From NCBI GenBank assembly GCA_025558075.1, contig JAHLKF010000005.1, positions 372,001 through 436,000 on the forward strand: DNA of 64,000 bases, in the 5' to 3' direction. The DNA is from Gaertneriomyces semiglobifer (lineage: Eukaryota; Chytridiomycota; Chytridiomycetes; Spizellomycetales; Spizellomycetaceae). Below the pieces are notes generated by a model, which did not search any database, was not told the DNA's origin, and worked only from the letters and a program-made list of their open reading frames with translations. This document shows, piece after piece, positions 1 to 64,000 of this stretch (the stretch's first letter is position 1; every line of letters starts with the position of its first letter). A program made the position numbers and the translations under genes.

Positions 1-996
1 TGCCGACCAAGCTCCTTGTGCGTTTCCTTGTGACGCAGCTAATCTAGCAGCGACTGTAAGCGTGTTGGGATCCTTAGGTATACCCAAAGTCTCCATCTCA
101 TCAAATAAACCACGGGCTTTGTCCACCTCACCCGCGTCGAGATACGCCTTGATGATGATGTTGAACGCTGCTATCGATGGTCTTTCGGTAAGCTTCCGGA
201 TCTGAGCAAAGTACTCTGCTGCCTTGGGCAAGTCATTTGCCGCGGCGTAGAACGACATCAGGTGATAATGCGAAAGAATATCCGGGGTGAGCCCCAAAGA
301 GACCATACGATCAAAGAAAGCCAGGAGGCGCGCCTCATGGCGACCTCTTGAGTAGCCGTGTAGGATGAGATTCGCGTCTTGCAGTGTCACTTTTTGGTCA
401 AGCCGTTGCTTCATGAACATGTCTTCTGCAGTCGTGGCATCACCGCCGCGAGCATATGCATGCATGATCCAGCGATGTTGATGCCATGCAAGCGGAGGCA
501 ACTTTGCGCGAGTCATATAGTCTACTACTTCCTGGACGGCTTTTAAACTACCAGCACGGCCGAAGACTTGAATGAAGCGACCGCACATCTCAGCCGAAGG
601 CGTACGGCCAGAGCTAATTAATGACTTCCATAGTTCCAAAGTAACCCTTGTTACGTACTCGTCTTTTCTGTTATGCAGCACGGCTCTTGTGCTGAGAACA
701 TCCAAGATCTTGCTGTAATCCTCCAAATTTAACTGCGAGACCTCATTGCCCTGCAGTCGACGATAAGACCTCCAGATATCTGTAGGGCGGACCTTGTCGA
801 CTGCCTCCTTAAACTTTGCAAAATCTGTGGAGAGCGAGGCATTTTGAATCGGATTTGGGGCAGCAGTTGTGGCGGTTGAAAACGTTCTTGCAATTCGCAT
901 CGACTGGATGCTGGCAACACATGGAGGACCAAAGACGGTCAACCTCGTGCTGAGCGCAGCGGCATTCCCGATACTCCTAATCGTGTTGGCAGCCAT
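1..996 (-). CDS. Pentatricopeptide repeat protein, mitochondrial (3' end outside window)
   Basis: The gene runs off the left edge. One frame stays open for 332 codons from the ATG at 996 to base 1. The first ~45 residues are rich in Ala, Ser, Thr and Arg with almost no acidic residues, which looks like a mitochondrial presequence. From about residue 120 the chain becomes helix pairs of about 35 residues with the PPR pattern, e.g. WIMHAYARGGDATTAEDM and AFNIIIKAYLDAGEVDKA. PPR proteins of this kind bind organellar RNA and act in its processing, stability or translation; which transcript is targeted cannot be read here. No intron is seen. It is divergent from the NUP155 gene across about 380 bp. 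The PPR call is firm; the mitochondrial location is inferred from the N terminus. Confidence 0.85.
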   Translation of the reverse strand, partial: MAANTIRSIGNAAALSTRLTVFGPPCVASIQSMRIARTFSTATTAAPNPIQNASLSTDFAKFKEAVDKVRPTDIWRSYRRLQGNEVSQLNLEDYSKILDVLSTRAVLHNRKDEYVTRVTLELWKSLISSGRTPSAEMCGRFIQVFGRAGSLKAVQEVVDYMTRAKLPPLAWHQHRWIMHAYARGGDATTAEDMFMKQRLDQKVTLQDANLILHGYSRGRHEARLLAFFDRMVSLGLTPDILSHYHLMSFYAAANDLPKAAEYFAQIRKLTERPSIAAFNIIIKAYLDAGEVDKARGLFDEMETLGIPKDPNTLTVAARLAASQGNAQGAWSA

Positions 997-1374
997 GTTC
1001 CCTCTTTCGACGTCGTCTCTCCGTTGCAGAAAGATCCCCGGTTGAGCTAAAATTCTAACAGTGGTGGGTCATAGTTTAACGTCCTCCCCCAGGGTACGCG
1101 GTTGCCATCCCAACGGGAATTGTCACGTGAAAGCACATGATAATGTCATCTGGTGTCATGTGATCTGAGCGTTGGCAGTTCAAACAACTGCTGCTGCAAA
1201 CACGATCGTCTTTTGACGAACGACGACAAACTTTGGGCGGCGAACGGACGCACGGCTACTCCTACGGCCCCGTAAATTATTGTTAAAAGCTGCGTGGTAG
1301 GAAGGGGGCCAGAGAGGGTAGAATCTGTTACTGGTGTACGCCGCGATCTGGAGGACGAGGTTCGAAAAAGCAGG
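997..1374. promoter_or_regulatory. Shared divergent upstream region of the PPR and NUP155 genes
   Basis: 378 bp between two divergently read start codons. No TATA box is visible. An in-frame extension of NUP155 upstream of its first ATG starts only with GTG at 1294, so the ATG at 1375 is preferred. No tRNA or repeat is seen. Confidence 0.5.
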
Positions 1375-4300
1375 ATGATGGGCAGCGAGGGCGGCAGCCT
1401 TTTCAGAAATGGCCCTGATTCGATGAGAGGAGGCACCGGTGCACGCGATTTATTTACTCCTGCGTCTGGAAGGGACGACTCGAGGTCGAGGACAGGCGGC
1501 AACCGTGAGTTATTCGGCAGTCTTAACGCTAGCACCAGTCGGAATAGACGATTGTTCACTCCTGGTGCTGGCAGGGATGACTCCATGATCTTTGGAACGG
1601 GAAGCCGAAGCACCTTTAGTCATGCCGGTCCTGGAGTAGACGAGTCGTTGATGAGGTCAACAGGAACTCAAGGCCACTTTGACGGGAACGCTGGCACAAG
1701 CGATTCTTTTGCCGCAACGTTCCAGCATACAAATGATAGCATGTTTGGAATGGACGTGCCGTCAGCTTCTTCAGGGTTTGCGTCCCCGCCAGCACCCTTA
1801 TTACCATCTAGTTCGGCACGGTTTGAAGAACGTTTGGTTGCCGCGAAGGATCTACTGCAGGAACGCATTCAACACGACAACTATCCGGATCTTTACAGTC
1901 TCCTGGAGCGTTTGGGTCCGGAAGGCACACGGGGCCAGGATGTATTGGCACCTGGGTCTGGTCCGGTCATGAAAAAGCACGACTCCCCACTTCCGCCCTT
2001 CATATACGAGCAATACGATCAGGTTCAGTGCCGGGCATACATGGGAATCCTACCGGAAATTCATCGTGCTTGGGTTAGCATCGACTCTAGGGCGTTTCTT
2101 TGGGACTATACATCATCTACCGAAGAGGCACCCACGCAGGTCGAGATCAACAATGACCAGGTCATTGCAACAATCGGCATCGTTAAACCGGTTAAAGGCA
2201 TATTTCTTGAGCAAATTGAATATTTGCTGATTGTCTCAACACCTCTTGAGATTTTGACTGTCGGGCTTGCATTTGCCGTCCCTGGAGACACTTCTACCCG
2301 AGTCGTCGTATACGATACGGAGGTCAAAGTCTCGTCCGACAGACTTGCCATGAAGCAAATTGTTGGCACGGAAGAGGGAAGAGTGTTTTGCTTAGGCCAA
2401 GACGGTCAATTGTATGAGTTCAGATACCAGAAGACGGATAGCTGGTTCAACAAGCGTGTCGAGCTGAAAAATCATTCCGCCAGTATGCTCTCACTATTGG
2501 CCCCTTCATTTCTGGACAGCTTACGTCTTCACGAGAGCCCGCATATCACTTATTTGGCTTATGACAAGGACCGGAAGTTATTATACTCTGTGAGCCAAAA
2601 GAGCGACGTAGAGGCGATTTATCTAGGACCCAAAGGAGATCAGTTCAATCGATTGAGGCCACTTCGCGACGCAGTCAACCATACGTTAGGTCCTGGCCAT
2701 AGCGTGGACGTCAGACTTGCGGCAATATATCCCATTGCGCCTGCGGAGTCCCATTTAGTGCAAGCAATTGCTATTACAACAAGAGGGGATCGCATATACC
2801 TATCCGTATCTTCGGGCAGTTCTAGTCAGCCATCAGCTGTACAAAGCACGTATGCACTGCCCGGAATTGAGCGAGCTATGGGTTCAGAAGAGGTCCACGA
2901 AGTATACTATAGCAGCGGTTTGCTGCTAACCGCAACATCAGTTAATGACGAGGTTGACAAAATCACAGCATTATCTGCAAATGTTGGGGAAATTGCACAA
3001 TTGCCTGTGAAAGTGTGGACGGATGCTGTCAGCAACTTGCAAATTGACGGGGTCGTCCATCAGTTCGCAGAGTTAAACCAAAAATCTGCAAAGCTGAAAC
3101 CCTTGGTCGCTGTTTCCGAGCAACCTGGATTCGTATTAAACACTTTGTCGACGCAGCTGGAGAATCCGCCGCGGTCTTTCCAACTATTGACGACCGCTGG
3201 AGTAACGAATTTGGTCAAGTTGCGTCCCATCGACGAACTCTGCCAGATCATCAGCTCTTCAACGGACAACGGCGCAGCGTTCAGCGCGTTTTACGAAGCC
3301 TATGGTCCGCAGGAGACATGCGCGATGTGCTTAGCTATTGCATGCAGGCACCCATCCGCGGTGGAGGCTGTCCAGCTGTTTGCCCCCACGAACCAAGCCG
3401 AAGTGATTTCTCGCGCTGGGGAAATATTTTTCGAGCATGGCGGTGCTCCGACACTTACCTCGGATGACCACGGAACTGGAAAAGGGTTCGGATCCTCAGT
3501 TGCGCAGCCCACGACAGAAATAGAGGTAAAACATAGCGGACGCCACGATGGGCTCGCGTTGTATATGGCGCGCGTCCTGCGGCCACTGTGGAAAAACAGA
3601 GTGTTTGTTAACAGAAATGGATCACTTATCTCCAATTTTTCGAATGAAGATCTTGTTCTCGTACAATCCATGTTGGACAGCCTGCAAGCATTCATCATGT
3701 CACGAGCAGGGTTTGTTGATCAACCCAGTCCGGACGCTGTGCCGACACATGGAGAAAGCGAGGAAGCATGGAGATACGAGCAAGAGTCATTATACAACCT
3801 AAACCTTTTGCTAAAGATGTGTGTGGAGATTGTTCGCCTCACTACGATTCTGGGTGGCCAGGATGTGACCATGTTTGTCAAGAAGGCGTGTGCGGCACAG
3901 ACGTCGATAGTCGACAATATCACTTTTGAAGAGCTCGCGCTTCACGGACGCGATTCCGAAGTATCCAGGATACTGATGTGGATATGCATGGAGAAGTTAC
4001 AGGGTGAACACAAGGAGAAAACGCAACGGCAGCTTGGGGAGGAACTAATGGCGATGTGCCCTTCGATCTGCGAGCAGAGCGAGTTACTACTGCTTGAAGG
4101 CCAAGATGCAATTGCGGCCGCGCATGCCGCCCAGACCGGCACAGCCGACCGACACAGGAAATTACGCGAAGCGTTGCGCATTTTGAGCAAAGCGCTACAT
4201 GCTATATCCTACGGAATGCTTGTCGAGATCTCGAATGAATTCAAAGCCCTCCAGTTTTACGATGGCTTGATCCATCTTTGCTTACAATGGGCAGATGCAC

Positions 4301-5869
4301 GGAAAGCAACCATTCAGCCAGAACCCATCGGTCAGCATGGGATGGGTACTTCAGGCTCCCCCCGCGAAGAATGTTTCCTGGCGTATGGACTCATTTTGCA
4401 AACGCTAGCCGATCTTAGGAGCAGTGCTGATGTCCCAGAGAACCACGTCCACTATCAAGAAACAGCATCCTTGTATAGACGGTCTATCGACCGTGCCCTT
4501 TCGTCACATGATCGGGATTTCCACGAAGCACTATACGATATGTACATAAGCCGCGGATGGATGTCACATCTGCTAGCCATGGTGAAGAAGCCCCCGTTTT
4601 ATGAAGACTACCTGCGGTCTCGCACGGATGAACCCGTCATGGCAGATATGCTGGCCAATTACTATGTCAGCACTGGTCAATTCAAGCAAGCCGCCGTGTT
4701 ATATCGATCGCTAGCTGATCGACCGAACTGGACTTTTGCAGAGCGGTACCAACTGTTGGTAATGGCGTCCACGCAAGCAACTACCGCGATGCAAACGTCT
4801 GGTGAAACAGGTGATGGGGCACTACAAGACATAGCTGATGCTGTTGCTGTTGCGGATATTCAGGCGGCTGTTCTTCGAAAGCTTCAGCCGTGGACGGGCA
4901 CGCGTGCCGAAGATATGAAGGCTGAACTCAACGAGTCATTGTTGACCGTAACAGATGTAAGTGGCTTGTTGAGTTGTCGTTCGTCATCCCGGTTGCCGTA
5001 CTGATGCCATGCCATCGACTGCAGCTTTTCCATAAATTCGCGAAGCCACTCGAGTTCTTTGACGTGCAGTTAAAATGTATATCTGTCAGTCATACTCAGA
5101 ACAACGTCATCGTCGTCAACCTGTGGGACCAGATAATCCGCCGAGGTAGCGCTGAAAGTGCCATCACAGTCAATGCCGCTAGTGTTGACTAAGCTTCTTC
5201 ATCTCAGGTTTAGATAAGGCGGGTCCCGGCGTTGACCCTTTCCTATCTTTACGACAAGCCATTACCAGCACAGTAGAGTATTTGGGTCATGATGGAAGTG
5301 TAATACCTACGGGTATGTACCTCTGGGTTGACATCGACTTTGTTTGTCCAGATGGTTTTTCTGACGTTTAAGGCATATGCAGATCACATAGTACGCAAGC
5401 TACTGGAATGGACATATAACGCCCGGCGGGAGCAGCGACGAGATCTGAGACAGTGGCTCATTGATACAGTGATGTCGTTGAATATGAAGACACCCCGCCG
5501 AGCGTTGTCTGCAGCCATTGTGAATCAGTATCAAAATAAGGTAATTAGTTTTGAATATGAGGTAATGGACGACCATTTAGCTCATGACCTCGAACCCCCT
5601 AGCTTCCGCCATGGAACAGTTCCGAGGGTGCAGCCTACTTGATGAGCGTACTGTGCCTACTTGCCGCAGACTGGCTACACAAGGAGTAAGTAGAGCGTAC
5701 CTTGAGCTTCATGTGGTCAGTTCTCATAGTCTTCTACAGAGCTTATGATCTTCCGCGACAAGAGCTGTTGCGAACACTGCAGGCGTATGTCCGAAGCGTA
5801 CCGGGTGGCGTAGTGCCAGAGTCTGTCAGCGAAGTGGAGAGCACCATCAAACAATTACAGGCGATATAA
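1375..5869 (+). CDS. NUP155: Nucleoporin Nup155/Nup170 family, nuclear pore inner ring
   Basis: Scaffold subunit of the inner ring of the nuclear pore complex (Nup155 in animals, Nup157/Nup170 in yeast). Exons by splice signals: 1375-4956, 5025-5145, 5208-5312, 5383-5540, 5603-5685 and 5740-5869, which join to exactly 1393 codons (1392 residues, normal for the family). The first ~150 residues are Gly/Ser/Asp-rich and disordered. The beta-propeller region begins around residue 210 with the family-typical YDQVQCRAYMGILPEI (MGILPEI from residue 223). The C-terminal half is an alpha-helical solenoid. All introns cluster in the last 900 bp. The exon 5 start (5603) is the least certain junction, since other AG sites lie nearby. 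The gene is followed after 44 bp by PRE4 on the other strand (convergent). Confidence 0.9.
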
Positions 5870-5913
5870 GGAAAAAGTGTATAATGGGTTGGGACGGATG
5901 AATGACATAGAAA

Positions 5914-7024
5914 TCACGCATAACCACGAATGCTCTCAGCAAAATCCCACTGCGTTTCGAGCTCGTAAGGCTCTGTGATAGTAATACCGGCAGCATTCAG
6001 AGTGGCGCGTTGAATCTGCCGCAGGTACTTGGTTAAGGCCTGCAAAACGCCATGGTAAACAAATGAAATCTCACCTTGTTCGACGATCTTGCATCACGGT
6101 AGTAAAGGACACGCATACAGTCGTCCAGCAGTTTTGCAGCTTCCTCTTCGGTGAGCGTATCCTCTCGACCTTCGACAGCCTTGCGGAGCAGCGGCTGGGC
6201 AATATACGCACCGTAGCCCGTGGCGATCGTAGAAGATTCGTATGTCGTTCCCTGAAGATCAACGAAGCCAAGAAACCTAATTGGTATGCGTAAATTCATT
6301 GGCTGTTTTGAGAGTTCAAAGATTGCGCCAGCAGCACTCACCGCCCGCCATTCTTGTCATTTTTACCCGCAACAATAAGCGAATTCCACAATGGATTCAT
6401 ATTAGTTCTCCTGTTGTACATCACACGGGCTAGGTATTCATGTATGTTTTTAGCGTAGAGCTCATGTCCATCTTCCGTGTATGCCTCTTTGATTCTGCAG
6501 AGATGAATCAGCTTCCGACCTATCGCACGCAGCGGCATAGTAAAGTTGTTCTTACAGGATATTGTCCATCATATGCTCAATGTACTGCATGTCGGAAACA
6601 TCGCCAGATGCGCCAATGACGGTGTGATCACCAGCAGGTATCAACCGCTGTACATCACGAAAGCGAGCCAAGGACCCATATGATGCTGAATTAATCCCAG
6701 ATTTAGCTACCAAACCCAATATTGAATGCGGGAAGTGTGAGGAATAACTTACCAAGCGTATCGGCTGCCAACATAACGCCATCCTTGTACTTGATGCCAA
6801 TCACGGAAGTGCCGGTGACAATCGGCTGTCTGAATCAAGAGCGTTAGCGCCATGGTCCCAAGCAGCACCAGCAGCAAAAAGATCACCTACTGAGTGCGGG
6901 TAGTTGCGCCAGCAGCGGCGGCATGACAGGAACCAACTTTAGCAGGAAAGTATCCGGAAGCACTGCAAATGCTCGCATCATCGTTGCGACGGGGGTTGCC
7001 CCAGTTTCCAGGGAAGTAGTCCAT
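5914..7024 (-). CDS. PRE4: 20S proteasome subunit beta-7 (PSMB4/Pre4)
   Basis: Non-catalytic beta ring subunit of the 20S core. Exons (minus): 7024-6891, 6829-6753, 6685-6556, 6494-6342, 6276-6075 and 6015-5914, giving 265 residues; human PSMB4 has 264. The propeptide covers about the first 45 residues and ends near TTRTQQPIVTGTSVIGIKY, the family's processing region. Diagnostic stretches follow: LAADTLASYGSLARFRDV, RRTNMNPLWNSLIVAG, FLGFVDLQG, ATGYGAYIAQPLLRKAVEG and CMRVLYYRDARS. The last exon could instead begin at 6039, adding eight codons in frame; the shorter form fits the family better. It is head-to-head with RPN12, a lid subunit of the same 26S proteasome. Confidence 0.95.
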
Positions 7025-7261
7025 CTGGGCGTTCTTCAGAGAGGACAGCAGTAAAGGGCGCAATGAAAGACGATTATACTATGGCCGAATATCCGAGATT
7101 GTTGCAGATTGTGTTGCTGTTTGTCGTTGCTGGAGTTCAGAGGCGAGTTGAACACGCGTCTCTCAGAACTGACCTTGTCAGAATTTTGGATCGTCGTATT
7201 GAGCTGCACACCCGAACCTTTCATCGCAACCATTCAATTCTACTCATCTCGTCTTTGAGAG
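7025..7261. promoter_or_regulatory. Bidirectional promoter region between PRE4 and RPN12
   Basis: 237 bp separate the start codons of two proteasome genes transcribed away from each other, so they probably share control elements. I searched by eye for the yeast Rpn4 site (GGTGGCAAA, either strand) and did not find it. No TATA box is obvious. Confidence 0.5.
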
Positions 7262-8466
7262 ATGGCAACTGGAACGCTGCAAGAGGGTATGTGCTTGCGC
7301 CGGTGCGCTGCTTTTTTTTGCATTCATGGGGCTCTGCTAACGGTGAAATATCTATCTCATTGTGCACTTACAGCCTTTAGCCTCTACGAACAACTCAAGA
7401 GTGAACTCGGTTCACCGAATCCAGATCTAGCGAAATGCGGCCAGTATTTGGCTCGACTGAAGGTTGGGGCAGAGTTGCTGGCAATCGGCTCGCCCATTGC
7501 ATTAACCTTATGCGGTCCTCAGATATATCTTGCAGAGCTGTCTTTTCTGCTCCCCGGCGATAAAGCGCCAAACTCACAGGAACTGCTTTTGGCTCGTAAG
7601 TGGCATCTCATGCTTCCCGCGCGAGACATAGCTTCTGAAGCTTTCTGTTGATGGTAGGGGAGGTCCTGGAGCTGGGTGCTCAATGGAGTATCCGTGCCAA
7701 GGACATTCCATCCTTCGAGCGCTATATATCACAACTGAGAGCCTATTACCACGATTACAGGTACCTGTTGTTGATGTCCTTGATGAAAGACGTCGGGAGT
7801 TTGTTTTACTGATGCCGCTCTGATGACCTCACGTAGCAATCAACTGCCTCCCTCCGCTCGCATGTATCCACTCCTTGGATTGAACCTTCTTCGCTTGCTT
7901 GCTCAGAACCGCATATCCGAATTCCACACTGAGCTTGAACTTATTGACACAGACCAGCTCACCAACAGCATTTATATCAAACACCCCGTACAAATTGAAC
8001 AGTGTCTGATGGAAGGGTCATACAACAAGGTGTGGCATGCCAGAGCGAATGTGCCAGCCGAGGAGTATGCTTTTTTCGTGGATATTCTAATGGGAACCAT
8101 CAGGTATGGCATCACTAATATCAAGACACAGACGTTTAGTGCTCATGCTGGTGGTTCAGGGAGGAGATTGCGAGCTGCAGTGAGAAAGCGTACAAAGAGC
8201 TTCCGCTAACCGATGCTGCAACGCTACTGTATTTGAAGACCGTAGACGAAGTACTTGGGTTTGCAAAGGAGGTATGTACGACATTCTGCACGTAATCATC
8301 TGCCACATATCATTTACCATGATCGACGTAGCGTGGATGGAACGTGAACGAGAAAGAGCAAAAGGTCTGCTTTGGTGAGGCCAACAGTGACGAACTGGGC
8401 ATTCCCGCCGAGAAGATGATCAATCAATCGCTGGAGTATGCCCGCGAACTGGAGAGAATCGTTTAA
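7262..8466 (+). CDS. RPN12: 26S proteasome regulatory subunit Rpn12 (PSMD8)
   Basis: Lid subunit of the 19S regulatory particle, needed for lid-base assembly. Seven exons: 7262-7286, 7374-7462, 7523-7595, 7658-7760, 7837-8103, 8160-8271 and 8332-8466, joining to 268 codons (267 residues). Strong family signatures: [87 protein letters not shown] and the ending [12 protein letters not shown]. The C-terminal half is the PCI-like CSN8/PSMD8 domain. The third exon follows an unusual donor, GTTGGG at 7463. An alternative ORF reading through that intron loses homology at once. Confidence 0.95.
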
Positions 8467-8956
8467 ATAAACATTACTCCCAATAATAAACGTCTCACGC
8501 CATGCTGTCTATTGATAAAGATGTGATTACATAATTCGCGTGTAAAACTCCGCCTCAGCGTGAGTCGTGTGGCCTTTTGTCACGGCGTGTTAAAAAGGCG
8601 ATTGTTTTGATGTGGCATTGTTTTCCTCGCATTTTTTTGGCATATATATTCCAGACAGGGCCTGGAAAAAACAGGGGAGCAAATGTGGGAGATGTGTAGC
8701 AAGAAACCTATTACAGAAGGTTAATTTATCATAAGATTGTGTGGAACTGCAATTCTCTGCGGCGTGCATTTTCATGCCAGTTTTCTGTCAGTCTCTCCAA
8801 GAATAAGGTTTCAGCTACTTGGATTTTGTGCAGTCATCGAAAGGACCTTAATTCCTTGTCGAACTCAAATTCGAGTGAAAGGACAACTGCTTGGGATTGC
8901 TCCACGACAAGAACCACCATTCACCGCCTGGTTAACACCATACATCGGTTACAAAA
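8467..8956. other. Intergenic, 490 bp, no gene recognised
   Basis: Between the RPN12 stop and the F-box gene start. Short ORFs on both strands (up to 106 codons) look random and match nothing I know. It presumably holds the RPN12 3' end and the promoter of the next gene. No RNA gene or repeat is seen. Confidence 0.5.
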
Positions 8957-10300
8957 ATGTCAATACGACCTCGAAAGCACACCTCACCGGCGGTCTCTCG
9001 ATCTATCTCCCTAAACTCCATATCTACCATCTCATCCAACGTTCCACTTCCCAATGAGACCCTTTACTCCATCTTCTCACGACTAGACTCTGTCAAAGAT
9101 CTTGCCAGGTGCTGCCTTGTTTCGCGGCAATTCAACGCATGCGTGTATTCGTTGCTTTATGAGCGATTGGTAGGCGTTGCTGCTGTCAAGAGCTGTCTCA
9201 GAAATGGATTTTCCTCATGGGTTAGGAGCGTTAAGCTCGTGAATGATGGTGTGGAAGCAGTGGATGAGGAGAACGGAGGCATGCTGGAGATGCGAAATGA
9301 GCGACGGATGACACCAGAGTTGTGGGGTATTCTTTGGAGATTCAAGGGCTTGAGAGCAGTTGAACTTGTCGACTTTAATCAAGCGGCTTTGATGTTACCG
9401 GAACTTCCCGCTTCAAAGATCACGCATCTGAAGCTCACTTACAGCTCTGAGTCAATCAGACCGCTTGTGCAGCTGGTCAGGTCAACACCGCTTTTGGAAT
9501 CCTTAACGTTGATTTTCTCAAGCATTCGCCCGGAGTTGCTTTCTTCTGTTTTCGAGGCTGTCCCATTGCTGACATCCTTATCGCTTCATCAAGACTCACG
9601 CTTGGATAAGGATTTTGTGGACAGCCTCTACGCCTCGTGCCCGCTGCTACAAGATATCCGACTTGATTCAGTGCATATCACTGCGGAAGCCTTTCATACC
9701 CTGCTGCAGCATTACGGACCACAACTACGATCATTGTCGCTCTCGTTTTCTGCACACCTTCCCTCCTTATCATTGGCACTTCTTGGATCGAACGCCCCAC
9801 GACTAGAACACATTCGGATATCATTTGCACCGTTTTTGGATGATGCAACTGTGAAAGCCATCTTTATGGGTTGCCCGTTGAAGAGCCTCAAACTGCGATA
9901 CTGCGGCGTGAGAGATGACACTCTTACTGCGGCGAAACGATATGGGCGAATGCTTCAAAGACTCGAATTTTACGAATGTAATGGATTGAAGAACTTGAAT
10001 GCCTTGGTTGGCCCTGACCCGCAGCCTGTAGCAGCAGACGTCCAGAGCCAGGGTTCACTCACCAGACTGCGAGTTCTCAAGTTGACGTGGTGCCGAAAGT
10101 TGTCGCTTTCGCGTTTGACTGGCGAGAGTGAGGGATTCTTGAAAATTCATACCCTTAAGCTCAACCGTTGCGACTTGTTTTCGGATGAGGAGATACGCAA
10201 CGTTGTTCGGGAATGTGATGTAAAGCTCATCACATCAATCGGAAGAGGAAGAGAGGTTAAAAGAGGAGTTATACAGGATGACCGCTTGTGTTGGGTTTGA
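8957..10300 (+). CDS. F-box and leucine-rich-repeat protein
   Basis: Single-exon gene of 447 residues. An F-box lies at about residues 28-72 (VPLPNETLYSIFSRLDSVKD then ARCCLVSRQF), the Skp1-binding module of SCF ubiquitin ligases. From about residue 125 there are irregular leucine-rich repeats (ITHLKLTYSS, LESLTLIFSSI, LTSLSLHQDSR, LKSLKLRYCGV, LRVLKLTWCRKLSL), the usual substrate-recognition part. The likely role is an SCF substrate receptor; the target cannot be inferred. The family has many paralogues in fungi, so no gene symbol is assigned. Confidence 0.85.
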   Translation: MSIRPRKHTSPAVSRSISLNSISTISSNVPLPNETLYSIFSRLDSVKDLARCCLVSRQFNACVYSLLYERLVGVAAVKSCLRNGFSSWVRSVKLVNDGVEAVDEENGGMLEMRNERRMTPELWGILWRFKGLRAVELVDFNQAALMLPELPASKITHLKLTYSSESIRPLVQLVRSTPLLESLTLIFSSIRPELLSSVFEAVPLLTSLSLHQDSRLDKDFVDSLYASCPLLQDIRLDSVHITAEAFHTLLQHYGPQLRSLSLSFSAHLPSLSLALLGSNAPRLEHIRISFAPFLDDATVKAIFMGCPLKSLKLRYCGVRDDTLTAAKRYGRMLQRLEFYECNGLKNLNALVGPDPQPVAADVQSQGSLTRLRVLKLTWCRKLSLSRLTGESEGFLKIHTLKLNRCDLFSDEEIRNVVRECDVKLITSIGRGREVKRGVIQDDRLCWV

Positions 10301-10560
10301 TATAAGCGAGCCTAAACTCTTATTACTGTACCATATTTATTCTTGAGTTCCAAAAAAGTATACAGTTACCGTGCAACTTATGTGGAAATAGACCGATCAA
10401 CGAGCGCTTTTTTGAGCTAAACCCGTTATGCATGTGGGAAGACATAGCGTTTCTATTCAAGTGTCCCACTTTCCACTTCAGTCAAGGATGCCCATCATAC
10501 TTCACGCCACATGTAGATACAAAGCTGGTGCTGGTCAGCATACGAAACAACAGAGCCTCT

Positions 10561-11338
10561 TTATTGAATGTAGTTTGATAACCAGCGGAAACCTTCACCG
10601 TAACCCTGCTTCATAATGATGGAGCACATGAAGAGTTCAATGGGTCTGATATCCTTAAGAGGCACCTTTCCTTTTCCGGTCGTCTGGTATAAGCCCAAGT
10701 GCTGACGCAACTCATCCTCGGAAACAGCCTCCGGTCTGTCGATCTTGTTTCCAAGTACGAGGAAGGGTATTTTGGAGAGCTCCTCGATGGAAAGCAGAGC
10801 CTACAGGTGAAAATGATCAGATGAGCTATGATGCGTGTGCGGGGCGGGCTGCTTAATGCCACTCACGTCCAACTCCGCCTTGCTTTCTGGGAAACGTTCT
10901 ACATCAGCGGCATCGACCAAGTAGACGATTCCATCGACTTCAGGGAAGTAATCTTTCCAAAGGCGGCGTGCCTGTTGGTGACCGCCCAAATCATAGGTGG
11001 TGAATTTGATGTTGGCAACCTGGAGCTCTTCGGATGCTAAGATGAAAGTAGCCATTAGCCTTTGCTGTTGATAGAAATCAAAGAACACGCAAGCTTACTA
11101 GGGTGCAGGGTGGGTGGAAGCGTCGCCAGACGATCGTTCTTCAGCATATGCAGGAGAGTGGTTTTTCCAGCATTGTCGAGACCAAGGAAGAGAATCTTTG
11201 CATTCTTGTTCATCAGACCTGGAAAAACCAGCCATTAGTTCATCGCTCGTTCGATGTCGCAGAGAGCCATCCACACGCGAAACGGGACTACATACCCCAG
11301 TCTGACAACAAACTCCAAAACCAGTTTACAATAAACAT
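10561..11338 (-). CDS. SAR1: COPII small GTPase Sar1
   Basis: Small GTPase that starts COPII coat assembly at the ER. Exons (minus): 11338-11296, 11218-11099, 11036-10867 and 10800-10561, giving 190 residues, the same length as yeast Sar1. The amphipathic N-terminal helix is [15 protein letters not shown]. The P-loop is GLDNAGKTT, switch II is [17 protein letters not shown], the guanine base contact is [10 protein letters not shown], and the end [13 protein letters not shown] is Sar1-specific and distinguishes it from ARF (no N-myristoylation glycine at position 2). Divergent from CDC23 over about 385 bp. Confidence 0.96.
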
Positions 11339-11723
11339 GATGCAACAATCCGATCAGCAGTGCAAGAAAACAATTATGATATGGGGTTGTTAATCTATGC
11401 TGCTCGTTTCGTTGTCGGTGGTGTTCCTCGTTTCGTCGTTTCGTCGTTTGCGGATGCGCTTGGCGGTGATGTCGCAGTTACCGAGGCAACTGAACGCGCG
11501 GCGACTCGACGACGACGACCGACAGGCAAAACGAGCATTAAGAGACGATATACGACGACGACGACGACGACCAGCGAGCGAGTGAGCGAGCGAGCGATCG
11601 AGAACAGAAGAGAGAGAGGGGAGAGGCCGGCGAACTATATTTATGAGGAGCACACACTTCAAGTGGCCTGGCAAAGTTTAGATCAGCAATCACAAATAAA
11701 CATTCGAGCCTGGTCCAGGCTTC
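11339..11723. promoter_or_regulatory. Divergent upstream region of SAR1 and CDC23
   Basis: 385 bp between the two start codons. It contains a low-complexity block of ACG and GCGA repeats, annotated separately, which creates long overlapping ORFs on both strands (for example 11360-11740) that encode only Arg/Asp/Ser-rich runs and are not believed. Confidence 0.45.
11552..11604 (+). repeat. Low-complexity ACG trinucleotide and GCGA tetranucleotide tract
   Basis: Six tandem ACG units at 11552-11571 are followed directly by an imperfect GCGA/GTGA tetranucleotide run to about 11604. The tract sits in the SAR1-CDC23 intergenic region. Confidence 0.85.
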
Positions 11724-13855
11724 ATGTCCCGGCCGCCTAATACCCCCCTGCCTAATACTCCGTCAGGGGCACCCAATCCGTTTGCTGCGACTCCTTTACC
11801 TCCAGAATCTGTACCCTCGCCCACTCGGCCCAAACTTGCTCCTGTTCCTCCCACTCATCTTGACACCTCCCTACTTCGCATCGGCTTACGCGACGCTGCA
11901 CGCAAATGCTCAGAGCGGGGGCTGTATAATGGAGCAAAATGGTAGCTTGGATGGCGCATCGAGTACCGTCTTTCTGCCTGCCGATAAAGCTAATCAGCAT
12001 GTAAACCAGGGCGCTCCAGCAGCTGACCAATCTTCCCGTGGATAACGCGAGCAACTATCCTCTAGATATCACTTCAGATTCTGAATTACAGAAGAGTGCG
12101 CGGGAACGAGAAGCACCGCTACCAGAAGCCGAGGATGACGCGTGCAATCTGGCGGTTCAGTATTTTCGTCTCAACGAGCATCGGCGGGCAGAGTGGTGCT
12201 TGCGCAAATATACGAACCCAAAGGCGATCTTTCTCCGATGTTATTGCATGTTCCTGCTGGGCGAGAGGAGGAAGGCTGAAAACGTCCTCGGCTTTGAAGT
12301 GTCCCTGCAGAGTCATCGGAAACCGAATCCGGAGCTGCGAAATGTGCTAGTTCTTCTGGAAGAAAATGAATCGAACATGGACAGTTTTTGCTGGTATATG
12401 AAAGGCCTAGTTCTCCTGCAGCTGAAGCTCAATGAACAAGCGTGTGCGGCATTCATCAAATCCATAGAACGATTTCAATATAACTGGAGCGCTTGGGAAG
12501 GACTTGGCGCCGCAGTGGATTCATCATCAAATTTAAATACGGTTCTGGCCAAAGTACCTCCTGGATATATGCGCAAGTTTTTCTCGGTATACATGATGTC
12601 AGAGAAAGGCATCTCGTCAACAGAGTACGCCCAAAGCATGGTAGATCTTGCGGCCATGTTCCCCGATAACCCATATTTAACGCTACAATCGGCCGTGGCG
12701 TATTACAACCAAGGAAAGTATCGCCAGGCATTGGACGATTTCGAAGATTACAGAGAACGCGAACCGTACTCGCTCGAGAATACTGACACCCAGTCACATA
12801 TCCTCTTTACACTGAATCAACACGAGAAGTTGAGTGTTCTTGCTCACGAAGCTGTTGAGCTCGATCGATTCAAGCCTGAGACGTGCATCGCACTTGGAAA
12901 TTACTACAGTAGTCGCCGAGATCACTATCACGCTCTGCAGTACTTTGAGCGTGCAACCAAACTTAGACCTGGCTTTGCGGAAGCCTTCATATTGATGGGT
13001 GATGAGTACTTGGAATTAAAAAATTCCAACGCCGCACTGGAAACATACCGCAGAGCTGCTGATGCCGCACCGCATGACTTCCGTACTTGGTTTGGTATCG
13101 CCAAAGCGTTCGACTTACTTGACATGCCGGATCACTCCCTGCCTTACTACCAAAAAGCTGTAGCGTGTAGGCCATACCAAGCACAGATATGGACTAGCAT
13201 GGGTGTATGTTATGAAAAAGTTGGAAAAGAGCAACTTGCAATGATGTGCTATCAACGAGGACTTACCTGTATGGACAAGGACACCATTTTATACTTCCGC
13301 ATTGCCAAGCTATACGACCATTCGCCTCGATTACGCGATAAAGCTCAAGCAGCGGTATTCTACAAATTGTGGGTGGAGGAGTTTGAGGCCAAAAATGGGG
13401 ACAAGGAAATGTACTATGAGCTCTGGGAAGAGGCGCATACATTCCTCACCATGTTTTTCAAAGACAAGGGGAAGTACGCAGAGGCTGAAGTTTTCTTACA
13501 AGAGATTCTCCACACAGAACGAGGTAAAGCGCTTCTGCGTGAACTGCGCGCGCTCAAGGAGAACAGAGACCCGGGTGGTCGCCATGGCCGAAGCAAACTT
13601 GGTACCAGCAGTTTCTCGGCAAACATTCTTGATCAATTCAATGATCACACTCCTGGAGGTGGACCATCCACATTTCGAATGGCGACACCGCAAGGAACAA
13701 CGCATCATCCGCCGAACAGTACCAGAAGGGGATACGGTTATTTCGCGTCTGGCCCACCGGGTAGTAATCAGCGTGCTGGGAGCGCAGGAGCTAGTAGAAC
13801 AGGGTCTAGAAACACCAGTGGGCTCAGTACCCCGGCAGGAGAAGATGCACGGTAG
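11724..13855 (+). CDS. CDC23: Anaphase-promoting complex subunit Cdc23 (APC8)
   Basis: TPR scaffold subunit of the APC/C ubiquitin ligase. Two exons, 11724-11941 and 12010-13855, give 687 residues. The N terminus is Pro-rich; exon 1 ends in the conserved LRDAARKCSERGLYNGAKW and exon 2 continues it as ALQQLTNLP, matching the APC8 N-terminal domain. Further typical stretches are EAEDDACNLAVQYFRLNEHR and a long TPR array (YNWSAWEGLGAA, RPGFAEAFILMGDEYLELKN, YQAQIWTSMGVCYEKVGK). The last ~100 residues are Gly/Ser/Thr/Pro-rich and probably disordered. Start chosen as the first ATG in the open frame. Confidence 0.93.
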
Positions 13856-13949
13856 TTCGGCTATAGGCGCATGATCTAATTTAATAATACAATACTCTTA
13901 CTATAGGTGCTCCAGACAGCTAGCTTAATTCCTCCCAATGAAATACACA

Positions 13950-16900
13950 TTATTGACTATGGCCCTCGACCCATTCGCTCCATGATCGCACAGCGTCTTT
14001 CTTGACGCGGCCTTCTGTAACATAGTCGGCAATGGCTTCAGCAAACACAACGCTTGTTTTAACCTCGTTCATAATCCCAACGCCAAAGTCTACGGCGGTA
14101 CGGCGCACAAGGTACCGCACATCTTCCGTTGTCTCCGGTCTCACCTTCGCGAGAGAGATGACCAGAGACACTTTCCGTTGATCATAGAGCTTGCGCGCAA
14201 CGCGGCGATCAAGTAAAGTCTGGGTAAGTTCCTTTTCACCACCTTGCACGAAGAGGGGAACATCAGTTCCAAGGTTCGATTTCAGGACATCCGCCGTGTG
14301 TTCCGTGTCCGCCAAGATCTGATATCCCGCTCCTGATAACGTCTGGGCAATGTAAGCTGCCTCGGCCGGGTTCGTTAGCTCGTCCACGCTCATAAGAATG
14401 CTACTGCCTTCAGGCATCGGGAGCTTCTTGAAGTTATTGTGATTGGCATACATCGATGTCAGGTAGGCTTCGCGGACGTCTCTACCAAAGCAAGCAACTT
14501 CACCGGTGCTAGCCATCTCAACTCCGAGCATGGGATCAGCGCCCCCAAGGCGAGTCCAACTGAAAATTGGTACCTTGACGGCTTTGTAATCACGCTTCAC
14601 TGTCATGGGATCAACTTTCGGAATAGCGCTGGAGAGCGTAGGCGATTTAACCAACGCTCGCGTCGCGATGTCAATGAAGTTGGTGTCAAGGACCTTTGAC
14701 ACAAACGGGAACGACCGAGAGGCACGCAGGTTACATTCAATAACCTTCAGCTCGTGCTTGCCTTCCTTGCCCGGCGGTGGTCGACGAAGAATGATCTGCA
14801 TGTTGAATGGCCCAGTAATTTTAAATGCTTTGGCGACTTTCTGAGCAATAGTCTTGCAATCTGCCACGATTTCAGTGGTCAGCCCGCGTAATCCAATATC
14901 TTTCGCAGAGGCAGCAGTTTGGGTTGTTTCGCCCTCGTAGGTAGGAGGAAGCACCAACGTCGCATCGCCAGAGTGAACCCCAGCATTTTCAATATGCTGA
15001 GAAAGAGCATACACCAGTAGCTCGCCGTTTGACGCCACTGCGTCAACATCGAGTTCCTGAGCACCCTCAATGAACTTGGTGATGACGATGGGGTGTTCCG
15101 GAGACACGTCGGTTGCAAGTGACAGATAGTGACGTAAATTTTCTGGTGTGTAAGCAACATTCATTGCGGCACCAGAGAGGACGTAGGAGGGGCGAACAAG
15201 AACAGGATAGGTGACACGCTGCGCAAAAGCGAGAGCTTCATCCACACTGGACAGCTCTTTCCACTCAGGCTGGTCAACGCCGATATCGTCAAGGATTCTG
15301 GAAAACTTCTCGCGGTCTTCGGCGCGATCAACATCCACTGGGCTGGTGCCAAGGACGTTCACTCCGCGATTCCATAGCTTAAGTGCAATGTTTTGAGGAA
15401 GCTGCCCGCCAACGCTGACGATACATCCACTGGCGTTTTCCCGCTCATAGATATCCATCACACGCTCAAAGCTGAGCTCCTCAAAGTAGAGACGATCACA
15501 TTCATCAAAATCGGTTGAGACAGTCTCGGGGTTATAATTAACCATGACCGTACGGTGTCCAAGCTTTCGTAGAGATTGAATCGTAGAAACACCGCACCAA
15601 TCAAATTCAACACTTGAGCCGATACGATACACACCGGATCCAAGTACCATGATACCCTTATCGTCGAAAGTGACATCATCAGAAGTACCGTTGTACGTCA
15701 TGTACAAGTAGTTCGTGTCCGCAGGAAACTCTGCGGCCAATGTGTCAATGCGCTTGACAATGGGAATGATGCCATACTCCTTACGGAGCGCACGGATCGC
15801 GAGTTCGGAAGACTTGGTATACTTGGCAATCTGTTTGTCGGAAAATCCACTCTGCTTAGCCTTTTGTAAGAGAGACGCGGGGAGTGTTGCGGTAGAGAGA
15901 CCGTACTCCGTGATAGGTACCGGAGGCGTCCCTTCTGGATCTGCGGCGTCCTTCTGAATGATTTCTTCCACAGGCTTGGGTCCATCATGCTTCTTGAGCT
16001 CTGCCTGAAGCTTGACAAGATTCTCTAGCTTATACAAGAACCACTTGTCGATCTTTGTCAAGTCGTGAACCTGGTCGACGGTGTAACCATGATTCAACAT
16101 GGCGCTACCGACAGCGAAAAGGCGACGGTCTGTCGGTTCAGAAAGAGCCTTGTCCAAATCTGGAAAGTCTAAGGCTTGGAATCCTTCGAAGCCTGGATCA
16201 ACCATACGAATTGCCTTTTGCAGAGATTCCTCCCACGTGCGGCCAATACCCATGACCTCTCCAACACTCTTCATGGAAGAGCCAATCTTCCGGGAGACAT
16301 GCTGAAACTTACTGAGATCCCAACGTGGCATCTTGGTAACGATGTAATCGAGGGAGGGCTCAAAGTTGGCAGTAGTCGTGCGAGTGACAGAGTTGCGAAG
16401 ATCCGGTAGTGTCGCACCTAGCGCAATCTTGGCTGCCACAAACGCAAGAGGATAGCCAGTAGCCTTCGAAGCCAAAGCACTGCTACGCGAGAGACGCGCG
16501 TTCACCTCAATCACAGCAAAGTCTAGACTGTTGGGGCTCAACGCATACTGCACGTTGCATTCACCAACAACACCCAAATGTCTGATAATCTTGATTGCGG
16601 CGGATCGCAGCATATGATACTCCTCGTCGCTGAGGGTTTGAGAAGGTGCGACAACAATCGAGTCACCTGTGTGAGTTCCCAGAGGGTCAAAGTTTTCCAT
16701 GTTGCACACTGTTATGCAGTTGTTCTCGGCATCACGAACGACCTCGTACTCTAGTTCTTTCCACCCCTTCATGGAACGTTCAACAAGAATTTGCGGAGAT
16801 AAGGACAGTGACGCAGTTGCCAGTTGACGCAATTCGTGTTCATCGTTGGCAAAGCCTGACCCCAGTCCACCCAAGGCGTATGCCGCGCGCACAATGACGG

Positions 16901-17687
16901 GATAGCCGATTTGAGCGGCAGCCGCAATGGCATCATCCACACTTTCCACGGCAGTAGACTGGGCAACAGGAATGCCGATGTCCTTCAATGCTTGTGCGAA
17001 CAAATCGCGATCTTCACTGAGCTCGAGGGTACGGATCGGAGTGCCAAGGACCTTAACATTGTGCTTTCGCAGCACACCGGCGTGCTCCAAAGCTACTCCG
17101 CAGTTGAGCGCTGTCTGACCACCAAAAGCCAGCAGGATCCCGTCCGGCTTCTCCTTCTCAATGACGTATTCGATATACTCAGGATTCGAGGGAACAAAGT
17201 ACACGACGTCAGCAAGTTCTTTTCCAGTCTGAATGGTGGCAATATTGGGGTTTATAAGGATCGTTTGAACACCTTCTTCCTTCAGCGCTTTGATAGCTTG
17301 CGAGCCTGAATAATCAAACTCTCCAGCTTGCCCGATGCTAAGACCGCCACTGCCAACGATGACCACGCGCTTAGCAGGCGGCGGCTTCTTCAGAGCGCTG
17401 TTAGGAGCAGGGGTCCAGTCCTTCCATGGATCCGTCGATATCGAGGCTGTATGCTGGCTCCGCCGAAATGGCTGTCGCTGTTTAGGATCGGCTGATCCAG
17501 TAAGCGTGCGGAGAACGTAAGAGCGGAAGGCATCGACACCTTCAAACGGTACAGCAGGAACGCTGGAGATTTGGGAAGGTACAGGGCTTGATTGATACGA
17601 TCTAAGTAGTAGACCGACCGCGCTCAGAGTCGGCTTCCTGTGGAGGACACGGTGGGCAACCGATACGGTTGATTTAAGATGAATCAT
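13950..17687 (-). CDS. CPA2: Carbamoyl-phosphate synthase large chain, arginine-specific, mitochondrial type
   Basis: Makes carbamoyl phosphate from bicarbonate, ATP and ammonia supplied by the small glutaminase chain, for arginine synthesis. Single exon, 1245 residues from the ATG at 17687; a longer frame starts only with TTG. The first ~60 residues (Ser/Arg/Leu-rich, few acids) look like a mitochondrial presequence, as in filamentous fungi and unlike the cytosolic yeast enzyme. The synthase core begins near residue 105 (VVIVGSGGLSIGQAGEFDYS), with two ATP-grasp halves (first: AAYALGGLGSGFA; second: PSYVLSGAAMNVAYTPENL), each ending in a typical ECNVQYAL or ECNLRASRSFPF motif, then the C-terminal MGS-like regulatory domain (GAGYQILADTEHTADVL). 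It is not fused to glutaminase or aspartate transcarbamylase, which argues for the arginine pathway. A perfect Gcn4-type site lies upstream at 18331. Confidence 0.9.
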   Translation of the reverse strand: MIHLKSTVSVAHRVLHRKPTLSAVGLLLRSYQSSPVPSQISSVPAVPFEGVDAFRSYVLRTLTGSADPKQRQPFRRSQHTASISTDPWKDWTPAPNSALKKPPPAKRVVIVGSGGLSIGQAGEFDYSGSQAIKALKEEGVQTILINPNIATIQTGKELADVVYFVPSNPEYIEYVIEKEKPDGILLAFGGQTALNCGVALEHAGVLRKHNVKVLGTPIRTLELSEDRDLFAQALKDIGIPVAQSTAVESVDDAIAAAAQIGYPVIVRAAYALGGLGSGFANDEHELRQLATASLSLSPQILVERSMKGWKELEYEVVRDAENNCITVCNMENFDPLGTHTGDSIVVAPSQTLSDEEYHMLRSAAIKIIRHLGVVGECNVQYALSPNSLDFAVIEVNARLSRSSALASKATGYPLAFVAAKIALGATLPDLRNSVTRTTTANFEPSLDYIVTKMPRWDLSKFQHVSRKIGSSMKSVGEVMGIGRTWEESLQKAIRMVDPGFEGFQALDFPDLDKALSEPTDRRLFAVGSAMLNHGYTVDQVHDLTKIDKWFLYKLENLVKLQAELKKHDGPKPVEEIIQKDAADPEGTPPVPITEYGLSTATLPASLLQKAKQSGFSDKQIAKYTKSSELAIRALRKEYGIIPIVKRIDTLAAEFPADTNYLYMTYNGTSDDVTFDDKGIMVLGSGVYRIGSSVEFDWCGVSTIQSLRKLGHRTVMVNYNPETVSTDFDECDRLYFEELSFERVMDIYERENASGCIVSVGGQLPQNIALKLWNRGVNVLGTSPVDVDRAEDREKFSRILDDIGVDQPEWKELSSVDEALAFAQRVTYPVLVRPSYVLSGAAMNVAYTPENLRHYLSLATDVSPEHPIVITKFIEGAQELDVDAVASNGELLVYALSQHIENAGVHSGDATLVLPPTYEGETTQTAASAKDIGLRGLTTEIVADCKTIAQKVAKAFKITGPFNMQIILRRPPPGKEGKHELKVIECNLRASRSFPFVSKVLDTNFIDIATRALVKSPTLSSAIPKVDPMTVKRDYKAVKVPIFSWTRLGGADPMLGVEMASTGEVACFGRDVREAYLTSMYANHNNFKKLPMPEGSSILMSVDELTNPAEAAYIAQTLSGAGYQILADTEHTADVLKSNLGTDVPLFVQGGEKELTQTLLDRRVARKLYDQRKVSLVISLAKVRPETTEDVRYLVRRTAVDFGVGIMNEVKTSVVFAEAIADYVTEGRVKKDAVRSWSEWVEGHSQ

Positions 17688-18680
17688 GGTAGGCGTAGTC
17701 AATAATGTGGGGCGATTCTATGCGGCTTGAACTATAGGGATTTCAATACGCTCGAGACTTGTAGATCTAATGCCAAACAATCTGGTAAGAATCTTGCACC
17801 ATTTTTGGAGTCGCGTTACGAACCTCGCTCGCCGCCAGAAGACAACGCGTGCTCTACCTGTTCTGCAATGTAGTTGCTCGCAACCTTTTCGTCGTGATGA
17901 AAGTACATAGGCGAGGACGGATAAAATCGGATGGTTTGATTCCTTGGTCCTCCTAATCGATCCTTTGTGGAAATCAGGAGTGACACGCGATCTAGCTATG
18001 GGCCGCGTCAGAGAGAAAGGAATGATGTTGTTGTTCATGAGCTGAGATGTCGAGGGCAAATCACGGAAACCGCATGGCAAATCGTTGGCGGGCAATTAAA
18101 TTACCTTATGGATCTGATCCGGTCAACTCCGTTTGTTCGCAGCCACAAAAAAACAGGCACGCACTGCCTACTTCTGTGAAGCTGGTGAGCAATCTGATGT
18201 CGGGGGAGGCAGAACCTCTGAATAACGAAGAGCGCTGGTGCCGGTGAGGGAAGAGAAGGGCGGAAGATCGTTTGCCTCTTTTTTATATTCCCAGTTTTCA
18301 GCTTTGACGTCGACAAGATTATCCCCATCTATGACTCATCCATCAGTGATTATGCCAGATGTTACGTAACAATGCTGACATCAGCTTGCATGCCTTGTCG
18401 GAGTGTGCTTACGCAATCACTATCAGCGCTGATTGGACGCTGTGAATCACGCGTCAAACGCACGTCTGTCTCTGGTCTTCCACTTTTTATATTTAAGACT
18501 CAGAGGCCCTGAGCTGAGCAGAGACGACGACCACGTTCAGGACAGACACGGGTGAAGAATACAATTGCAAAAATAGTTAGAGCAGCATAGACAATTATAG
18601 GAGGAGCGACGACTTGGTTTGCGTGACCAACCGGAAACGTAGATGCTTTCTGTAGTTGACGAAATTATCCATTCTCGAAC
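17688..18680. promoter_or_regulatory. 993-bp divergent upstream region of CPA2 and the S1/P1 nuclease
   Basis: Long intergenic stretch between divergent genes. A 125-codon ORF on the minus strand (17718-18095) has no recognisable domain and is not in frame with CPA2; I treat it as chance. A TATA-like TATATTTAAG lies near 18489, about 190 bp before the nuclease start. The one notable site is ATGACTCAT at 18331. Confidence 0.45.
18331..18339 (+). promoter_or_regulatory. Gcn4/AP-1 consensus site ATGACTCAT
   Basis: Exact match to the optimal 9-bp Gcn4 half-site pair. It lies about 640 bp upstream of the CPA2 start and 340 bp upstream of the nuclease start. Yeast arginine CPS genes are known Gcn4 targets; control here is inferred. 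Confidence 0.45.
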
Positions 18681-19882
18681 ATGCTTTCGATGATAACTTC
18701 GTTGGCAGCTGGCCTCTTGGTAATGCTTGCCATAATTGGCAGGGTTGAAGCATATGGAAGAATGGGTAAGTGTTACAAGTTATGCAAATGAGTGCAATTG
18801 CGTAGATTTCTTGCTAAACCTGCAGGTTTTTTAATCGACAGGACATTGGATGTCAGGTTGGATTGCAGAACAATATCTCACACCCCAAGCTGTTGCATAC
18901 GCTCGTTACCTTCTACCGCGGCAGAATGGAAGCCTGGCCGACGCTTGTCTTTGGGCCGATGGTGTGTAATGTTAGTCACTGCATTGCCCTCTACCACTCT
19001 TAAGAGCTTATTCCTTTATGTTTTTCTGGGAACGTAGAAATTAAGGGGCTGCCACGCCGCCCTTACGATTGGTCTAACAGCTTACACTACATCAATCCGG
19101 TCAGCGAGTGCAAGCAATCCATTGAGCCTAGTGATTGTACGCACGACCGCTGTGTTGTATCGGGAATGTTCAACTATACCACTCGGCTGCTCGACCACAC
19201 ACTGACGCGCGATCAAAAAGAGGAAGCTTTGAAATTTTTGATCCATTTTGTGGGTGATGTTCATCAGCCTTTGCATGCCTCCGGTCGGGCAGAAGGCGGA
19301 ACTCGCCAACATGTTACCTTTGACCGTAAGCGCCTGTCGCTCCACCAAGTTTGGGACTTTTCTTTATTTGAGAAGCACATCAACGACGACTTTCGAGGTT
19401 CCAAATACCTATACGCAGACTACCTTTTGGCAGAACTCAACAATACGTATGGACCATCTTTGCCCGATTGGGACAAGTGCTCCACTTCCAAGCCGTCGCC
19501 GTATTCCACTTATTTGGGATATGGATCTTATATCCCCAGCGATTTTCCGCTTTGCCCAGAAGACTGGGCGTTAGATGCATCCCAAGTGAGCTGCAAAGCG
19601 GTATGGCCGTACATTGATGAACATAGTCATCCTCGTGCCGCGAGCTCGAGCACTGGCAACCTCAGTTCCCGAAACGATCTTGCATTGCTGGATTTGGCTG
19701 GCGAGTATTATAAGCAGAACATCAAGATTGCAGAATATGGGCTTATGCAGGCCGGAATGCGCATCGCTTGGGTTGTGAATTACTTGGCTGACTTTGACGC
19801 ACAGGCTAGTGTGCGACCTTTTGTTGCTGATCAACCGCGATGGCTATCGCCCATGATATGGCAAGGGCGGCAAGAGGAATAA
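18681..19882 (+). CDS. Secreted S1/P1-type zinc nuclease
   Basis: Extracellular or vacuolar single-strand nuclease/3'-nucleotidase with three zinc ions. Exons 18681-18765, 18842-18961 and 19038-19882 give 349 residues. A signal peptide (hydrophobic residues 5-20) should be cut after VEA at residue 24, leaving Tyr25 as the mature N terminus. Zinc ligands expected from P1 nuclease are present in order: His30 (YGRMGH), Asp in CLWADE, His in NSLHYIN, His and Asp in LIHFVGDVHQPLH plus the last His there, and His/Asp in LHQVWDF. The N-terminal residue that coordinates zinc through its backbone is Tyr here; in P1 it is Trp. Cys pairs and several Asn-glycosylation motifs fit a secreted protein. It is convergent with the UBX gene. 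Confidence 0.9.
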
Positions 19883-20067
19883 CGCACGTAGTGCACGATA
19901 TATTACTTGACCACCAGCTGGTTTTTCATCGATACGTAGAGGAATACGATCGGGTAGACGCCCACACGTAGCTCGCCCACTCCAGTTACAATAGCTGTCT
20001 TTATATAGAATACATGAGATACGCGAAGATTCCCGGGTGCATCATTGTATCATCCTTCTATCGTCCT

Positions 20068-21835
20068 TCAAATGCTGCTATTTGTGTCACTTTCCTCCTG
20101 TAACTTCTCTTCAACTACCAGACTTCCGTTAGGTACCAGACCCGCTTCTTTGCAACTCATCCTTAGATCCGTGAGCAGCTTTCGAGGATAAGTGTTGACT
20201 AAAACAATATCAATAGTATCATCGAACGGCGTTAGATCTTGCGTTTCTACAAAGTCGTACACCTTCTGAAGAGGATCATCATGTTTGAAACGTCGAACGG
20301 CTCGTCCACCATTCGGTAGGCGCACTAGGACGGACGCCAGCGGGTCTGCTGAAGATTTTTGATCCGGCTCTGGCTCCATCCTTGCAATAATCTCCCGGCG
20401 TCGTTGCTTCCGTCGCTCAATTTTTCGTTCTCGTTCAGCGGCAATCCGTTCCGCCTTCTGCCTCTCACGCTCAGCGCGTGCTTGTTCCTCTCGAGCTTTA
20501 CGTGCCTTCTCCCGATCTGCAGCAAGCGATGCCTGATAAGCTGCATCTTGCTGTTCTCGTATGGATCGGGCAAGCTCTCGCTCGCGCCGATCTGCGCGAG
20601 CTGACGAAAGGTCCGGCTCTATCCGGTCGATGATGTCAATAATGTTGGCAATAACACGGTCGGAACTTGTAGATCCTATCGTGACGAGCATTACTTCACG
20701 CGGCTTGCGGGGCAGTAAAAACCTTAACACACGAATCCTACGAACCATCAACGTCTATCGGTACGGTCACGCCATTAGGCGCGACCAGAGCAAGGAATGG
20801 AAAACGAGTAGCACCAAGAGTAGCACCGGTTTGATAACCATGAGATGTGTGTACGTCAGCAGCCCACACCATGATTTCACGTTCAGCTAAGAAGATAACT
20901 AACTCTTGCGATCCAAGGACGCCACTAGCGAGCATTCGGTGAGTAACTCTACCGAGACATAAGTGAAATTGTGGTTATCCCCACCTGCAAAAAACGGGCG
21001 TGGCATCTTGCTGATTCGAGTGCAAGTACACTAACATGTAACGAAGCTCAGTCTTGGTCTTTTGTAAAGCCTGCTCATATGAGCCCTGGAAAAAGTCCGG
21101 ATGGGTGACGCTGTACGTGCTTTCAAACTCCCTGATAAAGCGCTGCGCGGCGACTCTAGGATTTTCCAAGGATATAGACCCCGATTGCCGTGGAATAGAA
21201 CTCGTAGGCGAAAGTAATCTTGCTATAGCCAAGGGGCACGTAAATACAAACCATGTCTTGTTCCCGACAATGCGACATCTTACCGGCAAATCGAAGAATG
21301 GCCCAAAGAAACCTGAGCGGAAACACCACGGGGAGTGCTAACAAGTCCCAGAATGAATACACCTATTGTGGTGCATTGAACTTAATGCCGTTAGAAGTTG
21401 CTGCATGTACAACAGCACGTACCTGCAAAGCGTTGGCATTCGATGAAGACGTCGTAGGCTCCGCCTGAGCATCAACATCTTCTTCCGGGTCACTTGCTGG
21501 CACGCCATCGGAGTCGCCGGCGCTTTCATCAAACACTTGCGTTAACGCGCTCTGCCGGCATTACACACACGCCTGAGTGAATGGAGTCGCTGATTGAGTC
21601 TCAGTGCAATCGGTGACCTCACCTGTAGATCCCAATTGCTAGACTCCAAAATGGCGATTGAGCCTTCTAGGTCCTCCGAGTTTGTTATGGCCTGCGATGA
21701 CGATTAATGTATGGTAGATCTAACTCTCTGCAACATTCTGCAAAGCACTTGCACGCGGAAAAAAATCGTAAACCCTACCTGAAAACTCTGGAGAGACTCT
21801 TTTTGACTATCGGTCAAGGTGTCCAATGCTTCCAT
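20068..21835 (-). CDS. FAF2/UBXD8-like UBA-UAS-UBX protein, ER-associated degradation
   Basis: Membrane-anchored Cdc48/p97 adaptor of ER-associated degradation and lipid droplets (human FAF2; yeast Ubx2 is related). Seven exons (minus): 21835-21779, 21691-21623, 21551-21423, 21362-21284, 21222-20985, 20948-20746 and 20675-20068, joining to exactly 461 codons. Domains: UBA-like at 1-45 (SFQAITNSEDLEGSIAILES); a hydrophobic hairpin at 86-111 (VYSFWDLLALPVVFPLRFLW); a thioredoxin-like UAS domain at about 145-265 (ELVIFLAEREIMVWAADV, ATRFPFLALVAP); a charged coiled coil at 285-365 (LARSIREQQDAAYQASLAAD); and a UBX domain from about 369 to the end (VLVRLPNGGRAVRRF). The intron before the last exon has an unusual GTTCGT donor, but the splice restores the family's reading frame exactly. 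Confidence 0.9.
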
Positions 21836-22131
21836 CACTGAGAAGCTTCCGTTTTATGCTGCCCGGCCTTCGTGAGTGGTCTAAGTTTGTTTTCGGGTCG
21901 TGGACGTTTAAAGTTCGCGACGGTGACGGCGCTGGTGTTATCGATAACAGAAAGCATCAGGGCGTTTCGCCTTTTGGCGTTCAAATTCATTCATTCAATT
22001 CAGAGGAAACCTTGGCACGGCGTTGTCGCCGTCGGTTGATTCGCACAAGGCCAGGGGAGTAGCAACGAGTTGCAGAGAACAAGAGTGCTGAGAGCGGTGG
22101 GCGTTTGCCTGCGATCAGGACTGTCCTCGCA

Positions 22132-23136
22132 ATGTATTCGGAAGTCAACGACCCACGCGCGGGAATGCACTCTATAGACCTGGACGAGCATTCCATATCA
22201 AACACACGCACCGGTACTTTTGAGAATCCCTCGTGGAAGCACAATGGCTCTCTCTCTTCCAGAGGGCTAGTCGGCAACTACGGCCACAGGGCCGACTCCC
22301 TGTTACCTGACCTTTCGCCCCCTGGACCTCCACCACCGAACACCCGTCGGATTTTGTCACTCTTGCTCGCGCTCAACCTGTGCACCTTTTTGTTAACGCT
22401 GGTACCAGTAGTAGTAGAGCTTCCTGGTATCCGGCCTCCTTGGTACGTCGGGAACGACGTGTTACGCTTGTTGGAACCTATCATCGCCTTGCCGTTGTAC
22501 TTGGCAATACTGATCGAGAGTCGAGTATTTGCTGGAGAACTCAGCCGCCACACGTACATTGTTCTTACGCTTTTTGCAATTTCTGCTGCGTTGTACCAGC
22601 AAGGAGCTGGCTTCCATTCCGCATCGAACATGTTCAAACACCCATTTCGTGATTTTATGGATTCTCACCCAGACCTGGTGGACGAATACCCGTTTTTCAG
22701 CGAGTTTCTATTATGGGTTCGGAACACCTGGCAAAAGGATATTTCGCATTACATGTATGCTGCCGGTGGGACGTTCATGGCCATGACATTCGCGTACGTC
22801 TACAGGGACGTCACAGACACCACTGCATTTGAAAATCGGACCGAGAAACTCATATGGTCTCTCTCTTCAATAATTTACGGCCTTATTATTGGCTCTGTTG
22901 CGATTGAGTTTCCGAAAGGGCCAATCGTAGCGTCACTGTTAGTGGTTCTCTACGGATTAGGCACTTTGGGTTCTTTCTTATGTGTCACTGAAAGATCACG
23001 GGCGTACAAACTAGGACGGCGGTACATTGTACAGTCATATGTAGCATCCTACCTAATAGCCCTAGTGATCATCGTAGGTTGGCTTATCTACGCTGGAGGC
23101 TTCTTCAATAGAGAAGAAGCGGGAATCAAGTTTTAA
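22132..23136 (+). CDS. Multipass membrane protein of unidentified family
   Basis: Single-exon ORF, 334 residues from the ATG at 22132 (the open frame extends upstream only to a TTG). The first ~75 residues are polar and Pro-rich and end before TM1 (RILSLLLALNLCTFLLTLVP). Seven or eight hydrophobic segments follow. Between the third and fourth lies YQQGAGFHSASNMFKHP, then an acidic loop (DSHPDLVDEYPFF) and ISHYMYAAGGTF. The polar residues His, Ser, Asn, Asp and His at membrane borders look conserved enough to form a site and recall, without proving, the metal-site pattern of CREST-type membrane hydrolases. I do not recognise the family and assign no function. Divergent from the UBX gene over about 300 bp; it ends 46 bp from the convergent kinetochore gene. 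Confidence 0.8.
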   Translation: MYSEVNDPRAGMHSIDLDEHSISNTRTGTFENPSWKHNGSLSSRGLVGNYGHRADSLLPDLSPPGPPPPNTRRILSLLLALNLCTFLLTLVPVVVELPGIRPPWYVGNDVLRLLEPIIALPLYLAILIESRVFAGELSRHTYIVLTLFAISAALYQQGAGFHSASNMFKHPFRDFMDSHPDLVDEYPFFSEFLLWVRNTWQKDISHYMYAAGGTFMAMTFAYVYRDVTDTTAFENRTEKLIWSLSSIIYGLIIGSVAIEFPKGPIVASLLVVLYGLGTLGSFLCVTERSRAYKLGRRYIVQSYVASYLIALVIIVGWLIYAGGFFNREEAGIKF

Positions 23137-23182
23137 AGACGATAGCATACAATCAGTTATGATATTAGGTTGAGATATTTAA

Positions 23183-25103
23183 CTAAAGAAACATGGCTAC
23201 CAATTTCCGCAATGATTTGATATCCTTCTCAATCATTATCCGCCTCCAAGCTTCCAGCTCCTCGCCATGCTCGCCCTCAATCCTCACTATTTGTAGTCCT
23301 CTTCCTTCGGAAAGCGGGTATGAATTTGCCATTCTTATGACAAATGCTTTTCCTGAATCGCCCACGAATACGGTGACTTCTCCAGTCTCAGGATCATACG
23401 AGACCCCGTCTCTCCCGGAACATATTTCCTCAATTTCCCTTTCGCGACGGAAATGGTTCCGTAGGCGTAGAGGTACTTCTCTAGTAAACACAGCCAACAT
23501 ATCATCCAACCTGATGCGCGCATGGTTTGCTGTGTGGATCAAATCGTCGATCGGACACGCATAAAGAGAGTCCTGAAACTGCGCGGGGTTAGCCAGCTAA
23601 AACTGAGACAGATATCGTCGAAAATGTGGACAATACCATTGCAGTAAGATTCCAGCCACTAGGTGTGCTTGCGCTTCTCTTGAACTCAAGTGCCAAGGTG
23701 CATTCAGCGATCCCATCCAAATCATACGTGATCGCAACGTGTGTTGGGCTCGGGTGGGTGATGGATTTCAGACCTTGTAACTCTTTGTAGGTCTTGATTT
23801 GTTCCTGGTACCATTTTCCAAGCTCTTCTAACTTGGGATCTTTTGATCGCGATATTCTTTGCGCCTCGTTGGCATTAGCCTCAGCCTCTAAGCGCTTCGG
23901 CATTAAAACTTCCTCTATCTCTTGCTCTACCGCCTTGAGCCTGGCTTGCCTAGCTTCCAAAGTTGATGTCCATTGGTTCCTTTGGTCTTCAAGTTCACGT
24001 AGGATGTTTGCCTGTCCAAGAATATGCTGCATGAGCTTCGGACAACAGTGAGCGGCAATCGACAAAACCGAACCTGCTCACTCAGCTCGCGCCGCTTCTC
24101 TTCCAGGTAGCTCTTTCGAAAGGGTTAGCGGATTGAAGCAGTTGGAACAAAACGATGTGAGTATGTTACTTACTGAACGAGGGTTGCTGGTTGATCGAAG
24201 TTCTCGCAATTCTTCTCGCTGAATTGGAATACCAGTAAGAGCCAGCCACACAGTTGAGATTGCGGTATGTGCTTACAATGACTTGATACTGATTAAGGAA
24301 CTCTGCCGCGCTTTTGGACTGCACAGTCAATGACTCGTGTTCTGTTCAGATTGTCAATGGTAGTCGCAAAATGTCATTTGCTCCTCACAAGTTACAAACC
24401 AGCAAAAACCTTTTCAAGAAGATCCTCGAGCCCTTCTTTTAGCTCCTTCACCTCCTTCTTTTTGGCTGCTAGTGCCTCTTTGCCGTGAGCGGCCCGCGCC
24501 TCTATCATTCTGGGTCAAGATTCAGGTTTTCGATGACTGTAACCGCAGCCTTCAAACTAACCCATATTCTTCGTCTCTTCGTCCGTGGGAAATCTAGGGG
24601 GAATGCTCAGAATCCGCTTGAGAAACCCCTCCTTCGCCATCTGTTCCACGTAGGTGAACCGAAACTTCTTGAATAGTTCCTGAATGATGGCCCAAAGCAT
24701 CCTTAGTATTGCTGCACGTAGTAAGCAGATTTACGGGTATGAACCTCATGATATCGCAATTCCGGAAGCACGTTTTTAGGTTGAGACCGCAGTAAACCCA
24801 CGATGTCTAATTTCTCAGTTCGATCCGTGTCCGGGAAAGAAGTACCCTTCCCGAAATTGTCCTCTTCTTCTTCATCATTATTCCCCTTATCCGTTCGCTC
24901 ATATTTAGCTCTCCAGTTGCTCTGTAACTCCCGGAACCAAAAAGATGCTTTTGCGAAATCGGCATTGAGTCTGTTTGTTGATGCAGCCTCGCGTTAGTTG
25001 ACAGCTTTGGGCATTAGACGGCCGGTGGCTCTTACTTGACAATTTCATTGACGAGCTCGTCCGCAGATGGCTCAACAGACTGCACTGGGTCTACCGTCAT
25101 CAT
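23183..25103 (-). CDS. Kinetochore coiled-coil protein, Sos7-like
   Basis: Multi-exon gene on the minus strand starting at the ATG at 25103 (MMTVDPVQSVEPSADEL). Exon 1 is 25103-25036; exon 2 starts at 24970. A key region joined across an intron reads HELFKKFRFTYVEQMAKE followed by GFLKRILSIPPRFP, which resembles the signature of fungal Sos7/Kre28 proteins, partners of Spc7/KNL1 at the outer kinetochore. Next comes a long coiled coil (KEALAAKKKEVKELKEGL; LEARQARLKAVEQEIEEVL). A globular C-terminal domain follows (HVAITYDLDGIAECTLALEF, then GWNLTAM joined to LANPAQFQDSL). The intron after exon 2 has a perfect TACTAAG branch site. The last exon ends at 23183. Some middle junctions are approximate. 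The Sos7 assignment is by pattern memory and moderately sure. Confidence 0.6.
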
Positions 25104-25309
25104 GGTGGCCTTCTTCCTTTGGATTCTCCGTCGTCAAAGTCGATCGTTTGCAAAAGTCGAATGTCGGGGGAAAGTCCGGCCAACGCGAAAAGTCCGGACG
25201 TGTTCTTGTTCGTGGGCTCAGATAAAAGTAAAAATGCGGCGTCCAGTGTTCAAACGTCTACATCGCCGTGGGCTGTTTTCGCTATAAATTCAATGGCGAC
25301 GTAGCCAGC

Positions 25310-27731
25310 ATGCGCTACCTGCCATCAATCACTCTGCTGTCAACCCTCATGATGACCGTCAACGCTGTCGTCGCCGATGTAAATCCTCGTCCTCTCCAAA
25401 TCACTGTACGTCCTCAATATTGACTGACGTGGAACACCTTTTAACCGGCTATCTGAAACAGGATCTAGTTCAGTTCACGAGGATAGCAAATCCTGTCCCA
25501 TCTATTGACGGCAAGCATGTAATTTACGCCACATCACAGTATTCGCATGACGACAATAAAACTGCTAAGAAGTCCTGGTTGGTTCGTGTGGACGACGGAA
25601 AAACAATCGAGCTCAGCGATCGAGTGACTAAAGAGCTTGTATGGCTGGACGGCACCACCGTAGGGGGCGTTGCTGGCGGAGAAGGCGATGGCGACGGCCA
25701 GGTTGGTCTGACTTCTCAATCAGCATACCCCACTTTCGCGACTGACTGTTGCATTCGAGTTATGGGCTACGAATGTGGAGGCTGCTCTTCGCACGATGTC
25801 GGATGATATTAAACTGGATTTCCATCAAGTAACACATTTTCCTGTTGAAATCGCCAATATCAAATATCATCATGAGAGTTCAAACTTGGCATTTGCCGCC
25901 GAAGTCTATAACGATGGAAGCTTAGAGAAAGCGGCCGAAGAGCGCAAAAAGGAAGCAGAGCGCCGTGATACAGCGACTGTGTATGGTAAGCGAAGGAGAA
26001 GTTTGGTACGGACGGTCTGCACTTGTGGCTGACGATCATGTTAGATGGCCTGTTTGTCCGGCACTGGGACAACTATGTCCATCCTGAACGTCGTAACAAC
26101 TTATTTCTGGTAAAGCTCAAAGTTTCGGCAGACAAGGTAGAAGTTGATGGCGAGGCCAAGAACCTCATGGCAGGGCAACAGCTGGAAACCCCTGTGCCTC
26201 CGTTTGGCGATGCAAACGATTATGAATTCTCTCCCGATGGTGCAGAGATAGCATTTACCGCTCGAGTGCCTAAGAGAAATGCGGCGTGGAACACCAACAC
26301 TGATATATACCTCGTTGCTACGGATGGCCAAACAAAACCGAAGAGCATAACCGCAAGGAACCTTGGGTACGACACTCGCCCTGTGTACTCTCCTGATGGA
26401 AAGTACCTTGCATGGTTACAAATGACGGTAAGCTCACTGTATGAGCGCCACATGCTGAAACCCGCCCAGTGTAATATTTCTCTTTCGTTTTAAGACGCCA
26501 GGATATGAAGCAGACAAGAACCGCGTCATGCTTTACGAACGGTCAACGGGATCATGCGAATACCTCACCAAAGACTGGGACCGCAGCGCTGAGTCCTTGG
26601 CTTGGACCACCGACTCTTCAAAGTTATTGCTAACCGCACAGGATGAGGGCCATGTGAGAATCTTTTCTCTGGATATTCAGACTCACGGGCTCGACGTCCT
26701 TGTTGAGAATCACACAAACAGTGACCTCGCTGTTCGGGGGATACGCTATTCTTCATACAGAACAGCGCCGTTGCACCGGCAGACTTGTTCGTCATGATAC
26801 TGGGCAGGAAGGCCAACAGGCAAATCACAGCAGTCAACCAAAGTCAGCTTGACAGCATAATGATGAGTAAACCAGAACCCTTCTGGTTTAAAGGCGCAGA
26901 AGACGAGCAGGTGATGGGTTGGATATATAAGCCCACTAACTTCAAGGCAGAGGAGAGGTATCCGCTGGCTTTCCTCATTCATGGCGGTCCTGAAGGCGCA
27001 TGGAACGATGGATGGAGTTACCGTTGGAACCCGCAAATGTGGGCATCAGCCGGTTACGCCGTGGTCACCATCAACTTTCACGGATCCACAGGTCAGTGCT
27101 CGTAGCTACCGATTCTTTTGCAGGAAGCTGATGCCATGGTATAGGGTACGGAAGTTCGTTTACCGAGTCCATCTTGAAGAATTGGGGTAGTCGTCCATAT
27201 GATGACCTGATGATTGGCCTCGATTATGTCCTTGAACAGTACGGTTTCATAGATGCCGACCGGATGGCTGCCTTGGGCGCATCTTATGGTGGTTATATGA
27301 TCAACTGGATTAACGGGCACAGCAAGCGATTCCGTTGCTTGGTGAATCACGATGGTATATTCTCTACCAAATCGGCATACTATGCCACCGAAGAGCTCTT
27401 CTTCCCGGAGCACGAGTTCGCGGGTACCCCTTATGAGAACGCGGATCTTTACAAGAAGTTCGATCCATCCGAGTTTGTACAGGAATGGGCGACTCCGACC
27501 CTGATTATTCACGGGGAGAAGGACTACCGGCTTCCGGTAACAGAAGGTCTTAGTGCATTCACAGCATTGCAACGTCGTGGCATTCCCAGCCGGTTCTTAT
27601 ACTTCCCTGACGAGAACCATTGGGTGTTGAAGCCCGGCAACTCGGTGCGCTGGTACACAGAAGTGCTCAAATGGCTGGACGAGTGGGTTGGTGAAGCTGC
27701 GCGCACCAATCACTTAGTCAACCAGCAATAG
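25310..27731 (+). CDS. DPP5: Dipeptidyl peptidase V (S9C), secreted; apparent one-base frameshift in exon 5
   Basis: Extracellular serine peptidase that removes X-Ala and similar dipeptides. Exons: 25310-25405 (signal peptide MRYLPSITLLSTLMMTVNAV), 25462-25701, 25760-25985, 26045-26427, 26495-27091 and 27145-27731. The beta-propeller part includes DGLFVRHWDNYVHP and YEFSPDGAEIAFTARVP; the hydrolase part has HGGPEGAWNDGWSYRWNPQ, then GASYGGYM with the nucleophile Ser codon at 27282, Asp at 27522 (GEKDYRLP) and His at 27618 (DENHWVL). Every exon closes in frame except exon 5, which is one base short. The frame changes at the five-G run 26736-26740; adding one base there reads through to GDTLFFIQNSAV. 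This is either a sequencing or assembly error or a real lesion. Confidence 0.88.
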
Positions 27732-28064
27732 GCGTCATTACTAGAGACAACAGATGATGGATCAGTAGCGGCGGATTCGCAAATGAAGCCCACATATGTA
27801 ACTATCAACTGAGGACCTCTCAGAATATCATGTCGTATTATAAGATCAGGTCTTAATAATAAATCCATTTATCGCGCTGCGTCGACCTACTGCCAATCAA
27901 TAAGCGTGTAACCCTAACTCCTCCCGCCGCGGAAGGCTTGCCACCACGCGACGATCGTTGGCCTTAGAAAACAGAGCCGACGAACGACGATTACAAGGAA
28001 CGCTGCAAGCAGGTCGTAGGACGTCAGTGACTTCAAAGATAAGTGAAGAGGAGAGGGGAGTGCA
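27732..28064. other. Intergenic, 333 bp, no gene recognised
   Basis: Between the DPP5 stop and the Spd1-like start, same strand. It should hold the DPP5 3' end and a promoter. A minus-strand ORF (27897-28217) overlaps the next gene and looks random. Confidence 0.5.
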
Positions 28065-28615
28065 ATGGATACTCCAAAGAAGATGCGGGACGACTCGTTC
28101 CCCGCTTTTGGAAGTGGTTTTTCGTCGCCTCAGTACGGTTCGGATGCCGCGACGCAAGGGCGGCTCATGAAGTACGTAAATCACATATTGAAGTGTTACA
28201 ATGTTAGTCGGAAGCATAATGGATTTCTTACATCATGTTTTTTCGCGTGAATCAATCGTAGTATGGGAATGAGGATCAGAAAATGTATGTCCCCCTTTTT
28301 CTAGAGTTTGAAAGATACCAGTCGACGAGATAGCTCATGTACTCTTCCACAGCGATTTACGACGGTTATAAGACCGGCAAGCCACAAACGCAAATGCAGA
28401 TGCAGCCTCAACCGCCGCAGGTTCAAAATTCTTTGAACATGCAACAGCAAACGCTCAAGTCTCACTTTTCTCAACCACCGCAAACTCCTTCTCAAAATCA
28501 ATCTCTTGTGCAAGCAAAGCAAACTACAGATATGTCTCCCCCTTCTCAGCCTCGCTTTGCTGCTGCACAAGGCAAAAAACGTAAAATAACGGACTTTTTC
28601 GACTCTGCGTACTAA
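28065..28615 (+). CDS. Spd1/Dif1-like ribonucleotide reductase inhibitor with PIP-degron-like C terminus
   Basis: Small protein of 130 residues from three exons: 28065-28171, a 23-nt micro-exon 28262-28284, and 28353-28615. Splicing in the only phase that joins all three gives NMGMRIRKSIYDGYKTGK at residues 36-53, which matches what I know of the short conserved motif of the fungal RNR-inhibitor family (Spd1, Dif1, Hug1). The middle is Gln/Pro-rich. The C terminus KKRKITDFFDSAY (118-130) has the I-T-D-F-F core of a PCNA-dependent degron (PIP box with TD), though Lys replaces the usual Gln. A second PIP-like motif, QQTLKSHF, lies at 75-82. S. pombe Spd1 is destroyed in S phase by CRL4-Cdt2 on PCNA; the same control is inferred. 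Without the micro-exon the motif disappears. Confidence 0.7.
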
Positions 28616-28889
28616 GATTTGGTTTTTGGATTTCAAAATTTGGCATTCGTACTACATTCTGGGATACCAATCTCTTCTCTATGTCTACTCCAACGACAAA
28701 GTTCTTGACGACTATCAAGTCATTTGGCGCCAGTCGTGACGCCGAATGATTTTATGTACTGATGGACTATTCATTTTGAGAGATGCAGATCTGTAGAGTA
28801 GACTTAACGCTATGGGCACTGCATACGTCGGCATCGACACGTGGTCCCATTAGGAAAATATATTCAATATTGGCACATAATACGACCAT

Positions 28890-31800
28890 CTACTTCTTGG
28901 CTTTCCGGCTTTTACCCACGGCATGACGCCCAGTCTTAGCTCGCCTCTTCTCTTTCTCTTTCCGTTCCTTTGCAATTTGTGCGGGCGTTTTCAGCTCTTG
29001 CTTCACGGGCATTTTCTTATGTTTCTTAGCAGGATGCTGCTTGGCTCCTTCATCACCGCCGTCCGATGATCGCTTCTTTCTCATGCCCGCTGCTTCTGCA
29101 TCCTTTCGCCGCTGTGACCTCTTTGAATTCGGGTCCGCTTCTGTGACCGTTGTATGGCGGTATCGCCTTCCTGTCCGCGGATTAATCGCTGTCATGTTAT
29201 CGCTGAGAACGCGGGAATCCAATTCAGCCTCTCCGGCCTTGGGTAGATCCAACTTGGTTTTGTTTTTCCATGCCGTGAACCTTTGTGATTTGAAGCTCGC
29301 GTCGACAAGATGTCCGGATTCTAGCCGCATCTTTTTCTTGTTATCCTTCCCTATCGTGTCGCGTACAAAGTCATGCTTTTGGGAGTCCCATTTGAGGGGT
29401 GCTCGCTTTTTCATAAACGGATCATCCGTTGGCAATTCCAACGGCACCGCCGTTTGCGGGTTGAATGTTGCTGTAAGCTCGGAGAACTCTTTATCGGCAT
29501 TTTCAGCAGACATTCCATTGTCATCAAAGAATGTCGACATTGACGGCTGCTGCTGGGATTTCCGAAGCAAATCCTCTTGTGACCTTCTCAAAGCTTGTAT
29601 CTTCTCGCTCCTCTGTTCACGGTACTTGTCAACCGTATTGCCCACTACTCTACGCCTCTTTGCCATTAGAACTGCCTCCGCAGATTTCAACCCTCGTCGT
29701 CCGGTTTCAAAAACGGTTTCGTTAGGACGGAATCTGGAGAGTGCGACGAGTAGGTCCGCTTGGGCAAATTCATCTGATTTCGTGTCGGAATGGAACAAGG
29801 GATGAATTCCTGGGTTAGGCGATGTAAGGTGCAAGTCTTTGGCACGAGTATATGATTCCTTTGACGCTCCTGGCCGGGTTTTGGAGTATTTGCGGTACGC
29901 ATTTTCTGCGGACTCGTACATCGTTTGCAAATTCACATCACTGTGCAGTGTATTCTGCACATGCTCTGTGGACATTGACAGCGTCGGAATGGGGAAGGCG
30001 CCGTGAATCAACGTAGTCGTGTACGCGGCATGCGGGTCAAAGTCGGTGTTATCGGGGGTTATTGAGGATGAAAGAATGATCGGGCGAGAGGTATAAACGT
30101 TCAAATCCAACAAATACGGGAGTTCGTCCGGAGAAACGAGTGTATACGCTTTACCCGATCGTCCAGCACGAGCGACACGACCAACGCGATGTACAAATAG
30201 TTTAGTGCTCGGTGGGAACGACAGGTTAACCACGGAGTCGAGAAGCGGGATATCGATACCTCGGGCAGCTAGATCTGTAACCACAAGAATCTTTGTTTTT
30301 CCAGACCGGAACTTGTTGAGGTGCTGTGTTCGTGCGACTTGGTCTAATGCACCGTAAATGTACGTGGAATCAATATGCGCTGATGCCAACAGTGCATGTA
30401 TATATTCCACGTGGTGTTTTGTCGGCACGAAGATGACCGTCATCTCATCGGCGGTAATGACGTTGCTTTTGAAAAGCGTCAGCAAGCCTGCAGCTTTCTG
30501 CTCGTGTGTTGTCGCGAGGAAGTACAGATGCAGATCCGGCGGTAATTTACTATCCCTGTCGAGACGAATTAGCGCAGGATTGTTGAGTCCGGAATGCGCA
30601 AACTCCAATAATAGTGATGGGAGCGTTGCGGAGAAAAGAAGTCTCTGGCATGTCTCCGGCAGTTTGAACAAAATTTCTCGCAATTGTACAGCGAATCCCA
30701 TTTCAAATAGGCGATCCGCCTCATCAAAGACGACGTACTGCACGGTCTTAAGATCAAGGTTCATCTCAATGCATAAATGCATAAGACGACCGGGGGTGGC
30801 AATGATAACGTCCGGGTTCATAGCAATTGCAGTGAATTGCTCGTCCATGGATTCTCCACCGACGAGGGAACAAAAGCGCAAATCGGTAAATTTGGCCAGC
30901 TCTTTCAAAAATTTAAGAGTTTGAAGAGCCAATTCGCGAGAAGGTGAGAGGATTAATCCGCGGGCCCCCACTTTCGCTGAATGTGATTTCAAGCGTTCCA
31001 GTAATGGAATAAGGAAAGCAGCGGTTTTTCCAGAACCGGTGCGAGCCATGGCGATGACATCCCGACCCTGCATAATGATAGGTATGGCCTTTCGCTGAAT
31101 TGGCGTCGGCAATTTATACCCTTTTTGGAGGACTCCCTTATACGTATGATAGCTGAGTCCCATCGACTGGAAACCACCCGACTTTTTGTTTTTTCGGTTC
31201 GCAGTTTTGAGTTGCTCCGCAATCAGTCGCTCATCCTCTGAAAGATCCTCATCAGAATCATCCTCGGAGCTTTCATCGCTTGCTGAATCTTCCTGCCCGG
31301 AATCATCGCTTCCCGCAATGTCTCTCTCTGCTTCTTGTCCAGCATCATCGCCCGAGCCCCAATCATTATCACTACCCATTGCTTCATCCTGTTCCTCATC
31401 AGACAGCGATCCGTCCTCTATGTCAGACCCGCTCATCCAGCCCTCATCACTTTCGCTGTGATCACCGGGAAGCTGAAGGGCGTTGCTGTCAGGGACAACA
31501 GGTACGGTTTCAAAGTCATCGCTGTCATCGTTCTCTGCCGTCTCATTACGCTTCGAGTATCTATTTTTGTAGTGCTCTTTCTTTTGCTTTTGTTTTGCAG
31601 TTGCCGAGTTATCCTTTGCACCTGGCTTCCCACCTGGTTTCGCGCCTTTATCATCTTTGGAGGTCCGCTTCCCATTCTCCGTGCTATTCCTTGACCCTTT
31701 CTTCCCTTGCACAAACTTGTCAAACTGTTGCTCATGCTGCTTGCTGCTGCTGGATTTGTCCGCCTTATTTTTCTGTAACAGAGCCTTGCCTTTGCCAAAT

Positions 31801-31892
31801 GTATTTCTAGGCGGTGCTGGACTCTTTCCCATTCCACGACCTCCGCCCCCGCGGCTCCCTCCCCGTCCTCTACCTCTTCCTCTTGGACCCAT
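28890..31892 (-). CDS. DBP10: DEAD-box RNA helicase Dbp10 (DDX54), ribosome biogenesis
   Basis: Nucleolar ATP-dependent RNA helicase for 60S subunit assembly. Single exon, 1000 residues from the ATG at 31892; the frame upstream reaches only a TTG. Layout: a Gly/Arg-rich start (GPRGRGRGRGGSRG), a Lys-rich then very acidic segment (to about residue 235), and the helicase core from FQSMGLSYHTYKGVLQKGY (241 on) with Q-motif TPIQRKAIP, Walker A ARTGSGKTAAF, VFDEADRLFEMGF, LFSATLPS and HRVGRVARAGRSG. The DBP10-specific C-terminal region follows (GTDPFMKKRAPLKWDSQKHD-like stretch with WDSQKHDFVRD, then GRRYRHTTVTE) and a Lys-rich nucleolar tail. Strong antisense ORFs here are shadows. Confidence 0.95.
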   Translation of the reverse strand: MGPRGRGRGRGGSRGGGGRGMGKSPAPPRNTFGKGKALLQKNKADKSSSSKQHEQQFDKFVQGKKGSRNSTENGKRTSKDDKGAKPGGKPGAKDNSATAKQKQKKEHYKNRYSKRNETAENDDSDDFETVPVVPDSNALQLPGDHSESDEGWMSGSDIEDGSLSDEEQDEAMGSDNDWGSGDDAGQEAERDIAGSDDSGQEDSASDESSEDDSDEDLSEDERLIAEQLKTANRKNKKSGGFQSMGLSYHTYKGVLQKGYKLPTPIQRKAIPIIMQGRDVIAMARTGSGKTAAFLIPLLERLKSHSAKVGARGLILSPSRELALQTLKFLKELAKFTDLRFCSLVGGESMDEQFTAIAMNPDVIIATPGRLMHLCIEMNLDLKTVQYVVFDEADRLFEMGFAVQLREILFKLPETCQRLLFSATLPSLLLEFAHSGLNNPALIRLDRDSKLPPDLHLYFLATTHEQKAAGLLTLFKSNVITADEMTVIFVPTKHHVEYIHALLASAHIDSTYIYGALDQVARTQHLNKFRSGKTKILVVTDLAARGIDIPLLDSVVNLSFPPSTKLFVHRVGRVARAGRSGKAYTLVSPDELPYLLDLNVYTSRPIILSSSITPDNTDFDPHAAYTTTLIHGAFPIPTLSMSTEHVQNTLHSDVNLQTMYESAENAYRKYSKTRPGASKESYTRAKDLHLTSPNPGIHPLFHSDTKSDEFAQADLLVALSRFRPNETVFETGRRGLKSAEAVLMAKRRRVVGNTVDKYREQRSEKIQALRRSQEDLLRKSQQQPSMSTFFDDNGMSAENADKEFSELTATFNPQTAVPLELPTDDPFMKKRAPLKWDSQKHDFVRDTIGKDNKKKMRLESGHLVDASFKSQRFTAWKNKTKLDLPKAGEAELDSRVLSDNMTAINPRTGRRYRHTTVTEADPNSKRSQRRKDAEAAGMRKKRSSDGGDEGAKQHPAKKHKKMPVKQELKTPAQIAKERKEKEKRRAKTGRHAVGKSRKAKK

Positions 31893-33495
31893 TTTAGTTT
31901 CCTGTCCGTAGGTTGTCTGCCGGTGTGTGCCTGTGTATAATAAGAATCTCGAATCCGTTCGCTGATAATGAAACTGCAAAAACAAATTCAGTGGCTTGCG
32001 TAAGCGTCAAAGTCGCGACGTTCAAAGGCCGCGTAAAAGAATTGTGAAAAGGCGGACGCAACATACGTTCGTTCCAAAGAACAAATGCCAAAGCACTTCA
32101 ATTTGAGATGTGATGCTGGTGCGGTTGTGTGTGGGTCAGTCAGCGGTAGCATCTGGTGAACGTGCAATGGTGGATGTACAGCCTTGCACTCACCACTCAT
32201 CAGCCGGTTTTACCACGATTCTGGAAACTGTAGATGCACAACGGGATGCTAAATGATTTTGAATGATGTATGGCGGCTTCACTTCCAAATCCGCTGCTAC
32301 TGACCACCATCTGTTGTCTGGTTTGCGACAGTTTCTGTAAAACGCAGATGCCCAGAGGTAACTGTGCCATCTGACCAATTACTGACTGACCGACTACACT
32401 CCTGCATATCATACCCAAGCACCCTAACAGGGCCGTCTTTCGTATGTACGACTTGGTCTGCGTTGTTATCAGTGTGCAGAGGACTGCCTTCAATAGAAAG
32501 CAGCTTTGCAAATTCGGCGCACCTTGCAGTTGCATCGTATATCCATGCATCATTGCATGTCTCACAAAGTTGTTGCAGGTGTCGGAGAGCTCGGACTCCA
32601 GAGCCTCGTCGGGATACTATATACGTGGAGCTATGTGCACGAACAGCAGCTTGTCCACATAAGCGCCCTTCTGAACCGCTCGTAAAAGGCCAGAAACGAC
32701 CACCACACGTCCAATTTTGGGAGACGCCTCCATCCCATGTTACCCGTTTCAATAGCATTGCAACATTGGACATCGCTCGCAGACCAATTGATATGGACTT
32801 GCGGCGACGATGAGAAAATTAACGAGTCGAGTTGTTCGACGCGCTTTGACAGGTCTGAACATGAACAGGTCGTTGCGCAGAACAGCGGTAACAGCGGTGA
32901 ACGGCAAGGCACACACACTGAAAGTACCACCCATCACTTGCCCATTTCTCCTACATATGGTATCTGCACTTGTTGATGGACACGCTCAAGGATACAGCAC
33001 CCGCCTTTGGAACCACCTGCGCAGCCAGTCTGGGATTGCAGGCGCGCGAAAGTAATCCAGAGTTCCGCAGATGGGGTGCTATGTACAAGTACGGGCAGGC
33101 TCGGATTACCCATCAGACGAGTTGGCGCGAGTGAATAGAGAGAGACCTGCGAGGAGGCATTTCACTCTTGGTCTCCCGAAGAACAGATGCTGGGCAGTGG
33201 TCATCGCGGTCATCAGCGACTGAGCTGAGGGGGCTTTTGTGACTGAATCATCATCATCACTCACAGATCGCAATCTACGGGAGGGAAAGCCAGCGGGGCT
33301 TTTCCCAACCAGGTTAGTAACTAGTTCCGGTTGCCGTCAGATCGCTTCGCTTCGCAACATTCCTAGTCTCGTTGAGAGTACGTCACTCATACGCGTGCGC
33401 GTAAGTGCGCTGCCAGGAAGTGTTCGCTGTTCAGGAGCTATATAAAAGAGTGTGCTACAGGATCTTTGTTGGGCTCGTCTACCATTGTGTTCATC
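31893..33495. other. Gene-poor 1.6-kb interval with overlapping unassigned ORFs
   Basis: Longest stretch without a recognised gene. A minus-strand ORF of 158 codons (32297-32773) overlaps a plus-strand ORF of 149 codons (32364-32813). Neither has a known motif, and no clear splice partners were found. They may be chance, a decayed gene or an orphan gene. A region near 33240-33480 precedes the dehydrogenase gene and contains its TATA box. Confidence 0.4.
33441..33447 (+). promoter_or_regulatory. TATA box of the short-chain dehydrogenase gene
   Basis: TATAAAA, within TATATAAAAG, 55 bp upstream of the ATG at 33496. Spacing allows a short leader. Confidence 0.6.
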
Positions 33496-34674
33496 ATGGC
33501 ACGATTCGCCGAAATGGCCTTTTCAGTAGCACCCTTTGTGAGAGGGCTGGTTATGCTGGCCTCTCCATTTCTCTCGTTGTGGGACTGGCTGTCAAATACG
33601 ATCTCATGTTTGCTTTCGTACCTTCTCATTCCCTTTGGCGGTCCCTTTCCACTGCCATCTCAAAAGCCCGGCACGGACTGCATCCGCTGCGTACTTGTCA
33701 CAGGAACCTCGGCAGGATTAGGTCGCGAGATAGCTCTGCGTTTGGCTCGTCAAGGGTTCACCGTTTTTGCCGGCGTGCGCAAAGAATCGGATGGTACCTC
33801 ATTGCTAAAGGAGTACGCTACGACGGAGAAGAATCTGTCCAAGACAAGGAAAGGTCTCCGAGAACCTCTGGTTAAAGATGTGCAACAAACGCACAAAGCG
33901 ATTGTACCGGTGTTGCTGGACGTTACGGACAAGAGCGCCATAGCTAAAGCTAGAAACGATGTTGAGCTGTATCTACGCTCCCACAATGCTCTGCTTGCTG
34001 GCATCGTTAACAATGCCGGCATTATTGACATCGCCCCGTTGGAAATTGCTGCTGACCATGAGATTAGAAGGGAATTTGACGTCAACTTCTTTGGTGTCAT
34101 CGATCTCTGCAAAGCGTTTATACCTCTACTCAAACAGTCGAAAGGTCGGATCGTCAACATCGGCAGCGCCGCTGGCTTTATCGCCGTGCCCAGCACCGGA
34201 ATCTATTCAGCCAGTAAAGCTGCTGTAGGAATCGCTACAGAAGCACTCCGTATGGAGCTGCGTCCCTTTGGGGTAGGCGTCTCTCTGATTGAACCCGGTT
34301 GCATCCGTAGTCGGGCATGGGATGTCGGTTTAGAACAGATAAAATCGTACAACAAACCGTCCACTCGAGCTCCAAAAGGCCAATCCGGAATCTCTTCCGA
34401 AGGTGACTTTGTGGACCCAGCTGCCAATACAGACGCCCGTACCATTAGCGAATACCGACCGCTCTTCAAGCGCTTTGAGTTCTTGTTCAGTTCAGCCTAC
34501 GTCCTCGCCTTTCCGCCCAAACATGTCGCTTACCAGGTCGAGCATGCTTTGACCAGCCGGTATCCCAGAAGCCGTTACCTTGCTGGTGCAGATGCCAAAA
34601 TCGGCATGGTACTCTTTACCTATTTGCCTAACAAGGTTATCGAAGTAGGGGCACGTTGGCTTCTATGGTCATAG
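33496..34674 (+). CDS. Membrane-anchored short-chain dehydrogenase/reductase
   Basis: Single exon, 392 residues. The start at 33496 is the first ATG after the TATA box. The N-terminal ~55 residues are hydrophobic (VRGLVMLASPFLSLWDWLSN, TISCLLSYLLIPFG), giving one or two membrane anchors. The Rossmann domain has the cofactor motif VTGTSAGLGREIA, LDVTD, the NNAG motif (VNNAGIIDIAP), catalytic Ser in NIGSAAGF and the YSASK Tyr/Lys pair. The C-terminal extension with a hydrophobic segment suits retinol/11-beta- or 17-beta-hydroxysteroid-type SDRs acting on lipids at the ER. The substrate cannot be named. It lies upstream of and on the same strand as the large heme-flavin fusion gene, which could indicate a shared pathway, but the 708-bp gap excludes a single transcript by spacing alone. 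Confidence 0.88.
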   Translation: MARFAEMAFSVAPFVRGLVMLASPFLSLWDWLSNTISCLLSYLLIPFGGPFPLPSQKPGTDCIRCVLVTGTSAGLGREIALRLARQGFTVFAGVRKESDGTSLLKEYATTEKNLSKTRKGLREPLVKDVQQTHKAIVPVLLDVTDKSAIAKARNDVELYLRSHNALLAGIVNNAGIIDIAPLEIAADHEIRREFDVNFFGVIDLCKAFIPLLKQSKGRIVNIGSAAGFIAVPSTGIYSASKAAVGIATEALRMELRPFGVGVSLIEPGCIRSRAWDVGLEQIKSYNKPSTRAPKGQSGISSEGDFVDPAANTDARTISEYRPLFKRFEFLFSSAYVLAFPPKHVAYQVEHALTSRYPRSRYLAGADAKIGMVLFTYLPNKVIEVGARWLLWS

Positions 34675-35382
34675 TTCTTGTACTGAAAAACAGCAAATAT
34701 ACTGCATACTAGCCGACTGTAAAACGGTAAACCAGCTTCTTCCCTTCCTCTTTTGCGCTGATCGTTTTGTGAGTAGTCAGAGTAGCGTCGAAGTGTATGA
34801 ATCAAAGTATGTCAGTCCTGCGCAACGTATCAGGAACCCCGTCATGAAGAATTGGGGGGCCGCGTCTTATGAAGATGCTTCACTTCCATTCACCCCTCGC
34901 CCATCAAAGTATCATGGCCGCTTATCTTAATACCTCACTCCGCAGGAGGAAAGCGGCCAGCAGCTTGTCTGGTACGTGGTGCTCCATTGCTGTCTCCAAC
35001 GGCCGTTCTGCGACATCCATCCAGTGCGGAGAGCTTATGAGTTTATGTGATTCCCAGGCGTCGCACCCAGACACAAAACCTTGAAACGAAATTGAGTTGG
35101 CGGTTGCGCCAGACGACCCTCCGGATTCCCTTGCCGGGTGTTGAATGTTGAATGGTGAATTGAAGCGCTGGCATATGCACATGGCAGGAAGATGGTCATC
35201 CTCTTTCTTTCAACTTGCTGCGATGGAAAAGCAGAGTCCAAGGCCGGCATTTATATAGTTCGGGACTCAATTCTTCGGCACTTACGTTCAAAGTGGCTGG
35301 AGAAGCAAGGACTCAATTAATTCAATTCGGGCTTTAGAGTTATTACCACTTTGCAGTATAGTGGACAGTGCCTAGAGATTCC
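34675..35382. promoter_or_regulatory. Upstream region of the heme-flavin fusion gene
   Basis: 708 bp between the dehydrogenase stop and the fusion start. A TATA-like TATATAG lies at 35252-35258, 125 bp before the ATG. Small ORFs of up to 86 codons on either strand show no motif. No repeat or RNA gene is seen. Confidence 0.45.
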
Positions 35383-38300
35383 ATGCCACCCTCGGTGCTT
35401 CAGGTCAGCTGCCCGGAAGCGAACACTTATGGGGGCATTGGGCGCACCGATACCCTCTCTAGCACGAGATCCTCAGGAAGCGCTGTATCACGGGCAAGCA
35501 GTGTCGTGAGCGGTTCATCATCAAGATGCCCCATGCCCGGGCGCATCGGTCCAAGAGGTTGTGCATTCTCTGCCTTTTCCCAATCAGGCCAGGATGCCCT
35601 TTACGGTGCTCCTCAAGGCCCAAATGCGCCCGCTCAGATTTTGTCTCAGGACCGTAAGACATTGATCGACGTGCTTTTGGCAGAAGCCCCTTCCGCGAAA
35701 GATACCAAAAGCATGAAAAATGCGGACAGTCTCAATCCTGTGAGTCAAAGCCATGTTCCTGTACAGTGTTATCCAACGGATATTGACTTTACTTCAATTT
35801 CAGTCGGAGGATGATTTGCTGGCAATAGCGCTTGGTGCTCCTGCAAGAAGAGTTTTGACTCGATGTGATGCCATTGGTCCACGCACAGGTTGGCGGGACG
35901 GTTACCTTTCCACTCGATATGGATTCATTCCACCCGACCCGAACGCGTCGCCTACGGCACTCCTCCAATCTCCGGGTCGAGTTTGGTCAGACCTGTGCTC
36001 CCGGCTGCCTGGTTTGGTGCCTCGTGGAAACGTCCGCGTACGAATTCTTGACCTCCCTTTCATAGAGGGCTCTCCGGAGGTAATACCAGACCAAGCATTG
36101 TGGGCCGCTTGTGTTTGTCTCGGCATTTTAGCCAGTACGTGGCGCTACGAAGAAGCGAATGATGGCCGCGAAGGAATTGTCAATGCAGCAACGTCCCCTG
36201 GGACATTTTTGAATGCCGCTGGAAACCTGGACGAAGAGCCGGAAACTAGAGGACTTCCGCGTAACATTGCGATTCCACTTCGTACGGTGTGCTTGCGCCT
36301 GGGCCGCCCGCTGCCTTTTCTCTCCCAATCAGATGTCTCGATCTACAACTACAAGCTTCGCGATCCAACTTCAGTGGTTCCCTACCCCGAACGAGCAGAA
36401 AATATGGATTTGCGCTGGCCTGTTTTCAAAGATCGTAGCGAAGCCATGTTTTTGCTCTGCATGGCTGAAGTTCATGGCTGCTTTGCTCCCGCTGTGGACA
36501 TTATTGCATGCTGTCAAGAGTGTGTGATGGAACGGGATAATGAACGTTTGGTATACGAGCTAGTGCGCCTGAGACAGGTCATCGATCAACTTCCGCACAT
36601 ATTTCACAAAATCAGCGTCAATCCCAGCTCTGGCGAGAACTTTGCTCATCCAGTTGAGTGGGGACAGCGCTATGCCAAGTGGTCTGCACCCCTGTCCAAG
36701 CGGGTGCCAGCGCTGTCCGGCTTGTTCTTACCGCTTTTCCAGTTGATGGATGTTTTCCTTGGGCGGACGAAGTATGATTCATTCCTGGGATTAGAGAGTT
36801 TACATTTGAGGCAGTGGATGCCACCCGCCATTCGCGCTTTTTGTGCCGCCATCGAGCAATATTACAGTGTTCCTGACTTTGTCAAGGCTTCTGGTGATCC
36901 GCGCCTTGTTGCAGTTCTTGAGGGGCTTGTCGAGAGTTACACCGGTGAACGAGGCTTCATGGGCACGCATCGATACAAGGTGTACGGCTTTCTGGAGGTT
37001 GTTGCCAAGACTGGTCGTGTCGAAACAAATGGAGGCGCTGGAAGTATGGATACTGCTGGCCGGCCGTGGGAACAAGTGCATCGAACTTTGTCAGATTCCA
37101 TGTTGGAACGTTTAGAGCCTTACCGCAGCGCAACGCTGACCGTGGCACCACATGACATGCGCGGCTCGTTTGAGGAGTGCCGCTTCAAAGCTTGTATTCA
37201 CGCCAGAACAGCCATTGACCGAGATCCCTCTCGAGCTACCTGCAAGGTTACGATCGACTTGCGTGACACGGGTATGACGTTTCAGCCTGGGGATCGATTG
37301 GCCATTATGCCCTTAAATCCTTGGTTGGATGTCGAGCAGACTGCGCAAATTCTTCAACTTGTGGACATACTCGACCAGAGCGTTCCTTTGCAAGGTTCCG
37401 CGCCTTGGATGAGGTTTGCAAGACATATAGGTGAGGTTTATCGTGATAAACCTTTACAGTTAACTGTACGCGATATTCTTCGCCGGGGCCGGCTGAGCCC
37501 CCTTTCGAAGGAGATGGTCGCTTGGGTAAGAACTTCTACATAGTCCACATTTTTGAGATCCATGACTTACATCTTCAACAGGTTCATTCTCAGACACGAT
37601 CCGCATCGCCGAGGTTGCACGCGATTTTGAGCTCGTCGACTTGGCCCATCATGGCATCAATAGCAGACCTACTCCACACCATTCGCCCCGAAGTACCTGA
37701 CAACGTTTGGAATCGCGCATTTCCAACGACGGAACTGTCCTGGCTATGTCCGCTGATCTCGATCGAGATTCCTAGGACATACAGTATATCGTCATACAGT
37801 GCGGACGAATGGATGCCGGGGCAACTCGACATTACCGTCGCGAGGGCTGCGCACCGCATCTCCGAATTAGTCAATGTTGCAGGTGATAGTTCCCACCTAC
37901 GATTGAGACCAGGGGTTTGCAGCAGCTTTCTCAACCCGCACCCGACCACACGTCTTCCTCATCCGCTTATTCGCGGTAACGATCGTGAAGAGATTCTCGT
38001 AGGTCTTTCACGCCCTTTAAACTTCCAGCTACCAGCTTCCAAAGCGGCTCCTATTCTGATGTTTGCCGGTGGTTCGGGCATTGCGCCTTTCCGAGGTTTT
38101 TGGCAAGCACGGTGTCACGAGGAATCGGTTGGACGCAATGTTCTTTTCCTTGGCGTTCAATCGCGAGAGAAGCTTGTATATTACGACGAACTCGTGGAGC
38201 ACGTTCGCGATGGGAAGCTGGAACTGCATGTGGCGTTTTCAAGAGACACAACAGGACTAGTGTACGACCCTTATTCACGCGAGATGCGGGAACGTCCAGG

Positions 38301-40056
38301 TACCACGCCATCGTATATCGATTCTAAGATTACTGAGCAAGGGTCAACAATCTGCGACATCCTGATGTCAACGACAATAGGCGGCTATGGAGGATATTTG
38401 TATATTTGTGGCTCTGTCGCCCTTTACGATACAGTCATGTCTGCGCTTCGTAGGGCCATCTATGCGTGCCGAGCTACTACCGCGGAAGCTACATCAAAAA
38501 TTTTGGATATGGCTTTCGCCGAACGACGTCTGATGCTGGATATATTCATGACACCGAGGCCGGTTTGCGAAAGTGACTTCCCGATCATTACTCCATCGCA
38601 GCTCGCGCAGTGCACCGGCCATCGAAGCAGTGGTGAAAGCTCAAGATATTGGATTGGCGTCCACGGGCGCGTGTACGATGTCACCGAATTTTTGTCCATT
38701 CATCCGTAAGTATCTTGTCTGATGCATATGTCATGCGGCGACTGATCAGTTCATTTGAGCAGTGGTGGATCGTTGATTGTAGCTGCTAGCGCTGGGATGG
38801 ATGCATCACGTACTTTCGATGAGGTCGCTCACACGGGCAACCCGGAGGTCTCCGCGCTACTCGCGAAATACTTCATTGGGGTTTTGGCGCCGAAACCAAC
38901 TTTCCGCAACAACATCATAAGCGATCTATACGACACGTGGTACGATTACCTGCGCACATGCGTAGAAAACCTCACGACGCTTTCCTTTGAGGTGTCGGCG
39001 CTGATGGATGACGAACGGGTCTGGTCCGCTGGTGGCCTGATTAACATTACAGGCGTCCGGAAATTCTATCAGTTCCAATCAAGACTGCTTCAAAATGGAT
39101 TTCCTACACTTTTTGGTAGTCGCCTGAACGAGCTGCATCTCAAATTGACTTTTGCGCTTCTTCAATCACATGCCACAAATCAGATGGTTCCGGACATAGT
39201 GGGCAACGTGTCGCGAGCGCTATCGTCTCCGCCTGCTGTGCGTACGCGGAATGCGATTGCACAAGTGGGTGAATTTGTTGAGGATACCGGCTCGGCACTT
39301 GCTTTCGAAAAAGGCATCATTTCGTATGCCAAATCGGTCACGGAAATTGACATCCAGTTCTTGGAAAAGATTCGCGGTGAAATTTGCAATGGCATGGACG
39401 TGTTCTACAAGATTCGAGATCGGCGAGGTACCGTAGGGGACAAACACCTCACTCGCAGCGTAGCGCTCGCTTTGTTGACGTGCTTGGAACGGGTCTCGCA
39501 GAGATTACAGAACTTTTTCACCGATCTTGCTGCTCGTTCGCCAATAAACCCACGCTTGGAGAATAACCCAGCCAGGGGCTTTTGGGGCATGGTCGCACGT
39601 CGCATCCGCGATGGCTCTTTCTTTCTGTACACGAGCGATGAAAATGTGGTTGAAGATGGGTCGGCATCCTCAAAGACTCGCTTCATCCATCGTCAAAGCA
39701 TTACCGTCGCTCAATTGGTCAACCAGAGCGTTGATAGTATTTCTGCGTCTGGAGTTCAAAGTGAGCTTAAAGGGGAAACAGACTTCAAACCCCGTAGACT
39801 TGCGGATGCACATCTACAGCGTGGCAAGATGAGTCGAATCGGTACATCATACGATGAAGCGGTTAACAGGAACGCGTCGAAGCGTATGTCGACATTATTG
39901 GCAATGAACTGGCAAGGAGCCGTTCCCGTTCGAAACCAGTCGGCGACCGCGGAAACAAAAACTCGTCAGAAGTTCGCCGAAGGACGCGGAAGTCAGTTAT
40001 TCTCGGTACCGATGTCACCCACTGGCCGGATTGTTTCGATAGGACGTGCAAATTGA
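35383..40056 (+). CDS. Fusion: IDO-like heme domain + FAD/NADPH reductase + cytochrome b5 + helical tail
   Basis: Four exons (35383-35739, 35804-37525, 37582-38705 and 38763-40056) join to exactly 1499 codons. Residues 1-119: Ser-rich, with two Cys-Pro pairs (C10-P11, C49-P50). 120-560: indoleamine 2,3-dioxygenase fold, with LPLFQLMDVFLGR, WMPPAIRAFC (457-466) and the candidate proximal heme ligand His508 in GTHRYKVYGF. 580-1000: ferredoxin/P450-reductase-type module, with PGDRL (614-618), the FAD motif RTYSISS (758-764) and the NADPH motif GGSGIAP (856-862). 1049-1112: cytochrome b5, YWIGVHGRVYDVTEF, with heme ligands His1067 (HPGG) and His1091, spaced 24 as in classic b5. 1115-1498: helical, unrecognised. 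There is no FMN/flavodoxin domain, so electrons probably run NADPH-FAD-b5-IDO heme. The IDO substrate region around the GW motif differs from true IDO, so tryptophan may not be the substrate. It follows an SDR gene. Confidence 0.85.
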
Positions 40057-40167
40057 TTGGAATAGATTAAGCCTGTGCATATACAGCATCGTTGTTTGTT
40101 TTTCGATAGATAGATTCAGTGTAGATTGTAGACTCAGAATTGCCACCTCACTATGTACATACACCTT

Positions 40168-41424
40168 TTAATCTCGCCAATCATCCCAATCTCCCAGCGC
40201 CGCAACGTCAATGTTCATACTGGCACATATTTCCTTCATCGTCAGCAAGCGAGGTTCTTCGGTGTGTGAAGATGAGGTCTGTAACGACGTTCGCGCACCA
40301 GAGGTATCGTGGTCGTCCCAACCCCATGGTACGTGTGAGTTGTTGATGGTCTCGAACGGCACAATGGTAGGACCCATTGAATTTCGTAGGCGCGTAAGCG
40401 CTTCGCGCGCTGCCGTTCGCCATTTATTGGTGAGAGAGTCTAGCGTTTCCGCCTCGTTCTACACGCAAAGATAAGCGAGTGCACTGTGTTCGAATCTCGA
40501 CAACCGCTCTAAATCACACCTTTTCCATGTGGCTTTGGAGCAGCTTCAATCGCCTATTCCGAAGTTCTGCTTCTAGTATTTGCTTTTCCACTGCTGCTTT
40601 CTCATTAATAAGAGTTTGCGTTTCATCATCGTAGGCAACCCCTAGGGCTCCTACTCGTGGGGAAAGAGGTTCTGAAGGTACAGCTGCAGCGTGTGGTTTG
40701 GCGAATGGAGACTTGAAAGGCTTGTGAACCGCAGACACCCGCTTCTGTGGAGTGCGGGTTGGCGATTGCGCAGGTGGCGGTATTGATGCAGAATGTAATT
40801 TGATGGGTGTAGGCATGGGAGATAATGGAAGGAAGTTGCGCGCTTTAAGGGGAGACTTGAACGCTTTGAACCGTTTGCTCACCGGTGTAGTTTCAGGTGT
40901 TGCTGACTAACAGTGATGTTGATGAATGAGAAACGTGATACCAACCACGGCGTAATAAAATATCATTCATACATGCAACGGTCGCTTTGACACTGGCGTA
41001 GGTGGCAGCGGGGTTAATGGTGCGTTGATTGCTGAAGGCGGCGTCATTGATGGCTGGACAACACGACGGGTAACGGTATCATTCATTGCTTCGGTGGTAG
41101 TTGAGAACGCGCCTATCCAATAGACTTTGCTATCATTTCCGTCCAGGTTGAGCGTCTTGCACTTTAGCACTCTGCGTTCAACGAGCCTATCTACCAGGGC
41201 CTGTACACAATGCGTCAGTTAAGCTGAGGAACGAATACCAACCTCAGGGAATGGATAGAGCCTACCGATACTAAAGGTCCCGCAGTGCGAGTTCCATGTT
41301 CAAGCACGACCAAGATCTCGTCCTCCAAAAGCGGGTTGGCAATGCACCCGTTCCGTTGACACAACAACTTTACCAAGCACAACTCTGCTAAGGACTTTAC
41401 ATCTTTGACAGTTCCCGAGGCCAT
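40168..41424 (-). CDS. SFR1: Swi5-dependent recombination factor Sfr1/Mei5 with N-terminal winged-helix-like region
   Basis: Rad51/Dmc1 accessory factor acting with Swi5 in homologous recombination. Exons (minus): 41424-41266, 41200-40973, 40906-40520 and 40458-40168, giving 354 residues in frame. The C-terminal third is the Sfr1/Mei5 domain: a coiled coil (INEKAAVEKQILEAELRNRR), LDSLTNKWRTAAREAL and the closing LTMKEICASMNIDVAALG. The middle is disordered and carries repeated basic FKSP motifs (FKAFKSPLK and HKPFKSPFAK), likely Rad51- or DNA-contact sites. The first ~95 residues form a compact helical plus beta-hairpin pattern (ALVDRLVERRVLKCKTLNL then KVYWIGAF) like a winged helix, which I do not associate with Sfr1 elsewhere. 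The exons connect cleanly at phase 0, so the fusion is supported but needs cDNA. Confidence 0.8.
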
Positions 41425-41750
41425 TCCAACACGTCCTCCTGCTATTTTCTCAGCTTCCTTTCAAGAAGAAACTGCTGCCCTCGCTTGCTTCCTCCATAAA
41501 GAAGTCCTTCGCCAATAGATAAATCTCGACGGGGCAAACGCAGACCGCGTGGACGCGCTAGTGTTAGGGCTTTGAAATAGCATGGCTGTGCCACTCTGGC
41601 GATTTTCTGCTTTTTGCGATGCAGCGAACTTTGCGACATTTCGGGCGATTTTCTTGGTTTCCTCCTCCTTTTTTTCAATTTCAGTTTTCCGCTGCACCAT
41701 CCTTCTGCGATTCTCCAGAGGTCATCAGCAAACCAAAACCAAGAGCAACA
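41425..41750. promoter_or_regulatory. Divergent upstream region of SFR1 and RPS19
   Basis: 326 bp. Minus-strand ORFs across it (41442-41792) are basic but match nothing and overlap the RPS19 start. A pyrimidine-rich stretch near 41655-41690 (on the plus strand, TTTCCTCCTCC) is typical of ribosomal protein gene leaders. Confidence 0.45.
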
Positions 41751-42302
41751 ATGTCCAGTGGAGGAGTTACCGTGAAGGACGTCAGCTCTCACGCTTTCGT
41801 CAAGGCTTACGCTGCCTACTTGAAGCGTACCGGAAAGCTCGAGGTCCCCAAGTGGGTTGACTTGGTCAAGACCGCTCCCTACAAGGAACTCGCTCCCTAC
41901 GACCAGGACTGGTTCTACGTTCGTGCTGGTGTGTATCCGTAGTCAGCAGAAAGCTGAAATATGTGTTTTGACCCGATTGAGATAATCGGAGGTTCACGCA
42001 TGACATGAAACTTACCTTGCTTTTTGATGTGTTCTCTAGCCTCTGTTGCTCGCCACATCTACCTCCGCAGGGGTGTCGGTGTTGGTGCCTTGAAGAAGAA
42101 CTACTCTGGTCGTCAGAACCGTGGTTCCCGCCCTCACCACCACGCCGAGTCCTCTGGATCTGTTGCCCGTAAGGTCATGCAGGCTCTTGAGAAGATCAAG
42201 GTTTTGGAGAAGGACTCTGAGAACGGTGGCCGTCGTATCTCCCCCGACGGACAGAAGGATTTGGACCGTATCGCTGCCCAGATTCTCCGCACCGACGAAT
42301 AG
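41751..42302 (+). CDS. RPS19: Small ribosomal subunit protein eS19
   Basis: Cytosolic 40S ribosomal protein. Two exons, 41751-41928 and 42040-42302, give 146 residues, the family length. Signatures: [57 protein letters not shown] and [16 protein letters not shown]. Codon use is strikingly biased toward C-ending and few rare codons (CTC, CGT, GCT, AAG) compared with neighbours, as expected of a highly expressed gene. The 111-bp intron was checked by eye for a C/D snoRNA and none was found. Confidence 0.97.
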
Positions 42303-42645
42303 ATGACTCTCCGTCCTTGCCACCTTGATGATGGTTTTGTTTGTTAGCTGCAACGCTGTTCAACACAACCTGTTCACCATGTGTAGATAGTGCTTCTTGG
42401 GCTATATGATCCGGGAGGAAGTTCATGTGCACGTCGTCCGTACTCTGGCACTTGGAAACATCGAGTGTTGCAGGGAATAAATTCAGATGTTGACCTTGCG
42501 GTCGCAGGATTCTAACTTCCATTTTCCGCACATTGATCGTAAAGCTGGTGCGCTTCCCCACATAATTATTCACAGAACATGACACTGGACAATGACTACA
42601 AACAAAATATACACAGTGCACTCATGTTGCCTTGGGTCACGGACG
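42303..42645. other. Convergent 3' region of RPS19 and the bZIP gene, 343 bp
   Basis: Space between the two stop codons, presumably both 3' UTRs. Minus-strand ORFs here are antisense to RPS19. No tRNA, hairpin or repeat was recognised. Confidence 0.5.
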
Positions 42646-44084
42646 CTACGACGACACCTCGGCGGTATTCGAAAGCTCCCCAACATTAGAAATAGTGTGT
42701 AACTGCTCTTGGGACCCAGGAGCTTCTGCCCTTCTAACATCGCCTTCTGCATCTTGTTGCACGGCTTGAGAAGCCGCTGCGCGTGCCATCAGAGCCTCAT
42801 GCGCCTCACGTAGGCTAGTTTCCAAATTGGTGACGCGACGCCGAAGATCTTGTTCACGAGCCGAGAATATTGCACGTTCCTTTTCAACCACAGCGAGTTT
42901 TAATGAAAGCTGAGAATTGACTGCTTCGAGATGCGCGACCTGTGACTCCAGTTGTTGCATTCGCAGTGCTTTTCTCTCGCGCGACCGGCGCGCAGCTTCT
43001 GTGTTCCTACGACGTTTCTGCGCAATTTCGTTTTCAAGATCGGACAGTGGTTTGGTCTCCCCAGAAGGCAATCCACCAAGTGGCGTGCTCTGAGATGCCG
43101 GAGGTGTAATGCCGCTCGACGAGGTCAAATGATCGTCTGCGGCTGACGGTGAGGTCGGAGAAGGAATGGTAGGTGCATTCCCTTGAGCGGATGTTGAGGA
43201 TGTTGCGGGAGGATCGTAAGGCTTTGACCGTCGCCTGGGAGCGGACGCTCTTCGCACGGGGCCCGCGGCACTGGCGGGAAACGTTGTGGACGCCGGTGGA
43301 GGGTGAATTCCCATGGCCAAAGGCGGCAGCGTGGTGGTAGCATGCTGATACTGCGCAATCGCATGTTGATGAACCGGAGAGTAACCGGGATGGTGGGGAT
43401 AACTAGACGTATGATCAATGGATAAGATAGCAGGATCCATTACAGTAATGCCGGAGGCATCTGGGGTATCGGCGTCAGAGGCTAGTTTAAAAGTGGCAGG
43501 CGAAGCGAGTGAGGGTGGAAGATGGGGCGGGACAAGGACATGCGACGACTGCTCGGTAACCCCCGACACTATGTTTCAAAGCAGAGGTCACTACTGTTGT
43601 CGCGGTAAATCCATCAGAACCAGCACCGGAACTTACATTTTGACGCGTCCTTCCGGTCCAAAAACATGGCAGCGCCATATATCGTGCTGATACCATCCCA
43701 AAAGGACGGCAAGGATGGAGCTGGCCCGGAAATGCTCGCAGCCGTCGCATCAACACGGGCCTGCCCGTCAACGCCATGACCAGGTATTGTTACTTGCGGT
43801 TGGTTGCCAATGGGCATATACTGGTTCTGCAACTGCGACTGTGGTTCTATTTGTGATTGTGGTTGCGGTTCTGTTTTACTTTCGCGCGTTTGCGGTTGCT
43901 GCTGTGCTTGCGGCTGCTGCTGGTCGTTTGGTGACGAGTAAGGTAGGTGTCGTTGGGATGCGGGCGTTCGCATAAGCGGTAGTGCAGCAGCCTTGGAATC
44001 TTTTTCTACTACAGACTGTTCTGCGCTGGACCTCTGTCTGTCCTCCTCTTTCAGCAGTGGTGACCGTTGTGGAGATTCCATCAT
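42646..44084 (-). CDS. bZIP transcription factor, Gcn4/CPC1-like DNA-binding domain
   Basis: Two exons (minus), 44084-43637 and 43568-42646, give 456 residues. The start is the first of two adjacent ATGs. The N-terminal region is Gln/Pro-rich (QPQAQQQPQTRE; PQPQSQIEPQSQLQNQ), typical of activation segments. The basic region near residues 333-352 reads RRRNTEAARRSRERKALRM; its NTEAARRSR core is identical to that of yeast Gcn4, so it should bind TGACTCA. The leucine zipper follows (QLESQVAHLEAVNSQLSLKL, continuing to EKERAIFSAREQDLRRRV). The role may be amino-acid starvation control or a related stress response. The rest of the protein is not clearly Gcn4, so no symbol is given. A TGAGTCA site lies 240 bp upstream. 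Confidence 0.85.
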
Positions 44085-44120
44085 CGTGAAAGGTGTAAGA
44101 CCTGGTTGGACGTGATAAAA

Positions 44121-44135
44121 CACACACACACACAC
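44121..44135 (+). repeat. CA dinucleotide microsatellite
   Basis: About seven and a half CA units, 36 bp upstream of the bZIP start codon, so probably in its 5' leader (as GT repeats). Confidence 0.9.
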
Positions 44136-44322
44136 GGACACCCAACGCGTATACGCTTGGAATCTCGACAAGGGCAACAGCGCCTTTTATGCTTTCCTTG
44201 CCAATCTGGTCAGACCTGCTTCTCCTGCTCGCTTCCCGGCTCCGGACGTTGGCTCGTCGTCGTTCCTCGTTCTTGTCAACAGCTTTTGGAGGCAAGCAGT
44301 TCGAAACTTCCAAGTTCGCAAG

Positions 44323-44329
44323 TGAGTCA
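44323..44329 (-). promoter_or_regulatory. Gcn4/AP-1 type site upstream of the bZIP gene
   Basis: TGAGTCA on the plus strand, ATGACTCAC on the minus strand, about 240 bp upstream of the bZIP start. It could allow autoregulation. Seven-base sites of this kind are common by chance. Confidence 0.35.
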
Positions 44330-44492
44330 TGCCACGTCAGACTAAAAGAGTTAGGGTTCGCTTATGCAACCGGCTTATGGCAGCGCCTTTTGGTTCAAAC
44401 AGACGGCGAACAAAGAGAGACGTCCGCATAGTGTCATTGACTTATGGCTTACGGCTTACTATGCTTGTATGTGTGTAGAAGAATAGCACACA

Positions 44493-44516
44493 ATGGCATG
44501 GCATGGCATGGAATGG
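44493..44516 (+). repeat. ATGGC pentanucleotide repeat
   Basis: Three tandem ATGGC units plus degenerate copies in the intergenic region. Confidence 0.8.
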
Positions 44517-45098
44517 CTATCTAACGGCGGTAAGGGAATCTGCGTGCAACAAACTACATGTTGTCGGGTGCAGTAGGTCGAGCACAGGTATCATATGAAA
44601 GACCCAGCAAAGCGGGTTATCCAGTCACAATCTAACAAGCAGAGTGCCTTTGCCAAACGCTGAATGAATTGAATGTCCCCGGTTTGAACAGCGTTCGCAT
44701 CAAAGTTATTACTCCGCAGCTGTGTTCATGGCTCCAGTTTTGAAGGCCGCCGTCGGAAATTGGGCGCGTCAAAAATAGGCGCAAGAAAATCCGGCGGGGA
44801 GGCAAAAGCCCATTACGACTTGGATTAGCAGCCAGAGCTACGTTGACCATCCACCACCATACCCAGTAAGACACAGTAATACAGCACCGCATTTAGGAGC
44901 AGAAGCAGCAGCAGAGACAGGACGATAATTAGCTGCTACTGTTCTTTACTGCTGGTCAGAAAGTCTGCCGTGTGCATTCGCTCTCCCAGTGTGCAGGGTC
45001 GGGTGTAATGGTTGGCATACTGGGTGTTGTATATAGGGGATAGGAACAGGCAGATAGAACATATATAATAGAAAGTACATAGGTCAAACTTAACAGGA

Positions 45099-48000
45099 AT
45101 GCTGAGTGGCGAGCATGGCGCGGATGCCGCTACTGCTGATGAGCGCATAGAGCCGCATGAGAAGTCGGCAGGCAATGTTTCCGACCCAACCGCCGAGATA
45201 GAGCAACTTCGCTCGCTGCTGGCAGCAAAGGATCAACAGTTAGAAGAAAAGGATAAAGAAGTCGAAGAGCTTCGCAGTAGCATCCAAGGAGCAGAGGATT
45301 ACATATCGGGGCTCGAAAGCGAAGTGGACAAATGTTTGAAGCTGAGCGAGCAGGTGGAAAGATTAGAAAAGGAACTGGAACAAGCACGCAACGGACATGA
45401 TGCCGACGATGCGATTGAAGCCCCGTCCATATCGCACCAACGTGGTGTTAGCGATAGGAGTATCTTGGACCATGATAGCTTCGTAACTGTGGATGAGGGC
45501 GGTTCGTCTACTTTGCGGAGACCTCGCTCGGCTTCTTCTCTTCGCGCGGCCGTAGACGAACTTTGGACCCAGCTTCTTGACCATGAAATCCGGGCAGCAG
45601 AGATGATTGATACGGACGATGATCTAGCCGTCAGAAAAGAAGTTGCCACAAAGCTGAAGGCCATGCAGACCGAGCTCTCCAAAGAGGGCATTGACGCTGG
45701 CCAAGTTGACGGTGACGTTGATCGATCGTTAACGCTGCCAACGCCGGAACACAAGACTGAACTTGACGAAGCATTGCAACTCCGCTCGGACGAGAATGAT
45801 ACTCTGCGGAAGGAGTTGGAAGCAGCCAAGGCAAATGCTGCCGCTCTTCGTGACGAACTAGATGGCATGCAAAAGGATGCTGACGACCTTGCTCGTGGGC
45901 TTGATCAAGGTGTAAATGCTGCTCGGCAAGAAGCCGACGCTCTACGCATTCGAGTCGCCGATTTAGAATCGTTGTTGGAAGAAGCGAGCTCACGTGCAGT
46001 TCCAGATTCAGACGCTACGTTCACATTGCGTATTGAAGAACTGGAAGGGTTGAGACGGAAAGATGAAGAATTGATTCGCTCACAAAAGGAGGAGATTGCG
46101 CTGTTGGAACAACAAATTGAGCAGGCAGAAAAGGCTGTTGAAGAGTTCGAGACAAAGTTTGTCGAGTTTGAGCAACGCCGCGAGTCCGAAACAGCCAATT
46201 TCATGGAACAAATTCAAGCATTAGCTGCCGAGAAAGCAAACACTGACCAAAAGCTGTTAGAAGCTAACGTGGAAACGGACCGATTGCGTGATCAATTACG
46301 CTCTCATGCCGACATGCGCGACATACAGCTTCAGGGAGAACAGGAGCTTAAGGTTGAACTGGACTGGCTTCGTAAAGAGCTTGAAACCACAAAGGTTGAC
46401 ATGGAAGCGAGCCACGTGGCTGAAATTGAGTCCAAAGCGAGTGAACTCACGGTATTGTCGGCGCGGGTCAATGAACTGAGCGATGAATTGAAATCGCAAC
46501 AAGATGTGGCTCAGAAATCAGCAGAAGACGTTACAGGCATGCAAACTCGCTTGGCGGACAGTGAGGAACAGAATCGTACCCTGTCCGAACACGTGACGGA
46601 ATTGACTAAGGAGTTGGCAGAGGCGCGCGAAAGGGCTACCCAACTGGAGAGTTCCATAACGGAAACGGAAGAAGCAAAAGATCGTGCTTTTGAAACCTTA
46701 ACAGCGAGTTATCAAGAAGTACAACTGTCAGAACAGCAATTACGCGATAAGTGCCAAGATCTGGAGAGGCAACTGGCAGAAAAAGAAGGATTCGCTGCTG
46801 CCGAAGCTGAGCAATCGGCGGCCAGCGTACTTGCGCTGGAAACTTCCAAAGCACAAGCAATAGCTGAGGCTGAACAATTGCGTCATCAACTCGCGCGCTT
46901 GGGAGAGGACAAGGACAAGGTCGAGAGAGAAAAGGAGCACTTGAAGCTTCAGCTGTTGGAATTGGAAAATGAAGTTACCCACTTCAAGGAAGCAAGTGAA
47001 GTGGACCTTGAGAATGCGAACGCGCGTATTGAAGAGTTGTTAGCGCAGTTAACAGGAATATCCAGCGAACAAGAGGCTGCCGTAACGGAGGTTCAACAAA
47101 AGCTGGCAGATGCCCAAGCTGAGTGTGTTTCTGCGAAGGAGCGATTACTTGAGCAAGAAGCTAGATTTGAACAGTCTTGTTCCACCAATGCAAAGATTCA
47201 GGAGGAGTTGGAGCAGAGTTTAACGCAAGTCGAGCAGCTCAAAGCGAATGTCGTAGAGTTGCAAACCGCCAGAGATATCCTCAAGGGTAAAGCTGAGGAT
47301 ATATCTCGCGAGTATGTTGCGGAGAAGAATCATGCACAACAGTTGGAAGGTGAAATTGAACAGCTCCGATTGCAGCTGCAGGACCACGAGCGCTCGAGAG
47401 ATTTACTTGATCAACAGGATAACGTCCTTCTTGATAAAGCCAACGCTCAAATTGCTAGCATGCAACGCGAGTTGGAAGAACGAAATGAAGAGTTACACAC
47501 TCTCCGCGCATCTCTGACCGTTGCTGATACCAGTTCTCGGGAGCTCGCGTCAAGAGTGGAAATGCTGGAACAGGACAGAGATGGTCAGGTGGGCCAAAAC
47601 ACCGCTTTGACCGCTCGCGCACAGGCCTTAGAAGAGACTATTACTGCTCGTGACCACGAACTACTCGGCTGTAAGACCGCTATCCAAGATCTGGAAACGG
47701 CTTTAGCGGAAAAAAGCGCAACCCTCGAAAGTATAAATAACGACCTTGTGTCTCGTGGTGCAGCATTGAAGGCGAAGGAGGATGAAGTTGAAGCACTCTC
47801 GTCACAGGTTCAAGCTTTTGAGACTGAAATAGGGACTCATGCACAGCAGTTGAATGAATTGCGTGACAAGGTTGGTAGTCTGCAAGATGCCCTAGTCAGT
47901 GCTCAGCAGGAGCTGGAAGTGCGTCAAGCGGAGCTGGACAGCCAGAGGAGCGTTTCAAGCAAGTCGTCTGTTGAACAGGAAGAGGTCGTTGGTCGTCTTC

Positions 48001-50816
48001 GGGAGGACCTGGATAGCCGGATCAACGACATCGCTACCCTCACAGAGCGAATCGCCCTGGCCGAAGCAGAACGTCAAGCCGCAGTGCAGTTGCGTAGCGA
48101 ACTTGAGGCGGAGCGGGAGAATCATCGTAGCCTACAAGATGATTTTGAAGCGTTACAGCAACGCGTGCAGCTTATCACCACGGAGTATGACAAGGCTATT
48201 GAAGATAAGACAGCGCTGGAGGCCGAATTGGGCTCACGTGAGGCAGCCACGGAGAATATTCAGATCTTGAATCAGAAACTTGCTACGACTGAGCAGGACC
48301 TGCAGCAGAAAGCGGAGGCTCTTAGCAGCGTGCAGTCGAATTTGGAAAATCTTCAACGCGAACGCGAGAACGCAGAAACGCAGTTAACTGAAGCACATTC
48401 TTCAGTCGAAGAGCTTGAGACAATTGTGCAAAATCTCAGGACTCAGCTCTCACTAGCCTCGTCTGATTCGGAAAATGAATTGCGCGGGGAACTTGAAGCT
48501 GCTATTGCCAAGGTAGAACAACTAACGGTCGACCTCGAGTCGGCTCGAAACGATCGTGACCGCGTGGCGGAAGAGTCTCTCAAGGCCACCCTTAACTTAC
48601 GAAAAAGGATTGCCGAGCTTGAGGAAGAACGGGATGTGCTGCAGGAGCCGGTTACATCCTCCCGGAATATCTCGGATGATGATCAAACTGAGATGAATGA
48701 CGAGCTGCTTTCTAAACATGAGGCGAAGGAAGCAGAGGTGCAAGAGTTGCAGGCAAGGGCAGTCGAGTTAGAGAATGCTGCCGAACGGTTGCGCGTTGCC
48801 ACTGCAACACATGATACCGACAGGGCAGAAATTCAGGCTATGCTGGATGCACGCAATGTTGACGTAGCTCATTTACGCGAGGAGGTCAACGACTTACAGC
48901 AACAACTAAGGCACAGAGACGAAGCTGTTAACACTTTGAAACAAGAGCTTGCAGGCTTAGAGGCGGAAGTTCAACAGAAAGTAAGAAAGCAGGTTGAATG
49001 TGAAGCGGAGGCTGCTGCGTCCATATCAGCGCTAAACAACTTGGTGCATGGTCTTGAGGAGACGGTGCGGACGAAAGATGCTACACTTGTTGAGCGTGAA
49101 CAATCGCTTGAAGGAAATGAGCGAACACTCCAGACCGTGAGGGAGCAAAACGAGTCGCTGATAGCTCAAGTGCAAGAATTGAGTCATAAGCCGACGACTG
49201 CGGAGGTCGGGACTGAGATTGACGATAGTCAAATGAGCGACATATTACAACTCTACCGTAAGCAGATAGCCGAGGTGGTTTCCGAGCGGAAGGCCCTGCA
49301 GTCCCAATTGGATTCATTGCAGGAGTCCTGCAACGGTTTAAACAAAGACACAGAGTCACTTAGAGCGCGCGTCGCCGAATTGGAAGGGGAAGTCGAAAAG
49401 CGTGGTGAACTGCAGAAGCAATTGGAGGCAGAAGTGACTCGCCTACAAGCGGCATTACAAGAGGCTGAACGTGAACCTTCTCCGCCTAGCTCACCATTCG
49501 ACGAGGAAGATGACCGTGGAAGATCGCGTGATAGTAGGTACGCTGGCCGTAGCCTTTCCCGTCATCGGGGCAAGAGCGGGGTCAGAAGCGTGAGCTCTAG
49601 ACGAAGCGGGACCCCCACTCCAATGTCTCCTATATCGATCATTGACACGATTCGCGAATTGGCCATTGGCGGGGAGGCTCAACAGGGTGGAGCAAATGGA
49701 GTAGATGGTATTGCTTCTGAGCCCTCGGGCACCGGGCTGCCAGAGCGCGAGCGTCAGGAATTACTTCGGATGATTGAAATACTTTCAATGCACATTTCTG
49801 CCGCGGACGAGCAATTAGAAGAAGATCGTGAAACAATTGCGAGATTGCAGGCCTCATTAGAAAGTGCACGCCGAGTGTCTTCTCTTGCTGGCAATGGCGA
49901 GACTATGACTGGAGGTAACGACACCACGACTGCTCGGATGAAGTTGCTGCAAGCCCGCGTTGATGCGCAGTTAGACGAGATTGCCAATATGGAATACGAA
50001 ATGGTCAAGGCACGAAGCCTGGCGAAGAGCGCACAGGAACGGGTGACAGAGCTGGAGGCGGTCGTCAAAGAACAGAAGCATCAACTGGCGAAGGCTCGGA
50101 CTTCATCTCCAACGGCAGCTAATATTGGAAATGGCCAAACGAAGACTAGGCGCAAGGATCGAAATGTGGGAACATCGACTCTGAGACTGACACCGGGTGA
50201 AATGCGTGAAATTTTGCCAAGTGTCATGTACGACGAGTTGACCAACGGGCCCCGGCGCGGGAGTTCCCGCTTGCTTGGCGATAGTTCCGGACGGAGGGAG
50301 AAGCGCGGTTCCGCTGCGCCTTCGGTACCCACCAAAGAAAAAGAGCGTGCCACGCCGACTAGCGGGCCGTCGATTAATCAATTGTTGGAGGAAACTCAGC
50401 AAAAACAAAAATTCATTGGCGAGCTCGGACAAGAGCTTTCTGCATGTCGTCGTCACATCCGGGAGCTGGTGCAGGAGATGGAGAATCTCAAGACTGAAAA
50501 CGATGCACTGAAACGTAGTCTTCAGCAGTCTGTCGCACGACCACAGACTCCGCCATTGGCAAGAGCAGAGTTGAGACCGCTGTCCTCATCGGACAGTCTT
50601 CGGGAAGGAAGGCATCCAGAGCCAGTTGCTGCTTTGCCGCCGCAACAAAGGGCGTCTCGTAGGCCACCCATCCCAAGAGAGTTGTCAATGCCACCAGCTC
50701 CTCCGTTACTGCACATCGATCCATCCATAAGGTCAAGACCTGTTGTTGAACGACATGAATCCAGTCCTGTCAAGAAAAAGAAGGCCTTCTGGTGGACACG
50801 AACTGACTCCAGATGA
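45099..50816 (+). CDS. Giant coiled-coil protein, 1905 residues
   Basis: Single exon. After an acidic N terminus, residues about 25-1450 are almost continuous heptad coiled coil (for example LRSLLAAKDQQLEEKDKE; LEELLAQLTGISSEQEA-type blocks), rich in Glu, Gln and Leu. The C-terminal ~430 residues alternate disordered basic or Ser/Pro-rich segments (DDRGRSRDSRYAGRSLSRHR, TPTPMSPISIIDTIREL) with shorter coiled coils, and end in a basic SSPVKKKKAFWWTRTDSR. LRLTPGEMREILPSVMYDEL, near the start of the last third of that tail, looks like a conserved non-coiled motif. The overall plan suits a tether or scaffold (golgin, spindle-pole or septal type), but coiled coils are poor evidence of homology and I do not name it. 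An upstream in-frame exon cannot be ruled out. Confidence 0.85.
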   Translation: MLSGEHGADAATADERIEPHEKSAGNVSDPTAEIEQLRSLLAAKDQQLEEKDKEVEELRSSIQGAEDYISGLESEVDKCLKLSEQVERLEKELEQARNGHDADDAIEAPSISHQRGVSDRSILDHDSFVTVDEGGSSTLRRPRSASSLRAAVDELWTQLLDHEIRAAEMIDTDDDLAVRKEVATKLKAMQTELSKEGIDAGQVDGDVDRSLTLPTPEHKTELDEALQLRSDENDTLRKELEAAKANAAALRDELDGMQKDADDLARGLDQGVNAARQEADALRIRVADLESLLEEASSRAVPDSDATFTLRIEELEGLRRKDEELIRSQKEEIALLEQQIEQAEKAVEEFETKFVEFEQRRESETANFMEQIQALAAEKANTDQKLLEANVETDRLRDQLRSHADMRDIQLQGEQELKVELDWLRKELETTKVDMEASHVAEIESKASELTVLSARVNELSDELKSQQDVAQKSAEDVTGMQTRLADSEEQNRTLSEHVTELTKELAEARERATQLESSITETEEAKDRAFETLTASYQEVQLSEQQLRDKCQDLERQLAEKEGFAAAEAEQSAASVLALETSKAQAIAEAEQLRHQLARLGEDKDKVEREKEHLKLQLLELENEVTHFKEASEVDLENANARIEELLAQLTGISSEQEAAVTEVQQKLADAQAECVSAKERLLEQEARFEQSCSTNAKIQEELEQSLTQVEQLKANVVELQTARDILKGKAEDISREYVAEKNHAQQLEGEIEQLRLQLQDHERSRDLLDQQDNVLLDKANAQIASMQRELEERNEELHTLRASLTVADTSSRELASRVEMLEQDRDGQVGQNTALTARAQALEETITARDHELLGCKTAIQDLETALAEKSATLESINNDLVSRGAALKAKEDEVEALSSQVQAFETEIGTHAQQLNELRDKVGSLQDALVSAQQELEVRQAELDSQRSVSSKSSVEQEEVVGRLREDLDSRINDIATLTERIALAEAERQAAVQLRSELEAERENHRSLQDDFEALQQRVQLITTEYDKAIEDKTALEAELGSREAATENIQILNQKLATTEQDLQQKAEALSSVQSNLENLQRERENAETQLTEAHSSVEELETIVQNLRTQLSLASSDSENELRGELEAAIAKVEQLTVDLESARNDRDRVAEESLKATLNLRKRIAELEEERDVLQEPVTSSRNISDDDQTEMNDELLSKHEAKEAEVQELQARAVELENAAERLRVATATHDTDRAEIQAMLDARNVDVAHLREEVNDLQQQLRHRDEAVNTLKQELAGLEAEVQQKVRKQVECEAEAAASISALNNLVHGLEETVRTKDATLVEREQSLEGNERTLQTVREQNESLIAQVQELSHKPTTAEVGTEIDDSQMSDILQLYRKQIAEVVSERKALQSQLDSLQESCNGLNKDTESLRARVAELEGEVEKRGELQKQLEAEVTRLQAALQEAEREPSPPSSPFDEEDDRGRSRDSRYAGRSLSRHRGKSGVRSVSSRRSGTPTPMSPISIIDTIRELAIGGEAQQGGANGVDGIASEPSGTGLPERERQELLRMIEILSMHISAADEQLEEDRETIARLQASLESARRVSSLAGNGETMTGGNDTTTARMKLLQARVDAQLDEIANMEYEMVKARSLAKSAQERVTELEAVVKEQKHQLAKARTSSPTAANIGNGQTKTRRKDRNVGTSTLRLTPGEMREILPSVMYDELTNGPRRGSSRLLGDSSGRREKRGSAAPSVPTKEKERATPTSGPSINQLLEETQQKQKFIGELGQELSACRRHIRELVQEMENLKTENDALKRSLQQSVARPQTPPLARAELRPLSSSDSLREGRHPEPVAALPPQQRASRRPPIPRELSMPPAPPLLHIDPSIRSRPVVERHESSPVKKKKAFWWTRTDSR

Positions 50817-51184
50817 TGATGCATACTTTATATGATTGTACATAAATAATTTCCTCGATTTTTCATTTTGTGTTTCAAGGCAGAACCTCATTTTTTTAAT
50901 ACGGTGATAACAGTCTTTTGAACTGTGGCTGCCCTCGTTTCTCGGTTTTGCTTGCATCCACACTCGAAATTGTTAGTCGGCGCATCCGCTTCGGCAACAC
51001 GCGAAGAAATTCACACGCGGAACTCCAGATGATCATTTTGCTATCGGTCGGCAGTATCATTTTTTCCAACGATGATACCAATGATCAGAACGTACTTCTG
51101 GTTGCTGGTCAACAAGGGTCTGTCTTCGTATGGTTGAACTGGAAGAGTAGGAGAGTAGGAGAGTAGCGCAGGATTTAAGGAAAG
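50817..51184. other. Intergenic, 368 bp, no gene recognised
   Basis: Between the coiled-coil gene and guanine deaminase, same strand. It holds their 3' end and promoter. The small ORFs in it have no recognisable motif. Confidence 0.5.
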
Positions 51185-52594
51185 ATGCAGGTGTTTATTG
51201 GAAAGTTGGTGCATTCCCTGTCGTCGGATGAGCTGGAAATTCTCGACGTCGGCGCTGTAGGCGTAGGCTCGGATGGGAAGATTCGCTTCGTCCAAAAAAT
51301 TGGTGGAGAAGATGATCTCAACAAGTTGCTTGCTGAGCACGATGTAAAACCTGAACAGGTAGGCCGAGATGTTACATAGCATTCTGAATTCTCATTTTAA
51401 CGATGAACATGCTAGGTGGACATCAGACGGCTTCCCGCCCACAGTATGATGGTTCCCGGTTTTGTCGATACACATGTTCATGCCCCACAATATGCTTTTA
51501 CCGGGACGGGTTATACCCTTCCTTTGTTGTCGTGGTTGTCTACATATACGTTCCCTCAGGAGCGGCTTTTTGCAAATCTGTCTCAAGCGGAGAAAGTCTA
51601 TCCGCTTGCCGTTGCGCGGTCTCTTAAATGTGGCACGACAACAGCAAGTTGGTATGGCACAATTCATGTTCCCGCCACTAAAAGACTGGCAGAAATTTGT
51701 GGCCAGCTGGGTCAGAGGGCGTTTGTTGGGAAGGTGTGCATGGACAGAAATGGAGGAGAGCACTATTGTGAGACATCTCACGAGCAGAGCTTGAAAGAAA
51801 CGGCAGACTTTGTGGATGAAATTCTATCGCTTGGAAACGACAACATCAAACCTATATTAACACCCAGGTTTGCCGTTTCATGTACTGGGGACTTGCTCGC
51901 CGGTTTGGGAAGACTCGCAAAAGATCGACAATTGCCGATACAAACACACTGCGCGGAGAACCTTGCAGAATGCGCTTTTGTGCAAGAGTTGTTTCCGAGT
52001 AGTAAATCCTACGTTGATGTGTATGCCCAGCACGACATCCTCGGTGATCGAACTGTGTTGGCTCATTGTGTGCATCTGTCAGACGAAGATAGGCACATGA
52101 TCAAGGAGACAGGCACTGGTGTGGCACATTGCCCAGTCAGCAACTTTGCCCTTGAAAGTGGAGTGTGTGACGTGCGCAGTTTACTTGACGCGGGGTGCAA
52201 AGTTGGTTTGGGCACGGACGTCGCCGGAGGCTGGTCGTTGAGCATTGTGGAAGCCATGAGAAGCGCCATTGTCGCTAGCAAGGTTGTAGGGTTCGGCCGG
52301 CCAAAAGATGCCCATCGCGCGCTGTCGCTTTCCGAGGCATTCTATCTCGCCACTTTGGGCGGGGCCCAAGTATTGGGACTAGCAGACCGAGTTGGAAACT
52401 TTACGGTTGGAAAAGATTTCGATGCACTTCTCGTCGATTTAGCAGCTGGATCCGCACTTACCGCCGGCAGCCGCCCTATTGACATTTTCGAGCATGACAC
52501 TACGGCATCCCTGTTAGAAAAGTTCGTTTTTCTTGGTGACGATAGACATATTACTGAGGTGTATGTTAGTGGAAAGCGAGTGGTTTCCGTATAG
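51185..52594 (+). CDS. GUD1: Guanine deaminase
   Basis: Cytosolic zinc enzyme converting guanine to xanthine in purine salvage and catabolism. Exons 51185-51358 and 51416-52594 give 450 residues. Amidohydrolase motifs: PGFVDTHVHAPQ with metal ligands His78 and His80, the guanine deaminase signature YTFPQERLF, the metal/substrate His in PIQTHCAEN, LAHCVHLS, HCPVSNFALESG and the catalytic Asp in VGLGTDVAGGWS. The C-terminal SADHAF-type closing beta domain is present (VGNFTVGKDFDALLVDL). All catalytic residues are present. Confidence 0.95.
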
Positions 52595-53765
52595 TTATTG
52601 TAGAGCGTGTTTACAAATTGCTGTAGATATACACTCGGCCAGTATCGACTTTACTGCGGTATTGAGCTTTCGATACTTAGGGACGAGGCCTTCAACGGTT
52701 AGCGGTGGTAAATAGCGGAAGATCATAATGACTGCTCGAATTCATCAATGCAGAAACTTCCTTTGCTGAAGTGAGGCTTGTGTGGTAACCTCCGCGCTTA
52801 ACAAGCCACCTGCCCGCAGATAAAACCAACCTGGCAATTCCATCCATGCCTTATTCTCTCCAATACTTCTGCAGAGTCTCGAACACACGTAGCATCTCTT
52901 TCACTAGTCGGAATCATATCAAATCATGCCGTAGGTGCTCCAGCGCATACCTTTGACATTGCTCAATTGGTCCCCGCTTAATGGACTGTTCTCATCTAGT
53001 GGAATTGAGCATCTCCGTGATGCTTTGAAAATCCCGTACTTGCAACTTTTAGTTGGGGCAGTGAGTATTAAGCTCATTATGTATGCATTGTGTGTATTTC
53101 CCACTGAGTTTCCCACGCGTGGGCAGACTGGCGCTACAACGCTCGCTGGGTGCGCCTTTATGGGCAGGGACCTGTTCCGCAACCCAGCTTTAGACGTTAA
53201 CCCCGACTCTCGTGGGGCTGATCCCGTAAGTCTGCTGGTTTCCTAATGGGACTGGCAAGGAGAAACGCTGACAGGTTGTATGTATCCTTGCATCACAGTA
53301 TCCTTGGAACAAAATCAAGGCGAACCAATGCTTGAAGCTGGTAGTCGTTAACCGCAAGGTAGTTGCAAGTGCATCTTAAACGTGCCAAAGACTTCTCGTA
53401 GTGATTTTGCTATGGTTGATAGTATTTCGACTCCGCACCTGACCAGACCTACCGAGTATACTGAGGAAGTAGTTTGCCTCAAAGTCGTCGCACACGGTAC
53501 TCATTACTGCAGTGCTTGTCGAGAATCAGACATGTGTTTCATTCATCCATGTACTTATGCTCTCCGTCGATCAATACATGACGCTGACAATGAATTCATC
53601 CCAATCTCACGGTAAAGTTCACGGAGCAAAAACTTGTAGCTTATTTGATAATATATACAGAAAAGCCTTCCCCTTGGAAGAATATGGTTGAGGGCATGCG
53701 GTCCTTCAAGAAGCTCAGAAGTCTCTTGGAATGTCTTTCTTTTCAAACTGATCAAGATATGTACA
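52595..53765. other. 1.2-kb interval without a recognised gene
   Basis: ORFs of up to 104 codons on both strands (for example 52935-53246 plus, 52919-53182 minus) show no domain and no convincing splice connections. The right end should contain the 3' UTR of the NDUFA4-like gene. Nothing else is supported. Confidence 0.45.
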
Positions 53766-54023
53766 TTAGTAACGGGATCCCGTTGTGTTACGCGTGGGCA
53801 GCTCTTCCAGTACCTTTTGGTTGACTGCATAGAGCTTAAGATTCTGATCCTGGCGCACATCCAACCACGGAAACACGTCCTTTCTGTTGAACCGGACGAC
53901 GACAGTCGGGTCGTTCATAAGAAAGTGGGAGCCCATGAAACCGGCAGCGCCCAATCCTCCGCCTACGGCTGCCACCAGCAGAACGAGTGGCGGGTTCGCC
54001 TTCAAGTGTTGCATGATCCGCAT
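53766..54023 (-). CDS. NDUFA4-like respiratory chain subunit
   Basis: Single exon, 85 residues. It has the NDUFA4/B12D layout: a short basic start (MRIMQHLKANPPLVLLVAAV), one transmembrane helix with small residues (GGGLGAAGFMGSHFL), then a segment with the family's NDPTVVVRFNRKDVFPWLDV and DQNLKLYAVNQ. Members are inner-membrane proteins first assigned to complex I and later to cytochrome c oxidase. The short open frame is believable because hydrophobic profile and motif order both fit. A consensus TATA box lies upstream at 54137. Confidence 0.8.
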   Translation of the reverse strand: MRIMQHLKANPPLVLLVAAVGGGLGAAGFMGSHFLMNDPTVVVRFNRKDVFPWLDVRQDQNLKLYAVNQKVLEELPTRNTTGSRY

Positions 54024-54591
54024 GTTGGGCTGTATGTTGCTTGGAGTAAGACAGAGTAGACTATGGATGAATCAGCCGTTCCTTAGGACAAGTTGCGTTT
54101 CTTGCCAAGTACAGGGGACGACGCACACTGGGCTTGCCTTTTATACAGAGCCGCGCCGTCCCTGGCCCTGTCGCGACCTGGTTCACGGCCGCCACACAAG
54201 TCACACGAGCAAACAACAACCATGCGAGGTTTGGTGGTGTGGTCTCATGATCAGCTCAGCGCACAAACATTAACACACAGCACACGCAATGAATCAATGA
54301 ATGGGGAAATGAGACGTCCCTCCCTTTGCCTCATACGGTAAGTACAAACAGTAATTGCTGTTAAATAAATAACTCGCAGCTGTGCAAGTGACCATCAATA
54401 ATCATTAAGGAAAACAGGAGCCGCTCTCGCGTTGCAAAGTCGCAACAGGGACAAGTGCGACGCACGCGACACTATTTGATGCCGTAAGCGCGTTTTCGGG
54501 TTGCGTAAGCGACCAATACTGCGCATAATGCGCGTGGTGTATTGTAGAAAACCGATACTATGAAGCCACGCAACTTGCTACAAGAGACGTA
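54024..54591. other. Intergenic, 568 bp, between two minus-strand genes
   Basis: Upstream region of the NDUFA4-like gene and downstream region of the esterase. Apart from the TATA box, no feature was recognised; plus-strand ORFs here have no motif. Confidence 0.45.
54137..54145 (-). promoter_or_regulatory. TATA box, TATAAAAGG on the minus strand
   Basis: Consensus TATA about 115 bp upstream of the NDUFA4-like start codon, correctly oriented. Confidence 0.5.
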
Positions 54592-55678
54592 CTACAGACT
54601 AGTCTGGCAATAACTAGCAAAATGTGCTTTGTCTAAAGCTGTTCCGGGCGAGTATTTGGGGCTGGAAGTGGCATACGTGTTGTCTTTGAAAAAGGTAGAA
54701 ACGGCATCCGTGCCTTGCATGCGTGCAATGAGGTGTCCTAGACCGTGATTGCATATGACTGCCGCGCTGCCTTTGGACTGGACGTATTTGAAGAATTTCT
54801 CGGATGGCTCCTGGAAAGTGGTCGTGTCGAATTTGTCCAAGCGCCCGCCGTGGATGACCAACGCCGCGGGAACGGGCAATGTTTCCCCATCACCCGGAAC
54901 CGTTGAGGTGGAGAGACCTCCAGAGAAACTGGCTACGGATGCGATGTATTGTCGGCGCAAAACTGACAACCAGGTTGTCTGAATCCCGCCGGCCGAGAAT
55001 CCAGCTGCATGAATGCGCCGCCTTTCAAAAGGGTTAACAAGGACACAAGCGTGTATTCGCAGCACGCAGCGACGGCAACTGTGCGACTTACATAGAGAAT
55101 GACTTCGTTTGCATCAAGCATGATACAATAGCGTCAACCATGATCATGTCGTTCATAGCCGTTTTGTCCTATGACGAGAGAAATGAAGTGCGAGTTGGAC
55201 CCCCAGATGAAACGACGACTGCATACTCTGACAATATGCCACTCAAACTCAGAGGGGCCGATATCGGACCGCGGTGCCACAATAATGCCTCCTTCGTCAA
55301 GGAACGCATTGAACGATGTTGCGAGGAAGTATGGCTCAAGGTTGGGATTACCGAACGTTCCTACATGGAATTTTAGAGCAAGCCATTTGCTGAACGCGTC
55401 TGTAACCAGGTCCAAAGTATGTAGTTACCGTGAAAGTACAGCATAACTGGTGCATCCCCGTTGGATTTGGCATTTTGGTCAGGCTTCCAGTATACAATTG
55501 CCTGACGACTGACACCCTCCGATACATCAACGGACACTTCCTGCTTGACGATGCCCGCTCCTCGTTGAAGCTGGAAACACCTGGCGGGGGCTTCAGGAAT
55601 AACAGGGTTTGGAATGCCCTGCGCCTGACAGCCCAAAACGGCAGCTGCGAGAAGGAAAAGTCCCAGAGACACTTGCAT
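54592..55678 (-). CDS. Secreted PHB-depolymerase/feruloyl-esterase-like serine hydrolase
   Basis: Four exons (minus), 55678-55429, 55360-55233, 55168-55092 and 55021-54592, join to 294 residues in frame. A signal peptide at 1-19 (MQVSLGLFLLAAAVLGCQA) directs secretion. The alpha/beta hydrolase fold shows VMLYFHGGTFGN (oxyanion region), FNAFLDEGGIIVAPRSD and the nucleophile elbow AAGFSAGGIQTT with Ser161. Candidate acid and His are in IHGGRLDKFDTTT and NHGLGHLI. Family members hydrolyse polyesters, feruloylated xylan or small esters; the substrate is open. There is no carbohydrate-binding module. Divergent from a secreted aspartic protease. A TATA-like TAATAAAAGG lies about 85 bp upstream near 55762. 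Confidence 0.8.
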
Positions 55679-56467
55679 TGTTCAGATGAGGCGAGAGAAA
55701 GTGCGTCTGCTCTGAGGCACGGACGGAGACAACTTCTCTCACAATCCTACAGCTCCTTTTATTACCGGCCATGACTGATTACACTCATCTGGTAACTTTG
55801 AAGTCCGGCAATACTATCAACCCAAAGAGACCTCCAATGTGCCACGGCCATAAATCCATGTTGTGCTGTTGGCCTGTTGCAGGTTGCGCGTCATTCTGCT
55901 TACGTACTCAACTCCGCTGTCGCAACTGTGCGGCATAGCGACCCTGAGCTGGCTGTGACGTTATATCTACGCGTCGAGGGCTTTTCTCGTTAACAGACGT
56001 TCTTGGATCTGAACATTCCCCCGTTGTCGTTCGTCAAAACGAGCGACAGGCAAAGCCAAGTCGTAGACGCTCTCAGGTGTGTATGTGTGTGTGAGAAAGT
56101 AGTTGCTGTTGCGGTGTGCACTTGAACTTGGCATGGTGAGGAAGAGACGATGTGAAGCAGAGCCGAGGGTTCCTTTAAAACCCCCTGTTTTCTTGAGCCT
56201 GAAATGTTTTGGTAAAATTTAGACTCACGATCCAATTACTCATTAATACGCTGAATAATATTCATTCTATCGTGCCTGCATTAATGTCGTTTGTAAAGCA
56301 GATGAGCTCCAGGCAAGCTTTGTTTGTCTCCAGATCAATCAACTGTCATCCGTCTCAAACGACACCACTATAGAGGGCGCTTCTTGCGCCTTTTAAAACT
56401 TGTCTGTTAGGACCGCGGTTGTGAAGAAGCAACAACGCCGAGTCCATTTTATAAGGGCAGATCCGCC
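55679..56467. promoter_or_regulatory. 789-bp divergent region between secreted esterase and secreted protease
   Basis: Both flanking genes encode secreted hydrolases and face away from here. TATA-like elements are visible near 55762 (minus) and 56448 (plus, TTTATAAGG, only 20 bp from the start codon and so doubtful). GTGTGTATGTGTGTG at about 56077-56092 is a small GT-rich tract. Confidence 0.45.
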
Positions 56468-58044
56468 ATGAAAATCTTTATTATTGCATGTCTCTTGGCG
56501 GCCACTGCAGTGCATGCTTTGACGTGCAATGAAGGTCTATGCCAGTAAGTTTGCCGTTATAGCTCTCATGGCAAGGTATTTGTAAAGCCACTGACCCGCG
56601 GATACGCTCCAGTGTGGGATTGGTCAACCAAAACATTGCGGAGCACAAAAAATACCTTCAAGCCCATATTGCAAAAGCGCCCGTGGACCCGAGAAAGCGA
56701 AGCCGCCGCGTCAAAAGGGAAATCCACCTGGAACCGTTAACGGGAACAGGAACCAGCGGAGGGACATTGTTTTCGGTACTTACTGCTTGAAATGCATGTA
56801 CTTCGACATTGTCGGTCTGACATGCTTTCTGCCCAAAGTATCATGGAATAGTTGCAGTGGGCACTCCGGAACAGCGATTTACTGTTCTTTTTGATACTGG
56901 GTCTCAACCTTTTTGGATTCCATCTATTGGTATACCCTCTTCACTCGCTGGACCATCGCAATTCGATCCCAGTCGGAGCAGCACCTACCGCAGCCTCAAT
57001 GAACCGGCACCGCCCATCGAGTACGTGGACGGTACAGTTGTGAATGGCGTACTAAGCCAGGACGTAGTTTCCGTTGGACCACTAACTGTGGATTCCTTCA
57101 CATTCGAGGTCGCCAACAGCATTACGGCGCCATCATCGCCAGAGTCAAGCAACCAGTCCACACTGGAAGGCATCATGGGCATGTCCTTTGCGACCAGCAG
57201 CCAAGAGACTTTTTTCGATTCACTTATCAAGCAGAACAAAGTCTCGTCCCCAGTCTTCAGTTACTTCATTGACGATTCGGACGAGAACGGTGGGCTTGTC
57301 TTGGGCGGCGTCGATAAGTCCCGCTATTCTGGGGACTTCACCTGGGTGCCCGTATTGGGTTCTGGGCGCGACGGTGGAGACCCGTTTCTCTATTGGCAGT
57401 CTCAAGTGTATGCCATTGAGGTACCATCCTCAACCAGTGCTTCCGCTGTTTCCGTCTCCTTCTCCTCAACGATTACCGCAGTATTCGACACTGGGACATC
57501 ATTAGCCCTTCTGCCAACGTCCACTGCCCGGCAGCTGAATAGGGCGTTGGGTTTTGTCCAGATTCAATCCAATCCCTCCATTTACGCAACTGAATGCTCC
57601 GCTGGAGGAGGCATCCCTTCCGGGTACCCGCCGATTTCATTCTTCTTCGGCGACAACAAGAACTTGACCGTCTACCCTGAGGAATATATTTTCCAGCAAG
57701 CAACGACCATACAAGGTGTGGTGGCCTGCGTGAGCGGCTTCTTTGGGCAGGACATTCCTCAACCGACGTCGGGTGCCACCACTCCATCTGTCATTCTCGG
57801 AAATGTTTTGCTGCGAAAGTTTTACACGGTCTTTGATCAGGGAAATCGACAGATCGGTTTCGCCATCGCCAATCGAGCGAGAAACCTCACCGTGGACTTG
57901 AGTCCGGGTCCTCGAGCTGGCGAGTCCAATGGCGGGCCTTTAGGCTCCGCATTTCCCGTGAGTGGTGCAAACAGTCAAGTCCGATCGATCACTCTGGTAT
58001 CTCCAGCTGTGTTGGCGTTCTTGACAGTAAGCCTGCTGTTGTGA
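56468..58044 (+). CDS. Secreted pepsin-like aspartic protease, possibly GPI-anchored
   Basis: Three exons, 56468-56544, 56613-56775 and 56839-58044, give 481 residues. Signal peptide MKIFIIACLLAATAVHA, then a propeptide of about 60 residues with dibasic sites (RKRSRRVKR), then the mature A1 fold starting YHGIVAVGTPEQRFTVLFD. The catalytic Asp residues are D99 (FDTGSQ) and D297 (FDTGTS). The flap has Tyr in IEYVDGTVVNG; VILGNVLLRKFYTVFD is the typical C-terminal motif. The last ~20 residues (TLVSPAVLAFLTVSLLL) are hydrophobic after a small-residue region, as in GPI-anchored yapsin-type proteases. D-T-G-S-Q replaces the more usual D-T-G-S-S. Cys residues are few. Confidence 0.9.
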
Positions 58045-58266
58045 GGCGACAGCGTTCTTGCACATTTTGTCGATATTTGTTGCCATGTATATATGCCTTT
58101 TGAGTTCGAATCATATTTCCAAAACTATGCGAGGTGTAAAGGGCCTTTACACTAAGACGAATTCTACTTAACCTGACCTCAGGCTAAAGTCTCTATTCAA
58201 TAACATCGCCGAAGTGGGTAACTGCAAATTTCGCTATCTCATCTGTTCATATCAAATCATGAGCCT

Positions 58267-60077
58267 TTAACGAATACTAGAGGTGTACATGGAAAGCTTA
58301 CCGTCCACCGCCACAAGACCGCTATCTTCTCCTCGCCATTGCACATAAAGCTCGCGATCACCTTTCTTCCATGCGACATACCATGTCTCGTCATCTGTAC
58401 GCATGCATAGCTCAGTTGCAGCCGTCGAACATAGATCGTTATGTAACTGATGTACGCCACCATGGCAAGCAGCTGTGGATTTGCTTTTCCCTGGAAGAGA
58501 GGTCTTTACGGCCATATTCGTATGGTTATGGTACACGTAATGCATGGAAGTGCGTGAGGTGAACTCTCTAGTACAGCATGAGTCCCGCAAAGATGCATGA
58601 TGATCATGGAACAGTTGCAACATACCCAACACGTTGTGCATCTTCCCAAGCCGTATTGAGTAATCCGACGACAGGTGGTAAGTGATATTTAAAAAAAGCG
58701 TCCATTCTCGATAGTAGCGCACACTCAAGTGACTCCCCGGATTGAACAGAAGTCCGTGTTTGTTGACCGGCATTCAATTCTTGTGGCTGTATAAGGAACG
58801 CAATGGCAAATGTTTCCTCGTACTGAAATTTTGCAGGTTAGCACAAGAGGCAAGGAAGACGTAGTGCTGTAAAACATACTTTGTAGACTCCAACATGCCA
58901 CTGTTGGTCACAAACCCATAGAGGCGCGAGGCGGCACTCAGAAGCTGAACAAGTATTCCCTTCACTCAGAAAACCCGTTCTTGGCAGGTGGGGACGCTGC
59001 CGGCTATGGCTACCAAACAGCCGCGAGATGTGTCTCATCGACCCGTTCCGATCATTCACTGACTGGTACGACGCATGATGTGGTGGTGTTCCATTCCAGT
59101 CAGTCATGTAGCGATATATCGGTCGCAAGTCTGCGCAAGTGTTAAAGCCAGACCAGACAACTTGTGAATGGTACAAGAAAGTGGAGTGACGCAGCATTGG
59201 GAACTCAGACTGGAGCGTGTGCAAAAAGCTGATGATAGCGTGGTAGGCTGGTTTTGGGAGAGCGGCGAATGGCAGACCTATTCTGAATCCGGTGAGACAG
59301 TCGTGGCCACGCGACAACCAGCTACCGCATACGCACCATGCAATGCATCAGCTAATGATATTGATGGAAGGTTGATTCGACGTGTGAATCCGGTAAAGAA
59401 CTCGTCGCACGCAGCTCTTAATTGTGATATTCCTCCGGATTCAAGGGTATGTGCAAATCCCCGGAAGTAAAGCTGTCCGAATACATATCAGGACCGGCCA
59501 TGACTGATCTGATGTGAGCCCAATTACAAGCATCACAAACCTTGAACCAATCCCAAGCGGCATCAATGACATACTGTAAAGCGATATCAGGCACGGCTTC
59601 ATCAATGTACTCCACTTCCTTCCGGCCTTCCGAGGTTACAACGGTTCGGGCGGGCAAGTTGACTTTCTTGATCCACTTGATTTAGTTGATCAGTTAAACG
59701 ATTCAACGTGAATGTCTCCATACCAGTAGCATCCAGTAAGTAGGTTCGACCTGTTTCAGCACACCACGGCGCTTGCGAGTGCGTATTATCTCACAGGGTT
59801 TCTCTGGCGAGAACATGCTACGAACTTGTCAGTCAGCATGCATAGCTAAACAAGTATGAAGCCAGCTAGCATTAGCAAGTAGGTCTTACCGAGTGAAATC
59901 TACTAGGGCCATAGCCAGTCCAACCTGCCTTGTTCGCTCATCGAGGGGGGTCTCCTTGGGGTAGCGAAACAGGATCTGTTCATGGGCAGCTTCGTCGTCG
60001 TTTGGGGCCAAAGCAGGGCTAAATATAATAAGAGAATGCAGAGATGACGTCTTACTCGGCACCTCGTCTGTTGGCAT
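58267..60077 (-). CDS. CCZ1: Vacuolar fusion protein Ccz1
   Basis: Longin-domain subunit of the Mon1-Ccz1 exchange factor that activates Rab7/Ypt7 in endosome-vacuole traffic. It starts at the ATG at 60077. Exon 1 has LHSLIIFSPALAP and ILFRYPKETPLDERTRQVGL then ALVDFTR, the longin start; exon 2 continues MFSPEKPCEIIRTRKRRG and VEPTYWMLL. Later parts are RHSTFLYHSQVVWSGF then IYRYMTD, RLYGFVTNSGMLESTK, and the C-terminal longin-like piece SMHYVYHNHTNMAVKTSL then DDETWYVAWKKGDRELYV. Order and content match human CCZ1 throughout. There are about eight or nine exons, and most junctions after exon 3 are approximate. The stop is at 58267. Confidence 0.85.
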
Positions 60078-60936
60078 TGCGTGCGCTCAAAGTAGCCTTG
60101 CGTACAAGGCGTTGGTTGGATCTAAAGGAGTTTGCCTGCTATAACGCGCTGAGGACGGGCGGAAACTTGAGCGAGAGCCTGCACGCACGACATCCAAAAC
60201 GGCAGCACTTTGATCCAACGGTTCATAGATCAAAGGCGGAATCAGTACGGCATCTCGATTGCTCTGAGGTACCGTTCGCTGCCAGTTCGCCGTTTGCGGA
60301 CGGAGCTCGACTTACACAAACCGATCTCGCATGAAACGGATAGACGTTCGACTCTATCAGCCAACCGTGCCGCTATTCTACTTTTAGCGCCGTCGTGCTC
60401 ATTGTAACCGTATGCACCACGGCGGAAAGATGCCTACCGCATCCAACTTCCACCTCAATCTCTCAATCTAGAGATTTTGGCAGATGTAATTATAGGATGC
60501 GCAAACGCACCGACACATCTTTTCAACGCCGTGCGTTAAGCGCTTAAGAGACGGCAAGTGATGGTGCCCGAGGATCTCTCAAGCTCTCTGCTCCTCACCG
60601 GGCAGCATTCGCTATGCAGTACCACAACATGCACACGCATTCCCAGTTTAGGCTTGGAGAATCTCAATGCGTCTCAATAACTGCATCGAGCACTTTTGCA
60701 TGGCTAGCCATCAGCTCTTTATAAGCTCCTCACCATGTCGCTAGTAGAGTGAGTGGAAGTGAATACCCGACAGCTCCTTATTCGACCATGTCCAACCTGG
60801 ACAGTAGTTCTCCCGAGCGATCCTATAAGGAGTCACGTGACTACTGGACGGGAAACGCGCGCTGCTTTCGAGAGTGCGAAAATGAGGAAGCGACTACTCA
60901 AAAGTGTGCACGGCAGTTTGTGGCGACGACAGGGGG
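60078..60936. other. 859-bp region with an unassigned small ORF
   Basis: Upstream of both CCZ1 (minus) and the RING gene (plus). A 96-codon ORF (60044-60334) begins MTSYSAPRLLALRALKVAL, basic and amphipathic like a mitochondrial or LYR-type start. A different frame at 60210-60407 reads QRRNQYGISIALRYRSLPV. They might be parts of one small spliced gene, but I could not build a convincing model, and the ORF overlaps the CCZ1 start by 34 bp. Confidence 0.35.
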
Positions 60937-62952
60937 ATGGCGAGGAATCGGAAAAGAAAGAGACTCAATCCGCTACTGGATCTTGCAGAGTCCGTCCACT
61001 CAGCTTCAGCAGATCCATCTAGAGGAGTGGAAGATCAGTCGTCCGAAACGACAAATTGCTTGACCTCTCCTCGATTACATGAGCGAGGAGATGGTCCTGC
61101 ATTGTCCAAGGCGCCGTTAACGGCCCTACCACCTAGGCCAACGAGGCCTTCTCATGCTTTTCCTGCCTCAATGAGTGTTCCCCCGCTGCCCGAATCTGTA
61201 GAAGCATTGTCCAAGGAAGAAATCATAAGACATCTCTATACCTACACAGAGCTATTATTTACGAGAACATCACGATTAGCTGCGCTGGAGTCGCATCTGT
61301 CTTGTGCTATATGCACCACGTACTTTGTGTGCCCCTTTACGCTGGTAAGTAGACCGTGGCTTCACATCAGAGGTTCAGTTGACAACTCACCAGAGTACCT
61401 TTTCTGACACCAGCAATGTGGACACACATTCTGTTACAACTGTATTTCCGCATGGTTTGATAACCTTCAACAAAATGAGAAAGCTTTGCGGTGTCCTACA
61501 TGCCGAGCTGACATCCGATTGCGACCTCATCGTGAGCTGGTGCTTGATAGACTTGTCGAGGAATACCTAGGTGACCTCTGTGATCAAGAAAGCATTGAGG
61601 TGCGAGCACCGTTTGTGTCACACGGTCACCTCGATACTTAACCATCGATTTTCTGTAGCTCATGGAGAACGTTCGGACTACTCGCGAGGCGCTTGGCTCA
61701 ATGAGAGATCCGCCGTTTCATCGACACATGCCGAACAATTTTGGCAATGAAGCTTTGCTGGATGCAGAAGATGGTGTCACGTAAGGACTCCTAGATGGAT
61801 TACCAACCCCTCATCTGATTGCTAAATTTCCTACTTTTGCTCAGGCGCTGCACCCGATGCAATTGGGAGATTTACAATGGCCAATGCCAAGGCTGTGGGT
61901 TTGTGTACGATGACCCCCGCGACGAATCCGTTTATAGCGGAAGCGACGATGAGCTTGGTCGGTTAGACGATGAATCGGTATCAAATGATTCTTTCGTGGT
62001 GGACGACGATTACGTTAGTGACTCCGCCCATAGGAGGAGGAATCGGAGTCGTAGAGACCGCATTCTTAGTTGGCACCTATCTGACGTCGAAAGCGGGGCC
62101 GATATGTACGGAATATCAGATCGTATCTCAGATGGCGCCACTATTACCTCTGATTCGGACGGCCACTTGGACCTCTTTAGGAGCATCAATGGTATTGGTC
62201 TTTCCAGCGATGATAGCAATGGAATTCGTGACATTCGGCCTGCTCCGCGGGGCTATAGTGTACCTTTCTACGACAGCGATTCAGAAGGGAACATAAGTGA
62301 GAGTGGGAGTGATGCTTACCCCGAAGATTTTATATCACATGAAGCAGAGGAATCGAGTAGCGTATGTAGTGATTCAGGCCAAAGCAACTCTACCCAGGAG
62401 CGACAGCTGAGGCACTTTAGTAATGGTAGCAGACGGAGACGCGTTATTCTCGATGATGATAGTAGCCAGGATGAAGCCGATGACAATCAAGTGCGTCAAA
62501 TTGATACTTCTGATGATTCGAGCTCTAGCGACGAGCGCTTTATGGACCACCGGCGTCGCGTCCTCTCAGATGATTCAAGTGAGGAGGGGTCTTGGGATCA
62601 CCGGGGGAGTGGAAATTCCTCTTCCGACCATAATTACCTCAGACCTTTTGAAGGGAAGAGGGATGATAGTCCGTCTTCCGATAGCGTGTCAGACGACAGT
62701 TCAACGGCCCATGTCGACACCCGTGGCTCCCATTCCGATGACAGCTCCAGCGTATCGAGCGCGTCAGTGAGCTTCAGTGGAGCGGCACGGAAACGCAAGC
62801 ATGAGAACGATTCAAATTTGGAAGACGAGTACACCGCTATCTTTGGCGCAGCAGACATCGAATCCTCAGATTCTGCGTCAACAGCCAGCGACTCATCCAC
62901 GATGCGTGTAGCTCCAAGAATTAAGAAACGGAAGGGTCGCAACCCCGTGTAG
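60937..62952 (+). CDS. RING-finger E3 ligase candidate with acidic serine-rich tail
   Basis: Four exons, 60937-61344, 61414-61599, 61659-61780 and 61845-62952, give 607 residues in frame. A basic NLS-like start (MARNRKRKRL) is followed by a C3HC4 RING: C123-x2-C126 (SCAICTTYF), CGHTFCYNC (138-146, after the intron) and CPTCRADIRLRP. A second small zinc ribbon, RCTRCNWEIYNGQCQGCGF, follows at about 238. The last ~330 residues are extremely Asp/Ser-rich (DDSSSSDER, SDDSSEEGSWD, DDSSSVSSASVS), many being CK2-type sites, ending in a basic RIKKRKGRNPV. RING plus a short C-rich module is a known fungal architecture; the nuclear location is inferred. The substrate is unknown. Confidence 0.82.
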
Positions 62953-63253
62953 CGGACGATGACTGGGGTTTTTGGTTGTAGATGTCAGAAATCACATGCG
63001 CTGTCCTTGCCAGTGCAGTCTCGCTGTATCTTGGTTGGTAGCTTCTATTCTCTAGCATCATACATCGTCCTGCCCACTGGCCGATTCAGAAAACAAGGCC
63101 CATTCGACTTAGTGATGAGTCGATGACATCGTGTCAATATTCATTTGGTCTTTAATTGCGGAACACCCAGTCGCAAACGTACATGCTATGTTGACCTCAA
63201 TAATGGCTTTAAGCTCATACATTTCTCTATACAACCTTAGCTAGACTTCCTAG
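62953..63253. other. Intergenic, 301 bp, no gene recognised
   Basis: Between the RING gene stop and the last gene on the same strand. No RNA gene or repeat is visible. Confidence 0.5.
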
Positions 63254-64000
63254 ATGGCTGCTGACAAGTCGTCTCCTCCTCCGGACCCCCTGGACTCGAT
63301 CAACAAAGTCTTCACGAACAGTTATGCGGCGCTCAAATCCCGTGTCATAGATTGGGCACACAACTCGGTCTTGCTGCTGTCAGGATCGCAGTTTGTGCTT
63401 TTCCATGGCGAACCGCCGAACCAAGATGGGGAAGTTGTGATTGCAAGGGAAACGTTCTGCTTCTCGGTTCCATTATTCCACACGTTGAAGTCCTTCTGTC
63501 ACTTGCCGTTGGCCGTCCTGGCAATCATCAGTAAACAGAACGACTTCAAGCAGGCCAGCAACGATCTGGCGGATCTCCTGCGGCAAACAGTTGCTCTTAG
63601 CGACAAGCTCTCTGATGAGGAGAACCCATACCTTATGAGCCCAGCTCAACTGGAACGGAATGCAGTACTTGTTTCGGAGACATTGGTGTTAATCAGAGAG
63701 CTTGTGATAAAGTTCTCTCAAGGAAGCTTGGCCGATGTGGACGTATCCCACTTTCTGAACCACCTGCGACCAACATTCTCAGCGAACATGCATGATGCGA
63801 CTCAGTGTTGCCTTCAAGCCATCGATGAGACCTTTCGTTCTATACTGACTCGTCGTCGTCAGGCTTTGGTGGGACGAAGGCTGCATGTTGTGATATCAGG
63901 CGAACACATGCCAGAGGAAGACAATATGGCATTGCAATACTTCTTAACTGCATTCAATCAAGATACGGAAGGCGATGGCGTTTATTACGCTACCTCGAAG
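63254..64000 (+). CDS. Conserved fungal protein of unknown function (5' part; runs off the window)
   Basis: Open from the ATG at 63254 to the right edge: 249 codons without a stop or an obvious intron. The start is MAADKSSPPPDPLDSINKVF. The sequence is alpha-helical with no signal peptide. Late in the window it reads RRRQALVGRRLHVVISGEHM then EEDNMALQYFLTAF and GVYYATSK, a pattern I associate with an uncharacterised fungal family in which this part is a small alpha/beta domain. No catalytic motif is visible. The function is unknown. Confidence 0.75.
   Translation, partial: MAADKSSPPPDPLDSINKVFTNSYAALKSRVIDWAHNSVLLLSGSQFVLFHGEPPNQDGEVVIARETFCFSVPLFHTLKSFCHLPLAVLAIISKQNDFKQASNDLADLLRQTVALSDKLSDEENPYLMSPAQLERNAVLVSETLVLIRELVIKFSQGSLADVDVSHFLNHLRPTFSANMHDATQCCLQAIDETFRSILTRRRQALVGRRLHVVISGEHMPEEDNMALQYFLTAFNQDTEGDGVYYATSK

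Follow-up and report, generated by a model that had tools for sequence, protein, structure and literature searches.

How IDO-type enzymes obtain their electrons is a question that a locus of Gaertneriomyces semiglobifer could help to answer. In this locus, an IDO-fold heme domain, a P450-reductase-like module and a cytochrome b5 (b5) have been tied together by evolution, making IDO electron supply testable in one polypeptide. The gene lies on the forward strand at positions 35383–40056 of the window, the whole 64,000-nucleotide stretch of contig that was analysed, and all features below are on this strand.

Gene structure and domain content

The gene consists of four exons (35383–35739, 35804–37525, 37582–38705 and 38763–40056), separated by three GT-AG introns of 64, 56 and 57 nt (35740–35803, 37526–37581 and 38706–38762). 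Their removal gave a frame of 1498 aa with a single stop at its end, reproducing the in-frame, four-exon chain claimed in an earlier reading made from the letters alone (the sequence-only reading). The public G. semiglobifer protein P0001, a predicted protein and not a cDNA, matched residues 51–1498 letter for letter (1448 residues), and the public model therefore has identical introns. It starts at Met51 and omits residues 1–50, whereas the sequence-only reading starts at Met1.

Of 8000 candidates that were scored, 376 matched the fusion at E ≤ 1e-3, and all family counts given here out of 120 refer to the proteins listed of these 376, including P0001 and P0085, a relative from Podospora comata. 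The N-terminal segment (residues 9–62, 35407–35568) carries two Cys-Pro pairs and GPRGCAF, a motif common to family members. GPRG[C/S]xF was present in the first 200 residues of 66 of the 120 listed relatives. In 62 of these 66 motif-bearing proteins, the GPRG motif was preceded by one or two Cys-Pro pairs, and in 56 two pairs preceded GPRGC. As the motif and its upstream pairs recur in relatives, the Met1 start fits the fusion family better than Met51.

Across the whole chain, Pfam matched IDO (3.5e-17), Cyt-b5 (1.4e-14), FAD_binding_1 (2.4e-8) and NAD_binding_1 (7.1e-8), all above the curated cut-offs, and no further family at E ≤ 1. These are the four domains that had been expected. RTYSISS lies at residues 758–764 and GGSGIAP at 856–862, and the positions given for His508, His1067 and His1091 were correct. 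The IDO, FAD-binding, NADPH-binding and b5 domains follow one another in this order, with conserved ligand and cofactor residues, in a protein that is widely distributed in fungi.

The IDO-like heme domain

The heme domain was delimited by us at residues 120–560 (35804–37126) and was recognised by both fold and profile. The Pfam match (PF01231; 62.7 bits against a gathering cut-off of 26) spans profile positions 7–211 of 412; beyond this span, the second half of the domain was recognised by a PDB profile and the predicted fold. Structure prediction for the 441-residue slice gave the two-domain IDO fold over most of the slice, with 21–22% identity to IDO in a structure comparison. The sequence-only reading had let its IDO assignment of the N-terminal half stand or fall with structure prediction, and by the predicted structure this half is an IDO fold.

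His508 (36968–36970), the candidate proximal heme ligand in ERGFMGTHRYKVYGFLE, lies in a predicted helix (385–402 of the slice) and is a histidine in 119 of the 120 listed relatives. MAFFT placed it opposite His346 of IDO1, whereas ungapped HMMER placed Met505 there; hhalign ended at Phe504 in the same register as the HMMER pairing. We favour His508 as the putative proximal ligand.

Divergence of the IDO substrate region had also been proposed, and it was borne out, in one alignment register (hhalign), at the place of IDO1 Arg231, the tryptophan-binding substrate arginine. The hhalign alignment pairs FAHPVEW (residues 399–405, 36641–36661) with the Arg231 region, and in this register none of the 120 listed fusions has an arginine in columns 399–405 as its counterpart. 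MAFFT drops the Arg231 segment of human IDO1 into a gap and hence gives no register. Arg408, a short way from FAHPVEW, is conserved in 110 of the 120. The fusion family has the motif GTHRYKVYGFLExxxKTGRxETNG, and the present protein carries ETNGGAG. Two ordinary IDO loci were found in the same genome, with RDRHL / RHRHW and GTGGT / TATGGSP, both keeping the Arg231 equivalent.

Reductase module and cytochrome b5

The FAD-binding and probable connecting domain occupies residues 570–845 (37154–38037; our limits) and is split by intron 2. It was matched by Pfam and by PDB chains of sulfite reductase flavoprotein, P450 reductase and NOS. In its RTYSISS motif (37774–37794), R758, Y760 and S761 are each conserved in 119 of the 120 listed relatives. 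The NADPH-binding domain (Pfam NAD_binding_1; residues 846–1016, 38038–38550) carries GGSGIAP, AFSRD (911–915), YICGS with Cys969 and LDIF with Phe1015; S913, R914, C969 and F1015 were each present in all 120 listed fusions. An FMN (flavodoxin) domain was not found, as Pfam matched no such family anywhere along the chain at E ≤ 1. Pfam, PDB chain matches and conserved motifs agree on a reductase module without an FMN domain, as had been claimed.

The b5 domain (residues 1045–1109, 38635–38886) is split by intron 3 and was recognised by Pfam and by PDB b5 chains (best 6.4e-14). Both heme histidines, proposed earlier at a spacing of 24, are conserved among the matches listed: His1067 of HPGG (38701–38703) in 118 of 120, with two gaps, and His1091 (38830–38832) in all 120.

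Proposed electron path and function

We consider it rather probable that the protein is a self-sufficient oxygenase on an IDO scaffold, with electrons passing from NADPH through FAD and b5 to the IDO heme, and with its own, probably aromatic, substrate. Cofactor occupancy, electron path, reaction, substrate and the role of the tail are what we infer here. NADPH would reduce FAD in a P450-reductase/NOS-like module whose FMN domain was lost or never present, and electrons would pass singly from FAD to the covalently attached b5 downstream. The b5 would keep the IDO heme ferrous or supply electrons in turnover, and the IDO pocket would then activate O2 on a substrate, probably an aromatic one, held otherwise than L-tryptophan in IDO1. 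The helical tail may hold the parts together, dimerise or dock a partner. Since b5 sits after the reductase and not between reductase and IDO domain, its contact with the IDO heme is a proposal, and FAD could reduce this heme directly.

PMC4191572 proposes b5 as an IDO reductant. PMC13142367 describes support of IDO1 by P450 reductase/b5 in vitro and calls their in vivo role still unclear; PMC11791213 records no product from PrnB, an IDO relative, in assays with P450 reductase or b5. The first two of these sources, and the IDO fold across most of the slice, would suit an L-tryptophan 2,3-dioxygenase that carries its own reductant, in which reductase and b5 only rescue the ferric heme and the product is N-formylkynurenine. 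However, the genome already holds two ordinary IDO loci with the Arg231 equivalent, and the fusion has ETNGGAG and no arginine at that place, which makes a tryptophan dioxygenase unlikely.

C-terminal tail

In the self-sufficient oxygenase that we propose, b5 is followed by a helical tail bundle (residues 1111–1345, 38890–39594) that had no Pfam family and no significant PDB fold match, and that was found in our searches only in IDO-reductase-b5 fusions. The remaining stretch (1346–1498, 39595–40053) is poorly conserved (mean identity 26.7% over 117 aligned) and, with lower pLDDT, partly disordered. A conserved tail without an enzyme family, together with the two Cys-Pro pairs that precede GPRGC in 56 of the 66 listed GPRG-bearing relatives, might point to a non-catalytic heme sensor. 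Its IDO-like domain would report redox, heme or O2 state via reductase and tail, and the Cys-Pro pairs would presumably be heme-regulatory motifs. Such a reading of the pairs is weak alone for so short a motif, and an intact, highly conserved NADPH/FAD/b5 chain would be costly for a sensor; we find this explanation quite improbable.

Comparison with known systems

Self-sufficient P450s (P450-BM3/CYP505, CYP116B) combine an oxygenase and an NAD(P)H reductase in a single chain, as the fusion would. The fusion differs from them in having no P450 heme-thiolate domain, with no P450 family matched in Pfam at E ≤ 1, and no detected FMN domain, and its proposed one-electron carrier is b5, on the opposite side of the reductase. 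Diflavin reductases (P450 reductase, sulfite reductase flavoprotein, NOS reductase) resemble it in FAD_binding_1, NAD_binding_1, RTYS, SRD, Cys969 and Phe1015, but the FMN domain was not found in the fusion. In nitrate reductase, Ncb5or and cytochrome b5 reductase systems, an FAD-NAD(P)H module feeds b5 directly, a likeness to the fusion, whose flavin module is, however, of the P450-reductase kind and whose electrons would finally reach an IDO-like heme.

The predicted fold is the IDO/TDO-like fold of the HDAO superfamily. Compared with IDO1/IDO2 and fungal IDO alpha/beta/gamma (PF01231), at the identity given above, the protein is fused to reductase, b5 and tail, has no Arg231 counterpart (hhalign register) and belongs to a family with M, C or V at the position of IDO1 Ser167. 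PrnB-type relatives have the IDO-type fold in common with it, and a histidine heme ligand is expected in both; PMC11791213 describes the oxygenation of aromatic substrates, and its accessible text mentions no fused reductase for them. We see about an even chance that the fusion represents a new class of heme oxygenases, histidine-ligated and self-sufficient by nature: a catalyst of IDO fold that brings its own NADPH-FAD-b5 chain and has a substrate of its own, of an age that spans chytrids and Dikarya, duplicated in Ascomycota and concealed by names that belong to other enzymes. Such a P450-BM3-like, histidine-ligated biocatalyst might work without an added partner or dye.

The order heme domain-FAD-NADPH also resembles that of flavohemoglobin and NOS. 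This order would be consistent with a small-gas enzyme (NO dioxygenase, NO synthase-like or O2/NO-responsive) whose IDO pocket is open for diatomic ligands, as would the label 'related to nitric-oxide synthase, salivary gland' borne by proteins of Serendipita indica and Cephalotrichum and the statement, in PMC10889981 and PMC4929157, that the way fungi make NO is not clearly resolved. Against this, Pfam matched neither a NOS oxygenase nor a globin family, a reductase of shared type accounts for the label, and a gas would not require the whole IDO pocket to be strongly conserved, so that a gas enzyme is very improbable. Nitric-oxide synthase as a family was rejected, with no NOS oxygenase match at E ≤ 1 and a heme half that is IDO. 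For the fungal 'NOS-like' knockouts, Table 1 of PMC4948021 gives NCU05185 and NCU05006 as the top Neurospora hits for Magnaporthe NOL2 and NOL3; we draw no link between these and the fusion, and the accessible part of PMC4778047 supplied none.

Distribution and database names

The fusion, which we read as a self-sufficient oxygenase, carried all four Pfam domains in 114 of the 120 listed relatives (counted from the list), and the four-domain protein is present in Chytridiomycota, Basidiomycota and Ascomycota. Its best conserved regions were IDO and b5. With 376 relatives at the threshold above and this share of complete proteins, chance joining of domains is excluded. Related fusions in other fungi, previously only suspected, were thus found by protein search in three phyla, and the fusion is therefore not special to the G. 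semiglobifer genome. That two or three adjacent genes were fused in prediction, as a gene structure from prediction and not cDNA might allow, can be dismissed for practical purposes: splicing stays in frame, the public model is identical over 1448 residues, and proteins fused in this way turn up in three named phyla.

An IDO-only search gave 109 proteins of 242–712 residues, many of which resemble exon pieces of the same fusion; no ordinary stand-alone IDO sister was recognised among them when they were surveyed as a list. The IDO-domain alignment (A4) includes 15 of these 109. A contig scan for prokaryotic relatives, run with A4 and two short patterns that distant relatives could escape, produced 102 pattern matches, and tblastn confirmed none of them. 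Among the matches listed in open-licence PMC texts (titles and abstract openings), no paper on an IDO-reductase-b5 fusion was found, and the accessible parts of PMC8082767, PMC6013588, PMC4595289 and PMC10269595 contain nothing on it; this is weak evidence of its absence from print. The fusion is apparently an old, so far unstudied fungal design. The names given to its members include 'sulfite reductase', 'nitrate reductase' and 'related to nitric-oxide synthase', and a conserved, predicted fungal oxygenase is thereby carried under misleading database names.

Gene model and domain content

Removal of three short GT-AG introns joined the four exons of the fusion gene (35383-40056, plus strand) in one open frame of 1498 residues, whose only stop is at its end, as the sequence-only reading had proposed. 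Pfam matched only four families in the whole chain at E ≤ 1, all above their cut-offs and all foreseen in that reading: IDO (residues 154-390, corresponding to profile positions 7-211 of 412 only, i.e. the first half), FAD_binding_1 (580-649), NAD_binding_1 (853-973) and Cyt-b5 (1045-1109). Judged by its sequence, the fusion belongs to the IDO family, in which it is divergent. The four families rule out a P450 or NOS identity; no FMN domain was matched in the chain at this threshold, as expected from the earlier reading, which rules out a diflavin reductase. The highest mean among 19-residue Kyte-Doolittle windows was 1.68 and the six highest all lay within the IDO domain, so no membrane anchor was seen at either terminus. 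A conserved helical bundle (38890-39594), found among the sequences searched only in the fusion family, matched nothing in Pfam and no PDB fold significantly.

Residues 51-1498 were identical to the public protein P0001 from the chytrid Gaertneriomyces semiglobifer (Spizellomycetales), which starts at Met51. Among the 120 listed family members (P0001 included), 66 carried GPRG[C/S]xF inside the first 200 residues, preceded by two Cys-Pro pairs in 56, one in 6 and none in 4, the public model being one of these four. By sequence comparison, the family has a conserved Cys-containing N-terminal motif, Cys-Pro ... Cys-Pro ... GPRGC (35407-35568), which is mostly missing from the public model. Since the longer N-terminus of the sequence-only reading has two Cys-Pro pairs and GPRGCAF, like most motif-bearing members, its predicted start codon is preferable to Met51. 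The Cys-Pro pairs might conceivably be heme-regulatory motifs.

Reductase and cytochrome b5

Within the best 60 of 113 matched PDB sequences, the closest chain was the sulfite reductase flavoprotein 1ddg (2.6e-17), followed by P450 reductases, NOS reductase and cytochrome b5. R758, Y760 and S761 were kept in 119 of the 120 members, and G857, S858, G859, S913, R914, D915, C969 and F1015 in all. P450 reductase and NOS are known to have an SRD motif and an aromatic residue following LDI, and their presence here points to NADPH. The length of the FAD region would be compatible with a retained connecting domain. Both anticipated b5 heme ligands were present: HPGG was kept in 118/120 members, with two gaps at His1067, and H1091 in 120/120.

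Substrate site and proposed working

The substrate region appeared divergent at the place of Arg231, in line with the sequence-only reading. In the hhalign register, Arg231 of human IDO1 aligns with Val403 and none of the 120 members has Arg in columns 399-405, although the human segment sits in a gap in MAFFT and the nearby Arg408 is kept in 110/120. Ser167 aligns with Met339 in the same register (column 339: M 52, C 51, V 17). As the key substrate arginine was looked for and not found at its place, the name "tryptophan dioxygenase" is unsuitable.

The genome also holds two ordinary IDO loci on other contigs (L001, L002, L003 and L005; G000:C1:1127320-1129085 and C32:62375-63172), whose Arg231 regions, RVRTY and HFRTF, both keep the arginine equivalent. 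One has RDRHL...GTGGT as proximal and loop motifs, like human IDO1, whereas the other has RHRHW...TATGGSP. Because a third, divergent copy is retained alongside these, a substrate other than tryptophan is modestly favoured.

Electrons would probably pass from NADPH through FAD and b5 to the IDO heme, where O2 would bind the ferrous iron and the substrate then be oxidised. According to a preprint, IDO1 seemingly rests in the ferric state and is supported in vitro by P450 reductase, with or without b5, the in vivo role being called unclear (PMC13142367). Two further papers propose b5 as the physiological reductant (PMC4191572) and describe oxidation of aromatic substrates by histidine-ligated relatives, and no product from PrnB with P450 reductase or b5 (PMC11791213). 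Together these papers supply a chemical rationale for the proposed chain. Should electrons only repair autoxidised heme, the enzyme may be a dioxygenase; should each turnover consume them, it may be a monooxygenase. In its mode of action the fusion may resemble self-sufficient P450s, for instance P450-BM3. Oxygenase-reductase fusions are already known as a kind, to which this IDO-reductase-b5 protein adds a new variant; no paper on it was found among the listed matches in open-licence texts.

Distribution and phylogeny of the family

The family search scored 8000 candidates, of which 376 proteins passed E ≤ 1e-3; the analyses, and the range of groups given here, cover the best 120. The suspected related fusions in other fungi were found, with 114 of the 120 listing all four Pfam domains. 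Counted from names, with phyla assigned from the genus, they comprise 2 chytrids, 17 Basidiomycota, 76 Ascomycota and 25 entries without organism name. Database names included "sulfite reductase flavoprotein alpha-component", "Nitrate reductase [NADPH]", "related to nitric-oxide synthase, salivary gland", "NADPH--hemoprotein reductase" and "indoleamine 2,3-dioxygenase". Within the genome, the window's contig was the only place with IDO, FAD_binding_1 and b5 matches inside one gene (counts are lower bounds).

In a midpoint-rooted FastTree of the 120 members, the two chytrids grouped together (support 0.978) and all 17 Basidiomycota formed one clade (1.0). Another 68 sequences formed a long-branched clade (1.0) in which the pocket positions 339 and 343 were changed. 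Leptodontidium sp. 2 (P0021/P0050), Amniculicola lignicola (P0038/P0072) and Paraphoma chrysanthemicola (P0035/P0110) each had one member inside and one outside this clade, which speaks for a duplication within Ascomycota. Members P0030, P0031, P0040, P0043 and P0052 fell on the chytrid-basidiomycete side of the root, against a clean species tree. Our reading of the tree is that descent was mainly vertical.

Genomic surroundings

No clear metabolic cluster was seen among the neighbours (28890-52594). The window gave no hit with ARAGORN under the bacterial code, nor with Rfam at its gathering threshold. A short-chain dehydrogenase (33376-34674), encoded on the fusion's strand, lies 0.7 kb upstream, and beyond it a Dbp10-like DEAD-box helicase with a DBP10CT domain (28890-32006, minus). 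Directly downstream are three short frames, probably exons of one gene (40168-41218, minus), followed by a bZIP protein (42646-43575, minus), a long frame (45072-50816), coiled-coil-like on visual inspection, and an amidohydrolase (51416-52594), possibly a guanine deaminase.
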